Assembly: GCA_023374045.1 (NCBI GenBank)
Contig: CM041778.1
Coordinates: forward strand, 365,278,831-365,342,830
Source of the DNA: Limonium bicolor
Taxonomy: Eukaryota; Streptophyta; Magnoliopsida; Caryophyllales; Plumbaginaceae
Length of the DNA: 64,000 nt
Direction of reading: 5' to 3'
Shown here: positions 1 to 64,000 of the stretch, one piece after another
How positions within the stretch are numbered: the first letter of the stretch is position 1
Layout: each line of letters starts with the position of its first letter
Made by a program: the position numbers and the translations under genes
The notes under the pieces: model-generated
The model's input: the letters and a program-made list of their open reading frames with translations, nothing else
What the model was told of the DNA's origin: nothing
Database searches by the model: none

Positions 1-1989
1 TAGCTAGTATATATATGGCTATCGTTATCAAACAGGACAATACTACATACAATGTATGGTACGCTGTATGGAGTAGTACGTAGTACTATATATTGATCGC
101 GTTAGTTCAACACACAAATTGCCATTTAAGATTGAACAGAAGGTCCCCTCATTGATTTGGCAGTATTGTTAACCCATGCTTGTTTTGTTGGGACTACTCG
201 GATCTCTTGAGATCTATCAATTGAGAGAGGTTGTGATTATGTCTGTCCTTTAGTTTGGTCCCCCTCTCTAGGTATCACTTTAATTTAGACTGTATTTACG
301 TTTGCAAAACGAAACTTAATTAATCAGTCATGAGGTTATGAATGAATTGATTCCAGTCACAGACTTGTTGGAGTTAGATATAAGCTACTAATTTTCTTTA
401 AAACTTTATATTATGTTGTATTTTTTAAAAATTTATAAGAATATTTGACAAATTTTCAAAATTTTGGGGGGGCTAGAGCCCCCTAGCCCCCTCTCGGTCC
501 GCCACTGGATATAAGTGGAATGCAAAATGTCTATATATGAACGTACAAGTTCATTGAATTCACAGTTAATCATATTGTCAAAGAATAAACCTCATGTGAT
601 TACCTTTGGGTTTAATATCTACATCAATTTTACTAGGATTTTTGTTTCTCATCACCTACATCAAAGTTTTCCTTTCCTAAGCTAGATAATCACATCGCTA
701 ACTAGCTGATACAAATTATAATATTACTGGTTCCAAGAGTTATAGTTTACTGAATTATAATATAAAAAGTTCTTACTAATTATGTATCACGTTAATTTTA
801 ATTATTTATAATTTTGATAATTCACCTCCGTTTTCAACTATTAACTACAAAATAATTAGACCTATGATGTTTTAAAGCTTAAAACAGAGAGTTGTAGCTA
901 GTTAGCAGTTACTACTACTTTAAACTTGGTAGTGAATGTGAAAGTACACAGACACACAGTTACTTGACCAAAACTACTGCACATCAAGTGGTTAAATACA
1001 TCCTATATATGCAAGCAACAATGACATTACTACGTGTGAATGGTGACGTTGATCACGAGGAACAGATATGGTAATAGATGATGATATATATCCGTATGTT
1101 TGACAGCTGTCATAATAAAGTAGAGGAGATAGACACTAAAATTGATGATAATGTTACATTAGCATTTAAATGTAATGTTTGACTAAAGTAGAGGAGAAAT
1201 TATAGGACTGACACTGATATACATACATAAAAACTGGAGCCCACAAACAGACATAAATTGATAGCGGCTTTACAGGGATTTCCAGTTCCCACCCACACGT
1301 GCACAGCCCACAGGGGTAGGTGTAGAAGCAAATACAAGCACAAAACAAAACAAGATATACATTAAACAAGAAAAGAGAAACCCCACAAAGTTACTCCTTA
1401 CTAGTATTGAAAAAGAAAAAGAAAACAATATACTAATTTTATTCTAATTACATTAAATGTGTGTGCATTAATAATAGAATGTGCATGAGCAGGAAAATGG
1501 GACCTTTTTTACTCTTTAGCCGACAGATGTTGGGTTTTATTGGCACATCAAATGGGCATGCATCAGAGGTGACTCGGATATTGGATTATTCATTCACTCT
1601 TCCCCACCATCATTTCTTTAGTGGCCATTTCTTGACCTATTGCACAGTCACTAACTCACTTCCGCAGACCATGTTCAGCATGCATGGTCTCTTTGTTCTT
1701 TGTTCTAACTTTTTTGTTTTATGTTCTCATCTGTATATATAGCACTAGTTGAGGAGAACAATGTTAGAAAATTTGCGGATATAAACAAAATGTCGCAAAG
1801 GGAAAGTAATCATAATTAGCTGAATTATTCTATAACATCATCAATAAATTTAGAATCAAATTTGTTTGTTTTAATAAATAGTAGTTCATCGAATTCTGTT
1901 TATTTTATAAATACTAGTTAGCTCTTTTAGTGTGGAATTTACGTGTCCAGATTAGGCCTTTTTGCTTGCAAAATCCAAAAGCTCTTATT
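1..1989. other. AT-rich intergenic DNA, no gene recognised
   Basis: No reading frame here resembles a known protein. The few frames of 60-90 codons are low-complexity and lack domain motifs. Around 466-507 a G-run followed by alternating GCCCCC/GGGGGC blocks ends in CCGCCACTGG. That resembles the decayed end of a dispersed plant repeat, but no partner end was found and it is left unclassified. Confidence 0.5.
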
Positions 1990-2278
1990 AGTATACATAT
2001 GTAATAGTATGTACTGGTTTATGTACTTGTAACATGTATTTAGGACATATATAAGTGTACGTTTCTAGCATGTATAGGATATATAATCTTGATACTTTAT
2101 AGATACTCTCGGTCATATTGACCGTATACTAGGCTAGACATATATACACTGTCGCAGAGATACATTTTAGTTTTTGCTTTTCTCTGTAAACAAGAATGAC
2201 CGAGAGTGCAGTCTTCTTCCTACCTTTACAATTCTGAAATAATAAGTGAGTTCTTTCCAGATTCGTCAACAATTGACA
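1990..2278 (+). repeat. 5' LTR of copia-1
   Basis: Positions 1990-2210 match 15824-16060 with scattered differences, sharing blocks around ATATAAGTGTA, TAGGCTAGACATATATACACTG and GAGTGCAG. The first base is A where the 3' copy has the canonical T of TG. The LTR must reach about 2278 because the primer-binding site starts at 2279. The last 65 or so bases have no counterpart after the 3' LTR. Confidence 0.8.
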
Positions 2279-2290
2279 TGGTATTAAAGC
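2279..2290 (+). promoter_or_regulatory. Primer-binding site of copia-1 (tRNA-Met type)
   Basis: TGGTATTAAAGC directly follows the LTR. It differs by two bases from TGGTATCAGAGC, the usual plant copia site complementary to the 3' end of initiator tRNA-Met. Confidence 0.75.
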
Positions 2291-2369
2291 ACCATTGTTC
2301 AATCTACTGAAAATGAGAGATAAGGAGAAAGAAAAAGCTTATGTTTCTAGCTAAGGAAAGGCAGCAACA

Positions 2370-3250
2370 CCGGCGACCACAATTGACCAGAACGATCCAC
2401 TGTATGTTGCAGCAACTGAGCAAACCGGATAGGCGTTAGCCCCCAAATTCACAGGGGAAGGTTTTCTTGGGTGGAAATGAACTATGCAGCAAGCGAGCGC
2501 CAAGAACAAAATCGACTTCGTAGACGGAAGCATTCTTCACCCCGATGCGTAAGATCTGGTACGAACCGAGGCATGGAAACAAGCAAGGTATCCTTGGTCG
2601 TCACCTGGATCAATTTTCTCGCAAGCACCCAACATCGCTAGGAGTATGATGTATACTGAAGACCCTAAACAAATCTGGACTTGGTTATGCAAATGATTTG
2701 AAAAGAAAAACATACTACACAACGTCAAGAATCAAATCGCTAACCTAAGGTAAGGGGAGGACTCCATCACCGATTGTTCCTGAAATCGAGGAAGCTTTGG
2801 GTGAATATGACTTGGAGAGACCTTATGAGACTTGCGAATGCTGCATCGTGCAAATCGCAGAAAAACCGGAGGAAACGATTCATTTCTTGATAGGCTTAAA
2901 CAAGTCGAAGTCTCATCTTCGCTACAGATTCTGGCTGCAAGTGATTTGCTCGGCCTTGAAGAAATTTTCTCAGTATTGGTTTAAGAAGAGAAAACCAGAG
3001 AGGCGATGAACCTGAAGGAAGAAGATGAACAAACCCTAGCCTTGGCAGGGAAAGAAGAATTGATAGTTTTCTACAAAGTCGAAGAACAATACGAGCTCAT
3101 CCGGCTTTAATATGGCACCCAAGAAACCATTTAACAAGAACCCTAATTCGACCAGAAGGGATTTACCAAAATGTACTAACTACGGTAAGCTTGGAGATTC
3201 ACGCATAGAGTGTTAGTGGCTAGTTGGATTTCCAACGAATGATTCAAAGC
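2370..3250 (+). pseudogene. copia-1 gag remnant
   Basis: Read across frames, this stretch carries a plant copia Gag (Retrotran_gag_3/UBN2 type): an N-terminal NDPLYV-like motif near 2390, an FTGEGFLGWK-like motif near 2450, a DPKQIWTWL-like motif near 2660, and an EQTLALAG helix near 3030. A zinc knuckle near 3174-3215 is degenerate (CTNYGKLGDSRIEC: the second Cys and the His are lost). Gag would form the virus-like particle. Several stops and frameshifts make it non-functional. Confidence 0.75.
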
Positions 3251-3359
3251 AGCCCAGAGAGATGCACGCTGGATCCATTGTTAGTGAGCAAGGAAAAACA
3301 CCCTCTAGGGTAGGCGACAACAATTTGGAATCAGTGGTGAAAGGTTTCACATTAGATCA

Positions 3360-4538
3360 CACTAGTACAAAAAACACCTATTTCGGCGCCCCTATTTCGG
3401 TGGTTGTAAAAACAACCGCTGAAATAGGTGCCTTATTTTAGACATAGAATTTTCAGGAGCCCATTTTCCCGGGGTTTTTTTAAAAAAAATTGTACCACGG
3501 CAAAGTTTCAGCCTATTTCGGCGGTTCCTAGCTATGAGAACCGCCGAAATAGTACCTTTTTTTAGACGTAAATTTTTCAGAAGCCTATTTTCGGTTTTTT
3601 TTTCAAATTTTCAGATGGCGGGAAAATTTACTCTATTTCGGCGATTGTTAGTAAAACCGCCGAAATAGACTTTATTTCATTTTATATACCACAACTGCTT
3701 TGCATCCTCTTCTCTTACAATAATTTTGCAACTCTCACTGGCGAATCGCTCCTCTCTACGTCTTGCTTACCAGATTGAAGACGGGGTTGAAATAGTTCAT
3801 TCTAGAACCGGTAATATGCTTGAACTTATATTTTTCTCTTTGTTTTTCCTGTGCATCTCTTCATTCTCTTCTGTGTCTGCTCCTATGTAGTTAAGTCACT
3901 GGAATTGCTGCATCTCACTCACCAGATTGAATACGGGGCTGAAGCAATTCATTCTGTAACTGGTAATATACTTAAAACTTATCATTTTTTCTTAGGAGAA
4001 CAAGAAACATACATGTTCTGTGCCTTTTTTTCTCTTCTTTTTGTTTGTGTCTCTTTATTCTCTTCTTGTGTTTGTGCCATTACTATCTCTTCACTCATGG
4101 TAGTTTGTAAGGCGAACAAAAGCATACATGCTCTGCACTGTTATTCATTCTCTTGCATTTGCGCCTCTACGAAGATGCATCACTGGAAATGCTGCATCTC
4201 GGTCCCGAGAAAGAAGACGAGGTAGGTAATTTTTTTATTTTTTTAAAAAATACCTATGACGGCAGTTGTTAGCTAGGAACCGCCGCCATAGGTGTGTTTT
4301 TTTTAAAAAAAACAATCACCTATAGCGGCGGTTGTTAGTTAGGAACCACCGCCATAGGTGTGTTTTTTAAAAACAACCACCTATGGCGGCGGTTGTTAGC
4401 TAGGAACCGCCGCCATAGGTGCTCTATTTCGGCGGTTGTATAACCGCCGAAATAGGGTCTCAACTCTATTTCGGCGGTTCTAGAACCACCGAAATAGACC
4501 GTTTACAACCGCCGAAATAGGCCCTTTTTGTACTAGTG
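3360..4538. mobile_element. Non-autonomous CACTA (En/Spm) DNA transposon
   Basis: The element begins CACTAGTACAAAAA and ends with the exact inverse TTTTTGTACTAGTG. It is flanked by a 3-bp TSD, TCA at 3357-3359 and 4539-4541. Both subterminal regions are packed with inverted pairs of CTATTTCGGCGGTT and CCTATGGCGGCGGTT, typical of CACTA subterminal transposase-binding repeats. Its 1179 bp hold no transposase, only an imperfect tandem duplication of about 150 bp (units near 3770 and 3921). It would depend on an enzyme supplied elsewhere. It sits in copia-1 between gag and protease. Confidence 0.93.
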
Positions 4539-4559
4539 TCAATAACAACAATTGGTTGT

Positions 4560-4865
4560 TTTTCTCTAACAACAAAAAGATCCTGGTGGTGTGACCAAGC
4601 AGCCCAATTTTGGAGATTTCTCAGGTATCATTGGAACCACTATAAATCTTTTTCCTTGTCTGACTTAGAATTCAAATTTTGTGTACATAAACTGCAAACC
4701 CTGTGGCTTATGGACTTGGGTGCTACAGAGCACATTAGCGGTAATAAGAATCTGCTCTTTGACTGTGAATTGCTAAGTGACATAAAGGAAATAACTTTTC
4801 CTGATGGCAACAAGAAGCTTGTAAATTACATTGGAAAACTGAAAACTAATGTCATGATTTATTAG
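4560..4865 (+). pseudogene. copia-1 aspartic protease remnant
   Basis: Contains LWLMDLGATEHISG at about 4690-4740, matching the copia protease motif WILDSGATDHI, with the Ser of D-S-G-A-T changed to Leu. It is followed by a FPDGNKK segment as in the family. Protease would cleave the Gag-Pol polyprotein. The frame ends at a stop at 4863-4865 and the Ser change probably removes activity. Confidence 0.8.
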
Positions 4866-5059
4866 AAAACGTTACGCATGCTGCAACCTTCATGTTTAAT
4901 ATTTTCTTTCTGGCCTGATTGAGTGAAGAACTAAATGTATCTGTTGTGTTCAATCGACATTGTTGTGCATTGCAAGACTCTAAGAAGGGTCTCTACCAAG
5001 AAATTGGAAAGCATGTTTTATCGATTGTACCTTATCAACATGAGTGTCTCGAGTGATTT

Positions 5060-6350
5060 TGATCTTAGAAATAAGCATGCTCCTGGTGTCTGTATGAACA
5101 TTGTGCACATTCCTTTAGGTCCAATGAATCGAATGATTTCTTTTATGGCATAATAGACTAGGCCATATGCCTCTGATGAAAATGAACAAAATCATGAACA
5201 TTCAGGTTCCCAAACACTTGAAAGACACCATCTTACCTTGTGCCATCTGTTAGGCTAAAGGAAAATGTTATAAATTCCCTACATCCACTATTAAAACATT
5301 GAAACCCTTCAACCTAATACACATAGACACTTGTGGACCCATGAGGACCCAAACCATAAACGGTTATAGGTACTTTCTAACAATTATAGATTACCACACC
5401 AGAGTTACATGGGTCACCCTTCTAAAACAAAATCTGATGCCACATAAAACATTAAAAACTTTGTTAATCTGGTTGAGAGACAAATGGAAAAATCTGTATA
5501 GTAATCAGAAGTGACAACGGCAAAGAGTTAGGAAAATCCTATGAAGGAATAGAATTCTACTCCCAAAAGGGCATTATCCACCAGACCACGTGCCTTCACA
5601 CTCCCCAACAAAATGGGGTAGTTGAGAGGAAACAAGGTCATCTTATTGAAATAGCCCGAGCTTTGTTATTTCAATCAGGATTAGATAATGAGCTTTGGGG
5701 TTACTACGTTGAGCATGCAGCATATTTAATAAATCAAATACCCAGTGAACCCATACGCAATCAAACCTCATATGAGAATTTGAATGGGACTAAACCTGAT
5801 TACAATGAAATAAAAAGCTTTAGTTGTTTGTGCTACATAACCAACGTTGACCCTCATAGAGGAAAATTGGACCCTAGATCCTCTACATGTGTCTACATTG
5901 GAAATTGTAAAAACATGAAAGGATATAAAGTCCAAACCTTGGAGGAAAGAAAGATCAAAATCACTCAGGATCTAACCTTCTTTGAGAAAATCTTCCCTTT
6001 GATTGACAGTGAATGGAAAAATACCCTTCACAATGGTCAACATGGCATTGACATTTTCCCTCTTCCTTTTCTCACTTTGGAAGATGATTCTTGCACCTCT
6101 CGTCATTTTGAATAAGAGAAGAGTCACCTTCCCAGAATATGAGACTAGAACCAGACACAAATAGTGAAGAACATGAAAACATTCCTCCTGAAACCCACAC
6201 TGAACAAGCTGCAGAAATCTTACCCATTAAGAGATTCGCTAGACAACACAATTTTCCATCCAAATACAATGACTACATTTGTTCCATATGTAGATCATAA
6301 ATATTTATATTCTACCATTTTGATTCAAAGACTAGAATGTCTAGACACTG
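5060..6350 (+). pseudogene. copia-1 GAG-pre-integrase and integrase remnant
   Basis: An LWHNRLGHMP motif (GAG-pre-integrase) lies near 5151-5175. The integrase core follows with HIDTCGPM (first catalytic Asp) near 5320, SDNGKE (second Asp) near 5510, and NGVVERKQ (catalytic Glu) near 5612. A LINQIPSE...[11 protein letters not shown] segment and the linker ending in PSKYNDYIC near 6280 come next. Two or more frameshifts or stops (for example 5512-5514 and after 6112) interrupt it. The protein would insert the cDNA into the host genome. The Athila element then interrupts the frame at 6488. Confidence 0.87.
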
Positions 6351-6487
6351 ACTTTTAAAACCAGCCCATTGTTAACACTCTAACTGACCACATACCTATC
6401 TCAACCATTCTCTCTTGTTCTCTCCGCAGGATACAAATAAGATTATAAACCACATCAACAATCTCAACGAACTTCCAAATTACAAGG

Positions 6488-8245
6488 TGTTGGCCAAAAA
6501 TACATAATGAATATATATATATATACTTATGGGCAAAGAAAAGGCAAGTGCACCTAGTCGATGTAGTACAACAAGTGTCGTCCACAGAGAATTGGTTCAA
6601 TATCCTAGTCTCGGTATTTAATAAAACAGCAAATAGGGGGTTTAGCCGGAGGCAAGCTTGATTATTTTAGGATCAGTGCAAAAATAATAAATACAGTAAA
6701 GTAAGGTGAATTAATTGATATGGATGGAAAAGGTATCCTAGGATAGCAGGGGAATCGCCTAAATTACTTAAACAAATTTATAACCATGTCTCAATTATTT
6801 ATTGTCTATTGGAGTTAATAAGGGTAAGTTACGAACTCTTAATGATAGCCTCAGTACTTTCATACTCAATCCGGAGTGTAAATACCAAGGTTTATTCCTT
6901 TGTGGTACTATTGACTATCTCAAAATCATATGTTGATAGTTACCATAAAAATACAGTAGTTTGTCGCGTAAAGCATTTAACAATATTTATTGAAAGGAAT
7001 AAAAACAAGTATAATAAATGAGACATGTAATAAATATTTATTTAAGCAATATTAGGGTCAAGCCCCATCCTAGGATCCAAATAAAAATTACTTAGCCATT
7101 GACAGAAATAAAAACAGAGTAAAGATAGACATTAAAACAGAGTAAAGTTTGAGGAAAGAAAGAACTCTATTTTTGGGAGAGTTGTTTCGCTTCCGGGCTT
7201 GTCTCCATGATTATGTCGACCTCAAAATGATGATAAACAGGTAGAACGAAGAAAAATGAACAAACAGGCACAAGTTGATCCTGTCGGGTAGGGTCTACGC
7301 GGACACAAATCCGGACACGGCCTGGTTTTGTGCAGATCATCTTCTTCATCTGGTTTTCTGGAAAATGGAAGAGTTAGGCTTATTTGGTGATGGTGATGGA
7401 AATGAAGTGGAGATGTGTGGTATATGGATGGAGAATGGAATTTGGATGGAGGGAGAGTGAATTTTGATGAGCGTTGTGTGATCAGATGATGGGAATTGAT
7501 GAAGAATGAGCGTGGGTTTTATAGGAGAAAAGGAGGGGAAGAGGACAAAGTTTATTGCAGGCGTGGGTGAAGAAAATAAGGGATGCGGCGCCTGATATGT
7601 TTGATGTAGTAGATAGATATGTTTGTAGGCGCCGTAATTGAGGAAAAACAGCGAAGGCGGTGCAGATCTATCAGTCGCGTGATTTCTGGATTCGGCGCAG
7701 TCATTTACACGTGTCCGGATTTGTGTCCGGATAGGGCCCATCCGGACGTGTCATGTCCGAGTTTGTGTCCGCGTAAGGACACAAATGTCCTGGCGAGAGT
7801 TTGTACGTGTCCGAGTTTGTGTCCGGATTTGGCCCATCCGGACGTGAGACGTCCGAGTTTCTGTCCGCGTAAGGACACAGATGTACTTTAGAGTTGTCCG
7901 GGTAGGGGCTACGCGGACACAAATCCGGACAAAACCTGTCCGGGTAGGGTCTACGCGGACACAAATCCGGACACATGTATTTCGTCTTATCTTGTTCTGC
8001 AAACTTCGACAGGCTCCAGATTCTTCGTTTGAGCTCTGTTTTTAGATCTGTTTGCGCCTATGCGTTCGTCTCTTCGTCTACTTTGCTCCTAGCTTGGTTT
8101 TCCTCATGTTTAACCAATAAACTGTAAGATAACCAATAAAACATAAACTAGAGGAAAACTAACCAAAGTGGAGAAATGAGCAAGAAAAGTGCTAATATAA
8201 CATATGAAATACACCCTTAAATCATGCTCATTTGGACACTTATCA
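6488..8245 (-). repeat. 3' LTR (element orientation) of the Athila element
   Basis: Matches 12468-14233 along its full length with small indels. Begins TGTTGGCCAAAAATACATA and ends GGACACTTATCA. It contains the hairpin-rich block at 7690-7976. Apparent reading frames inside it are by-products of those repeats. Confidence 0.92.
7690..7976. repeat. GC-rich hairpin array in the Athila LTR
   Basis: Dense direct and inverted copies of GTCCGGATTTGTGTCCGG-like units, including TCCGGATAGGGCCCATCCGGA and two successive copies of a unit made of GTCCGGGTAGGG, CTACGCGGACAC and AAATCCGGACA. A related stretch lies at 7286-7320. Units are 35-40 bp and can form stems. The other LTR has the same array at 13695-13975. 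Confidence 0.85.
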
Positions 8246-9611
8246 CACCCCACACTTACCTTTTTGCTTGTCCTCAAGCAAAACCATGTACCCAAACAAG
8301 TAGGGAATGCTCAATACTAACAAATATTATTATGAAGGGTAGGATAAGGAGGTGAACAATACGACTTAAACTTTTTGAGGAGTGTGAACCATCACCTACT
8401 GGTGGCATAGGTGTGCTCAGGGTAAAAATAAAAATAGAGTTTCGGGGTATGATCCGGAGTGCTTCAATGCTTCTCAGTTTAGGTGACTTTGAGAACTTTT
8501 ACCATGGCCAACTTCTCTCAAGAATGGGCATTGAGGAGAAAACAAAAGGAAAAATAGATTTATGCATTTGTTTCACTTTTGCATAAGAGATGAGAAGATA
8601 ATATTAGGCATCAAGCCTTTGTATTTAAGAACACTCAACTCTCATTTGTTGGTTACCAATGGTGTCTCGCAAGTCCCTTGTTTTTTTTTTTTGACAGAGA
8701 AGCACCCCTTAGCAATCCCTAAGAGAGAAGACAGAAAAACCCCTGAGCATAAAAATCCAACCATTTCAGATCATTTGGTCACACCGCATAAAAACGCTCC
8801 TCAAAAGTAATCAAAATGAAAAATTTCATTTATCCCACAATTCATAATAGTATTTGTTTAAAGAGAACAACCCACATATAAAGGGTCCACGATTTTGAAT
8901 TTGGACAAACGCAAGATAAGCAGAGAGATTAAGCATTTTAAGCAATGTGTCAATCAAGAGAGACTTAAGACGAGCGACAGAGAAGTGAGTCCTCCCCCAC
9001 ACTTAGACTGGAGCAATGTCCTCATTGCGTAGGAAGAATTAAATTAACGAGGGCATGCAATCTACCAGAGTACCTCACACAATGCAAAGCAGTAGGGAGT
9101 ATGTAAAAATTTGAAGTGCAAAGCAAAGAGAGTGTACTCCCCAGAGTTCGCAGAGTGTTAAGCAGAGCTCCCCCACACTTGAGTTCAGCTGTAGAATGAC
9201 GTAATATGTTCCTGGAAAGAATATTCTATACAGCCAGAAGAACTCAAGTGAAATTAAAACTCACCATATTTATTTAAAGGGGGAATAAACACATAGAGTG
9301 AAAACTGAATAAAATAGAAGTACTGTAAAATGATAGATAGTGGGAGAACTTCCCCCATACTCGATGTTTAACCTCAGAGTAGCGGAGCTCGGTAGTGGTG
9401 TGGACACGAAGTTGCACCTGCATAAGATACTAAAGGCAGCCAAACCAATACCGGGGCTAACAGTGAAATAAATGAGCATTTTTTTTAAAACAAATATAAA
9501 AATATTGAAATAGACTGTAATAGAAAGCAAAAATGATAGAAATTCGGGTTGCCTCCCGAAAAAGCTGCCCTTCTTTTTAAGGTCTGTGGCTAGACCGTAG
9601 TAGGGGTTAGA
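8246..9611 (-). other. Athila 3' non-coding region with polypurine tracts; pol absent
   Basis: Beside the left LTR lies the polypurine tract, AAGTGTGGGGTG on the minus strand (8246-8257), preceded by the Athila/Tat-typical TTGAGGACAAGCAAAAAGG. Further minus-strand copies of AAGTGTGGGGGA occur at 8993-9004 and 9169-9180, with a weaker one at 9351-9360. No RT, RNase H or integrase motif was found in any frame. The rest is AT-rich and non-coding. Confidence 0.75.
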
Positions 9612-10429
9612 TCAAACCTGGGGGTGGTTATGAGGAGGAGATCCAAAGCATGACTCGAAGGCATTTTTGAGTTTCCACCTGGATGCATGTTTACTTTCTT
9701 GTCCCGTTTTCTCAGGGATTGGTGGTGGTGTCTCTGTAATGGACATTCCGTCGGGAAGGGTGACAAAGAGAAGTGGGGAAGATGGTGATTGTGTGTCCTT
9801 CACAAGCTTGAGATCCTTGGAGTTTTTCTGGAGTCCTTCCTGATGGATATACCAGCTGTTCATTATAAGCTTGAAGGGTGATTGTCCCCGGGCCACCATA
9901 ACGTGCGCATCGGCTGTGGCAAGGAAAGGTCGTCCAAGGATGAGAGGTGTAGTGGAGTTCTCTTCGATGTCCAAAATGACAAAATCGCATGGGAAGTATA
10001 AGTGTTCCACTTTAATGATAACATCCTCCACCACTCCGCTTGGGTAAGCTACCGAACCATCCGCCAGTTGAAGGGTCATCTTGGTCTTTTTCATTTCTCC
10101 AATTCCCAGCTTTTTGAAAGTGGAGAGGGGCATCAAATTTATGGAGGCACCCAGATCGCATAGGGAGTATGGAAAGGAGGTGCTACCAATTGTGACTGGA
10201 ATGGTGAAGCTGCCTGGATCATTGCATTTCGAAGGTAGTGGTTGTTTCAGAATAGCTGAGCAAGCTTCATTGAGTGGTACGGTACCGACTTCGACCAATT
10301 TTGTTTTTTGGAGATAAGGTGCTTGAGAAATTTTGCGTAGTTTGGCATTTTGGCAATGAGGTCTACAAATGGTATGTTGACATTTAATTGTTTCAGCACT
10401 GCCAGAAACTTCCCATATTCAGTATCCAA
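9612..10429 (-). pseudogene. Athila retropepsin-like protease
   Basis: Reading leftwards: an NVNIPFVDLIAKMPNYAKF segment typical of the Athila Gag-protease linker, then KDPGSFTIP-like and CDLGASINLMP (the catalytic D-x-G-A-S), PSGVVEDVIIKV, DFVILDIEE and LILGRPFLATADA (the C-terminal ILGRPFL flap/helix motif). D-L-G-A-S, rather than D-S-G-A, is normal for this lineage. The frame is shifted near 10300, separating linker from protease. It would process Gag. The stop at 9612-9614 is followed by no pol. Confidence 0.87.
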
Positions 10430-10604
10430 TTTCTGCTTTTGGAGTCGGTTGGGAAATGGTAGAGGCGGTTCTTGTGGAGAAGGTTTTGGAGCTGGGAATG
10501 TGAGAATGCTGGGAGATGTCTTTTCTATGGAACCTCAACTCTTTCTTCATTATCCTCTTGGGATTCTTCTGACCTTTGTGGGATGTGAATCTCGTTGGTT
10601 TTTC

Positions 10605-12212
10605 TACCTTCTCAAGGTTATCGCCTTAACCTCTTCATCTTCTAAATCGAGCTTTTCATTTTCATAGCTGGCCACCAACTCCTTAAGGTAGGTCTTCTCG
10701 GACTGAATGCGATTTTTATAGATTGTGGCGGAGGTTTCCAGTTCAGCTATATTCCCTTTGGATGTTTCGATTGCTATTACCCACTCTTGAAGGGAAGGGT
10801 GAAGTTCTGGAACCTCAACTGTTTTGGCCACCTCCATCTTTTCTTCCTTGTGTTCCTTCACATAGATGCATTTGGCTTGCTCTTTTGGATTTGGCTTCGG
10901 TTGGCTTGGGAAAGTCCCTGGCGGTCTTTGAGCAAGTTGTTCTGCGATTTGATTGAATTGACCTTCGATTTTTTGGTTGAAAGCTTCTTGCGCATAGAGC
11001 TGGCTTTGAGTCATAGACATGAATCCCTTCATCATCTCTTTGAGTTCCGTTTGGATCAACGGGGGATGAGGACGGTTGTTGGTGAATACCTGGAGGGGCA
11101 CCTTGTGCTCTATAACCCATATTTGCATTTGGTTGGGGTCTATAACCTTGTGTTGAGTTGGAAGTATTACCCCCTCCTTGGGTTTGATCATTGTTTCTCC
11201 ATGAGAAATTTGGATGATTTCTCCACGGGGCGTTGTTGTTGTTGTAGTTGTAGTTGTAATTGGGGTGGTTACCAATGTAATTGATGTCTTCTTGTTGTTG
11301 GATGTTGTTTCTTCCTTCACACAGATGGGTATCGTGAGGACCTGCGCAGATAGCACACCCTTCTGAAGTGGAAGATGAAGATGCTATTGATTTGGTGGTT
11401 TCTTTTTGAGCTATAGCAATCTTTTCGACCATTTTTGCGAGAGATGACAGTTGTGCTGAGAGATGATCGGTGGGCTCTACGTGGAGTAGACCTGCTGCTC
11501 TCGGAGCTCTGCCCTTGTTTCTTGACCATTGTCGTGTGTTGCTAGTCATGATTTCAAGAAGTTCCATTCCTTCTTGAGGAGACTTGGTCATAAAACTACC
11601 TCCAGCTGAAGAGTTTACCAAGAGTCTGTTGGAGTCATCCAACCCGTTGAAGAAGGATAGGCAGAGGGACTGGTCATCTAACCCATGGTGGGAGCAGTTC
11701 ATCAACATCTCTTTGAATCTGTCCCACGCATCATACAGAGTCTCCCCTGGTTCTTGAGTGAAGGTGTTGATCTCTCCGATGAGTTGTCTTGTTCTGCTTG
11801 TGGGGTAATATTTGGCAAGAAATTTCTTGGCCATTTGTGCCCATGTTCGGATTGAGCTTGAAGGGAGGCTTCTATACCATTTTGATGCTGTTTCGGACAA
11901 TGAATGAGGAAACAGTTGTAATCTAATTCTTTCATTGATGGTACCTGTTTTTCCAAATGAATTGCAGAAGTCGAGGAACGAGCTCAGGTGATTGGGAGCA
12001 TCGTCTGGGTTTGAACCACTGAATTTTCCCAAATCACGGACTGCTGTGATGAAGTGGGTCTTGAAAGTCCATTGTGCCGCTTGTGCCGGTGTCAATTCTG
12101 GTAGAATTATGGCTGAAGCTCTTCCTTCAGTGTCTGGTTGGTGGTAATCAGAGAGGGAGCGTTGTTGTTGATTTTCGTGATCCATCTCATCTATGACTTG
12201 GTTATCGCCCAT
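10605..12212 (-). pseudogene. Athila Gag with an unusual in-frame insert
   Basis: The start at 12212 (MGDNQVIDE...) precedes a full Athila Gag core: FLDFCNSFGKTGTI, IRLQLFPHSLSETASKWYRS, FLAKYYPTSRTRQ, GETLYDAWDRFKEML, LCLSFFNGL and SPQEGMELLEIM. A CxxC...H region and an Asn/Tyr/Gly-rich linker follow. Near 11050 the frame shifts; the second frame continues through NPKEQAK (near 10871) to AITLRR* (10604-10624), the usual NPKEQ-K-AITLRSGK junction. Between QAK and AITLRR lie about 82 extra in-frame codons (10625-10870), Glu/Lys-rich and coiled-coil-like, which I do not recognise. It would form the capsid. Confidence 0.85.
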
Positions 12213-12444
12213 GTCTTGATTTCACTGATTTCTTCTTGTGTTGAATAAAGTGCGCTCGGGTTCGGGTCTCGGACTGATAGGGGAACCTCGGGTTCGAGTG
12301 TTTGGCATGCACAGAAGAAATTTGATTTGTGAGGATTTGTGAAATTAACAGTAAAATAAATAAAAGCAAAATATTTAAATAGGTGAATAACTAAATTAGA
12401 CAAAAATTAAAGTACCGAAAACTAGGGAAATTGATGGATCAATT

Positions 12445-12461
12445 TCCCCGGCAACGCGCCA
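12445..12461 (-). promoter_or_regulatory. Primer-binding site of the Athila element (tRNA-Asp)
   Basis: On the minus strand, TGGCGCGTTGCCGGGGA. It matches the 3' end of plant tRNA-Asp (TGGCGCCGTTGCCGGGGA) with one base missing and lies six bases from the LTR. tRNA-Asp priming is characteristic of Athila-lineage elements. Confidence 0.85.
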
Positions 12462-12467
12462 TAAACT

Positions 12468-14233
12468 TGTTGGCCAAAAATACATAGTGAAATATATACT
12501 TATGGGCAAAGAAAAGGCAAGTGCACCTAGTCGATGTAGTACAACAAGTGTCGTATCCACAGAGAAATTGGTTCAATTATCCTAGTCTCGGTATTTAATA
12601 AAAACAGCAAATAGGGGGTTTAGCCGGAGGCAAGCTTGATTGTTTAGGATCAGTGCAAAAATAATAAATACAGTAAAATAAGGTGAATTAATTGATATGG
12701 GTGGAAAAAGGTATCCTAGGATAGTGGGGGAATTGCCTAAATTACTTAAACAAATTTATAACCATGTCTCAATTATTTATTGTCTATTAGAGTTAATAAG
12801 GGTAAGTTACGAACTCTTAATATAGCCTCAGTATTTTCCTACTCAATCCGGAGTGTAAATACCAAGGTTTATTCCTTTGTGGTACTATTGACTATCTCAA
12901 AATCATATGTTGATAGTTACCATAAAAATGCAGTAGTTTGTCGCGTAAAGCATTTAACAATATTTATTGAAAGGAATAAAAACAAGTATAATAAATGAGA
13001 CAGGTAATAAATATTTATTTAAGCAATATTAGGGTCAAACCCCATCCTAGGATCCAAATAAAAATTACTCAGCCATTGACAGAAAAAAAACAGAGTAAAG
13101 ATAGACATTAAAACAGAGTAAAGTTTGAGGAAAGAAAGAACTCTATTTTTGGGGAGAGTTGTTTCGCTTCCGGGCTTGTCTCCGTGATTATGTCGACCTC
13201 AAAACGATGATAAACAGGTAGAACGAAGAAAAATGAACAAACAGGCACAAGTTGATCCTGTCCGGTAGGGGCTACGCGGACACAAATCGGACAACCTGTT
13301 CGGGTAGGGACTACGCGGACACAAATCTGGATTCTTCGCCTGGTTTTCTGGAAAATGGAAGAGTTAGGTTATTTGGTGATGGGAAATGATGGAAATGAAG
13401 TGGAGATGTGTGGTATATGGATGGAGAATGGAATTTGGATGGAGGGAGAGTGAATTTTGATGAGCGTTGTGTGATCGATGATGGGAATTGATGAAGAATG
13501 AGTGTGGGTTTTATAGGAGAAAGGAGGGGAAGAGGACAAAGTTTATTGCAGGTGTGGGTGAAGAAAATAAGGGATGCGGCGCCTGATATGTTTGATGTAG
13601 TAGATAGATATGTTTGTAGGCCGTAATTGAGGAAAAACAGCGAAGGCGGTGCAGATCTATCAGTCGCGTGATTTCTGGATTCGGCGCAGTCATTTACACG
13701 TGTCCGGATTTGTGTCGGATTTGTGTCCGGATAGGGCCCATCCGGACGTGTCATGTCCGAGTGTGTGTCTGCGTAAGGACACAAATGTCCTGGCGAGAGT
13801 TTGTACGTGTCCGAGTTTGTGTCCGGATTTGGCCATCCGGACGTGAGACGTCTGAGTTTTTGTCCGCGTAAGGACACAGATGTACTTTAGAGTTGTCCGG
13901 GTAGGGGCTACGCGGACACAAATCCGGACAAAACCTGTCCGGGTAGGGTCTACGCGGACACAAATCCGGACACATGTATTTCGTCTCATCTTGTTCTGTA
14001 AACTTCGACAGGCTCCAGATTCTTCGTTTGAGCTCGTGTTTAGATCTGTTTGCGCCTATGCGTTCGTCTCTTCGTCTACTTTGATCCTAGCTTGGTTTTA
14101 CTCATGTTTAACCAATAAATCTGTAAGATAACCAATAAACTAGCGGAAACTAACCAAAGTGGAGAAATGAGCAAAAATGCTAATATAACATAAGAAATAC
14201 ACCCATAAATCATGCTCATTTGGACACTTATCA
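12468..14233 (-). repeat. 5' LTR (element orientation) of the Athila element
   Basis: Direct repeat of 6488-8245 with the same TG...CA ends, flanked on the right by TSD CAAGG (14234-14238). It would hold the element's promoter, but no TATA box was assigned. Small indels distinguish it from the partner, for example around 13280-13330 and 13700-13720. Confidence 0.92.
13695..13975. repeat. GC-rich hairpin array, second Athila LTR copy
   Basis: Counterpart of 7690-7976 with the same TCCGGA-based inverted units. It has an extra GTCGGATTTGT near 13703-13715, evidence that copy number changes within the array. Confidence 0.82.
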
Positions 14234-14238
14234 CAAGG

Positions 14239-15330
14239 CTGCTAGCAAGGACCCAAATTGGGTACATGCTATGGCCGAAGAATTTGAGGCTCTCAACAAA
14301 ACAAGACCTAGACTATAGTAGACTTACCTAAGGGAAAGCGACCCATAAGTTGTAAATGGGTCTACAAAACAAAACTTAAACCTAACGGTAGCCTAGAAGA
14401 TATAAGGCCAGTTAGTTGTTAGGGGTTTTACATAAAGACATGGGCTGGATTTGAAGAAACTTTCTCCCCTGTGACAAAACTCACCACCGTTTGTTCCTTG
14501 ATAATAATTTCAGTAAAAAGGGATGGGATATTAAACCAATTGGACGTAAATAACGCTTTCTTGGATGATGATCTCCATGAAGATGTTTACTTGACCATAC
14601 CTCAAGGTTTAAGAGTTGGAGGAGAGAATAGGCATGCAAACTTCATAAATCTCTACATGGATTGAAGCAAGCTTCTCGTCAATGGTATGAGAAACTTGCT
14701 AATTTCCTAAAAGATCTAGACTTCCATCATTCACAAAATGATTATTCTCTTTTTGTCAAGAAAAATAAAACAACATAACTTTATTACGCATCTATGTAGA
14801 TGTCATTCTAGTGGTTGGTAATGATGCCAAAGAGATAAAATTCTTATTTACACAACTCGATAGAAAGTTCAAGATAAAAGATTTAGGAAGACTAAACTTT
14901 TTTCTTGGAATGGAATTTTTAGAAAATGACAATGGGATAATTATGTCACAACAATGATACATAAATCAAATTCCCCATGAGTTTGACATGCAACAATATT
15001 GCAAAGCCTCTGTTTCTCCATTACCTATCAACATAAAGCTATACAAAGATTCGGACTCCAAACTAGAAAATCCCACCATATATCGGTGCTTGGTAGGTAA
15101 TTGAATTTCCTTACCAACACTCGACCGGATATATGTTATGCATTCCAATTCGTTAGTCAATTCCTCTAATTTTCCAATTCAAAATACCTCAATGCAGCCT
15201 ATCAAACACTTTTCTACATTAAGGGCACTTCTAGTTCGGTCTATACTTCAACAAAACCCAACTTTGAACTAAAAGCTTATTGTGACTCATATTAGGCCTC
15301 TTGCCCAATCACCCGTAAATATTTTTGGGT
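14239..15330 (+). pseudogene. copia-1 reverse transcriptase remnant
   Basis: The copia frame resumes immediately after the Athila TSD: NWVHAMAEEFEALNKT (near 14258), KPNGSLED, ETFSPVTKL (near 14458), LNQLDVNNAFLDDDLHEDV (first catalytic Asp region, near 14532-14585) and YVDVILVV (14793-14816). In the last motif the second Asp of Y-V-D-D is Val. FKIKDLGRLNFFLGMEF follows near 14870. Multiple stops and the lost Asp make it inactive. Confidence 0.87.
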
Positions 15331-15359
15331 ATTAGATTCTCCTAGGTAACTCCCCCATA

Positions 15360-15660
15360 AGTAGGAAATCTAAGAAACAAACATCAATGGCTTTGTCTTC
15401 TGCTGAAGTAGAATACAAGGTAATGCGACAAGTGACCAGGGAATTAAGTTGGCTTAGTATACTGTCAAATGAAATTAGGGTTCCAAATATAACACCAATA
15501 CCGTTAAATTGTGATATTCTTGCAGCAATCCATATAGCTAGGAACCCTGTATCCCATGAACGCACTAAGCATGTGGAGATAGATTACCATTTTGTTTGTG
15601 ATAAACTGTAGGGAGGTCTTATATAGGTACAGTACGTTCCAAGTACTCAGTAGCTTGCCA
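15360..15660 (+). pseudogene. copia-1 RNase H C-terminal remnant
   Basis: Contains SKKQTSMALSSAEVEYKVM (near 15364-15425), the copia RNase H motif around its Glu, then NPVSHERTKHVEIDYHFVCDKL (near 15543-15610), the family's C-terminal signature. It would degrade template RNA during cDNA synthesis. The upstream half (14960-15330) is badly degraded. Confidence 0.85.
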
Positions 15661-15808
15661 ATTTAATGACCAAGCCATTATCAAGTAAGAGCTACCAGAA
15701 TTCTTTGCAACCCCTAGTATTATAGCAACAAGACAGACCATGATGATAGCTTGCAACACAAAATAATGAACACACTTTCTGCTCTATACAATAGCATCAA
15801 TTGTATCC

Positions 15809-15823
15809 TTTGAGGGGGGTATT
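15809..15823 (+). promoter_or_regulatory. Polypurine tract of copia-1
   Basis: TTTGAGGGGGGTATT directly precedes the 3' LTR start. It is the expected plus-strand priming site, correctly placed after RNase H. Confidence 0.82.
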
Positions 15824-16060
15824 TGTATACATACTTACTGATATTATGTATTGGTATGTGCTAGTTTATGTACTGATATATGTAGTGTGTACTTAGGACA
15901 TATAAGTGTATGTTTCTAGCATGTATTATAGGATATATAATCTTTGTACTTTATAGACACTCTAGGTTATACTGATCGTAGGCTAGACATATATACACTG
16001 TTGTAGATATACATTTTAGTTGTTGGTTTTCTCTGTTTTCAGGAATAACTACGAGTGCAG
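15824..16060 (+). repeat. 3' LTR of copia-1, distal end missing
   Basis: Begins TGTATACATACTTACTG after the polypurine tract and matches 1990-2210 to GAGTGCAG. Homology then stops, although the 5' LTR continues about 65 bp to its PBS. No TSD could be found. Either a deletion or a later event replaced the end. Confidence 0.8.
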
Positions 16061-18400
16061 CAAAATGTGAAATCAACTTAAAGTAAAACGTAACAAAACC
16101 TAGGTTATAACATATATAATATGAAATTGTACCGCAAATAAATCAAGCAAGCAAGAAAGACATGCTTACATATAGAATCGGTGACTAGAGTAACTGTCGC
16201 ACGAAGAATTTGTTCCATTGTTGTCTTGTCAACTATCTCAACATATTAGAGGGGTAGAACTCTTGAGAGTTATACATTCCTTAAGTTTATCTTCATTACT
16301 AGCTATATGATATGAGATCTGGATGAAACGATGAGAAGATCATGAACAATCCAAAAGTAGTTCAATGAAGAAGTGGCTTGCTATTGGCAAGCAGTGCTAG
16401 AGGATGATGAGAGAGAGTGAACAACGGCGGTGGGAGCGGCGGCGGTGAGAGTGGACAGTGGGGGCGGATGTGGGAGCGGTAGGGCGAGAATGGAAGGTGG
16501 CAAGAGAAGATGCAACAATATCGAGGAAGTTTAGTTTATGTTTTATGCTATTGCGTAGGATGACTCGTGAGAACAAACAGAGGTGAGCAAACAAATGTGG
16601 CCTCTGTGTAGAAATAATAGAACGGGGGCAAATACTTTAAGTTGCCTCAGTTAATCTTACTCAACTGTGGTCAAAGGAGGCGAGGGAAAAGTCACCTCTA
16701 TTGTGATGGACCAATGGAGGTAACTATTATATGTCGCCTTAGTTAATCTTACCCAAGTATAAACAAATAAGACAAAAATAAAAATTGCCTCTATTATGAT
16801 AGACCAACAGAGGCAACTAATATAACTCGTGTCAGTTATCTTATCAATGGAGGAAACCTTAAAGTCGCCTCTAATGATCTTATGCTGTGACACACCCCAA
16901 TAGATCAAAGGAGGCACATAAAAATGTCGTCTACATTGATCATATAAACTTAGGCAAAAATCATTCTCGCCTCCATTGAACAAACAATCAGAGGCCACTT
17001 TATTACTCACCTCCTTTGATTATACTATCAGAGACAACGTTATTACTCGCCTCCATTGATTAGATTAAATGAAGAAAGTTTTAGGTTTCCTTCATTTATC
17101 ACATTCAAATTGCCCCTTGACAAATTGTTGTAGTAATTTATGTATTTAATGTTCCAGTGAGGGTTATGGATAGAAAATATATAATTAAACTTGTAAGTTT
17201 TTACTATTTGTTTTATATAAGATAGAGAATTGATCGATCGTAATAGGAAAAAGGTTCTAACAATTTCATTAGGGTTGTATTCTTGAAACATATGGTAGAG
17301 TATTATCAAATATAGACTACTTAATGTTTATTTTACCTCATTTAATTTTGGAATCCATCTCAGGACTTGTTTGGTCCCATTCACTGACGTTTCACGACAA
17401 CACTATCTTATTTCACATTAGGTCCTTTATTACATAGTCCCTTATGGACCTATATATACTTTGATAGATAGATATATACCCATGTGAATTAGAAAACATG
17501 TTAGGCATGTGGATTCATTAAAACTCACATCAAGGACTCTACTACCAATAACTCTAAATGGGGTTAACCATAAAACTAGTTGGCAATAAACGAATTAGAT
17601 CACGTGTCTATTAATCACATAGTTTTTTATTCTTCCTCGATCATCTCCATCACATTCATTATCAGGGCTCACTTTTTGACTTGTATGTGTGACATTGTTT
17701 GGTTTTACATCAGGTCATCCATTCAACAACAGTGCATTATTCCGACTAAACCTGATTGTGCCTTAATTCTTATAAGGTACTAGCTGCAGATGTATTAGTC
17801 ACTGCAAAGATATAGTTCTTTGAACACGAGATATGATTAGTTGACCAAATTATCTTAAACATAAAAAGCATTGGTGAAAATATTTGCAACTCACCTTTTC
17901 GAACTAACATGAAAAAGATGCCTTGGCCACAATAGTTCTCGAACAATGTAAACAAATATGATGCATATGTTTTAGTTTAAAACATATCTAATACCTACTA
18001 CAAAGAAAGCAAGAAGATAATGACATCAAAGTTTATGAAAAGAAAACTATTAAGTAGAAATTTTTTGTCATAATAAAGGCTAGAGAACTCAAATTCTTTC
18101 TTTTTTTACTTTGATTAAACAATAATTTTTAGTTTTAAAGAGAACTGGCTAATGAACTTTAAACCCCATAGTTTATGAAAAAACTATGTCCTAAAATAAA
18201 ATCCATATTACATGAGGCCCAACTGATGACACCTAAATAAGAACTAAGGTATCCCTAAATAAAGGATGAACAACAAAAAAACATGTGAAATTGATCCTTT
18301 CAAGGTATCAAAGGATGATTTTCACTGCATAGAAGCTATAGGTTGGTTTGTACATAAATTGGCACTCTAGACTTGCAACATATAAGATCTTTAGCTGAGT
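16061..18400. other. AT-rich spacer, no gene recognised
   Basis: Apart from the repeat cluster at 16590-17060 and a GGCGG-rich patch at 16425-16480, nothing coding or structural was recognised. Frames here are short and lack family motifs. Confidence 0.5.
16590..17060. repeat. Cluster of GAGGCGA/TCGCCTC short repeats in both orientations
   Basis: About ten variants of a unit with GAGGYRACTTT or its inverse, often with GATYRA next to it (for example near 16675, 16693, 16725, 16800, 16870, 16955, 17010 and 17048). This density of short inverted and direct motifs is usual for subterminal regions of CACTA or MULE DNA transposons, but no terminal inverted repeat or TSD was identified. Class uncertain. 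Confidence 0.45.
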
Positions 18401-18787
18401 GATAATCACGTATTGCAATTAATCAATAGTACTTTGGAAAAGGAAGTTGTTTTCATCTCTACTATTATGTATTGAGACAACAAGTCGTGAATATTCTCAT
18501 ATTCGAACAAATGGGTGTAGCCATCAGATCCATAAACCTCAACTACTAACTAGGATTTTCTATATTTCTTTGTCTTTTAGTAATGATGAGCTGATACTAC
18601 TGGCATAAGTAATATAAATAACTCTCTAGAGTACTATTTTGGTACTGGAAGAATAACCAAAACTCTGTTACTGCTTTCTCTCTCTTCTCTAAGAGTTTTC
18701 TCTTCCTCCAGTTCCCTTGTTTCATGAATAACAAAGTTGACATTGTTTCATCATTTCTTCCCTCTCTGATCCAGCTAAATTTCTACA

Positions 18788-18800
18788 TGGTATTAGAGCA
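18788..18800 (+). promoter_or_regulatory. Primer-binding site of copia-2 (tRNA-Met type)
   Basis: TGGTATTAGAGCA follows TTTCTACA, a CA-ended LTR. One mismatch to the canonical TGGTATCAGAGC. Confidence 0.8.
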
Positions 18801-18908
18801 TAATGCTTTGATTCTGGCTTGATCTATCCTTCCGCAGCTATTTATGAGAGCGTTCATCATAGTTGAGCCATGGAGAAACAAGTGATTATTCTAGAGAACA
18901 TTCTTTAG

Positions 18909-19780
18909 ATGCTCACAGCTAGTGCGGGCCTGAGATCGCAGGAGAACACTGATCCTCCATTCATTCACCCTAGTAATCATCCAGGGATGATTGTTGTAGG
19001 AAAATTTAGCGGTAAGAATTTTCACACCTGGAAAAAGACATCGATTCTATCATTGAAAGCTAAAAATAAGCTAGGTATAGTTGAAGAAAGTAAAGAAACC
19101 AGATCAGATAGTGCACTTAGCACGATGGGAGAGATGTGATTCCTTAGTGCAATCCTGGATTCTGAATGCTCTTGATAAATCAATGGCTCAGAGTGTTATG
19201 GTGGCCGGATATGCGAAGGATCTGTGGGACGAACTGGCGGAACGATTTGAAACAACTAATTAATAGATCACAATTCTTTCAAATACGAAGAGTTATCTCT
19301 CATCTCAAGCAGAAAGGGGAAAGCATTACTACTTAATATACAAAGTTTAAAAATCCCTAGGATGAGCAATCTTCGATGTTTAATATGCCTGAATGTACCT
19401 ACAGTAGTGTGAAGAAGATTGAATAATTTTATCAGATACGGAAACTTGTGGAGTTAGTTATGGGACTAGATGATTCTTACAGTCACATTGGAGGTAATAT
19501 TCTAATGCTGACTAAACTCCCTGCTATTAAGCAGGCTTATTCGATCTTAATACAAGAGGAAAACAAAGGGAAGTGACTGCTCAGTCGACATGAAACAAAG
19601 AAAACTTTAGTTTTTCTGTTAATTCTGTGAAACCTTCTATGGATTTAAGGTGACAGAATGATATAGAGACAAAAGGAAATAAGTTTTTTCACTGTGAGCA
19701 TTGTGGTAAAAAAAGGACACACCATCGATACTTGCTATCAGAAATGGGGTTTTCCAAGGGGTACAAGTATGGAAAAAACA
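18909..19780 (+). pseudogene. copia-2 gag remnant with zinc knuckle
   Basis: DPPFIHPSNHPGMIVV (near 18950) and FHTWKKTSILSLKAKNKLG open a Retrotran_gag_3 Gag. After a frameshift near 19110 the second frame gives WERCDSLVQSWILNALDKSMAQSVM and LWDELAERF. LVMGLDDSYSHIGGNIL follows near 19455, then a CCHC knuckle near 19695-19750 (EHCGKKGHTIDTC, disturbed by one extra base). At least two frameshifts and several stops. Confidence 0.82.
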
Positions 19781-20009
19781 AGAAAAGTTCAGTGAATGCT
19801 TGTCTGAATAATAAAATTACTAATCATACTCAGAAAAATCTGATCAATAGTCTCAGTTTCATGGTTTTAATATGAGAAACCGAATCAACTTGCGAATTAC
19901 TTTGGACAAAGTAAGAACGTGGCGACTATGTGTAGCTTTGCATGTATTTTTAATCATTCTCAGTCACCTTTCTGTCTGAGTTCTACTAATGCTTTACTTT
20001 GTAAGAAAA

Positions 20010-20490
20010 ATTAATGGATTCTTGACTCGGGAGCAACATATTACATCTGTTGTGATTAATCCATGTATAACAAACTTGAGCAACTGAGACATAGCAGAAA
20101 GATTAAAATGCCAGATGGTCACTTCAAGGAAGTAAAAGTTTGTGGGAGTGTTTCCTTAAATAAACACTGTCTACTTGATAAAGTAATTCTAGTACCTGGT
20201 TTTTACTTCAATCTACTATCTATTAGTAGATTAGCAGAGCAACTATGTGGGTTGATAAGTTTCGGTGAACAAACCTATTACTTTTAAGACCTTTCCTAGA
20301 ATAAAATTGAAGTCGTTGGAAGATTGCAAGGAGGATTGTATATCCTTGATGAAGTAGTTGTCTTTATTGCTATGGAGAAGATATCTCAAGCTGAATCAAT
20401 GGTGTCAAGATCATTACAGATGCTTCTACAGATGTGAGTATACTTTTTTTAGCTTATTTTACTTTTCTAGAAAAATGGCATCATCATTTA
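20010..20490 (+). pseudogene. copia-2 protease and start of GAG-pre-integrase
   Basis: WILDSGATYYI near 20018-20050 is an intact copia protease motif. After a stop it continues with KIKMPDGHFKEVKVCGSVSL and LVPGFYFNLLSISRLAEQL, as usual for copia protease C-termini. GLYILDEVV and finally KWHHHL (20472-20489) begin the GAG-pre-integrase domain before the breakpoint. Confidence 0.82.
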
Positions 20491-21340
20491 GATTAATCTA
20501 AATTAATTTAGGGGATTTCCTTTATTGAACCCTAAATAATACTATTAAATATTAAATTATTATGGTATTATGAATTTAAGTAAGATTTATAAGTCAATGA
20601 ATCTTGGAAAAATTTTAAGACACTCCAATTATATTATAAAGATTTTAGAAATATTTGGAACATTAATTTGAGTCTTAAAAATCAAAATAAAATCATAGAA
20701 ACCTTAAAACTTCTAAAGCCTTGCTAGGGTTGACTTTTTGAGAATGGTCAAACCGGCCCATGAAAACTATATCAATAAAAAGGTTATGGAAAACCAAGAA
20801 GATTGATAAAAAGAACGTTAAAAACGGATCATCCTAGCCAAAGTTATGATGAATTGAAGTTTAGAGCCAAAATTTAGGAGGTTGCTGAGGTGTCCAGGGC
20901 TAGCTGACTCAGCCGCGCGCCTCGGGACACGTGTCGCACCCAGTCAGCACCGAAGTCTACTGAATCGCTTAAGTTTTCCTTCAGTTTTGGCATTCCATGG
21001 GGCGATTTTCAGACGCTCATATCTCAGTCTCTACTCTCACCATTTCGTGCGCCGTCTTTTCATTCGATTCTCTTATCATTCCTCTTTCTAACCATTACTC
21101 ATACACAATCTGAATCCTTCTACAATGACCGCAAAATCCATCCAAAGTTGCCTCCCTGCGAAACCGTAACCCAGATTTTCCAGAAAACCAGTTAATCAGG
21201 TAAACTTCGTCTGATCATAACTTCTTCGTCTATGAACGAAAATCCACGTTCTATAGCTTGTTGTGTAGATCTCTAATCCCTCTACAACTTTCATGTTAAT
21301 GACCAAGGCTCATTTGTACTCGTTTGGGAGAGCGGAGCAT
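20491..21340. repeat. Inverted fragment of the element-D LTR
   Basis: This is the reverse complement of about 25160-26007, the terminal part of the D LTR (shared ATTAATCTAAATTAATTTAG, the CACGTGTCC region, and AACTTCGTCTGATCATAAC). The outer 15 bases of the LTR are missing at the copia-2 junction. The inner junction with the gag piece at about 21340 lies at a short shared AGTTC. With 25160-26007 it forms an inverted repeat with arms of about 850 bp. Confidence 0.85.
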
Positions 21341-22232
21341 CTAAAGTTCAAGCCGGTATGAAATTTGTCCCCAAATACCTCGGAGCGTAAGCTCCCTCTC
21401 CAATAACTGCAAGCAACTCCACAAACTTGTCATAGTACTCAGCAACAGAGGATGTCCCGTGCTTCAGCTGCTCAAATTCACTTCTCATCCTTTTCTGCAG
21501 ATAGGATGGATAGAACTTAGCTCTTAGGGCCACCAGAAATGCTTAGAGGTCAAAGTTCGCCTGGGCGGTCAGCTCAGCTCTAGCGGTCTGCCACCATCGA
21601 TGAGCAGGCCCTTGGAGAAAGTAGGCCGCTATGTCCACTTGGCGATCTGCTGGGACATGTAGAGAGGTGAAAGCTTTTTGAATCTCGGTGATGTATTTCT
21701 CCAAAGCCTTCGGTACAGGCTGGCCTTCGTAGACTGGGGGACGAAGATCGTTGACCGCTTTCAGCCTGTTGAACTCCCGTGGACCGTTAGGTGATGGCGG
21801 TGGCGGTTGAGGGATCTGAGCCAGCTGCTAAGCTAATGCAGCCGTCACGATTTGAGCTATGACCTCCGAGGTAACAGCGTCGGGTCCATAACCACCTGGG
21901 GGACCCCAACCTCTTCCTCCGCTTCGAGACATTTAATTGTTAACGACGGTGTTTGTTACTCAAAAGTTGTGTATTAAGTCTAGATATCTACGTAGTGAGT
22001 GTGAAGTGTTTATAACGTCCTGGAGACGGTGCGAAGATAGAGCATTCAAGAATAAGTGTAGTAATGTAAGCAAGTAAAGTGTAGTATGGGGTAAGGGTAA
22101 CGTGCCTTTCTGAAATCCTCACTTCCCAATTCTATCCCAATTCCCTAGTTTTAAGGGCACCTATATTCTAGGTATTTCACTCAGCTTGTTTTTCTCGGGC
22201 TCAGAGCGTAACTACACTCTGATACCACTTTC
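21341..22232 (-). pseudogene. gag fragment and PBS of a second D-family copy
   Basis: Matches the first gag exon of D (31600-32491): minus-strand start at 21932-21930, a Pro-rich PPPSPNGPREFNRLKAV stretch, RWWQTARAELTAQANFD and EQLKHGTSSVAEYYDKF. The PBS complement (CTCTGATACCA, about 22218-22228) is beside the LTR starting at 22233. The stop near 21545 and another near 21830 inactivate it. An LTR followed by a new gag implies a tandem array, most simply from unequal recombination between D-family LTRs. Confidence 0.85.
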
Positions 22233-25200
22233 TGTAACGTCCCTATTTAACATAAATGCAACGGAAAATAAAACTAAGGCGAATACAGATCATCGGGTTC
22301 CAAACACCCGGCACCAAACCTCACCAATTACAACTTATAAAATGATGCTACGGTCTGAACTCAAGAAAACGTAATCTAAACACAATAATAATAAAATACA
22401 TCAACTCTCCACAAATCCTAATCCCCAACCCCATCACTCATACTCTTCGTGGCCACCTGTATAACAATACGTACTTGCAAGATAAAACCAAGCAGCCCAC
22501 CCCGAGAGGGGTGAGTCAGTTCCCTGGAATGGAACTGGTACAATCCTCCAAAACAAACTTATAAGCATAACTCTTTAACAAATAATGACTTGTAGACAAA
22601 CACTTAAAACAACACAGAGGAACAAGGTACTTTAAAATCACCAAGTCAAGATAATAAGTTGAGAAAAGATAAATAACAGAAATACAAGGTTAGCCATTTA
22701 AAAGAAATCACACCATAAGTTAGTGAACATCCCTTTCTTGTGTTAGATTCAGTTCCAATTAGGAGTAGGAAGACCCAAGTAGTCACTAGGACTAGGAATG
22801 AAGAGATCCAAGAACCAGCAACTCAAGAATGGAATAAAACCAATTGGGAGAGATGGCCCCCACCACCAGTCATGTCCTTTTAGGACAGGGGATATACATC
22901 CCCTCACTGTTTAACACACGTCCTTTTAGGACAGGGGATATACAGCCCCTCACTGTTACTGATGAAGACGCGTGCACGTCATAACAAAAGACTCAGCTCA
23001 TGGATGAAACTATATCCAGAGTCAAAAGAAGAATTTACCAAGGTTGACATTTCCCATATTCCCACTATATTAATAACTGCACAAGTGTAATACCAAAACA
23101 CTCAGTCCTACAGAGTGCAGAGGCGTAAACCCTCAGCAGTTAATATCTAATGAGACAACCAGATAAGAGGAACCAATGATCATGTGAGTTGTACATTCAA
23201 GGCTCAATTAGTCACACAAACAGTTTCCTTTTGAAATTCATTTAAGCTCTGTTAGCGTTTTTCAAAATGTCTCTTCAGTCTATTAGCAAAAACATCTAAG
23301 TACGAGAAATCGTACCAAGTATGCGTAGAAGCAGTAACCAAACTTGAAAGTGCGAACTTCTACTAATCACCTATAATTAAGGTGTTCCAAGTATTGATTA
23401 GTTAAGGAAGTCATAACGCTAATCATCTTTTATTCTTATTTGTTTATAGTTTCTGATTTACAATTACTCTCTCTCATAAGGATCTGGGCTATATCTTGTT
23501 AATTAAATCTTTAATGTACATTTTAACTTATTCCAACTACCTACTCTTGAATATAGGTTTAGCTTAATTAAACTCTTAAGTTACACTTGACTAATTTACT
23601 TTAATACCTATTTAAGGTTTAGGATATGTATTTCCCCTAATAGTCCACCTAGATATCACACATTAACATTTAATATTTTAATTATTACGTATGAATTAGG
23701 TTTACTCTGATTTTCCCTCTTATTATATTTCTCATAAGGTATGTTACTTCTTTTATTTACTTTTAATGTACATATATTATGATTTATTCAAGACATTCTG
23801 TATGTAGTTTTATTTTACTTAATTACTCTTATTAACCTGTATACACATCTACATCCAATATGATCATAATATAAAGTATTCTTCTTAGTTTAAAATTAGT
23901 AAATTAGCTACCATATTATATAATTAATATAAATGTAGATTAATTTAATTCCTTGATTAACCTAAGTTACTATTTTATTTCTTTTATATATATGCATATA
24001 TATATATATATATTTTTACTTCACTTGAAAGTTTGTACTCAAAATATTTCTTAACATTCTGTATTAAATGTTAGTTTAGTATTATTTTATTATTCTCAAC
24101 CTACAAAGTTTATTAATCATCTATACTTTAATTTTTGTTACATTCAAAACCATATATATAATATACCTTAGGAAAAATTCAGAATTACAATTTTTAGATC
24201 TATTTCTTCTTGTCTAAAATTCCCCAAATTTAATATATAGCAACTATAATATTTTAGACATATTACAAAAAAATTATTTCATAAAAATATCTTTTTAAAT
24301 TATCTAAATAATTCCATAATTCTCAAAAATTACAAAATTATAATTTACGTTTAAAAACTCAAAACCCATATCAATTTACATCAAAATAACTAGATTTTAT
24401 AAGGAATCTATGGTTAAAATTTCGTGTCAAAATACATTAGGGAAGGCCATTAAATAAATCCAACAAGTTAGGGTTAATTCTGGAATTATATAGCTTAATA
24501 CAACTAAATCTTCCCACGTTTTAATCTCGGCCGTCCGCTCCTATAACCCATGATCGGACGGCCCAGGTTACTCAAGTTATTCTGAAATCCCAAACCGAGA
24601 CCCGCGTACGATTTCGATGTTTCCTCAAGATCTACAAAACCAAATCCACTAATTTCAGTTTCACGGGATTTGAAATTTTATTCTGGTTCTAATGGTACCT
24701 ATTTCGCTAACTAACATGCAGAATTGACGGTTTTCGATTCTGGGTTCGAAGTTAGGGTTCTTAGTTTAGTTCGAATCTCGATTTGGCAAATTCGCCTAGT
24801 ATAACACGTAATGGATGAAATTGAAACTTGGGTTTGACCGGTAATGAAATTTCGAATGGCAACAACGGAACAATTTGATCAGAAACTCACCGGAATTGCG
24901 TAAACGAGGAGAATCTAATCCGGTTTTCTGGAAAAATTCGAACTTCCAGGCTGTTCGGGTAGCCGACTTTGAAGCTCTATAAATTTCAGTACATCGAGTC
25001 AGACTATGTGTTGGGCTTAATCGAAAGAGGAAATATAGCTCTACAGATTGATAGCAACAACGTAATCTAATTTGCAATATACAGGAAGAAATCTATACCG
25101 AAAGTTACGAGTTTATACCTGCGTTTACACTATGATTTTATGTGTGTGACAAAATGGGAACTCTAAACGCTCCGCTCTCCCAAACGAGTACAAATCAGAC

Positions 25201-26022
25201 TTGGTCATTAGCATGAAATTTGTAGAGGGATTAGAGATCTACACAACAAGCTATAGAACGTGGATTTTCGTTCACATACGAAGAAGTTATGATCAGACGA
25301 AGTTTACCTGATTAACTGGTTTTCTGGAAAATTTGGGTTACGATTTCACAGGGAGGCAACTTTGGATGGATTTTGAGGTCATTGTAGAAGGATTCAGATT
25401 ATGTATGAGTAATGGTTAGAAGAGGAATGATAGGAGAATCGAATGAAAAAGACGGCACACGAAATGGTGGAGTAGAGACTAGATATAGCGTTGAAATCGC
25501 CCCATGGAATGCCAAAACTGAAGGAAAACTCAAACGATTCAGTAGACTTCGGTGCTGACTGGGCGGGCGTGTCCCGAGGTGCGCGGCTAAGTCAGCTAGC
25601 CCTGGACACGTCAGCAACCTCCTAAATTTTGGCTCTAAACTTCAATTTATCATAACTTTGGCTAGGATGATCCGTTTTTAAAGTTCTTTTTATCAATCTT
25701 CTTGGTTTTCCATAACCTTTTTATTGATATAGTTTTCATGGGCTGGTTTGACCATTCTCAAAAAGTCAACCCTAGCAAGGCTTTAGAAGCTTTAAGGTTT
25801 CTATGATTTTATTTTGACTTTAAGACTCAAATCAATGTTCCAAATATTTCTAAAATCTTTATAATATTGGAGTGTCTTGAAATTTTTCCAAGATTTATTG
25901 ACTTATAAATCTTACTATTAAATTCATAATACCATATAATAATTTAATATTTAACAGTATTATTTAGGGTTTAATAAAGGAAATCCCCTAAATTAATTTA
26001 GATTAATTTATGGGGTATTTCA
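22233..26022 (-). repeat. 3' LTR (element orientation) of element D
   Basis: Plus-strand ends TGTAACGTCCC and GGGGTATTTCA. Aligns with 32492-36491. Contains a duplicated CCTTTTAGGACAGGGGATATA unit (22877-22965), a GGCCGTCCG...CGGACGGCC hairpin at about 24529-24564, and a long AT-rich middle (23400-24400). No gene inside. Confidence 0.9.
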
Positions 26023-26041
26023 GTCTACCCCCCTTAAAAGA
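26023..26041 (-). promoter_or_regulatory. Polypurine tract of element D
   Basis: On the minus strand, CTTTTAAGGGGGGTAGAC directly precedes the LTR start TGAAATACCCC. The equivalent tract in element B is TTAAGGGGGGTAGAT. Confidence 0.85.
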
Positions 26042-26373
26042 AACTTCGTCCGAAGTTTAACACCAACTAATAGCTACTCACACCGCTTCAGGTGTGCTGG
26101 CAAAAATTACCAGGATGTTCATCCAATAACAATTCCAAACATAATTCCATACCAATCCATACCAAATGTAATTTCTCCCACAATTTATTTCCACTCATTT
26201 CCATTTCCGAATTCCACTCAAGATTACTCAACATCAGACCAAACCAAGATATTTCATAGATAGAAATCAAGAATCACACAATGTATAAATCAAGTACATA
26301 CATACACCTCTCCATCACTCGACTAATAAAACAAACAGGGCATAATCTGGATGAGGTGACGAAGAAAGAGTAT

Positions 26374-26410
26374 GCACTACCCCCCCCCCCCAAAAGAGCC
26401 AAGGTACGCC
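26374..26410 (-). other. Second polypurine-like tract after element D pol
   Basis: A run of 12 C on the plus strand (26380-26391), GCTCTTTTG(12)TAG on the minus strand, lies just past the chromodomain and about 350 bp before the true tract. Element B has a matching tract (GTACC..CTTTT..GGGGGGTAG) at the same place, so it is a shared feature. The D frame has lost its stop and reads through it. Confidence 0.6.
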
Positions 26411-26423
26411 CTCGTACCGCTAC

Positions 26424-27865
26424 GAACGAGAACCCATTAAAGGCAAGAATATAGGAAATATCATGTGAATAGGTTGGGTACTTCACTCTCATGGAGTCCT
26501 CAGTCTCCCAAGTAGCTTCTTCAACCCCATGATGCTCCCAAAGAACTTTCACTAGCTTGACTGATCTGCCTCTCGTTTCTCGGACCTTCGTGTCCAAGAT
26601 CCGAATGGGAGTCTCCTCATATCTCAGTGTAGGTTCAATCTCCAATCTCTCTGGCTGTAGCACGTGAGAAGGGTCAGGTACATACTTCTTCAGCCGAGAT
26701 ACATGAAACACATCATATACCTTCCCGAACTCCGCTGGTAGATCTAGTCGATATGCTGCTGGGCCCACGCGCTCCGTAATCCTGTACGGACCAACATACT
26801 TAGGGCTTAGCTTTCCTCTCATCCCAAATCTGAAGATTCCTCTCATCGGAGACACTCGTAGGAAGACCATATCACTGATCTGAAATTCAAGCTCTCTGGT
26901 ACGCTGATCCCCGTAAGATTTCTGCCTAGACTGCGCTGCCCTCATGTGCTGCTGAATAACTCTGACGTCATCCTGCAGTCTCTGAATGTACTCCGGACCA
27001 ATCAAAACTGCCTCAGTGGGGTCACTCCATGATAAAGGAGTCCGACACGGTCTGCCATACAGAGCCTGAAATGGTGCCATGCCGATAGACGAGTGATAGG
27101 AGTTGTTGTAGGAGAACTCTACCAAGTGTAGACGCTCTACCCAACTCCCCTGATAGTCTAAGGCGACCGCTCTCAACATATCTTCCAGTGTCTGAATCGT
27201 CCTCTCGGTCTGCCCATCTGTTTGAGGGTGGAAGGCTGTGCTAAGGCGTAGCTGAGTACCAAAGCCTCCTGCACCTGACGCCAAAACCTACTAAGGAAAC
27301 GTGCATCACGATCGGAGACGATCGTCTTCGGTACCCCATGGTACCGGATGTGCTCTGTGGTGAACACCTCAGCTAGTTTGGGCACCTTCCATGTGTCCTT
27401 GATAGGTATGAACCTGGCTGTCTTGGTTAACCTATCGACTATCACCCAAATTGTGTTCAATCCACCTCTAGCTGGAGGGAGACCGACCACAAAATCCATA
27501 CTGATATCGTCAAACTTCCAGCACGGTACCGGTAATGACTGAATCTGGCCTCCTGGTCGACGATGCTCGAACTTCACCTTCTGACAGGTGAGACATCGGG
27601 AGACGAAGTCTGCTACATCCCTCTTCATCCCGCTCCACCAGAATAACTTCTTCAAATCCTTGTACATCTTGGTGGCTCCAGGATGTACTGACAATGTAGA
27701 GGAATGAGCTTCAGAGAGGATCCTGGTCTGAAGTTCTGTCGCATCCTGAGGAACGCAGAGTCTGCCTCTGACTCGAAGGTGTCCCTCGCTGTCTAGCTCG
27801 TAGTCATACTTCAGACCATCAGTCAAACCATCTGCTAACTTCTGCCTGACACCCTGTAGGTACAC
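26424..27865 (-). pseudogene. Element D integrase and chromodomain-like C-terminus
   Basis: Zn-binding H/C motif (HPGATKMYKDL...RCLTCQKVKFEH, about 27690-27570), core with MDFVVGLPPARGG (first Asp), IVSDRDARF (second Asp) and [16 protein letters not shown] (Glu; after a frameshift near 27240-27280), [29 protein letters not shown], and the end [17 protein letters not shown], a chromodomain-type tail that in this lineage guides insertion into heterochromatin. One frameshift near 27250 and no proper stop. Confidence 0.9.
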
Positions 27866-29275
27866 ATCACTGTCCTAAGCTGCATATACCCCCTCAGCTA
27901 TCGTGGTCGTCTCTATCAGAGCAAGGAGTGAATATGCTCTTCTGCTCAGAGCGTCTGCCACGACATTCCCTTTACCCTCAGTGTACTGGAGGTCGATATC
28001 ATAATCAGCTAGTAGCTCAATCCATCGTCGCTGTCTCAAGTTCAACTCCTTCTGGGTCCAGATGTATTTCAAACTCTTATGGTGTGTCATAATTCAGACT
28101 GTGGCTCCATACAGGTAGTGTCGCCAGATCTTCAAAGTGAAAACATGGCGAGGAGCTCAAGGTCGTGTGTGGGATAATTTTCTTTGTGCTTCTTCAGCTG
28201 TCGAGAAGCGTAAGCTACAACTCTGCCATTCTACATCAATACTCCACCGATCCCTTGCCTGAAGCATCGCAGTAAACCTCGAATCCCTCATTTCCCTCAG
28301 GGATTACTAATACTGGAGCTGTGGTCAAAGCATCCTTCAGCGCCTGAAAGGAGACCTCACATGCCTCTGTCCATACAAACGGGCTATCCTTCTTCATCAG
28401 AGAGGTTAAGGGCTTGGCTAGCCTGGAGAAATCCTTCACAAAGCGTCTATAATAGCCAGCCAACCCAAGGAAGCTCCGAATCTCAGTCACTGAGCGGGGT
28501 CTGTGCCAGCTCTTCACCGCCTCAATTTTAGCTGGGTCTACTGAAACTCCCTCAGCTGAGATCACATGACCAAGAAATGACACCTTGTCCAGCCAGAATT
28601 CACACTTGCTGAACTTGGCATAGAGTTGCCTCTCTCTCAGAATCTCCAAGACTGTCCTCAAATGCTGCTCATGTTCCTCTCTACTCTTGGAGAAGATCAA
28701 AATGTCGTCTATGAATACGACCACTGACTTGTCTAGCTGGGCTTGGAAGACTCTCTGCATCAGGTCCATGAATCTTGCTGGTGCGTTAGTCAGTCCAAAC
28801 GGCATCACTGAACTCGTAGTGGCCGTATCTGGTCCGGAACGCTGTCTTCTCTATATCTGATTCAGCTACTGCTATCTGATGATATCCGGAACGTAGATCA
28901 ATCTTGAAGAACACCTTTTCTCCCTTCAACTGGTCAAATAGGTCATCAATCCTGGGCAGTGGGTACTTGTTCTTGATCGTGACGTTGTTCAGCTCTCTGT
29001 AGTCGATACAGAGTCTCATGCTTTCGTCCTTCTTCTTGACGAACAACACTAGCACCCCAAGGTGAGACACTGGGTCTGATGAAACCCTTGTCTAATAACT
29101 CCTGTAGTTGTTTCTTCAATTCAACCATCTCTGCAGGGCCCATCCGGTAGGGAGCCTTGGCAATCGGTCCCGTACCAGGTATGAGGTCGATGTTGAACTC
29201 AACCTCTCTCAACGGTGGCAGTCCAGGTAATTCCTCTGGAAAAACGTCGGGGGTACTCCGACACAATGGGAACAT
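27866..29275 (-). pseudogene. Element D reverse transcriptase and RNase H
   Basis: [63 protein letters not shown] (catalytic D-D, about 28715-28690), [16 protein letters not shown] and [16 protein letters not shown] give a full gypsy RT. RNase H starts at YCDASGKG (near 28260) and ends [10 protein letters not shown] (near 27940). Frameshifts near 29040, 28800 and 28240, and an in-frame TAG at 27877-27875 right before the integrase part. Confidence 0.9.
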
Positions 29276-29901
29276 CGCTCCTGAACTTTGGATCCATCCT
29301 CAGATCCTGGGCATAACAGTAGTAGGCGGTAACGCCCTTGGACACCTCCTTCATCAGAAAGAGCACCGATACAACCTTCACAGTCGGCTGCTTGGGCTGC
29401 ATTCGGTATGATACTGAGATACCTGTAGCGGACTTCAAGAGGAGGCGATGCTCTGCACAGTGTAGTCTACCTCTGTACCGCTGTAGCGTGTCCATGCCCA
29501 CAATAATGTCGAATCCCATGCCAGGGAAGACAATGGCATCAAAAAGGAAGTCTGCTCCCTTGATGTGTATGTTCAAGTCCTTACATTGCTTACTGCACTT
29601 GATTAACTCTCTGGATGGCAATAGAACTAAGCAGTCATGAATATCATCTGTAGGGGCATCTATCTTAGCATGGAATGCCTGGGCTATAAATGAATGGGAG
29701 GCTCCAGAATCAAACAGAACAGTGGCCTCCACTTCATTAATTAAGAATATGCCTGAAACCACAAAGTAGATTCTAAGATTTTTAGGCAACTCTTCCAAGG
29801 TAACAAATCCGGGCTAGTAGTTATACCTGTGATGACCATCCCATTGCTCTTCGCTTGAGCCTGGTTCAACACAGTCAACCTGATCTCTGAGTTTCCAAAC
29901 C
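29199..29901 (-). pseudogene. Element D protease and upstream pol segment, two exons
   Basis: VLFDSGASHSFIA (about 29736-29698) is a retropepsin active-site motif, followed by FDIIVGMDTLQRY, the conserved second half. Upstream, an exon at 29901-29827 encodes GNSEIRLTVLNQAQAK, aligning with GTKGNLSILTEAQVGK of element B. It joins in frame to 29752 when a 74-bp intron is removed. The protease part is open. Confidence 0.82.
29753..29826 (-). other. Predicted 74-bp intron in element D pol, absent from B
   Basis: On the minus strand: ATCACAG|GTATAAC ... GTGGTTTCAG|GCATATTC. Splicing joins codon position 1 (29827) to positions 2-3 (29752-29751) and lines up both frames with element B, where the segment is continuous. 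The intron contains stops. Confidence 0.6.
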
Positions 29902-30889
29902 CTACAACGATGCAACAAAATTCATAAGATTTCCATCCTTATTAAAGTCTTCATGAGCATCTTAATGATTACAATGCTGAAGTTGCAAAATACATGGCTA
30001 AATCTGTCTAAAGGTTAGGTTTAAACGGCCAGGTTTCATGTGGGTCTGGTTGATGATGGATGTGGGGGCTGTGTTGGGCTTGATTCTTTTCACCCCATGG
30101 TAGATATGTCTAGCTGCTCCTCCGAATATCAGCACATCACCCGACTTCAGGAGGATCTTTGTAGCAAGATCCATTCTCTTCTGATCTCCAAACAGGAATT
30201 CGTGTCGTCACCAAGTGACATGGACACCACTGGAACTCCTTTGGTGATGGACTCTAGAGACTCTTCCCTATCCTAATGCATCCCTAGCTTACCTTCTTTT
30301 CCATATAAGTTGATGATGCACACGTCTGAGGTAAGGTCTGGGACTGGCTCATCCTCCAATTCTTGTGCTACTTTAACTGCAGCTCCAATGATGGTCTGCA
30401 ACTCTCCCAGGATTGGTGGCACCTCCACCTCTTCATAGCTTCTGGTGGTGTGGTCCTACTTCTTACCTAGGCACATGATCTTCACCTTCATGGTTGAACC
30501 GTTCTTGAAGGTAGGGGTGTAAAAGTTTCCTCCTTTCACACCTAATTCTCTGATCTTGAGGATCAATGCATATTGGTCAGCTGGGGTCAAAAATTCTCTT
30601 AATAAGACGGGTCTCAATATCTCACACTTCTCTGGTGGGTGTGGTTTGGCTTCAAAGGGAATGGTGGGTGTGGAAATAGGCAATACAGGAAAGTAAATAT
30701 CGAAAGCTGAATGAAAAACAACAATTGCCATTAAGTAAACAAGTCAAGGTTCACAACTGGTTTTAGAACGAAGATGTAAAAGAAAAGAGGGATTTATAGT
30801 TCATCCCTTTACAATGTGAAGAAAAATTTAATTAAAGAAATGAAGTGAAACAACAATCTAAGCTCTTTCGATAGAAAGGTAGTCCTCAC
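29902..30889 (-). other. Predicted alternatively used intron of element D enclosing the AlkB ORF
   Basis: Donor TCATCTG|GTGAGG at 30890/30889, acceptor CGTTGTAG|GGTTTGG at 29902/29901. The join is phase 1, as in element B, if one indel just upstream in gag (ASNYPQRR region) is accepted. A second acceptor, TTTTCATTCAG, near 30712 lies just before the AlkB reading frame and could produce an AlkB-containing RNA. Confidence 0.5.
29998..30720 (-). pseudogene. AlkB-like 2-oxoglutarate/Fe(II) dioxygenase of element D
   Basis: The minus-strand frame begins with PTIPFEAKPHPP and ILRPVLLREFLTP, FYTPTFKNGSTMKVKIMCLGK, CIINLYGKEGKLGMH*D, GVPVVSMSLGDD, SGDVLIFGG, IYHGVKRIKPNTAP and GRLNLTFRQI, ending in a stop at 30000-29998. 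These are AlkB landmarks: HxD iron site, distal His, and RxNxxxR binding 2-oxoglutarate. Two nonsense codons are present, one after MCLGKK where B has Trp and one inside HxD where B has Gln. A one-base shift occurs near GDDTNS. AlkB enzymes oxidatively remove methyl groups from nucleic-acid bases; the substrate here is unknown. Same place in the element as the B copy. Confidence 0.87.
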
Positions 30890-31212
30890 CAGATGAACTC
30901 GGGTCATCACTCGCTGCCTCGACACGGTCCAGCACCGTCTTTGAGGGTAGTTTGAGGCAGTGCGGTTGGTAGATGGTCCAGCACCGCCTGCGCCACCTCT
31001 ACCTCCTCCTCCAGTAGTAATGGCAGCTGGGGCTCTAGTCGCTGACCCGGTGCGTGGCTTGTAGTTCCTGGAATCCAGGTTCAAGAAGCATTCAAATGAT
31101 CTGTGGCCCTTCTTGCCGTAGTGGTTGCAATCCATCAGGTTTCCCTTACAATTCTTGCCCGGGTGGTCCTTCTCGCACATCCTGTAGAAGTACCTTCTTA
31201 TAGGTTGGTTTC

Positions 31213-31281
31213 CTGTTTCAGTTCAAGGTTAGTAACGTGATAGCAAAATGTAACCACATCGTATATTCTAATTTATCTCAC
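31213..31281 (-). other. Predicted gag intron 2 of element D (69 bp)
   Basis: CCTAGTG|GTGAGATAAA ... ACTGAAACAG|GAAACC, phase 1. Splicing keeps an open frame from RSQPPSG into NQPIRRYFYRMCEKDHP. Element B has an intron at the corresponding site (45986-46068), same phase. Confidence 0.7.
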
Positions 31282-31492
31282 CACTAGGTGGCTGGGAGCG
31301 GATTGGCTCAGCATCGGTATGTGAGGGGACTATGGTCTTTTCATTCTTCCCCCTGAAGAACTTGCCCTTCCTCTCATAGTTTTGGGAAGAGTTTCCTCCA
31401 CTACCTCCTCTAGCATCTCCCTTCCTCTTGCCTAGCACAGAATCCTGATAAGCAATGGTGGTTTCACAGTCATTTGCATCATCATCTAGTTC

Positions 31493-31560
31493 CTGTCGTT
31501 ACAATATGTGTTAGTGGGGAAATCTTATCGTACCAGAAATTCCAAAGTCATATTCCATAC
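31493..31560 (-). other. Predicted gag intron 1 of element D (68 bp)
   Basis: TTTACAG|GTATGG ... AACGACAG|GAACTAG, phase 0. The join links RGKTLQ to ELDDDAND and opens a long frame; the unspliced frame stops within the intron. Element B has an intron at the matching site (45614-45707), also between a CTT CAG-type end and a GAG start. Confidence 0.7.
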
Positions 31561-32474
31561 CTGTAAAGTCTTTCCTCTGGTGGAACCGATCATGGTCATG
31601 ATCCTGAAGTTCAAGCCGGTATGAAATTTGTCCACCAAGTACCTCGGAGCGTAAGCTCCCTCTCCAATGACAGCAAGCAACTCCACAAACTTGTCATAGT
31701 ACTCAGCAACAGAGGAAGTCCCTTGCTTCAGCTGCTCAAATTCACTTCTCATCCTTTTCTATAGATAGGATGGATAGAACTTAGCTCTTAGGGCCACCAG
31801 AAATGCCTGGAAGTCAAAGTTTGCCTGGGCGGTCAGCTCGGCTCTAGCGGTCTGCCACCATCGATGAGCAGGCCCTTGGAGAAAGTAGGCTGCTATGTCC
31901 ACTTGGCGATATGCGGGGACATGTAGAGAGGTGAAAGATTTTTGAATCTCGGTGATGTATTTCTCCAAAGCCTTCGGTACAGGCTGGCCTTCGTAGACTG
32001 GGGGACGAAGATCGTTGACCGCTTTCAGCCAGTTGAACTCCCGTGGACCGTTAGGTGGTGGCGGTGGTGGTTGAGGGATCTGAGCCTGCTGCTGAGCTAA
32101 TGCAGCCATCACGATTTGAGCTATGACCTCAGGGGTAACAGCGTCGGGTCCATAACCACCTGGGGACCCCCTCCTCTTCCTCCTCTTCGAGACATTAACT
32201 GTTAACGACGGTGTTTGTTACTCAGAAGTTGTGTATTAAGTCTAGATATCTACGTAGTGAGTGTGAAGTGTTTATAATGTCCTAGAGAGTGCGAAGATAG
32301 AGCATTCAAGAATAAGTGTAGTAATGAAAGCAAGTAAAGTGTAGTATGGGGTAAGGGTAACGTGCCTTTCTGAAATCCTCACTTCCCAATTCTACCCCAA
32401 TTCCCCAATTTTAAGGGCACCTATATTCTAAGTATTTCACTCGGCTTGTTTTCTCGGGCTCAGAGCGTAACTAC

Positions 32475-32486
32475 GCTCTGATACCA
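32475..32486 (-). promoter_or_regulatory. Primer-binding site of element D (tRNA-Met)
   Basis: Minus strand TGGTATCAGAGC, five bases from the LTR end. Perfect match to the canonical site. Confidence 0.9.
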
Positions 32487-32491
32487 CTTTC

Positions 32492-35400
32492 TGTAACGCC
32501 CCTATTTCACATAAATGCAGCGGAAAATAAAATACTAAACGATTACAGATCATCGGGTTCCAAACACCCGACACCAAACCTCACCAATTACAACTTATAA
32601 AATTATAAATGTTACGGTATGAACTCGAGAAAACGTAACCTAAACATAATAATAAAATACAACTCTCCACAAATCCTAATCCCCAACCCCATCACTCATA
32701 CTCTTCGTGGCCACCTGTATAACAATACATACCTGCAAGATAAAACCAAGCAGCCCACCCCGAGAGGGTGAGTCAGTTCCCTGGAATGGAACTGGTACGA
32801 TCCTCCAAAACAAAACTTATAAACATAACTCTTTAACAAATAATGACTTGTAGACAAACACTTAAAACAACACAGAGGAACAAGGCACTTTAAAATCACC
32901 AAGTCAAGATAACAAGTTGAGAAAAGAGATAAATAACAGAAAGATAAGGTTAGTCATTTAAAAGAAATCACACCATAAGTTAGTGAACATCCCATGCTTA
33001 TGTTAGATTCAGTTCCAATTAGGAGTAGGAAGACCCAAGTAGTCACTAGGACTAGGAATGAAGAAAAGATCAAGAACCAGCAACTCAAGAATGAATAAAA
33101 CCAATTGGGAGAGATGGCCCCCACCGCAGTCACGTCCTTTTAGGACAGGGGATATACAGCCCCTCACTGTTTAACACGTCCTTTTAGGACAGGGGATATA
33201 CACCCCTCACTGTTACCAATGAAGACGCGCGCACGTCATAACCAACAAACTCAGCTCATGGATGAAACGATATCCAGAGTCAAAAGAATAATTTACCAAG
33301 ATTGACATTTCCCATATTCCCACTTGATTAATAACTACACAAGTGCAATACCAAAACACTCAGTCCTACAGAGTGCAGAGGCGTAAACCCTCAGCAGTTA
33401 ATATCTAATGAGACAACCAGATAAGGGGAACCAATGATCATGTGAGTTGTACATTCAAGGCCCAGTTAGTCACATCAAGCTGAGTTAGTCACACAAACAG
33501 CTTCCTTTTGAAATACATTCAAGCTCAATTAGTGTTTTTCAAAAACATCTCTTCAGTCTGTTAGCAAAAACATCTGAGTACGAGAAATCGTACCTGGTAT
33601 GTGTAGAAGCAGTAACCAAACTTGAAAGTGCGAACTTCCACTAATCACCTATAATTAAGGTGTTCCAAGTACTGATTAGTTAAGGAACTATAATGCTAAA
33701 CATCTTTCATTCTTACTAGTTTATAGTTTCTAGTTACAATTACTCTCTCTTAAGGATCTGGGCTAGATCTCGTTAATTAAATCTTCCATTAGACCCATTT
33801 CATTTAATCTGGAATGATTTAGGGTTTAACCCTGAGAGTGGCCCAAACTCTCTTTGAATTGATTAAGTGGGCTTTTGGGGTTTATGGACTGGGGCCCAAT
33901 AGGTTAGCCCAAGCCCGCGTTACGTTTCACTATTTAATTAAATTCCCTAAAAAGGATTTTGCTAGGTTTCGAACGTGCAACCTCGACTTAGTTCCAAGTT
34001 TATCTTGACCAACTATGCCATTGAATTTGTTTGTCTTAAGGATACGTTTAATTTTATTTCAATCACTTACTCTTAATCGTAAGGTTAGCTTAATTAAACT
34101 CCTAAGTTATCGTTGACTAATTTATTGCAAGACTGATTAAAGTCCTAAAGTTTAGTATATATATTCTTCTTATTATATTTCCCACAAGGAATGTTATTTC
34201 CTTTATCTATTTCTAATGTATTTATATATATACATATATATTTTAGGATTTATCCAAAACATTCTTTAAGAAATTTTATTGTATTTAATTATCTTTAATA
34301 ACTTTTACACATATCCACATCCGATATATGGTTTATAAAATAAAGTATATTCCTTAGTTTCATTTAAGTATATTAACCTCCACATTATATAGTTAGTATA
34401 AACATAGATTGATTAAATTCCTTGATTTAACATATTACTATTTTATTTCTTATATATATATATATATTTACTTCACTAAAAATTTTGTACTCAAAAATAT
34501 TTCTTAACATTCTATATTAAATCTTATTTTAGTATTATTTTATTATTCTCAACCTACAAAGTTTATTAATCATCTATACTTTAATTTTTGTTACATTCAA
34601 AACCATATATTATAATATATCTTAGGAAAAATTCAGAATTACAATTTTTAGACCTATTTCTTCTTGTCTAAAAAGCCCCAAATTTAATATATAGCAACTA
34701 TAATACTTTAGACATATTATAAAATTTTTATTTCATAAAAATATCTTTTAAATTATCTAAATAATTCCATAATTCTCAAAAATTACAAAAATTATAATTT
34801 ACGTTTAAAAACTCAAAACCCATATTAATTTACATCAAAATAAACTAGATTTTATAAGGAATCTATGGTTAAAGTTTTGTGTCAAAATACATTACGGAAG
34901 GCCACTAAATAAATTCAACAAGTTAGGGTTTAATTCTAGAATTTATATAACTTAATATATTAATAATTTCCCACGTTTTAATCTCGGCCGTCCGTTCCTT
35001 CTAACTACGATCGGACGGCCCAGATTCACCCAGTTCTTCAGAAACCCAATTCGAATGCCGATTGGGAATCTGTTGATTTCTCTCAATCTACAGAACCAAA
35101 TTCATTGATTTTTGTTTCATTGGATTTGAAATTTAATTTCGGTTCTAATGGTACCAATTTCGTTAGTTACCATGCAAGAATCAGGGATTTCGAGTCTGGA
35201 TAATTCGAGTTAGGGTTTATACCAGTTTTGAATTGATTTCGACAAATTCTCTCATTATAGTGTATAATTGGTCAAATTGATAGTTGGGTATGACCGATAA
35301 TGCAAAAACAAAGGTCAACATCAGAGTAATTTGGTCAGAAACATACCGGAGAGGCGCCAACGAGGAAAATCAAATTCATTTTTCTGGAAAACGATGATTT

Positions 35401-36491
35401 TATGTGCTGACCAAGTAGGAATTTAGACGCTTATATCTCCTATACGATCGAGAACTGGCTTGAGGTTGCTACATAAGATTGTAGAGGAATTAAAGATCTT
35501 TAAAACAAGCTATAGAACACGAATTTTCACCCACGGATGAAGAAGATATGATAGGACGAAGTTTACCAGTCCAACTGAAATTTCTGGATTTCTGGGTTTC
35601 CAGAACTCGGGGAGGCAACTTTCGATGCCTTTATCTCCCACCCTATTGAGAATCAGCCTTGGGTGTAAAAATGAAAGTTGAAGAGGGATTAGAGATCTAC
35701 AAAATGAGCTATAGCACTCGAATTTTCATTGACAGATGAAGGAGCTATGATTAGACGAAGTTACCTTACCGGATCAGTTTTCTGGAAAATCTGGGTTGCG
35801 GATTTTCGAGAAGGCAACTTCAAATCGAATTTACGGCAGATGTAGAAGGAATTAGGTTGAGTGTGCGTAATGGTTAGAAAGAGCGTTTGTAGGAGAATAG
35901 AATGAAAAAGACACATTCAAAAAGGTTGAGTAATGGCTGAGATATAGATGTCTAAAGATTGACCCATGGCATGCCCAAAACTGACGAAAACTTAATCGAT
36001 TCAGTAGAATTCGGTGCTGACTGGCTGTGGCACGTGTCCCGAGGTGCGTGGCTGAGTCATCCAGCCCTGGACACGTCAGCATTCTCCTAAATTTTGGCTA
36101 TAAACTTCAATTTATCATAACTTTGGCTAGGATGATCCGTTTTTAACGTTCTTTTTATCAATCTTCATGGTTTTCCATAACCTTTTTATTGATATAAGTT
36201 TCATGGGCTGGTTTGACCATTTTCAAAAAGTCCACCCTAGCAAGGCTTAAGGAGCTTCAAGGTTACTATGACTTTATATTGACTTTTATGGTCCAGATCA
36301 ATGTTCCAAATATTTCTAAAATCTTTATAATATAATTGGAGTGTCTTGAAATTTTTCCAAGATTTATTGAATCATAAATCTTACTATTAAATTCATAATA
36401 CCATATAATAATTTAATATTTAATAGTATTATTTAGGGTTCAATAAAGGAAATCCCCTAAATTAATTTAGATTAATTTATGGGGTATTTCA
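32492..36491 (-). repeat. 5' LTR (element orientation) of element D
   Basis: Plus-strand ends TGTAACGCCCC and GGGGTATTTCA. Longer than its partner because of a 250-bp insertion at 33790-34040 (SINE candidate) and an extra tandem copy of a ~200-bp segment at about 35390-35800. Its right edge abuts copia-3 RT at 36492. Confidence 0.9.
33795..34040 (-). mobile_element. Candidate tRNA-derived SINE inside the D LTR
   Basis: About 245 bp with no counterpart in the other D LTR. On the minus strand it opens with TGGCATAGTTGG (pol III A-box-like, about 34022-34011) and, some 45 bases on, GTTCGAAAC (B-box-like, about 33976-33968). Both match tRNA internal-promoter consensus. Only a weak TCTT direct repeat is seen at the edges, and no poly-A/T tail. 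An alternative is a deletion in the other LTR. Confidence 0.42.
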
Positions 36492-36494
36492 CAA

Positions 36495-37721
36495 AGGAAT
36501 CAAACTCTTCCAACTTGACATCAAAAGTGTCTTTCTCAAGAGGTACGTCAAAGAAGAAGTATATGTTGAACAATCTCCAGGTTTTGAAACGCAAGAAGGA
36601 AAAGACATGGTACTTAGGCTTGACAAAGCTCTTTTTGGGCTCAAACAAGCCCCAAGGCCATAGCATACCGCCTGTCCTCCTATCTATTGGAAAACCACTT
36701 CAAAAAGGTAAAGTAGACAAAACCTTATTTATCTACAACAACAAGAGAGATTTCCTAATTGTGCAAGTATATGTTGATGATATAATCTTTGGAGCCTCTA
36801 ATGAGAAATACTACAAGAGATTTGAGGCAATGATGAAAAAGGAATTTGAGATGAGTGATCTAGGAGAATTGAAATTCTTCTTAGGACTTCAAGTCAAGCA
36901 AAAGGACGAAGGGACTATCATATCCCAATAGAAGTAAGTGAAAGATTTGCTAAAAAGGTTTGGAATAGAGGAGTCTAAAACGTTTGACACACCAATGACA
37001 GTTGGCACAAAGATGGGCATCATGACTGGTGACCGACCGGTCAACTAGAGATCATATTGAGAGATGATTGGTTCTCTACTATATTTAACTGCTAGTTGAC
37101 CTGACATTATGTATAATATTTGCTTATATGCCAGGTTTCAAGTAGATCCAAGAGAAAGTCACCTCAAAGCTGTAAAAAAAGAATCCTACGTTACCTAAAA
37201 GGAACCATGAATCTTGGTCTCTTTTATCCAAAATTCACTAACTGTGACATTGTAGGATTCTCAGATGTAGACTATGGAGGATCTATCACTGATAGAAAAA
37301 GCACGTCAAGGACAACATTCTTTGTTGGATCATGTTTGATCGCATGGGGATCAAAGAAACAACAAAGTGTAGCCATATCTACCGTAAAATCAGAATACAT
37401 AGCTGCAGTAAGCTGTTGTGCCCAACTCGTATGGCTCAAACAACAAATAGGTGACTACGGTGTCAAAACAGGTACGTTATCTATCATGTGTGATAATACA
37501 AGTGCCATTTCTATTTTCAAAATCCAGTACATCATTCTCGTACCAAGCATATTGACATTAGACATCATTTTCTTAGAGATTGTTGTGAAAAGGAATTAGT
37601 TGGTTTAAAGTATATTTCTACTAAAGACCAACTAGCTAACATTTTTACTAAGCCTTTAAGTAAAGAAAGATTCAACAAGATCATTCATAATCTTGGTATG
37701 ATATTCGTTGATCACAATTAA
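36495..37721 (+). pseudogene. copia-3 reverse transcriptase and RNase H
   Basis: KLFQLDIKSVFL (first Asp region), EEVYVEQSPGFE, DKALFGLKQAP, YVDDIIFGASN (catalytic Y-V-D-D, 36770-36781), EFEMSDLGELKFFLGLQ, then RNase H with GFSDVDYGGSITDRKSTS (Asp), ISTVKSEYIA (Glu) and STKDQLANIFTKPLSKERF at the C-terminus. Stops near 36661, 36931 and 37048, plus a shift near 37520. The RT active site is intact. Confidence 0.9.
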
Positions 37722-38016
37722 ACCATCTTTCCAATCCCACGATCGGTCACCGACACGTGAGCAACACCTATATTATTGTCGTTCAGTAGTCAACGATCAG
37801 TTTAATGCATAGAAGTTATGTCAAATGACTACTTGAAACAGATATGTCATTTTCCATAACAAGTGAGGTTAGTTTAGAGAAGGTCCAACGGATAGAAACG
37901 GGAAAATCTCTCAACGGATCGTTGACAACCATCACGACCGCTGCCCGTTATGAATAGTACCGTTGGGACATGTCAGCGAGCGGACGAGGAGCGGGCACCA
38001 ACCGTTACTCGGTATC

Positions 38017-38024
38017 TATAAAAG
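38017..38024 (+). promoter_or_regulatory. TATA-box-like element downstream of copia-3 pol
   Basis: TATAAAAG in a GC-richer context (CGTTACTCGGTATC upstream, GGCGACGAG downstream), about 190 bp before the ATG of the following ORF. Pyrimidine-rich leader-like sequence follows. It could mark the 3' LTR promoter or a promoter for the downstream ORF. Confidence 0.45.
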
Positions 38025-38211
38025 GGCGACGAGAGTTTTGCTCTTGTCACACTATTGCCCTCACTCTCTTTAATCTCTCTAAGAATTCAAAAAATTTCTC
38101 TTCTCTCTTATAAAACTCTCGTAAGATTCAGCCCAAAAATCCCTGCCTCACAGCCACTCTAAGATTTCTCTAGCGAAAGGTTATAAATCTCTAGAAATCT
38201 TTCGATCAATC

Positions 38212-38708
38212 ATGGCACCAACATCCTCTCTCCGCTCCAAGAACAAGGTTGCACTCAAGGAAGCTTTTTCAGTGCAAGTGGATGACATAAGGTCGACAGA
38301 ATCTCACAGAGAATCGTCGTCCCCTCGCCTTTCCAAAGATCTGGAAGATCAACTTGTGCGAAGGGTGACTAACAAAGGCAACCTACAACAGGAAGAGGTA
38401 CAATATATAAATCTCTACTAAGCCAAGCTTCATCATCTCATTCAAACTGAAATCCTCAAACCCAAAATACTTCTAACTCCTACCACCACAGAAAAACCCA
38501 AAATGTCTTCTCAAGATCCTTCACCAAAAATCACCACCAAACACTCCAAAGCCAAAAACCAAAATCTTTCTACTGCCACAACGATTCGCGTAACTCGTGC
38601 AACTAGTGCTTCTCAACGTACAAAAAATCAAAAGAAAGCTCCACAAAAGCCCACTCTATACCAGAAAAGGCAACTCAAAAGTTGTAATTCAGCGATGAGG
38701 AGGAAGCC
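38212..38708 (+). pseudogene. ORF of unknown function after copia-3 pol, truncated by element A
   Basis: MAPTSSLRSKNKVALKEAF opens a 69-codon frame. After a stop at 38419, a second open frame (38503-38708) is rich in Ser, Thr, Lys and Gln. Sireviruses often carry an extra ORF after pol (called env-like), and the position fits, but no membrane segment or recognised motif is visible. The frame is broken at 38709 by the LTR of A. Confidence 0.4.
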
Positions 38709-40892
38709 TGTAACACCCCACTTATCCTGGCTCTAATTTTTTTTTTGTGAACAATACAGAAGAAGACTTATAAAACTAGTGGGGGTACTACCACCACACC
38801 CACACTCACTGTGGATGCTAAGGCTTATTACCACCACTATACCAAATTAATCAAACTCTTAAACTTTATATATATATTCAAAATCTAACCACAATATTGA
38901 ACCACTTGTACTTCCAAAATTATCTTCTAAACTTTACAACCTTTACTTACTAATACCAACTAACAACTTCTTTCAAAACTAAATATCAACTTACACTTCC
39001 TTTAATAGTTTACAAAGTGTTTAAAGATACTACAACTGAACTTAATGGAAATAACTACGTCACCTTCTATCTTTTGACTCTAATCACCTCTAGTTCCACA
39101 CTTCTGTGTAACTTCACCTAGGGAGAAACACCATCTTTTCCTGTACCCGTGGTCAGTCATGCAATCACAGAGAAAAGCCCACATGGCACATGCCTGAAAA
39201 CAAATGTCAGCAAAGCTGAGTAATTCTTGCCACCACATGTAAAATACATTTAGCTTATCAAACTCTTTATGAAATCATATGTGACATCAAAAGAACCACA
39301 CCAACATATATCACAAAAAAAAACACAACAAATATTACCAAGGCACATTAGTATACATCCATATAACACTAAGAAACAACCATAATACAAAACACATTAG
39401 AACCTTGTTCATAACCTGTAAAATTCATTTAGTTTAAGAAAACACTTTGAAATAACATAATAACACACAAGTAATCAAACAAGTCAGAAACCATATAACC
39501 ACCTTACCAAAATACAAACCAAATACCAACCAAGACAATACCACCAAATTTTAGTCCATTTTAGTCCTTCCACCAATCCTCGGGCACACCGGTCTTTCAA
39601 CAAAGAGCACTAAGGCTCTCAGCCCCTTGGACAGTTATTTCCACCTCACCCTATGTCCTTAAGTGTGCACACCCCCTATAGATCATCAGCCTATAGAGTA
39701 GATCATGATGGCTTGCGCACAATTCATTGGTAGTGGGAAAAATCAGTGTCTGGCCTCTAAGGGCTCATAAAATTGTGTAACCAAATTCCAAAGTGAGTAC
39801 CAAGTGATTAAGCATTCCAACCAGGTCTTTAACCTTAATAAAACATCCACACAACATACCAGGAAGAATCAAACCACATAGCCACCATTAACCAACAAAA
39901 ATCAAGTTAGAACACATATTAAACACCTTGAAATACCTTAAAAACAACCGCTTGTTTAAGGTCTTACCTCTGTATAAATTTGACCCACCTTTTAACCAGT
40001 TTAATATCAACATCTTATGAGTATTTGTCACGAAACCAAAGAAAGAAACCTTCGAAAACATCTTCATAATTTGAATAGGGACCAGAAAGGTCTTAAATCA
40101 TGTTTTTAGGTCTTGTTTTACCTTTAACTCATAAAAACTCAACTGGAGAACTTACCCACGAATTGGAATATTGTAAAGGGATAAGTACTCATCATTTTTA
40201 GCTAAAAACCCACGGAAGTTATTCACGAAATCATACACCAAGTTGGCTTCAAGCTAGAGCACCAAATTCATAGAATCTGACATCAAAAGTTCAAGGTTTG
40301 TTCACCAAGTTTCCCAGAACTTCTCGGTGGTTATTATACATCAAAATCATCAGTGAAGAGTTTAATTTCACACCATGAAAATAGTTATAAGAGATACACA
40401 GCCTAAGCTTCCGAAAATAGCACAAACAGAAAGTGTCGACATAATTGACACATAGGGAAAGGATGGTGGAGCATGAGAACTACCTGACTCCTTCTTGCCA
40501 TCTCTCTTCTCCATGAGATAGGTACTTCAAATAGATAAATGTGGATACCAAGAACTCCTATAGACTCACTTGGGAAGACCTCCAAATCCTCTCACCTTTA
40601 CACAAATTCTACATTGAGAAGGAAATTGGCTTCTATTTTGGTGTTCTTGGGTGGCTGGCTTGCTTTACTTATAATTCATGTTTCTATGGGTTTAATGAGG
40701 TTGGAGAAGATGTGTGCTGTGTGTTGGAAGGCTTGGTCGTGGATCCTTTCTTATAGGCAGAAGAGGAGAAGTCTTAAAGCCAAGGAAAGGCTTATAAGAG
40801 TGACACCTAGCTTAACACCCATCCTTCTCTTATTAGCTATTGGTTTGGCTATGTTTAAACATGACACATAAGTAGAGACAAGGCTGGGGCAT

Positions 40893-43800
40893 TGAAATAC
40901 CCCGTAATAAAAATAGTGATTAATTAGGCTAATAAGTGATTTAGAAGCTTAATTATGTATAAATAATCATGAGAGAGCAAATCCCGAAGAAAACGGATCC
41001 TTAAAACGGATTAAAAACACTAATGAACCTTAAAGCATGTTTTTCGAGGGAACCGGGAAAACGTGACTTTAAGCGGGTCAAATAGACTCGTAACAATTTT
41101 GGTCTAAATAGTCATTAATAAACATTAGTGAAGATTTAGGACCAATAAAATCAATAAAATGAGAAAATAGTAAAAACTGCCAAAAACGGGAAGTTGTGGG
41201 GTAAAAGTGTAAATAAAAATAAACTAGTGTGTCCACTATTACAAATAAGATTTTAAAACCCCATGTGAGGTGTGTGTGTGTGTAGTCGGATGACTTAATA
41301 GCCCATGCCCCTCTCTTAATTCTCTTCTATGTACAAAAGACAAACAAAATAAAAAGCAAACCTCACTTTAGCACTCTCTCTCCTCTCTCACAAACAAACC
41401 CACGTACTGCACTCTCTCTTCTTCCTCTCTGGTTCCAACCATGGCGATTTGAGAACCCACATACAGAGCCCTCTTCTTCTTCATTTTTGAAACCTCAAAT
41501 CACCACCAAATGCTACAAAAATTATACCGTTGAATTCGTATCGCTTCGGAGAACATTTTACACCCTTCAAAAATCTAAAACCTCCAACTTTATTTTTGAG
41601 GGTATAATCGTTTAGAGCTTGAGGAGCACCATTTGGAAGACCCATCTTCTTCTCCATGTTCTAAGGTAAGAAAAGAACCAAAGCTCTTCTCTCTTCCATT
41701 TTTCATTGCAAAATCCAAAACTCACGTGAAACACCACTACTACATTACTCAGCCGGTTTTGGCATTTCAAAGAGGAGCTGAAGCATTGTCATTTTCCACT
41801 CAAAAACTCCATTTGAAACTCAAGGTAAGACTTATTAAGGGTTTTAGGTGGTTTCTCATAATCCAGGGTTTAATACGTGAGATAGAAAATTTACTAGTTT
41901 TGGTGTGTATGTGTGTGCCTTGTTACATGGTGTAGCTTGGCTTAAATAAATCAAGAAAACAAAGAAAGAAAGCGGAGCTGTAAGGAAGAAGAGGAGAAAA
42001 GGAAAAGAAACAAGAACCAAAGGTAATGGAAGCCTCTGTACAATTTTAATGTTTGTGTATGTATAAGTATATTGCTCTAGTAATGGTCTAAGCCACTGTA
42101 ACTGTAGGAAAGGAATGGAGTAGGTTAATGCTAATTGTATTTGTAGTTTGAAGCTTTTGAAAACAAGTAAATAAATTGTTAAGTGTGAGTAGTAAGTGTG
42201 CAGTAAGTGTTAGAAGTTTGTGTGAGAATAATGTATATGAGTACAGGTTGTGAATATATTGAGTGTGCAAAATTATGTGGTGAGAACACTTAGAAATGTA
42301 GGGAACCTCTGTCAAAATTTGGTTAGGAATGTAGAGACTTGTGAGCTGTTAGAAAAGAAAGAACAGAGAGGTTGTGCAGAGAAGAAAAATGAGATTGTTC
42401 ACTTTAGTTTGTAACAGGAAGAAATGATGTAGTTGAGTGGAGTTGTAAATGGTAAAACATGAGTTGTTTAACTAAGTTAGGTTAGTTGGAGAGTCATTTA
42501 GATAGTGGGAATAAGAAAAGAAAAATCTGTTACATTACTTGAAGAAGAAACTGCAACAGAGGGAAAAATTTTGCAGTAAAATATGTAAGATTGACAGATT
42601 GTTATAGAGATGTATTAGACTAGTTTAAAATGTTTAATCCATGTCAAAACATGTTAGATTATGTGTAGGAATATTAGGGAAGAGGTTAGTAAAAGTTTAG
42701 AGTTGAAACAAGTTCAAAAACATATATAAATTGCAAAACTGTAACTTGTCCGGGTTTGCAAACCAGTACACAAACCCGGGCCAGCATAAAAACTCGACAG
42801 AAAATTATACAAGAGGAGTGGTCCGGGTTTACAAACTAGGACACTAACCCGGACCACCCCCAAAACATACCCGTAACTTCATAAAACAAGTGGTCCGGGT
42901 TTGCAAAGGAGTACACAAACCCGGACCATACGAAAAATACACCCGTAACAATTACCAACAGGTGGTCCGGGTTTGTATAGTAGGGTATAAACCCGGACCA
43001 TGCAATTAGCTTACCCGAGGATTTCTTCACAGTGGTGGTCCGGGTATGTAAACCCGGACAACAACCCGGACCAACCCAAAATCCTTCCAGAATGTGTTTT
43101 AATGCTATTCTAAGGATGGTAAGGATGGGTAATGATATTATAAGATGATTAGGACATAATTAATGATGTATAAAGGTCATTAAGGCTATAAACAAGCTTA
43201 GAAAATAATTTAAGTAAGTAACCTAAGTACATGTATTTGAACAAGAAAGAATTAGTAAGTATAAACCAGGAGATGTTAGTAAAGTAATTAGTAAGGTTAA
43301 GTAAGGGTAATTAACCACCCAATTGTATGTATATGTTAGGACTTGGATTGTGAACACCGGAGGAACGTCGGATACACGTACAATGGTGAACGGTATGAAC
43401 TTCTCATGCCCCGTATGCTACCTTGGTTACTCTGATTTGTGTGTTGTGTGCTAATTGACCACCAAATAAGATAAATGCACGAATCGGAATTATTATGCTT
43501 ACTTGTGAATACATGATGTTGTTCCTTGTTGCATATCTTTTTAAATCATAGTTTGTAAAATTCATGAAATGTATGGATGGATATGAGTGTGTGTATGCTT
43601 GATGTATTGTATTGTGACCGAATGTTATTGTGATTGGACTTCTAACTGATTCTTAACAAGCTAACCAATCTAACTTAAATTGGTAATTAAATTGGAATGA
43701 GTAGAAGTCCGATATAGTTTCGGCAACACGTGAGGATGCGGAATCACAAGAGGTTGGCTCCAATTCCTGACTCTTTAACTGGTCCACGGCCCAAACCCCT

Positions 43801-44722
43801 TAAATGGGTAGCATCCTGGATTGGTGAGTCAAGTAAATCCCGGTGGTGGGACGGAGTAGTCCCCGGGCCGGAGGTCATACCGACTTAACATGAGTAAAGT
43901 AATTAAGTAAGAATGAGTAAACAAGTATGGTAAAGTAAGTAAGTAAAGCAAGAGTAAGTAATGTGTAATGAGTAAAAGAGTAAATAGCATTCCGATTAAC
44001 CCGGATGCATAATTTGGCTAACCCTTGTGAAGGTAAGTATTGTGTGCACTATTGTATTGTTGCTTGGGATTGTGTACTGTATTAAGCATGATTGTATGAT
44101 GTATGTAAAGCATGTATGTATGAAATTAATGAACCACATGTACAGTCAACCTTAAATAGTCAGCATACCCTAGTTAGCACGCGCTATATGCGAAGTTTAT
44201 GCGCTGCTTTTGTTGAGCCCCTTGGGGCGATGTTTTTACTACATGCAGGTCCCCGAGATGGGTGAAGATGATGAAGAGATTTAGTTTGATTTCTTTTTGT
44301 CTGTAAACAATGAACTGTGAATGGTGTACTAAGTAGTACACGGCTGTAGGTTTTTGTTAGCCGGTGTACCATGGGGTACACCCTTTTGGATAATGAAAGG
44401 ATGGAGAATTGGTGTAGATGAGTAGCTTGTAGATACTCATTGTTTTTGGGAGATTGAGAAGGGATGTAATTAAATACTTTAAATACTCGGTAATCCAGTA
44501 ATGTAAGCATATGGTATTTGTAATTAGTAAGCAATATTTTAGTATCTCGGTATCTTCTAGTCATCAGACCGTAACTGTAGGTAGTGTAAGCCCTGCTAGC
44601 CGTATGGGCGGTTAGCGGCGTTGTATCACCCGCCGTAGTAGTAGCAGTATTTCCGCTGCGACGTAGTAGGATTATCAGGACGATTATACGGTAAGCATAG
44701 GATTAACGGTTGGGGTGTTACA
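40893..44722 (+). repeat. 5' LTR of element B
   Basis: Direct repeat of 51306-55132. Contains an oligo-pyrimidine leader-like region (41370-41480), the hairpin array 42748-43072, AGTAAGTA microsatellite-like stretches near 43250 and 43880-43990, and a palindromic GTACACGGC/GGTGTACC region near 44330-44385. Confidence 0.95.
42748..43072. repeat. Five-hairpin array in the element B LTR
   Basis: Five successive inverted repeats with arms like GGTCCGGGTTTG and CAAACCCGGACC, at about 42748-42782, 42818-42857, 42891-42928, 42963-43000 and 43034-43072, spaced 70-75 bp. Each has an 8-15 base loop, with ACCCGTAA-type spacers between. Arms keep pairing while loops vary. Confidence 0.92.
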
Positions 44723-44727
44723 AAAAA

Positions 44728-44740
44728 TGGTATCAGAGCG
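44728..44740 (+). promoter_or_regulatory. Primer-binding site of element B (tRNA-Met)
   Basis: TGGTATCAGAGCG follows the LTR end and five A residues. Perfect to the canonical plant site. Confidence 0.92.
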
Positions 44741-45613
44741 TAGTTACGCTCCGATGACCTAATTACCGAGCATAGGGATTACCGAGTTAGGATTTCATCC
44801 GTCTAAAGACGGATATGTAGAAACCTAACTAAAAACTACCGTTGTTAACAACGGATACCCTTGACGTCCGTATGGACGATACCTTGCTTAAATTCTAAGA
44901 CCCCTAGGTCATATCTTGCAAAGCCTAATGTAAATGCTAAATGTTCAGATGTCAGGACGAGGCCGAGGCCGAGCAAGAGGCGAAGCCTCTGAAGGACCGG
45001 GCACGCAGACGATAGCTGAGATCGTCGCCGCCACGGTAGCGCAGATGCTACCGCAAATAATCACTGCTATGCAACAAACACAACAAAACCAACAAACTCA
45101 AATGGGGCCAATCCCGCCCCCTCCACCCAGAGAAGTAAACTGGGTAAAAGCTATCGCAGATCTCCGACCTCCATGCTTTAGAGGCGAGAGTGACCCTGCT
45201 AAGCTTGAAGCCTACATCTCCGAAATGGAGACTACATTTGAGACTCTCGAATGTCCTACTGGAGTTCGAGTGAGATTAGCCGCCTACTACCTTAAGGATG
45301 CAGCCATGGATTGGTGGAAAATAATCAAGAACGACCATGCTGATGACCCCACCTTTGACTGGGAATCCTTCACAGCCCTCCTCCGATCCAAATACTTCTC
45401 TGAGCATGTTAAAACAAGAAAAAGGGTAGAGCTTGATGCTTTGAGGATGACAGAGAAGATGTCTGTCGACGAGTACTACCGCACCTTCACCTCTCTTCTA
45501 CGTCTACTACCCGACCTTGGGTACACCGGCCAGGTGTTGGTCGATCGCTTATATGGCGGTCTAATCCATCGCTTTCGGTATGGTATGGGCTACACTAGAT
45601 TTACCTCCTTCAG

Positions 45614-45707
45614 GTAAATATCGGTTTAACCCTTAGTACCATTGTAAATCCTTAAACCTATTCATTATCTTTTAACTAAGAATCTTGGCTAATACCTGGA
45701 ACTTCAG
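45614..45707 (+). other. Predicted gag intron 1 of element B (94 bp)
   Basis: CCTTCAG|GTAAATA ... GGAACTTCAG|GAGTG. AT-rich, with stops in all frames. Its position corresponds to D 31493-31560. Confidence 0.65.
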
Positions 45708-45985
45708 GAGTGTTATCACGCGGCATCTCACGTTGAGATCACTTGCCAATTGAGGGATGAAGAAACCGCGCTTAAGCGCAAGGCCAACAAAAAAACACAA
45801 GTGCTGAGGAGCAGAACCAAGGGAAAAGTTGGAAAAAGAAGAAAGGGAAATTCTTTCAGCAAACCCAAAAGAATTTCCCAAGTGAGAGCAGTGCCCATGC
45901 TGATAAGGCAAACCAGTTGAGCTTCTTCAACTTGGTTCTTCTGCACCGGTGGCTGCGAAGCCACTGAGATCACACCCACCTAAGG

Positions 45986-46068
45986 GTAAACTTCTAAATT
46001 AAATTCGTAATTGTATAAGTATCATATCTAGTATATCCGCACAAATGTGCTAACACTCTAAACCTTAG
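45986..46068 (+). other. Predicted gag intron 2 of element B (83 bp)
   Basis: CCTAAGG|GTAAACTT ... AACCTTAG|GTTCTGG, phase 1, with exon ends matching those around D 31213-31281. Confidence 0.65.
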
Positions 46069-46412
46069 GTTCTGGCTCCGGTTTCACTAAGAACTACTCC
46101 GAAGCCGCGCATATGTGTGTAGGAAGTGCAACCAAGACCATCCCAACCTAGATTGCCAAGGGAGAGAAATCCGGTGCTACAACTGTCAGAAGCCCGGACA
46201 CCGAGCCAACTTTTGCCCCGAAAATGCCAAACCAAGAGGAAACTTCTAGAGCTTTAAGCAGAGGGAAGGCAAGGAGGTTGCATCTGGCGATGCACCGGCC
46301 CAGCAGGTGCCACAGGGACAGGGATCCCGAGGTCCTCAGAAGGGCGCACCCCAGAGGCATCCTGCCTTGCACATCATTGACCGTGACGGGTCCGGTTCTA
46401 AGTCCGGCCCAG

Positions 46413-47442
46413 GTAATTAATCTAAACCTTGAATCCTGTGAAGCATGACTAAGTATTGAAGTAATTGGTTGAGTGAATGCATGAGCAAATGAATAGAAGT
46501 GTGTAGTCTGCATGAAATGAAGCAGTTGAAACTAGTACTCACCGTAGATGAAATTTATAACCATAGGAAGCTTTAGTATCTGCTTCCGATACCGTTGAAA
46601 CCAAGTCAAGAAGAGACTGACATCACCAATCACTACTACACCAACGAGCAGTGTCAGGTCATCCGACCAGGTATGATTTTATTAAAGGAATACCTGACAC
46701 CTGAAGCCCAAATTTCAATCATACGACGATGCAACGAACTAGGAACGGGTCCAGGAGGATTTTATACACCCGAATTCCCCGGTGGAGCGAAGATGAAGCT
46801 GAAGATGATGTGCTTGGGAAAGGACTGGAATCCTTATTCCAAGACATACCAAGAGACACGAATGCAAGATGGAGCGATGCCACCGACGATACCTCAGAAT
46901 TTCAGACACTTGTGGCACAATCAGTAGAACTTGCACGACAATGCGAATGTGATCCGATCCCCGCACTCGAAGCGGTCCTCTGTATCGTCAACTTCTATGA
47001 GAAAGAAGGACTTGGGTTACACCAAGACAAGGACGAGACAGCGGAATCTCTTGAACAAGGAGTGCCCGTAGTGTCTTGGTCCATTGGTGATGATGCCGTA
47101 TTTATGTATAGTGAGCAGAAGCGTGTGGACCTCACACAGAAACTGGTATTGAGATCAGGAGATGTCCTAATCATGGGTGGAAAATCTAGGATGCTGTATC
47201 ACGGGATCAACAAGATCAAGTTGAATACGGCACCGCTGGCAATAATCAATGCCACACACATGAAACCAGGACGCCTGAACCTTACCTTTAGGAAGTATTA
47301 AATTCATAGTATCATGTAATGTACTAGTAACGTGTATTAGAGACACGGTATGTATGATGGTTGGTTCATCAATAAAGAGCAGTGTTGATTTAAATTCCAC
47401 TTGTGTCCACCATCAATACTTATGAAATTGTGACTTCAATAG
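46413..47442 (+). other. Predicted 1030-bp intron of element B enclosing the AlkB ORF
   Basis: Donor GGCCCAG|GTAATT (46412/46413), acceptor TTCAATAG|GTTGTGG (47442/47443). The gag frame ends on codon position 1 at 46412, and the pol frame needs positions 2-3 at 47443-47444, so removal fuses gag to protease-pol in frame. Other acceptors, CCATAG and GCTTTAG (near 46566 and 46576), lie just before the AlkB frame. An AATAAA at about 47371 sits after the AlkB stop. Confidence 0.6.
46577..47301 (+). pseudogene. AlkB-like 2-oxoglutarate/Fe(II) dioxygenase of element B
   Basis: The frame opens after an acceptor-like CTTTAG. Motifs in order: VIRPGMILLKEYLTPEAQ, GGFYTPEFPGGAKMKLKMMC, ALEAVLCIVNFYEKEGLG, LHQDKDE (HxD iron ligands, about 47020-47040), GVPVVSWSIGDDAVF, LRSGDVLIMGGKSRMLYHGI (third ligand His) and GRLNLTFRKY (RxNxxxR, 2-oxoglutarate binding), stop at 47299-47301. 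About 240 residues, close to the usual AlkB core. It resembles bacterial AlkB and the plant ALKBH1-type proteins more than the ALKBH9/10 m6A erasers (from family knowledge). One single-base shift near 46885-46895 breaks it. There is no membrane segment or obvious targeting signal. Predicted role: oxidative demethylation of base lesions or marks in element RNA or cDNA. Confidence 0.92.
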
Positions 47443-48104
47443 GTTGTGGACTCGGTACCAAAGGTAACCTGAGTATCCTCACCGAAGCACAAGTCGGCAA
47501 AAGCGGCACCATCTTAACGGGAACCTTCCCAGTGAACGGCATGGAAGCCTCAGTGTTATTCGACTCCGGCGCCTCTCACACCTTCGTATCACCATCTTTT
47601 GTGAAGAGGTTAAAGCTAGATGTGGATGAGCTACCTAATTTCCTGGTTAGTCTCCCATCGAAGGAGCGAATACGGTGTACTAATTACTACAAGTCAGCCA
47701 CAATCGAAATCAAAGGCGAATCGTTTCCCATCTCCTTCATCGAGTTTAATGGGTTGGGATTCGATGTAATAATCGGAATGAATTGGTTGGAGCGGCACAA
47801 GGATAGAATCCTTTGCGTCGAGCATCAATTACTTCTCAAGAGTCCTTCTGGGGTTACTGTATCTTACCGCCAGAGACCGAGAGAGCCTTCGACCACGGTC
47901 ATTTCCGCTATGGCTATGTACCGGGAGCTCAAAAAGGGCCATGAAGTGTATTTATGTTATGTGCAAGACCTGGAGAGAGATCCAGAGTTCAATCCTGAAG
48001 TACCCATTGTATCTGAATTCCCTGACGTATTCCCTAAGGAGCTACTCGGCATGCCACCTCGACGAGCAGTAGAGTTTGAGATTGAACCTTTTGCCAGGTA
48101 CTAG
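47443..48104 (+). pseudogene. Element B protease
   Basis: NLSILTEAQVGKSGTILTG leads into SVLFDSGASHTFVS (catalytic D-S-G-A, about 47552-47590) and FDVIIGMNWLERH (second conserved motif), the gypsy retropepsin. The C-terminal FPDVFPKELLGMPP begins the RT connection. A one-base shift near 48090 separates it from RT. The protease part itself is open. Confidence 0.88.
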
Positions 48105-49411
48105 TCCCATTGCTAGGGCACCGTACCGCATGGCACCTACTGAAATGAAAGAACTAAAAGAACTAAAAGAGCAATTGCGTGACCTACTTAACAAAGGGTT
48201 TATACGCCCGAGCGTATCACCCTGGGGAGCACCGGTTCTCTTTGTGAAGAAGAAGGACGGTAGCTTCCGACTTTGTATTGACTACCGCGAATTGAATACG
48301 GTCACAGTCAAGAATAAATACCCATTGCCACGTATCGACGACCTATTTGACCAGCTGAAAGGAGCCTCAGTCTTCTCCAAGATCAACCTCCGTTCTGGGT
48401 ATCATCAGATTGCTATCAGAGAGCAAGACATCGAGAAAACGACATTCCGCACCAGATATGGCCACTACGAATTCACAGTCATGCCATTCGGTTTGTCAAA
48501 CGCACCGGCAAAGTTCATGGACCTAATGAATCGACTATTCAGTGAGCAACTAGACACTTCAGTTGTTATATTCATTGATGACATCCTTGTGCATTCCAAA
48601 TCAGCAGAAGAGCATGAAATCCATTTGATGAAAGTACTTGAGACACTGCGCGAGAACCAGCTGTATGCGAAGTTCTCCAAATGCGAGTTCTGGCTAGATC
48701 AGGTATCATTCCTCGGTCATGTCATCTCGAGCGCAGGTATCTCAGTTGACCCTTCAAAGATTGAAGCTGTACGATCATGGCCTAGACCCAAGATGGTTAC
48801 CGACATTAGGAGCTTTCTTGGTCTAGCCGGTTACTACCAGAGATTTGTAAAGGACTTCTCGAAAGTTGCTAAGCCCATGACTACACTGATGAAGAAAGAT
48901 GCACCGTTTGTATGGACAGACGCGTGCGAAGTATCATTTCAGAGCCTAAAAGACTCATTGACCTCAGCGCCCATCCTTACTCTTCCAGAGGGCACAGAGG
49001 GATTTGAGGTATATTGTGATGCATCAGGAAAAGGAATGGGATGTGTACTCATGCAGCATGGCAAGGTTGTAGCTTATGCCTCCCGCCAGTGAAAAGCATG
49101 AGAGAGAATTACCCGACACACGACTTAGAGCTAGGAGCCATTTCTTCTCTTTGAAGATATGGCGACACTATCTCTATAGGGTAAGCATCACCATCTACTC
49201 CGACCACAAGAGCTTACAGTATGTATATACACAGAAAGAATTGAATTTGAGACAGAGAAGGTGGATGGAGTTCCTCTCAGACTACGACATCAACCTGCAG
49301 TATAAGGAAGGGAAGACAAACGTGGTAGCCGACGCCCTGAGCCGTCGAGCACACTCACTCCATTCGCTACTCGCTTCTTCTAGCTTGGTTGACGAGGTGC
49401 GAGACGCTTAG
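48076..49411 (+). pseudogene. Element B reverse transcriptase and RNase H
   Basis: Full gypsy [85 protein letters not shown] (catalytic D-D, 48571-48600), [16 protein letters not shown]. RNase H begins [15 protein letters not shown] (near 49013) and ends [10 protein letters not shown] (near 49325). RT is open. A shift near 49090 interrupts RNase H, and a TAG at 49409-49411 ends the frame just before integrase. Confidence 0.93.
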
Positions 49412-50830
49412 TTGAGCGACCCTTACTTAACCGAAATCAGACAGAAGATCACAGATGGTACATTCGAAAAGAAGAAGTATGATTTCAAGTTGCATGAAGA
49501 TGGTTTGATTCGGCTGAATGGCAGACTATGCGTCCCTCGAAGCAATGCTGAGCTAAGGGATCGCATCCTGCGAGAGTCACACAGTTCCACATTGTCAGTC
49601 CATCCAGGAGCCTCCAAGATGTACAAAGACATGAAGAGGTACTTCTGGTGGTCTAGGATGAAGTCAGATGTGACGGAGTATGTATTGAGATGCTTGACAT
49701 GCCAGAAAGTGAAATTCGAACATCGTAGACCGGGCGGAATGGTACAATCGATGCCAGTTCTGGAGTGGAAATTTCACGATATCTCCATGGATTTTGTTGT
49801 AGGACTCCCACCTGCCAGGGGAGGACTCAACATGATCTGGGTTGTAGTCGATCACCTTACCAAGGTTGCCAGATTCATACCGATGAAGGACACCTGGAAG
49901 GTAGTGAAGCTTGCAGAGCTTTTCGACAAGGAGATTATCAGACATCACGGAGTCCCAAAAACCATAGTATCTGACCGCAACACCAGATTTCTTTCAAGAT
50001 ACTGGAGAGCTACATGGGAAGCGCTGGGTACAGAATTGAAACTGAGTACTGCCTTCCAACCTTAGACCGACAGTCAGACAGAAAGAACCATCCAAACACT
50101 GGAGGACATGCTTCGGGCATGTGCCTTAGACTTTCAGGGGAGTTGGTTAGACAAGCTTCATCTTATCGAGTTTTCGTACAATAATAGCTATCATGCTTCG
50201 ATTAAGATGTCGCCTTTCCAAGCCGTATACGGTAGACCTTGCCGTACACCTTTGTGTTGGGATGAGTCAAGTGAAGCGGTCATCATAGGACCGGAGTATT
50301 TAGAACAAGTCCAAGCGGAAGTGCAACAAATCCGAGCCAATATGAAGGCAGCCCAAGATAGACAGAAATCCTATGCAGATGTGAGATGACGCGACCTTGA
50401 GTTCGCCGTGGGCGACCAAGTGTTCTTGCGCGTTTCACCTATGAAGGGCGTATTCCGTTTTGGTCAGAAGGGCAAGCTGAGCCCAAAGTTTGTAGGGCCG
50501 TACACTATCACCGAGAGAGTTGGATCCGTAGCCTATAGGTTAGCTTTACCTGAGGACTTGGGACGTGTCCATGATGTTTTTCATGTGTCACAACTCAAGA
50601 AGTATATCGCCGATCCTTCTCATGTCCTAGAGCCCGAAAGACTATCCATTGAGCCGACTATGAGATATGTTGAAACCCTGGTGAGAATCCTTGATAGGAA
50701 GACCAGAGACACTCACCATAAGTCTATACGAATGGTGAAGGTCCTATGGTCAAACCATGATGTCAAAGAAGCGACATGGGAGTTGGAAGATGCCATGAAG
50801 GTGAAGTACCAACAGTTATTCATAGACTAG
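49412..50830 (+). pseudogene. Element B integrase with chromodomain-like C-terminus
   Basis: Zn-binding HSSTLSVHPGASKMYKDM...CLTCQKVKFEH, core MDFVVGLPPARGG (Asp), TIVSDRNTRFLSRYW (Asp), [13 protein letters not shown] (Glu), YNNSYHASIKMSPFQAVYG, then GPYTITERVG, VFHVSQLKKYIADPSHVL and VLWSNHDVKEATWELED. The last is the chromodomain-type segment of Tekay/Del-like elements. TAG at 50063-50065 (relatives have Gln) and TGA at 50387-50389 interrupt it. The stop at 50828-50830 looks natural. Confidence 0.92.
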
Positions 50831-51305
50831 ATAGTCTAGTATGTAGTACATATGGGTACGGGGCGTACCCCTTTTAAGGGGGGTAGAGCCTTTTTGCTTT
50901 TGCATTGCTTCGGGGTGAGCATTGCATAATGTGTAGGTATTGTAGTATATTTTGATGGCACATGTAGTGCGGAATGTATTTGGTAGTGTATTTGGTATGT
51001 GTGTGTATGTATGTGTAATGTGTAGTGTATGGATGTGTATGTATAATGTATGGTGTATTGGTGTAATGTGTATTGTGAATTGCAGTGATGTATTGTGTAT
51101 GGTGTGATGGTATGTATGGAAATGGTGCATTGTATGTGAATTCGTATGATGCTTGAATTGTGTACGCTTGTAGTGTGAAAGGAAGTAAACACCTCATTGG
51201 TGGTAGAAAGACACATTATGGCAATTGGTTTGCCTAATGAGTAGAATAAGTAAACTATTAACCCTTGAGCAACTTTGAGGGCAAAGTTTCTTAAGGGGGG
51301 TAGAT
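50831..51305 (+). other. Element B 3' internal region with two polypurine tracts
   Basis: A polypurine-like CTTTTAAGGGGGGTAG lies at 50871-50886 just after pol. The functional tract TTCTTAAGGGGGGTAGAT (51288-51305) abuts the 3' LTR. Between them is a TG/TA-rich stretch (50930-51140) of GTGTATGT-like variants with no coding signal. Confidence 0.8.
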
Positions 51306-54300
51306 TGAAATACCCCGTAATTAAAAATAGTGATTAATTAGGCTAATAAGTGATTTAGAAGCTTAATTATGTATAAATAATCATGAGGGAGCAAATCCCG
51401 AAGAAAACGGATCCTTAAAACGGATTAAAAACACTAATGAACCTTAAAGCACGTTTTTCGAGGGAACCGGGAAAACGTGACTTTAAGCGGGTCAAATAGA
51501 CTCGTAACAATTTTGGTCAACTAAATAGTCATTAATAAACATTAGTGAAGGTTTAGGACCAATAAAATCAATAAAATGAGAAAATAGTAAAAACTGTCAA
51601 AAACGGGAAGTTGTGGGGTAAAAGTGTAAATAAAAATAAACTAGTGTGTCCACTATTACAAATAAGATTTTAAAGCCCCATGTGAGGTGTATGTGTGTAG
51701 CCGGCTGACTTAATAGCCCATGCCCCTCTCTTAATTCTCTTCTATGTACAAAAGACAAACAAAATGAAAAGGAAACCTCACTTTAGCACTCTCTCTCCTC
51801 TCTCACAAACAAACCCACGTACTGCACTCTCTTTTCTTCCTCTCTGGTTCCAACCATGGCGATTTGAGAACCCACATACAGAGCCCTCTTCTTCTTCATT
51901 TTTGAAACCTCAAATCACCACCAAATGCTACAAAAAATTATACCGTTGAATTCGTATCGCTTCGGAGAACATTTTACACCCTTCAAAAATCTAAAACCTC
52001 CAACTTTATTTTTGAGTGTATAATCGTTTAGAGCTTGAGGAGCACCATTTGGAAGACCCATCTTCTTCTCCATGTTCTAAGGTAATAAAAGAACCAAAGC
52101 TCTTCTCTCTTCCATTTTTCCTTGCAAAATCCAAAACTCACGTGAAACACCACTACTACATTACTCAGCCGGTTTTGGCATTTCAAAGAGGAGCTGAAGC
52201 ATTGTCATTTTCCACTCAAAAACTCCATTAGAAACTCAAGGTAAGACTTCTTAAGGGTTTTAGGTGGTTTCTCATAATCTAGGGTTTAATACGTGAGATA
52301 GAAAATTTACTAGTTTTGGTGTGTATGTGTGTGCCTTGTTACATGGAGTAGCATGGCTTAAATAAATCAAGAAAACAAAGAAAGAAAGAGGAGCTGTAAG
52401 GAAGAAGAGGAGAAAAGGAAAAGAAACAAGAACCAAAGGTAATGGAAGCCTCTGTACAATTTTAATGTTTGTGTATGTATAAGTATATTGCTCTAGTAAT
52501 GGTCTAAGCCACTGTAACCGTAGGAAAGGAATGGAGTAGGTTAATGCTAATTGTATTTGTAGTTTGAAGCTTTTGAAAACAAGTAAATAAATTGTTAAGT
52601 GTGTGCAGTAAGTGTTAGAAGTTTGTGTGAGAATAACGTATATGAGTACAGGTTGTGAATATATTGAGTGTGCAAAATTATGTGGTGAGAACACTTAGAA
52701 ATGTAGGGAACCTCTGTCAAAATTTGGTTAGGAATGTAGAGACTTGTGAGCTGTTAGAAAAGAAAGAACAGAGACGTTGTGTAGAGAAGAAAAATGAGAT
52801 TGTTCACTTTAGTTTGTAACATGAAGAAAAGATGTAGTTGAGTGGAGTTGTAAATGGTAAAACATGAGTTGTTTTACTAAGTTAGGTTAGTTGGAGAGTC
52901 ATTTAGCTAGTGGGAATAAGAAAAGAAAAATTGGTTACATTAGTTGAAGAAGAAACTGCAACAGAGGGAAAATTTTAGCAGTAAAATATGTAAGATTGAC
53001 AGATTGTTATAGAGATGTATTAGACTAGTTTAAAATTTTTAATCCATGTTAAAACATGTTTGATTATGTGTAAGAATATTAGGGAAGAGGTTAGTAAAAG
53101 TTTAGAGTTGAAACAAGTTCAAAAACATATATAAATTGCAAAACTGTAACTAGTCCGGGTTTGCAAACCAGTACACAAACCCGGACCAGCATAAAAACTC
53201 GACAGAAAATTATACAAGAGGAGTGGTCCGGGTTTACAAACTAGGACACTAACCCGGACCACCCCAAAAACATACCCGTAACTTCATAAAACAAGTGGTC
53301 CGGGTTTGCAAAGGAGTACACAAACCCGGACCATACGAAAAATACACCCGTAACAATTACCAACAGGTGGTCCGGGTTTGTATAGTAGGGTATAAACCCG
53401 GACCATGCAATTAGCTTACCCGAGGATTTCTTCACAGTGGTGGTTCGGGTATGTAAACCCGGATAATAACCCGGACCAACCCAAAATCCTTCCAGAATGT
53501 GTTTTAATGCTATTCTAAGGATGGGTAAGGATGGGTAATGATATTATAAGATGATTAGGACATAATTAATGATGTATAAAGGTCATTAAGGCTATAAACT
53601 AGCTTAGAAAATAATTTTAAGTAAGTAACCTAAGTACATGTATTTGAACAAGATTGAATTAGTAAGTATAAACCAGGAGATGTTAGTAAAGTAATTAGTA
53701 AGGTTAAGTAAGGGTAATTAACCACCCAATTGTATGTATATGTTAGGACTTGGATTGTGAACACCGGAGGAATGTCGGATACAAGTACAACAGTGAACGG
53801 TATGAACTTCTAATGCCCCGTATGCTACCTTGGTTACTCTGATTTGTGTGTTGTGTGCAAATTGACCACCAAATAAGATAAGTGCATGAATCGGAATTAT
53901 TATGCTTACTTGTGAATACATGATGTTGTTCCTTGTTGCATATCTTCTTTAAATCATAGTTTGTATAATTCATGAAATGTATGGATGGATATGAGTGTGT
54001 GTATGCTTGATGTATTGTATTGTGACCGAATGTTATTGTGATTGGACTTCTAACTGATTCCTAACAAGCTAACCAATCTAACTTAAATTGGTAATTAAAT
54101 TGGAATGAGTAGAAGTCCGATATAGTTTCGGCCACGCGTGAGGATGGGAGTCACAAGAGGTTGGCTCCAATTCCTGACTCTTTAACTGGTCCACGGCCCA
54201 AACCCCTTAAATGGGTAGCATCCTAGATTGGTGAGTCAAGTAAATCCCGGTGGTGGGACGGAGTAGTCCCCGGGCCGGAGGTCATACCGACTTAACATGA

Positions 54301-55132
54301 GTAAAGTAAGTAAGTAAGAATGAGTAAACAAGTATGGTAAAGTAATTAAGTAAAGCAAGAGTAAGTAATGTGTAATGAGTAAAAGAGTAAATAGCATTCT
54401 GATTAACCCGGATGCATAATTTGGCTAACCCTTGTGAAGGTAAGTATTGTGTGCACTATTGTATTGTTGCTTGGGATTGTGTACTGTATTGAGCATGATT
54501 GTATGATGTATGTAAAGCATGTATGTATAAAATTAATGAACCGCATGTACAGTCGACCTTAAATAGTCGGCGTACCCTAGTTAGCACCCGGTATATGCGA
54601 AGTTTATGTGCAGCTTTTGCTGAGCCCCTTGGGGCGATGTTTTTACTACATGCAGGTCCCCGAGACGAGTGAAGATGATGAAGAGATTTAGTTTGATTTC
54701 TTTTTGTCTGTAAACAATGAACTGTGAATGGTGTACTAAGTAGTACACAGCTGTAGGTTTTTGTTAGCCGGTGTACCATGGGATACACCCTTTTGGATAA
54801 TGAAAGGATGGAGAATTGGTATAGATGAGTAGCTTGTAGAAACTCACTGTTTTTGGGAGATTGAGAAGGGATTTAATTAAATACTTTAAATACTCGGTAA
54901 TCCAGTAATGTAAGCATATGGTATTTGTAATTAGTAAGCAATATTTTAGTAGCTCGGTATCTTCTGGTCATCAGACCGTAACTATAGGTAGTGTAAGCCT
55001 TGCTAGCCGTATGGGCGGTTAGCGGCGTTGTATCACATGCCGTAGTAGTAGTAGTAGTATTTCCGCTGCGACGTAGTAGGATTATCAGGACGATTAGACG
55101 GTAAGCATAGGATTAACGGTTGGGGTGTTACA
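51306..55132 (+). repeat. 3' LTR of element B
   Basis: Direct repeat of 40893-44722 with few substitutions and small indels, for example near 41275/51688 and 42190/52595. Followed by TSD GGCAT. Confidence 0.95.
53153..53478. repeat. Five-hairpin array, 3' LTR copy of element B
   Basis: Same five inverted repeats as 42748-43072. Substitutions such as GTTCGGG for GTCCGGG near 53443 weaken one stem. Confidence 0.9.
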
Positions 55133-55578
55133 GGCATGGTCATCCAACGGAGGAGCCTTCATGGGCTGAAAACTAATGATAATATGTAATAAATGACATT
55201 AATGTTTAATTAAGGTGTTTTAAGAGCAAATAAGGAACATGTTGTTTTACTTTGACTTAAAATCTAGCTAATGACCTTGTGACACCTCCTACTAGCTTGT
55301 TTCACCTCCATACTTGCTTGCTAGCTTGTGTGGAAAACTTTTAACCAATCATTTCGTGACACCTCGTGCTTAGGTTATCTAGATTTCCACCTCATGCTTC
55401 CTACTTACTAGGTCGTCACCTCGTGCTTACCTCAACTAGGTCACCACCTCATGCTTACTAAGCTGCTTAAGGTGTTTCCTAAGGATAAAAGTGATTATGA
55501 TGGAGTAAAACTAGCTACGGAGGCATTTTTGACTACTAGAATCTTACCGGGTCTTGTAGAGTTTTCTAAGGCTTTTCA

Positions 55579-55621
55579 TGTAACACCCCCAAACACGGGC
55601 CTAGGAGTTAGGGGTATTACA
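55579..55621 (+). repeat. 43-bp LTR remnant at the left end of element C
   Basis: TGTAACACCCCC...GGGGTATTACA, an imperfect palindrome. It matches the reverse complement of 62536-62578 at 41 of 43 positions and directly precedes TTTAG plus the PBS, so it occupies the 5' LTR position. Confidence 0.8.
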
Positions 55622-55626
55622 TTTAG

Positions 55627-55640
55627 TGGTATCAAAGCCA
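55627..55640 (+). promoter_or_regulatory. Primer-binding site of element C
   Basis: TGGTATCAAAGCCA, five bases after the LTR-like end. One mismatch to the tRNA-Met site TGGTATCAGAGCC. Confidence 0.85.
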
Positions 55641-55751
55641 GGTTGGTTCTAAACTGATGGAATCTAGCTTTAGTCAGTAGTCAGTCATCAGTCGTCAGTA
55701 TCTGTGCTTTGGAGTTTCAAGTCTGAAATGCTTGCTTTGTGGAGTTTTAGA

Positions 55752-56760
55752 ATGCCGCCACGAAGAGCTCTGGTTACTCCCCAGGGTGATGTCACTGAAG
55801 TGGTCCAGCAGTTCATGACCCAGCTGCTGCAGACGGTTGTAGCTGGCGAAGCCCCTAGAGGAGGACCAGTTGGAGGAGCCGCTGGTGGTGCAGCTGGAGC
55901 TGTTGAGGCGGGAGGCCGGAAATGTGAAGGCGCTTCAGGAGTTTATGAAGTTGAAGCCTCCGTCGTTCGATGGGGCAGGAGACCCCTAGGAGGCCAGTCA
56001 TTGGTTGACTGAGGTAGAGGATCTACTTCGGGTCATGGGCTCCGAGGAGGAGCAGAAGGTCGACTTTGCCACCTTCCTATTTAAGGCCGAGGCTAAGGAG
56101 TGGTGGATATCTGTGATGGGGAGGTCCCCACAGCCTTGGACGTGGGACCAGTTTACCGGGAGTTCAATAAGCAGTTCTACCCCGACATCAATAAGGACCA
56201 GCACATCCTGGAGTATAATCGACTTCGCCAAGGCCGGGACACGAGTGTGGAGGAGTACGTCAGAAAGTTTATCAGCCTGTCGAAGTTTGCACCTGAGCCT
56301 GATGAGCATAGGAAGGCTAGGAAGTTCGAGAGCGGTCTGAGGCCGGACATTCGCTCCGCTGTGACGCCCCTGCGTCACAAGACCTTCAGGGACGTTGCTG
56401 ATGTCGCCCTGTTGGTGGAGGCTGATCTGAGAGGCCGTCAGTCTGGTGGAAGGACCAGAAGAGGAAGCAGAGGGCTGATGAGAGCGATAGGAGGGATCAA
56501 TCTACTTCTCAGAAGAAGCAGCCTACTGGAGACCGAACTGGGGACCGTCAGGGTTCGAGGGACAGAGGTGGTCCGTCTTCTTCTTTGTCCATTCTGAAGT
56601 GTCAGGTGTGTGGCAAGTTTCATCGGGGTCGGGACTGCTTCAAGAAGTTCAGAGCTTGCTTCAAGTGTGGGTCCTTGGAGCATAGGATAGCTGATTATCC
56701 TTAGGCCGAGAGGAGTAGAGGTAGCTTTGGAGGTAGGACCGGAGGGTCTATTTCCGAGTC
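55752..56760 (+). pseudogene. Element C gag
   Basis: MPPRRALVTPQGDVTEVV starts a Tekay-type Gag: KPPSFDGAGDP near 55962, FKAEAKEWWISVMG, REFNKQFYPDINKDQHILEY, DTSVEEYVRKFISLSKFAPE and RKFESGLRPDIRSAV. It ends in a zinc-knuckle region with CQVCGKFHRGRDC and CFKCGSLEHRIADY, where the last Cys is Tyr. TAG stops at 55987 and 56702, frameshifts near 55900, 56150 and 56450. Confidence 0.87.
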
Positions 56761-56779
56761 TAGAGATCGAGACCGGGCT

Positions 56780-57510
56780 TAGCAGAAGAAGCCCTAGGAC
56801 CAGGCCAGAGTGTACGCGATGGCTGGAAGGAGGACCGATCCACTGACAGAGTTGTCACAGGTATTCTCCAGCTATCCTCCCGTTCTGTTTTCTGTTTGTT
56901 TGACTCTGGAGCCACCCACTCTTTTATTTCTGCTGAGTTGGTGGGTGAGCTCGGTTTGCCTGTGGTGCCCTTGGGTATTGAGCTGTGTGTGCATAGTCCA
57001 TTAGTTAAAGATTCTACTATGCTTCTGAAATCTGTTTGTAAGGATAGTCCTGTGTTAGCCAGAGATAGGACTCTGTATGCTAACCTCATCTCTATGGAGA
57101 TGACAAATTTTGATATGATTTTGGGTATGGATTGGCTTGCTGCCCACCATGCCCATATTGATTGTGCCGCTTCGAGGGTTACTTTTGAGGAGCTGGGTCT
57201 GCCCCGTCTGACTGTAGCAGGGAATGGAATCTCATGCTCACCACCAGTCATTTCAGCCATGCAGGCGTTTTGCTATCTGAGGAAAGGATGCCAAGGACTC
57301 CTGTGCTACATCCCTGAGGTTCGCAAGGATGCAAATTTGGAGGATATCCCAATGGTCAGAGACTTCCCTGACGTGTTTCAGGACGATGTGCCTGGGCTTC
57401 CCCCTATCAGAGAGGTGGAGTTCTCGATCGAGCTCGCACCTGAGACTCAGCTGATTTCTAAGGCCCCATACCGGATGGCGCCTGCTGAGCTTAAGGAGCT
57501 GAAGATCTAG
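56780..57510 (+). pseudogene. Element C protease
   Basis: LFDSGATHSFISAELV (catalytic D-S-G-A near 56899) and FDMILGMDWLAAH near 57110, then GLPPIREVEFSIELAPE linking to RT. TAG codons at 56780 and 56795 lie just upstream; a TAG at 57508-57510 splits it from RT where element B has Gln. A shift near 56890 is likely. Confidence 0.88.
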
Positions 57511-58838
57511 TTGCAGGAGCTGTTGGATAAGGGCTTTATTCGCCCTAGTGTGTCACCTTGGGGAGCGCCCGTCTTGTTTGTTATGAAAATTGATGGTAGT
57601 ATGCGTTTATGCATTGACTATAGGGAGCTCAATAAGGTTACCATTAAGAATAGGTATCCTCTCCCACGCATAGATGAGTTGTTTGACCAGTTAGCAGGAG
57701 CTAAAGTGTTTTTGAAAATCGATCTGAGGTCGGGTTATCATCAACTGAGGATTAAGGCAGACAACGTGCCTAAGTCCGCCTTCAAGACTCGCTATGGACA
57801 TTACGAGTTCCTAGTGATGCCATTCGGTCTGACGAATGTGCCTTCTATATTTATGGACATGATGAACCGGGTCTTTAAGCCGTTTTTGGACCAGTTCGTC
57901 GTGGTGTTTATTGATGACATCTTGGTGTATTCCAAGAGTGCTGAGGAGCACGAGGAGCATCTGAGGACCATTCTCCAGACTCTGAGGGAGAAGGAGCTGT
58001 ACGCGAAGCTGAAGAAGTGTGAGTTCTGGTTAGACCAGGTGGTATTCTTGGGGCATGTGGTCTCCAAGGATGGTATCTCGTGGACCCGGAGAAGGTTAGA
58101 GCTATTACTGAGTAGGCCAGGCCTACTAATGTCGGTGAGATTCGTAGCTTCCTTGGACTAGCGGGCTACTATCATAAGTTTGTGGAGGGCTTCTCCAAGT
58201 TAGTGATTCCGTTGACCCGTCTGCTACATAAGGAGGTGAGGTTTGAGTGGAGCGAGGCCTGTGAGCAGTGATTCCAGGAGTTGAAGAAGAGGTTGACGTT
58301 TGCGCCGATTCTGACTCTTCCAAAGGGGACCGAGGGTCTAGAGGTGTTATGTGATGCATCCCATAAGGGACTTGGTTGTGTTCTGATGCAGCATGGGAAG
58401 GTAGTAGCGTATGGCTCCCATCAGCTTAAGCCATATGAGAAGAACTATCCGACCCACAACCTGAAGTTAGCTGTCGTGGTGTTTGCTTTGAAGATTTGGA
58501 GGTACTACCTCTATGGAGCTTCGTGCAAAGTATATACAGACCACAAAAGCCTCAAGTACTTGTTCGCTCAGAAGGAGTTGAACTTGAGGTAGAGGAGGTG
58601 GCTGGAGTTGTTACACGATTATGATTTGGAGATCCTCTACCATCCTGGTAGAGCGAATGTGGTTGCTGATGCGCTCAGTATGAGGGGTCCGTCTGGAGCT
58701 GTTTGTGCTTGTCTAGTGTGCAGAGGTCTGCTCTCGAGTTACAGCGTATGGATATCTGGGTCGTGCCCAGAGAGGTCTGGGATGTTGGCAGCGTTACAAA
58801 TTCAGCCTACCTTGATCGACTGGATCAAGGCCAGTTAG
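57511..58838 (+). pseudogene. Element C reverse transcriptase and RNase H
   Basis: [67 protein letters not shown] (catalytic D-D, 57907-57936) and [16 protein letters not shown]. RNase H from [18 protein letters not shown] (near 58348) to NVVADALS (near 58655). Frameshift near 58095, TGA at 58269-58271, TAG at 58590-58592 (Gln in B and D) and TAG at 58836-58838. Confidence 0.9.
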
Positions 58839-60243
58839 GAGCTTGACGATGGGTTGAGTAAGATCAGAGAGGGGTTATCTACTGGTCAGGAGTATGAGTT
58901 TCGGGTTTCAGAGGATGGTTGTCTGAGATTCAGAGACCGTGTTTGTGTGCCTGCAGACGATGCTCTGAGGCGGGAGATTATGCAGGAGGCTCATGAAGCC
59001 CCGTACTCGGTACACCCAGGAGGTGTGAAGATGTACCGGGACCTCCGAGAGACTTTCTGGTGGAGCAATATGAAGAGGGACATATCTGACTTTGTATCCA
59101 AATGTCGGACCTGTCAGCAGGTCAAAGCCGAGCATCAGAGACCAGCTGGTTTGCTTCAGCCTCTTCCAGTCCCAGAGTGGAAGTGGGAGAGCGTAGGTAT
59201 GGACTTCGTCATGGGACTGCCTAAGACTCCGAGAGGGTTCGATGCAGTTTGGGTTATTGTGGACAGACTCACGAAGAGTGCTCACTTCTTGCCAGTCCGG
59301 AAGACCTTCAGTCTGCATCGCCTAGCGCAGTTGTATATGGATGAGATAGTGCGGCTGCATGGGATTCCAGCTCCGATTGTGTCTGACAGAGACCCGCGCT
59401 TCGTATCTAGATTCTGGTAGAGCTTGCATCAGGCTATGGGAACGAAGTTGTCATTCAGCTCAGCTTACCATCCTCAGTCAGATGGGCAGACAGAGAGGAC
59501 GAATCAGGTCCTGGAGGACATGCTTAGAGCATGTATGCTCGACTTTGGAGGCAGTTGGGATCAGCACGTGGCGTTGATCGAGTTTGCTTATAATAATAAT
59601 TTCTAGTCTAGCATCGGGATGGCCTCGTTTGAGGCTCTGTATGGTAGGAGGTGCAGATCACCCATCTGTTGGGATGATCTGAAGGAGAGGGCAGTTGTTG
59701 GTCCTGACATGGTTGAGGATGCTGTGGGTAAGATTCAGTCTATCAGAGAGCGTCTTCTTGTAGCTCAGAGTCGTCAGAAAAGTTACACCGATTAGAGGAG
59801 ACGACCTCTAGAGTTTGAGGTAGGTGACCACGTGTATCTGAAGGTTTCTCCAGTCCGTGAAGTTGTGCGGTTTGGGAAGAGAGGCAAACTCAACCCTTCG
59901 TTTCGTTGGACCTTTTGAGGTCTTGGAGAGGATCGGGCCGGTTGCCTACCATTTGGCTTTGCCGCCGTCTTTGGCCGGAGTTCATAGTGTGTTCCATGTT
60001 TCCATGCTAAGGAAGTATGTCCCGGACCCGTCGCATGTCATTGATTACGGTCCACTTCATTTGAGAGAAGACTTCACTTTTGAAACAGCTCCTTCGAAGA
60101 TCCTAGCCAGAGATGTTCGTAAGCTCAGGAGTAAGACCATGCCTTTGGTCAAAGTTTAGTGGTCGGGTCAGTCGGAAGATGAGGTGACCTGGGAAGTGGA
60201 AAGTGAAGTGCGCTCTAAGTTTCCCGCCCTCTTTGAGCAGTAG
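58839..60243 (+). pseudogene. Element C integrase with chromodomain-like C-terminus
   Basis: HEAPYSVHPGGVKMYRDL...CRTCQQVKAEHQ zinc motif, VGMDFVMGLPKTPRGF (Asp), PIVSDRDPRFVSRFW (Asp), HPQSDGQTERTNQVLEDM (Glu), [17 protein letters not shown] and a terminal DEVTWEVESEVRSKFPALF. TAG codons at 59418, 59604, 59793 and 60157; frameshift near 59895. Confidence 0.9.
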
Positions 60244-60270
60244 GCACGTTAATTTCGAGGACGATATTCT

Positions 60271-60286
60271 TTTAAGGGGGAGGTGA
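60271..60286 (+). promoter_or_regulatory. Polypurine tract of element C
   Basis: TTTAAGGGGGAGGTGA lies just after pol and directly before TGTTATAACCC, the 3' LTR start. Confidence 0.85.
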
Positions 60287-62578
60287 TGTTATAACCCAAA
60301 GTTTCGTACATTTTATTTCATGTAATGTTATCCTAAGATTGGCTTATTTTACTTAGGACATGGAAGTCCTTCTTAAATAAGTTGAGGACGAGAAAGTCAT
60401 TTTCCCCCACCTGTTTATTTTTCTGGTGAGGATAATCTCCTATTATTTTATTCCCTTTTCCTCTTAATTATTCCTTTTCTGATCACGTTCTCATGACTCT
60501 CACATTATTCCCTCACCGCTTCAATTTTTGAAAACCGTTAGACGCTCCCTTCTCTTCTCTGCTCTCTCTCAAAAATTACGTTCTGTTCAACCTCTCAAGT
60601 TCTGCTGATTGTGGTCCTTCATTGAGTTTCTGCTGTGAATTCTGTTCCGCCGCGAGGTTCGGTTCAGATTAAGGTAATCAGCGTTGATTCGTTCTTCTTC
60701 GATTCTGAAATTTGGGATGTTCTCCTTGTCTTACTCCTTCCTCTGCAATCTGATTAATGAATCAGAAATCCTTCCGACATTCCTTGTAAATCTCTCCTGC
60801 TGTGGATTGATTCTGTGTTCGTGACTGTCGGATTCAGGTACTGATTATGGTCTCGTTGTGTGAGCATTCCAGTTTCTATTTGAGGGTTCAATATTCTGAA
60901 TTTTGGTTTGTCTCTGCGGATGTGTATTCAGTGTTTTGGAACTGCATCTTGGTCTGCATTGCTGTGACGGTATTGGTCGATTATTCTGCTCCGGATTTGG
61001 GATTCTTCTACTATTAATCGAGGTAGGTGGCTTTCGGATTCGGCTAGTGTGTTCAGCCTTGGGGAGTTTCAGATTCTGGGTTCTAATCTGCAAATTTCCT
61101 CTGCGTTGTGTTTGAGAATCTATCTGTTTGAACTACTGTTTGCACATGTATAAACCCCCAAGGTGGTTTCTGCAAGTTTCTTCTGATTTGAATGTGTTTG
61201 AGCCTCTGGTTTGTGCTCAATTCGTTTCTGAAAACTGCACTTTTTGATATGTCCGAACGTCTATCCGGACGTTGATGTTCGGACAGACCCTGTTTGCGTT
61301 CTGTTTTCTGAGTTTTAAACCGTGTCTGAACTTCCGTCCAAGCTTTGATGTTCGGACGGGGTGCGAGGACGAGTCCGGCTTACAGGTCTCGAATGGTGTC
61401 CAAACTTGTAAGTACGAACAGAATTTCGGACACCCTCTGCCGCTTCTTCTGATTTTGGTTCGACATGCGTCCGAACTTTGACATTCGGACACATGTCCGG
61501 ACATTGCGCGTATCTGATTTCCGAAAACCGTCCGAACATCCGTTCGAGTTTCAATGTTCGGACACCTCTGTCTCTGCCTTTGTTTTAAAGTTCGACCTGT
61601 GTCCGAACTTCTATGTTCGGACACATGTTCGGACATTCGTCTGATTTTGACCTTTGAGTCTCGACTTGCGTCCGAACGTTGATGTTCGGACACAAGTTCG
61701 GACACGGCACTGTTTTCGCTACAACTTGCTCGTTTGAGCTCCGTTTTGACTTCCGTTTGCAGGGTTGGATTCCCCTTCTGATTTCCAAGCTATTTTATGC
61801 TTTGTGGTGCCTGTGATGCACATATGCTTAATTGTATTTAAGCTTCTGTTTTAGGACCTAGTTATCTTTGTATCTGAACTCTGGATGACTAGTTTAGCTA
61901 TCTCGTAGCGCGTTGCGTAGGACATCCTCCTGTTTCACGGGTGGTATCCCCGTTCTGTTCACAGGTTCCCACTTGTTCTGTTCATGAGTGATGTTTCCTT
62001 GTTCTGTTCATGGATTGTATCCATTCTTCTGTATGCTTTGATTGACTAGTATCCCACTCTGTTTCTGACCCTGTTTAATTTAAGTTCTGTTTAGTCCTAC
62101 GGTGTTTGGGACTTCTGCTTCTGCTTCTTGTTTTGTAATGTGATTTCCTCCGTCTACCTCTGATTAGATAACGTTTATCTAAATGTTTTTTATCATGCTG
62201 GTTGATGATGTTAGTCATCTACTGGGCATAGTTGGATGCTCATTCCCCTACTCTTACTAACATTGCAGATTGATCAGCGAGGATCACATGTTCAGCTTCT
62301 GGAGTTCTATTTTTTTTTTTTACTCATGTTTAAGACAATTATGCTTTAGCTTATAGCCTTCGAGCCTAACTAGTATTTGACACTACTTCTGACTACTATT
62401 TTGTATTCGGGTCTGAGATACCCAGTTACGTTTTGTTACGCTATACCTTTATATAAGTATTCGTTTTGGGCCTTTACTCAGTTTATTTATGCACGTTAGT
62501 TAGAGCCTTGCGTTATTAAGTAATAATACGCGGCGTGTAATACCCCTAACTCCAAGGCCAGTGTTTGGGGGTGTTACA
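60287..62578 (+). repeat. 3' LTR of element C
   Basis: Starts TGTTATAACCC after the polypurine tract and ends GGGGGTGTTACA at the TSD. No matching full-length LTR exists at the left end. Contains the hairpin array 61248-61705 and a T(12) run near 62310. Its last 43 bp (62536-62578) are the inverted counterpart of 55579-55621. Confidence 0.8.
61248..61705. repeat. TCCGAAC/GTTCGGA hairpin array in the element C LTR
   Basis: Six or more units of the form GTCCGAAC...TGATGTTCGGACA, sometimes followed by TGTCCGGACA, spaced about 70-90 bp (near 61250, 61325, 61400, 61470, 61530, 61610 and 61670). Each unit is an inverted repeat with an 8-12 base loop. Confidence 0.88.
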
Positions 62579-62753
62579 TTTCATCTCTGGTTATTAGGGT
62601 TTCCTAGGGTCCTATTAAGTTTCCAAGGCTTTACTAGAGTTTTTAAGGTCATCTCCATGATTTCCGGGACTTTGGGGAATTTCAAGAACTAGGGTTTCTA
62701 GGATTTCCGGGACTTTCGGGAATTAGGGTTTCTTTCTAACTTGGGGTATTTCA

Positions 62754-63367
62754 TTCTCCACTCCTTAAACAAAGCTTCACCCTCGAAGCTTAAGCTTACC
62801 ACAAGACTTAGTAATACCACAAAACATTAACCACTAGTGCAAAAATCTCACTTATGCTATAAGTAACAATAACACATTAAATAACAACAAACGCAACACC
62901 ACAAGTCTTACCTATTCCACATAATCAGGTGAGGCAAACATAATCAAAGCATAGAATTTCAGACATATCATGATAAACACATTAGTCACACCACTTCACC
63001 CCCAGTTTACCAAAACGTGACTTTCATCCTTATGCTTTCCTTAACCTTCCTCCCCCCTTGAAATAAAGTTCCCCTGAAACTTGATAACTAACCTCAACCA
63101 ATAGATGTTGGTGTTTGTTTCCTCATTTTACTCTCTAATTCCCAAGTGGCTTCTCCAACACTACGCTTCCGACGCTCCACTCTGATCTCTACTTATACTT
63201 AGGAGCTAAATCCTTTAAGGTTTCAAGCTGGCCCCTTTTGGCCTCCCTTCCTGTGTAGTCACCATTATACACACATACATGTTAGTCATAAACATTCACA
63301 CGCAAGCATTCAAACAATAGTCACCTATCCCTTCCCCGATCTATAACTTATTACTCTGATACCACAA
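62754..63367 (-). other. Minimal interior of element A
   Basis: A 614-bp interior. On the minus strand from the right: PBS, then a remnant near 63130-63200 that can be read as EATWELE-like, the end of a gypsy chromodomain, and a purine-rich TTTAAGGAGTGGAGAA at 62754-62769 before the LTR. No gag, protease, RT or integrase. Confidence 0.75.
63354..63364 (-). promoter_or_regulatory. Primer-binding site of element A (tRNA-Met)
   Basis: Minus strand TGGTATCAGAG, three bases from the LTR that starts at 63368. Confidence 0.85.
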
Positions 63368-64000
63368 TGTAACACCCCACTTTTCCTGGCTCTAATTTTT
63401 TTTTGTTTTTTGTGAACAATACAGCGGAAGACTTACAAAACTAGTCGGGGTGCTACCGCCACACCCACACTCACTGTGGATGCTAAGGCTTATTACCACC
63501 ACTATACCAAATTAATCAAACTCTTAAACTTTATATATATTCAAAATCTAACCACAATATGAACCACTTGTACTTCCAAAATTATCTTCTAAACTTTACA
63601 ACCTTTACTTACTAATACCAACTAACAACTTCTTTCAAAACTAAATATCAACTTACACTTCCTTAACTTACACTTCCTTTACTAGTTTACAAAGTGTTTA
63701 AAGATACTACAACTCAACTTAATGGAACTAAATATCAACTTCTTTTGTCTCTAATCACCTCTAGTTCCACACTTCTGTGTAACTTCATGACTAGGGAGAA
63801 ACACCATATTTTCCTGTACCTGTGGTCAGTCATGCAATCACAGAGAAAAGACCACAGGGCACATGCCAGAAAACAAATGTCAGCAAAGCTGAGTAATTCT
63901 TGCCACCACATGTAAAATACATTTAGCTTATAAAACTCTTTACTAAATCATATGTGACATCAAAAGAACCACACCAACATATATCACCAAAAAAAACACA
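63368..64000 (-). repeat. 5' LTR (element orientation) of element A, cut by the window edge
   Basis: TGTAACACCCCACTTTTCC onward matches 38709-39310 with few differences, including the CACTGTGGATGCTAAGGC block. Small differences include an extra CTTAACTTACACTTC near 63663. Continues past 64000. Confidence 0.92.

What the first reader, a model, noticed from the sequence alone, without database searches (positions are those of the whole stretch)
46577..47301. AlkB-like demethylase encoded by gypsy retrotransposon B
A complete AlkB core (HxD in LHQDKDE, distal His in YHGI, RxNxxxR in RLNLTFR) lies between gag and protease of a Ty3/gypsy element with a verified TSD. AlkB domains are known from cells and from some plant RNA viruses. 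I know of no standard LTR-retrotransposon gene set that includes one. It could remove methyl marks or damage from the element's RNA or cDNA, countering host m6A/m1A-based restriction or repairing the template. The sequence shows the domain; the function is inference.
Basis: partly seen in the sequence, partly recalled or inferred. Interest (0 to 1): 0.93.

Follow-up and report, generated by a model that had tools for sequence, protein, structure and literature searches.

The report
Retrotransposon lineage carrying AlkB demethylase exon
Two distantly related copies of a plant-type jumping gene in this DNA carry, at the same place, an AlkB enzyme gene related to plant ALKBH1 whose changes show long-term selection; it is predicted to be spliced onto the element's coat protein and likely strips methyl groups from the element's RNA or DNA, a second and separate case beside one known from orchids.

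Summary
The AlkB domain is real. Element B (40893-55132, TSD GGCAT) is a Ty3/gypsy element with a PF13532 domain (33 and 111 bits in two frames) between gag and protease; its eight cofactor residues are kept, but this copy is broken.

A second, diverged element in the same window (A, minus strand, 36491-26022; RT 78-81% identical) carries AlkB at the same place. AlkB codons differ between A and B with pN/pS 0.36 (95% 0.29-0.46), like the elements' own protease (0.40). So it was kept under selection and is not a stray host fragment. A third gypsy element (C) lacks it. Six database proteins of unnamed origin form one clade with A and B (99/99).

The type is plant ALKBH1, not ALKBH5. Splice sites and phases suggest an alternative last exon in an intron between gag and pol (Gag-AlkB or Gag-Pol); this is predicted, without transcript evidence.

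This is a separate lineage with another AlkB class and layout. Host plant and substrate are unknown.

The parts
40888..40892 (.). target site duplication GGCAT, left
40893..44722 (+). element B, 5' LTR (TG...CA)
   Evidence: 97.0% identical to 3' LTR over 3843 columns
44728..44739 (+). element B, primer binding site TGGTATCAGAGC (initiator-Met type, recalled)
   Evidence: sequence
44934..45613 (+). element B, gag capsid exon
   Evidence: Retrotrans_gag 9.1e-17; predicted donor at 45614
45708..45985 (+). element B, predicted gag linker exon (frames damaged)
46069..46412 (+). element B, predicted zinc-knuckle exon; last gag donor at 46413
   Evidence: motif by eye (no Pfam hit); frame and phase
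46567..47301 (+). element B, AlkB exon (domain in two frames, own stop)
   Evidence: PF13532; acceptor and phase
47443..48104 (+). element B, protease, predicted to start at acceptor 47443
   Evidence: RVP_2 3.2e-29; phase
48073..50830 (+). element B, RT, RNase H, integrase, SH3 and weak chromodomain match (stops present)
   Evidence: RVT_1, RT_RNaseH, Integrase_H2C2, SH3_Tf2-1; Chromo 21.7 bits, below its cut-off 25.1
51293..51300 (+). element B, polypurine tract
   Evidence: sequence
51306..55132 (+). element B, 3' LTR
55133..55137 (.). target site duplication GGCAT, right
32492..36491 (-). element A, 5' LTR
30890..32217 (-). element A, gag region with two predicted introns (31560-31493, 31281-31213) and zinc knuckle
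   Evidence: Retrotrans_gag 0.001 (19.7 bits, below cut-off)
29998..30706 (-). element A, AlkB exon (two in-frame stops, one frame change, own stop)
   Evidence: tblastn; phase
29199..29901 (-). element A, protease, with one extra predicted intron 29826-29753
   Evidence: RVP_2 2.6e-26
26274..29091 (-). element A, RT to integrase and C-terminal region
   Evidence: ORFs; aligned to B
56097..59420 (+). element C, gypsy element without AlkB (control)
   Evidence: no tblastn AlkB match there

Best explanation
A lineage of plant-type Ty3/gypsy elements, of which two diverged members lie in this window, carries a plant ALKBH1-type AlkB dioxygenase domain that was kept under purifying selection between gag and protease; it is predicted to be an alternative last exon spliced onto Gag, and the Gag-AlkB protein would ride in the virus-like particle and likely remove methyl groups from the element's RNA or cDNA. 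Shown: the domain, its place in two elements, its cofactor residues, its selection signature, its kinship. Predicted from splice sites and phases: one donor at the end of the gag zinc-knuckle exon can join either the AlkB exon (which ends in its own stop) or the protease exon, giving Gag-AlkB or Gag-Pol from one transcript, while unspliced RNA serves as genome. Inferred: packaging through Gag, and the target (methylated adenine or cytosine in the element's RNA, or 6mA in DNA).
For: Same place and order in A and B. pN/pS 0.36 (0.29-0.46) over 186 AlkB codons against 0.40 for 174 protease codons. Cofactor positions: all eight kept in A, B and P0001-P0004; P0005 and P0006 end before one and three of them. 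Element-type proteins form one clade, 99/99 and 100/100. Model of relative P0003 matches OsALKBH1 best. Donor and both acceptors agree in phase 1 in both elements at the junctions. The orchid precedent has in vitro m6A demethylase activity.
Against: Both copies are broken. No transcript was available. I picked the splice sites by eye from the sequence and then scored them with recalled weights, so the phase agreement is partly selected; stronger donors lie inside A's AlkB exon (30292, 30466), stronger acceptors inside B's AlkB exon, and one of three B donors and two of nine acceptors are not in the top lists. B's frame breaks soon after the AlkB acceptor and its first gag intron does not keep frame. 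The length-padded search found no annotated protein joining this AlkB type to gag or pol (0 of 82; the one gag hit, P0136, is host-type). Packaging and substrate are untested.
Confidence: 0.5

Rival explanations
1. AlkB is made as a separate, unfused protein (internal promoter, retained intron or internal start) and acts in trans, as proposed for the orchid ORF2.
For: AlkB has its own stop in both elements; in the orchid element AlkB is a separate ORF2.
Against: The phase at the gag-AlkB junction fits in A and at the start of B's exon; no promoter was looked for.
Confidence: 0.22
2. The AlkB protein mainly acts on host nucleic acid (for example host RNA m6A or genomic 6mA at insertion sites) to weaken silencing, not on the element's own RNA or cDNA.
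For: Nearest solved relative is OsALKBH1, reported as a DNA 6mA eraser (PMC8118384, passages).
Against: No evidence here for any target; fusion to Gag, if real, points to the particle.
Confidence: 0.17
3. A captured plant gene carried along as a passenger without benefit.
For: Both copies here are broken.
Against: pN/pS 0.36, upper 95% bound 0.46, between A and B; cofactor residues kept.
Confidence: 0.07
4. A host gene or fragment at this locus, unrelated to the element.
For: Nearest named relatives are host ALKBH1 genes; P0136 of Cinnamomum joins a gag fragment to a host ALKBH1.
Against: It lies inside LTRs and TSD in element orientation, at the same place in A, and A and B group together apart from sampled hosts.
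Confidence: 0.02

Closest known systems
Phalaenopsis AlkB (2-ODD) Gypsy elements, Gypsy_Pa_2799 (PMC9289625; seen: abstract, Results parts 1-2 of 3, Discussion)
   Same: A Ty3/gypsy LTR element of a plant that carries an AlkB-family domain with cofactor residues kept
   Different: There: Tat/Ogre affinity by RT tree, tRNA-Arg PBS, dual RNase H, 25 kb, gag-pol in one ORF and AlkB in a separate ORF2, ALKBH5-like. Here: 14.2 kb, TGGTATCAGAGC PBS, SH3 and weak chromodomain match at the C-terminus, AlkB between gag and protease, ALKBH1-like
Plant ALKBH1C/ALKBH1D and rice OsALKBH1 (5xeg, 5xoi)
   Same: Closest named sequence relatives and best fold match (TM 0.91 by target, 50% identity)
   Different: Cellular genes; element-type proteins form their own clade and sit in LTR elements, shown for A and B only
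Ogre and BARE spliced retrotransposons (PMC6317226, passages; PMC3735527, abstract)
   Same: Splicing used to make different Gag or Pol products
   Different: [quoted passage not shown] neither is described in what I saw as holding an enzyme exon in the intron; here the splicing is only predicted
AlkB domains of plant RNA viruses (Closteroviridae, Betaflexiviridae; told in PMC9289625 Discussion)
   Same: Mobile RNA-based agents with their own AlkB
   Different: Viral folds match far less well: best BFVD match 21% identity, TM 0.59 by query

Membership tests
AlkB family (PF13532) | profile match above curated cut-off | tested here: met
   33.1 and 111.2 bits, cut-off 31.2
AlkB family (PF13532) | HxD...H iron ligands, N/Y and RxNxxxR 2-oxoglutarate positions | tested here: met
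   all eight in A and B
AlkB family (PF13532) | dioxygenase activity | not testable with these tools
   none; copies in the window are broken
ALKBH1-type (against ALKBH5-type) | closest sequence and fold to plant ALKBH1 | tested here: met
   5xeg E 5.7e-36, no ALKBH5 among 21 PDB sequences at E up to 1; OsALKBH1 TM 0.91, ALKBH5 0.58-0.60 by target, for relative P0003
Ty3/gypsy LTR retrotransposon | LTRs, TSD, PBS, PPT, order gag-PR-RT-RH-INT | tested here: met
chromovirus, Tekay/Del clade | chromodomain after integrase | tested here: inconclusive
   PF00385 E 0.0002, 21.7 bits, cut-off 25.1
chromovirus, Tekay/Del clade | place in an RT/RH/INT tree with reference elements | not tested
   no reference set at hand; the clade name is recalled
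orchid AlkB Gypsy lineage (PMC9289625) | AlkB as a separate ORF2 beside a single gag-pol ORF | tested here: not met
   AlkB lies between gag and protease in A and B
orchid AlkB Gypsy lineage (PMC9289625) | ALKBH5-like AlkB | tested here: not met
   ALKBH1-like; the orchid sequence itself was not at hand

The most novel reading that the evidence does not exclude
A gypsy lineage has built a nucleic-acid demethylase into its particle: one gag donor splices either to pol or to an ALKBH1-type exon held inside the gag-pol intron, so that Gag-AlkB is packaged and cleans methyl marks off the genome before reverse transcription. With the orchid case this makes AlkB capture convergent in plant LTR elements.
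Probability: 0.4. Interest if true: 0.88.

Novelty: new variant of a known kind. Interest (0 to 1): 0.72.

Why it matters
One captured AlkB in an orchid element could be a curiosity. A second capture, of another AlkB class and in another gene layout, kept under selection while synonymous sites between two members ran to saturation, suggests that methyl marks on element RNA or cDNA are a recurring barrier for plant retrotransposons. It also predicts a testable device, an enzyme exon inside the gag-pol intron. The AlkB exons here are about 245 (B) and 236 (A) codons long; [quoted passage not shown]

Tried and rejected
Host gene or stray fragment: rejected by element A and the A/B selection signature. 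P0136 of Cinnamomum as a Gag-AlkB fusion of this lineage: rejected, since its AlkB pairs with Persea host ALKBH1 (100/100) and keeps the host N-terminal part. A short loop as a mark of the element clade: 8 of 8 element-type rows have 27 residues, but 26-28 also occur in many others of 272 aligned proteins, so it was dropped. A capture older than seed plants, suggested by the first tree, did not hold when long or short rows were left out; AU tests rejected none of three alternatives. Twelve of 51 rows were dropped for that second tree: 2 element-type, Ginkgo, 4 algal, 5 that I had labelled bacterial. One of those five, P0022, sits among plants, so my label for it is likely wrong. Relatives in IMG/VR: 3 loci at 32-35% identity, not examined further. 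Rfam: no family reached its gathering score in the window. One search's pol figure counted part of RT twice; one search replaced it.

Full report
Check of the observation. Both frame pieces of the stated segment hit PF13532 above its cut-off and the motifs are as written. Element B has LTRs of about 3.83 kb (40893-44722, 51306-55132; 97.0% identity over 3843 columns) and the TSD GGCAT on both sides, with a polypurine tract before the 3' LTR and the PBS TGGTATCAGAGC. Order: gag, zinc knuckles (seen by eye; no Pfam hit), AlkB, protease, RT, RNase H, integrase, SH3 and a chromodomain match below its cut-off. The AlkB reading changes frame inside the domain and pol has several stops, so this copy is dead.

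A second element decides the case. A whole-window tblastn finds one other AlkB, at 30.0-30.7 kb on the minus strand, besides a 14-residue match at E 0.58 (detail). It sits in element A: 5' LTR 36491-32492, PBS, gag, zinc knuckle, AlkB, protease, RT and onward. RT identity A to B is 78.1% and 80.7% in two pieces, and A's LTR pair matches in three pieces at 82-92%, which suggests that A is older than B. A's AlkB holds two in-frame stops and a frame change. Element C (56097-59420; RT 67.6-72.9% identical to B, by which sequence was the query) goes from zinc knuckle to protease without AlkB. The domain thus belongs to the A/B lineage and not to one insertion. Along the A/B alignment the AlkB stretch is mostly more alike than gag.

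Selection. Between A and B, 186 AlkB codons show pS 0.76 and pN 0.28; the ratio is 0.36, bootstrap 95% 0.29-0.46, against 0.40 (0.32-0.49) for 174 protease codons and 0.21 (0.18-0.25) for 527 RT-RH-INT codons. Synonymous sites are saturated, so the ratio is a bound and not a rate; codons with a stop in either copy were left out. AlkB was under constraint like the element's own protease. Eight metal and 2-oxoglutarate positions are present in A, B and P0001-P0004; P0005 and P0006 end before one and three of them.

Kinship. Searched with B's own piece, P0001-P0006 score 149-195 bits at 59-67% identity, the other 88 of 94 matches 141 bits or less. The profile search lists 120 of 1034; there P0001-P0006 stand at 272-377 bits, but they were part of the profile; P0177 of Artemisia has 308, the others listed 264 or less. 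In a 51-row tree A, B and P0001-P0006 form one clade (99/99); in a 39-row tree the six kept rows do too (100/100). Their sister group is not settled: the sampled seed plants in the first tree (89/91), Silene and then Medicago in the second (81/82, 80/90). AU tests give p 0.287 (with eudicots), 0.398 (with monocots) and 0.387 (seed-plant hosts apart), so none is rejected. The donor was a land-plant ALKBH1-type gene; when and in which plant is open. For P0001-P0006 I have no genomic context; that they lie in elements is inferred from the clade. By sequence the best solved relative of B's piece is rice ALKBH1 (E 5.7e-36), then E. coli AlkB (1.6e-15) and mammalian ALKBH1; no ALKBH5 is among the 21 listed. 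The model of P0003 (mean pLDDT 88.3) matches OsALKBH1 best (TM 0.91 by target, 50-51% identity), E. coli AlkB next (0.81-0.90) and ALKBH5 far less (0.58-0.60). PMC8118384 (passages) tells that OsALKBH1 is a 6mA eraser with activity on ssDNA and possible action on RNA.

Predicted exon layout. gag is interrupted in both elements at corresponding places. The last gag donor (B 46413, the best-scoring donor of the interval; A 30889, fifth) leaves one base of a codon. The protease acceptor (B 47443, A 29901) continues that phase in both: B SGSKSGP-G-CGLGTKGNLSILTEAQ, A SDDPSSS-G-FGNSEIRLTVLNQAQ. The AlkB acceptor (B 46567, A 30706, the best-scoring acceptor in A) continues it too: A gives A-FDIYFP, like the host FDIC stretch; B gives G-SFSIC, after which B's frame is broken. 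AlkB ends in its own stop ahead of the protease acceptor; AATAAA (B) and AATAAG (A) follow it, which may be chance. A has one more phase-1 intron inside the protease region that B lacks. Of the proposed sites 6 of 7 donors are among the 12 best of their element and 7 of 9 acceptors among the 14 best. Against this: the weights are textbook values that I recalled, the sites were picked by eye first, strong rival donors and acceptors lie inside the AlkB exons, and B's first gag intron does not keep frame while A's does. I read the layout as an alternative last exon in the gag-pol intron. No transcript supports it yet, and the padded search found no annotated protein of this AlkB type joined to gag or pol (82 matches).

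Mechanism. I commit to this: Gag-AlkB and Gag-Pol are made from one transcript by a choice of acceptor, Gag carries AlkB into the particle, and AlkB removes methyl groups that harm the packaged RNA or its cDNA. The first step is predicted, the others inferred. [quoted passage not shown] BARE makes a spliced RNA for Gag (PMC3735527, abstract); the orchid AlkB protein removes m6A in vitro (PMC9289625); host ALKBH9B removes m6A from ONSEN RNA and so frees it (PMC12786077, passages).

Known or new. Ten paper searches were answered; seven of them joined AlkB, ALKBH or 2OG terms to retrotransposon terms, and some showed only the head of longer lists (20 of 558, 20 of 68, 15 of 101). Among the listed titles one primary paper reports AlkB in an LTR element, the orchid paper. 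The library holds open-licence papers only. That paper found the domain in no other consensus of its 121 angiosperm genomes. The present lineage differs in AlkB class, place and layout, and by its C-terminal domains and PBS it is not of the Ogre kind. I call it a new variant of a known kind.

Limits. The source plant is unknown, and genome-wide copies could not be searched. Both copies are broken. The clade name Tekay/Del is recalled and untested.

Noticed in passing
29753-29826 (-): Element A has an extra predicted phase-1 intron inside the protease region that element B lacks, so an intron was gained by A or lost by B, possibly through a spliced RNA copied back.
   Followed up: partly
20492-26022: Behind element A's 3' LTR lies a second partial copy of the same family (PBS and gag start, 21341-23511 matching 31604-33785 at 92.8%) followed by an inverted LTR piece (20492-21349), a recombinant or nested arrangement.
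   Followed up: no
9612-12221 (-), repeats 6488-8247 and 12468-14235: Another gypsy element with gag and protease ORFs, flanked by direct repeats of 94.0% identity, likely its LTRs.
   Followed up: partly
5477-6112 (+): Integrase-like piece with an SH3_retrovirus match, copia-like by eye.
   Followed up: no
38709-39327 and 63368-64000: Direct repeat of 91.6% identity cut by the window end, perhaps LTRs of a larger element that encloses B and C.
   Followed up: no
P0136 (Cinnamomum micranthum, 584 aa): A deposited protein that joins a Retrotrans_gag stretch (139-202) to a host-type ALKBH1 domain (366-582), either a gene-model fusion or a second meeting of gag and ALKBH1.
   Followed up: partly
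P0095 (Smallanthus sonchifolius, 786 aa): A host protein with four AlkB stretches in a row.
   Followed up: no
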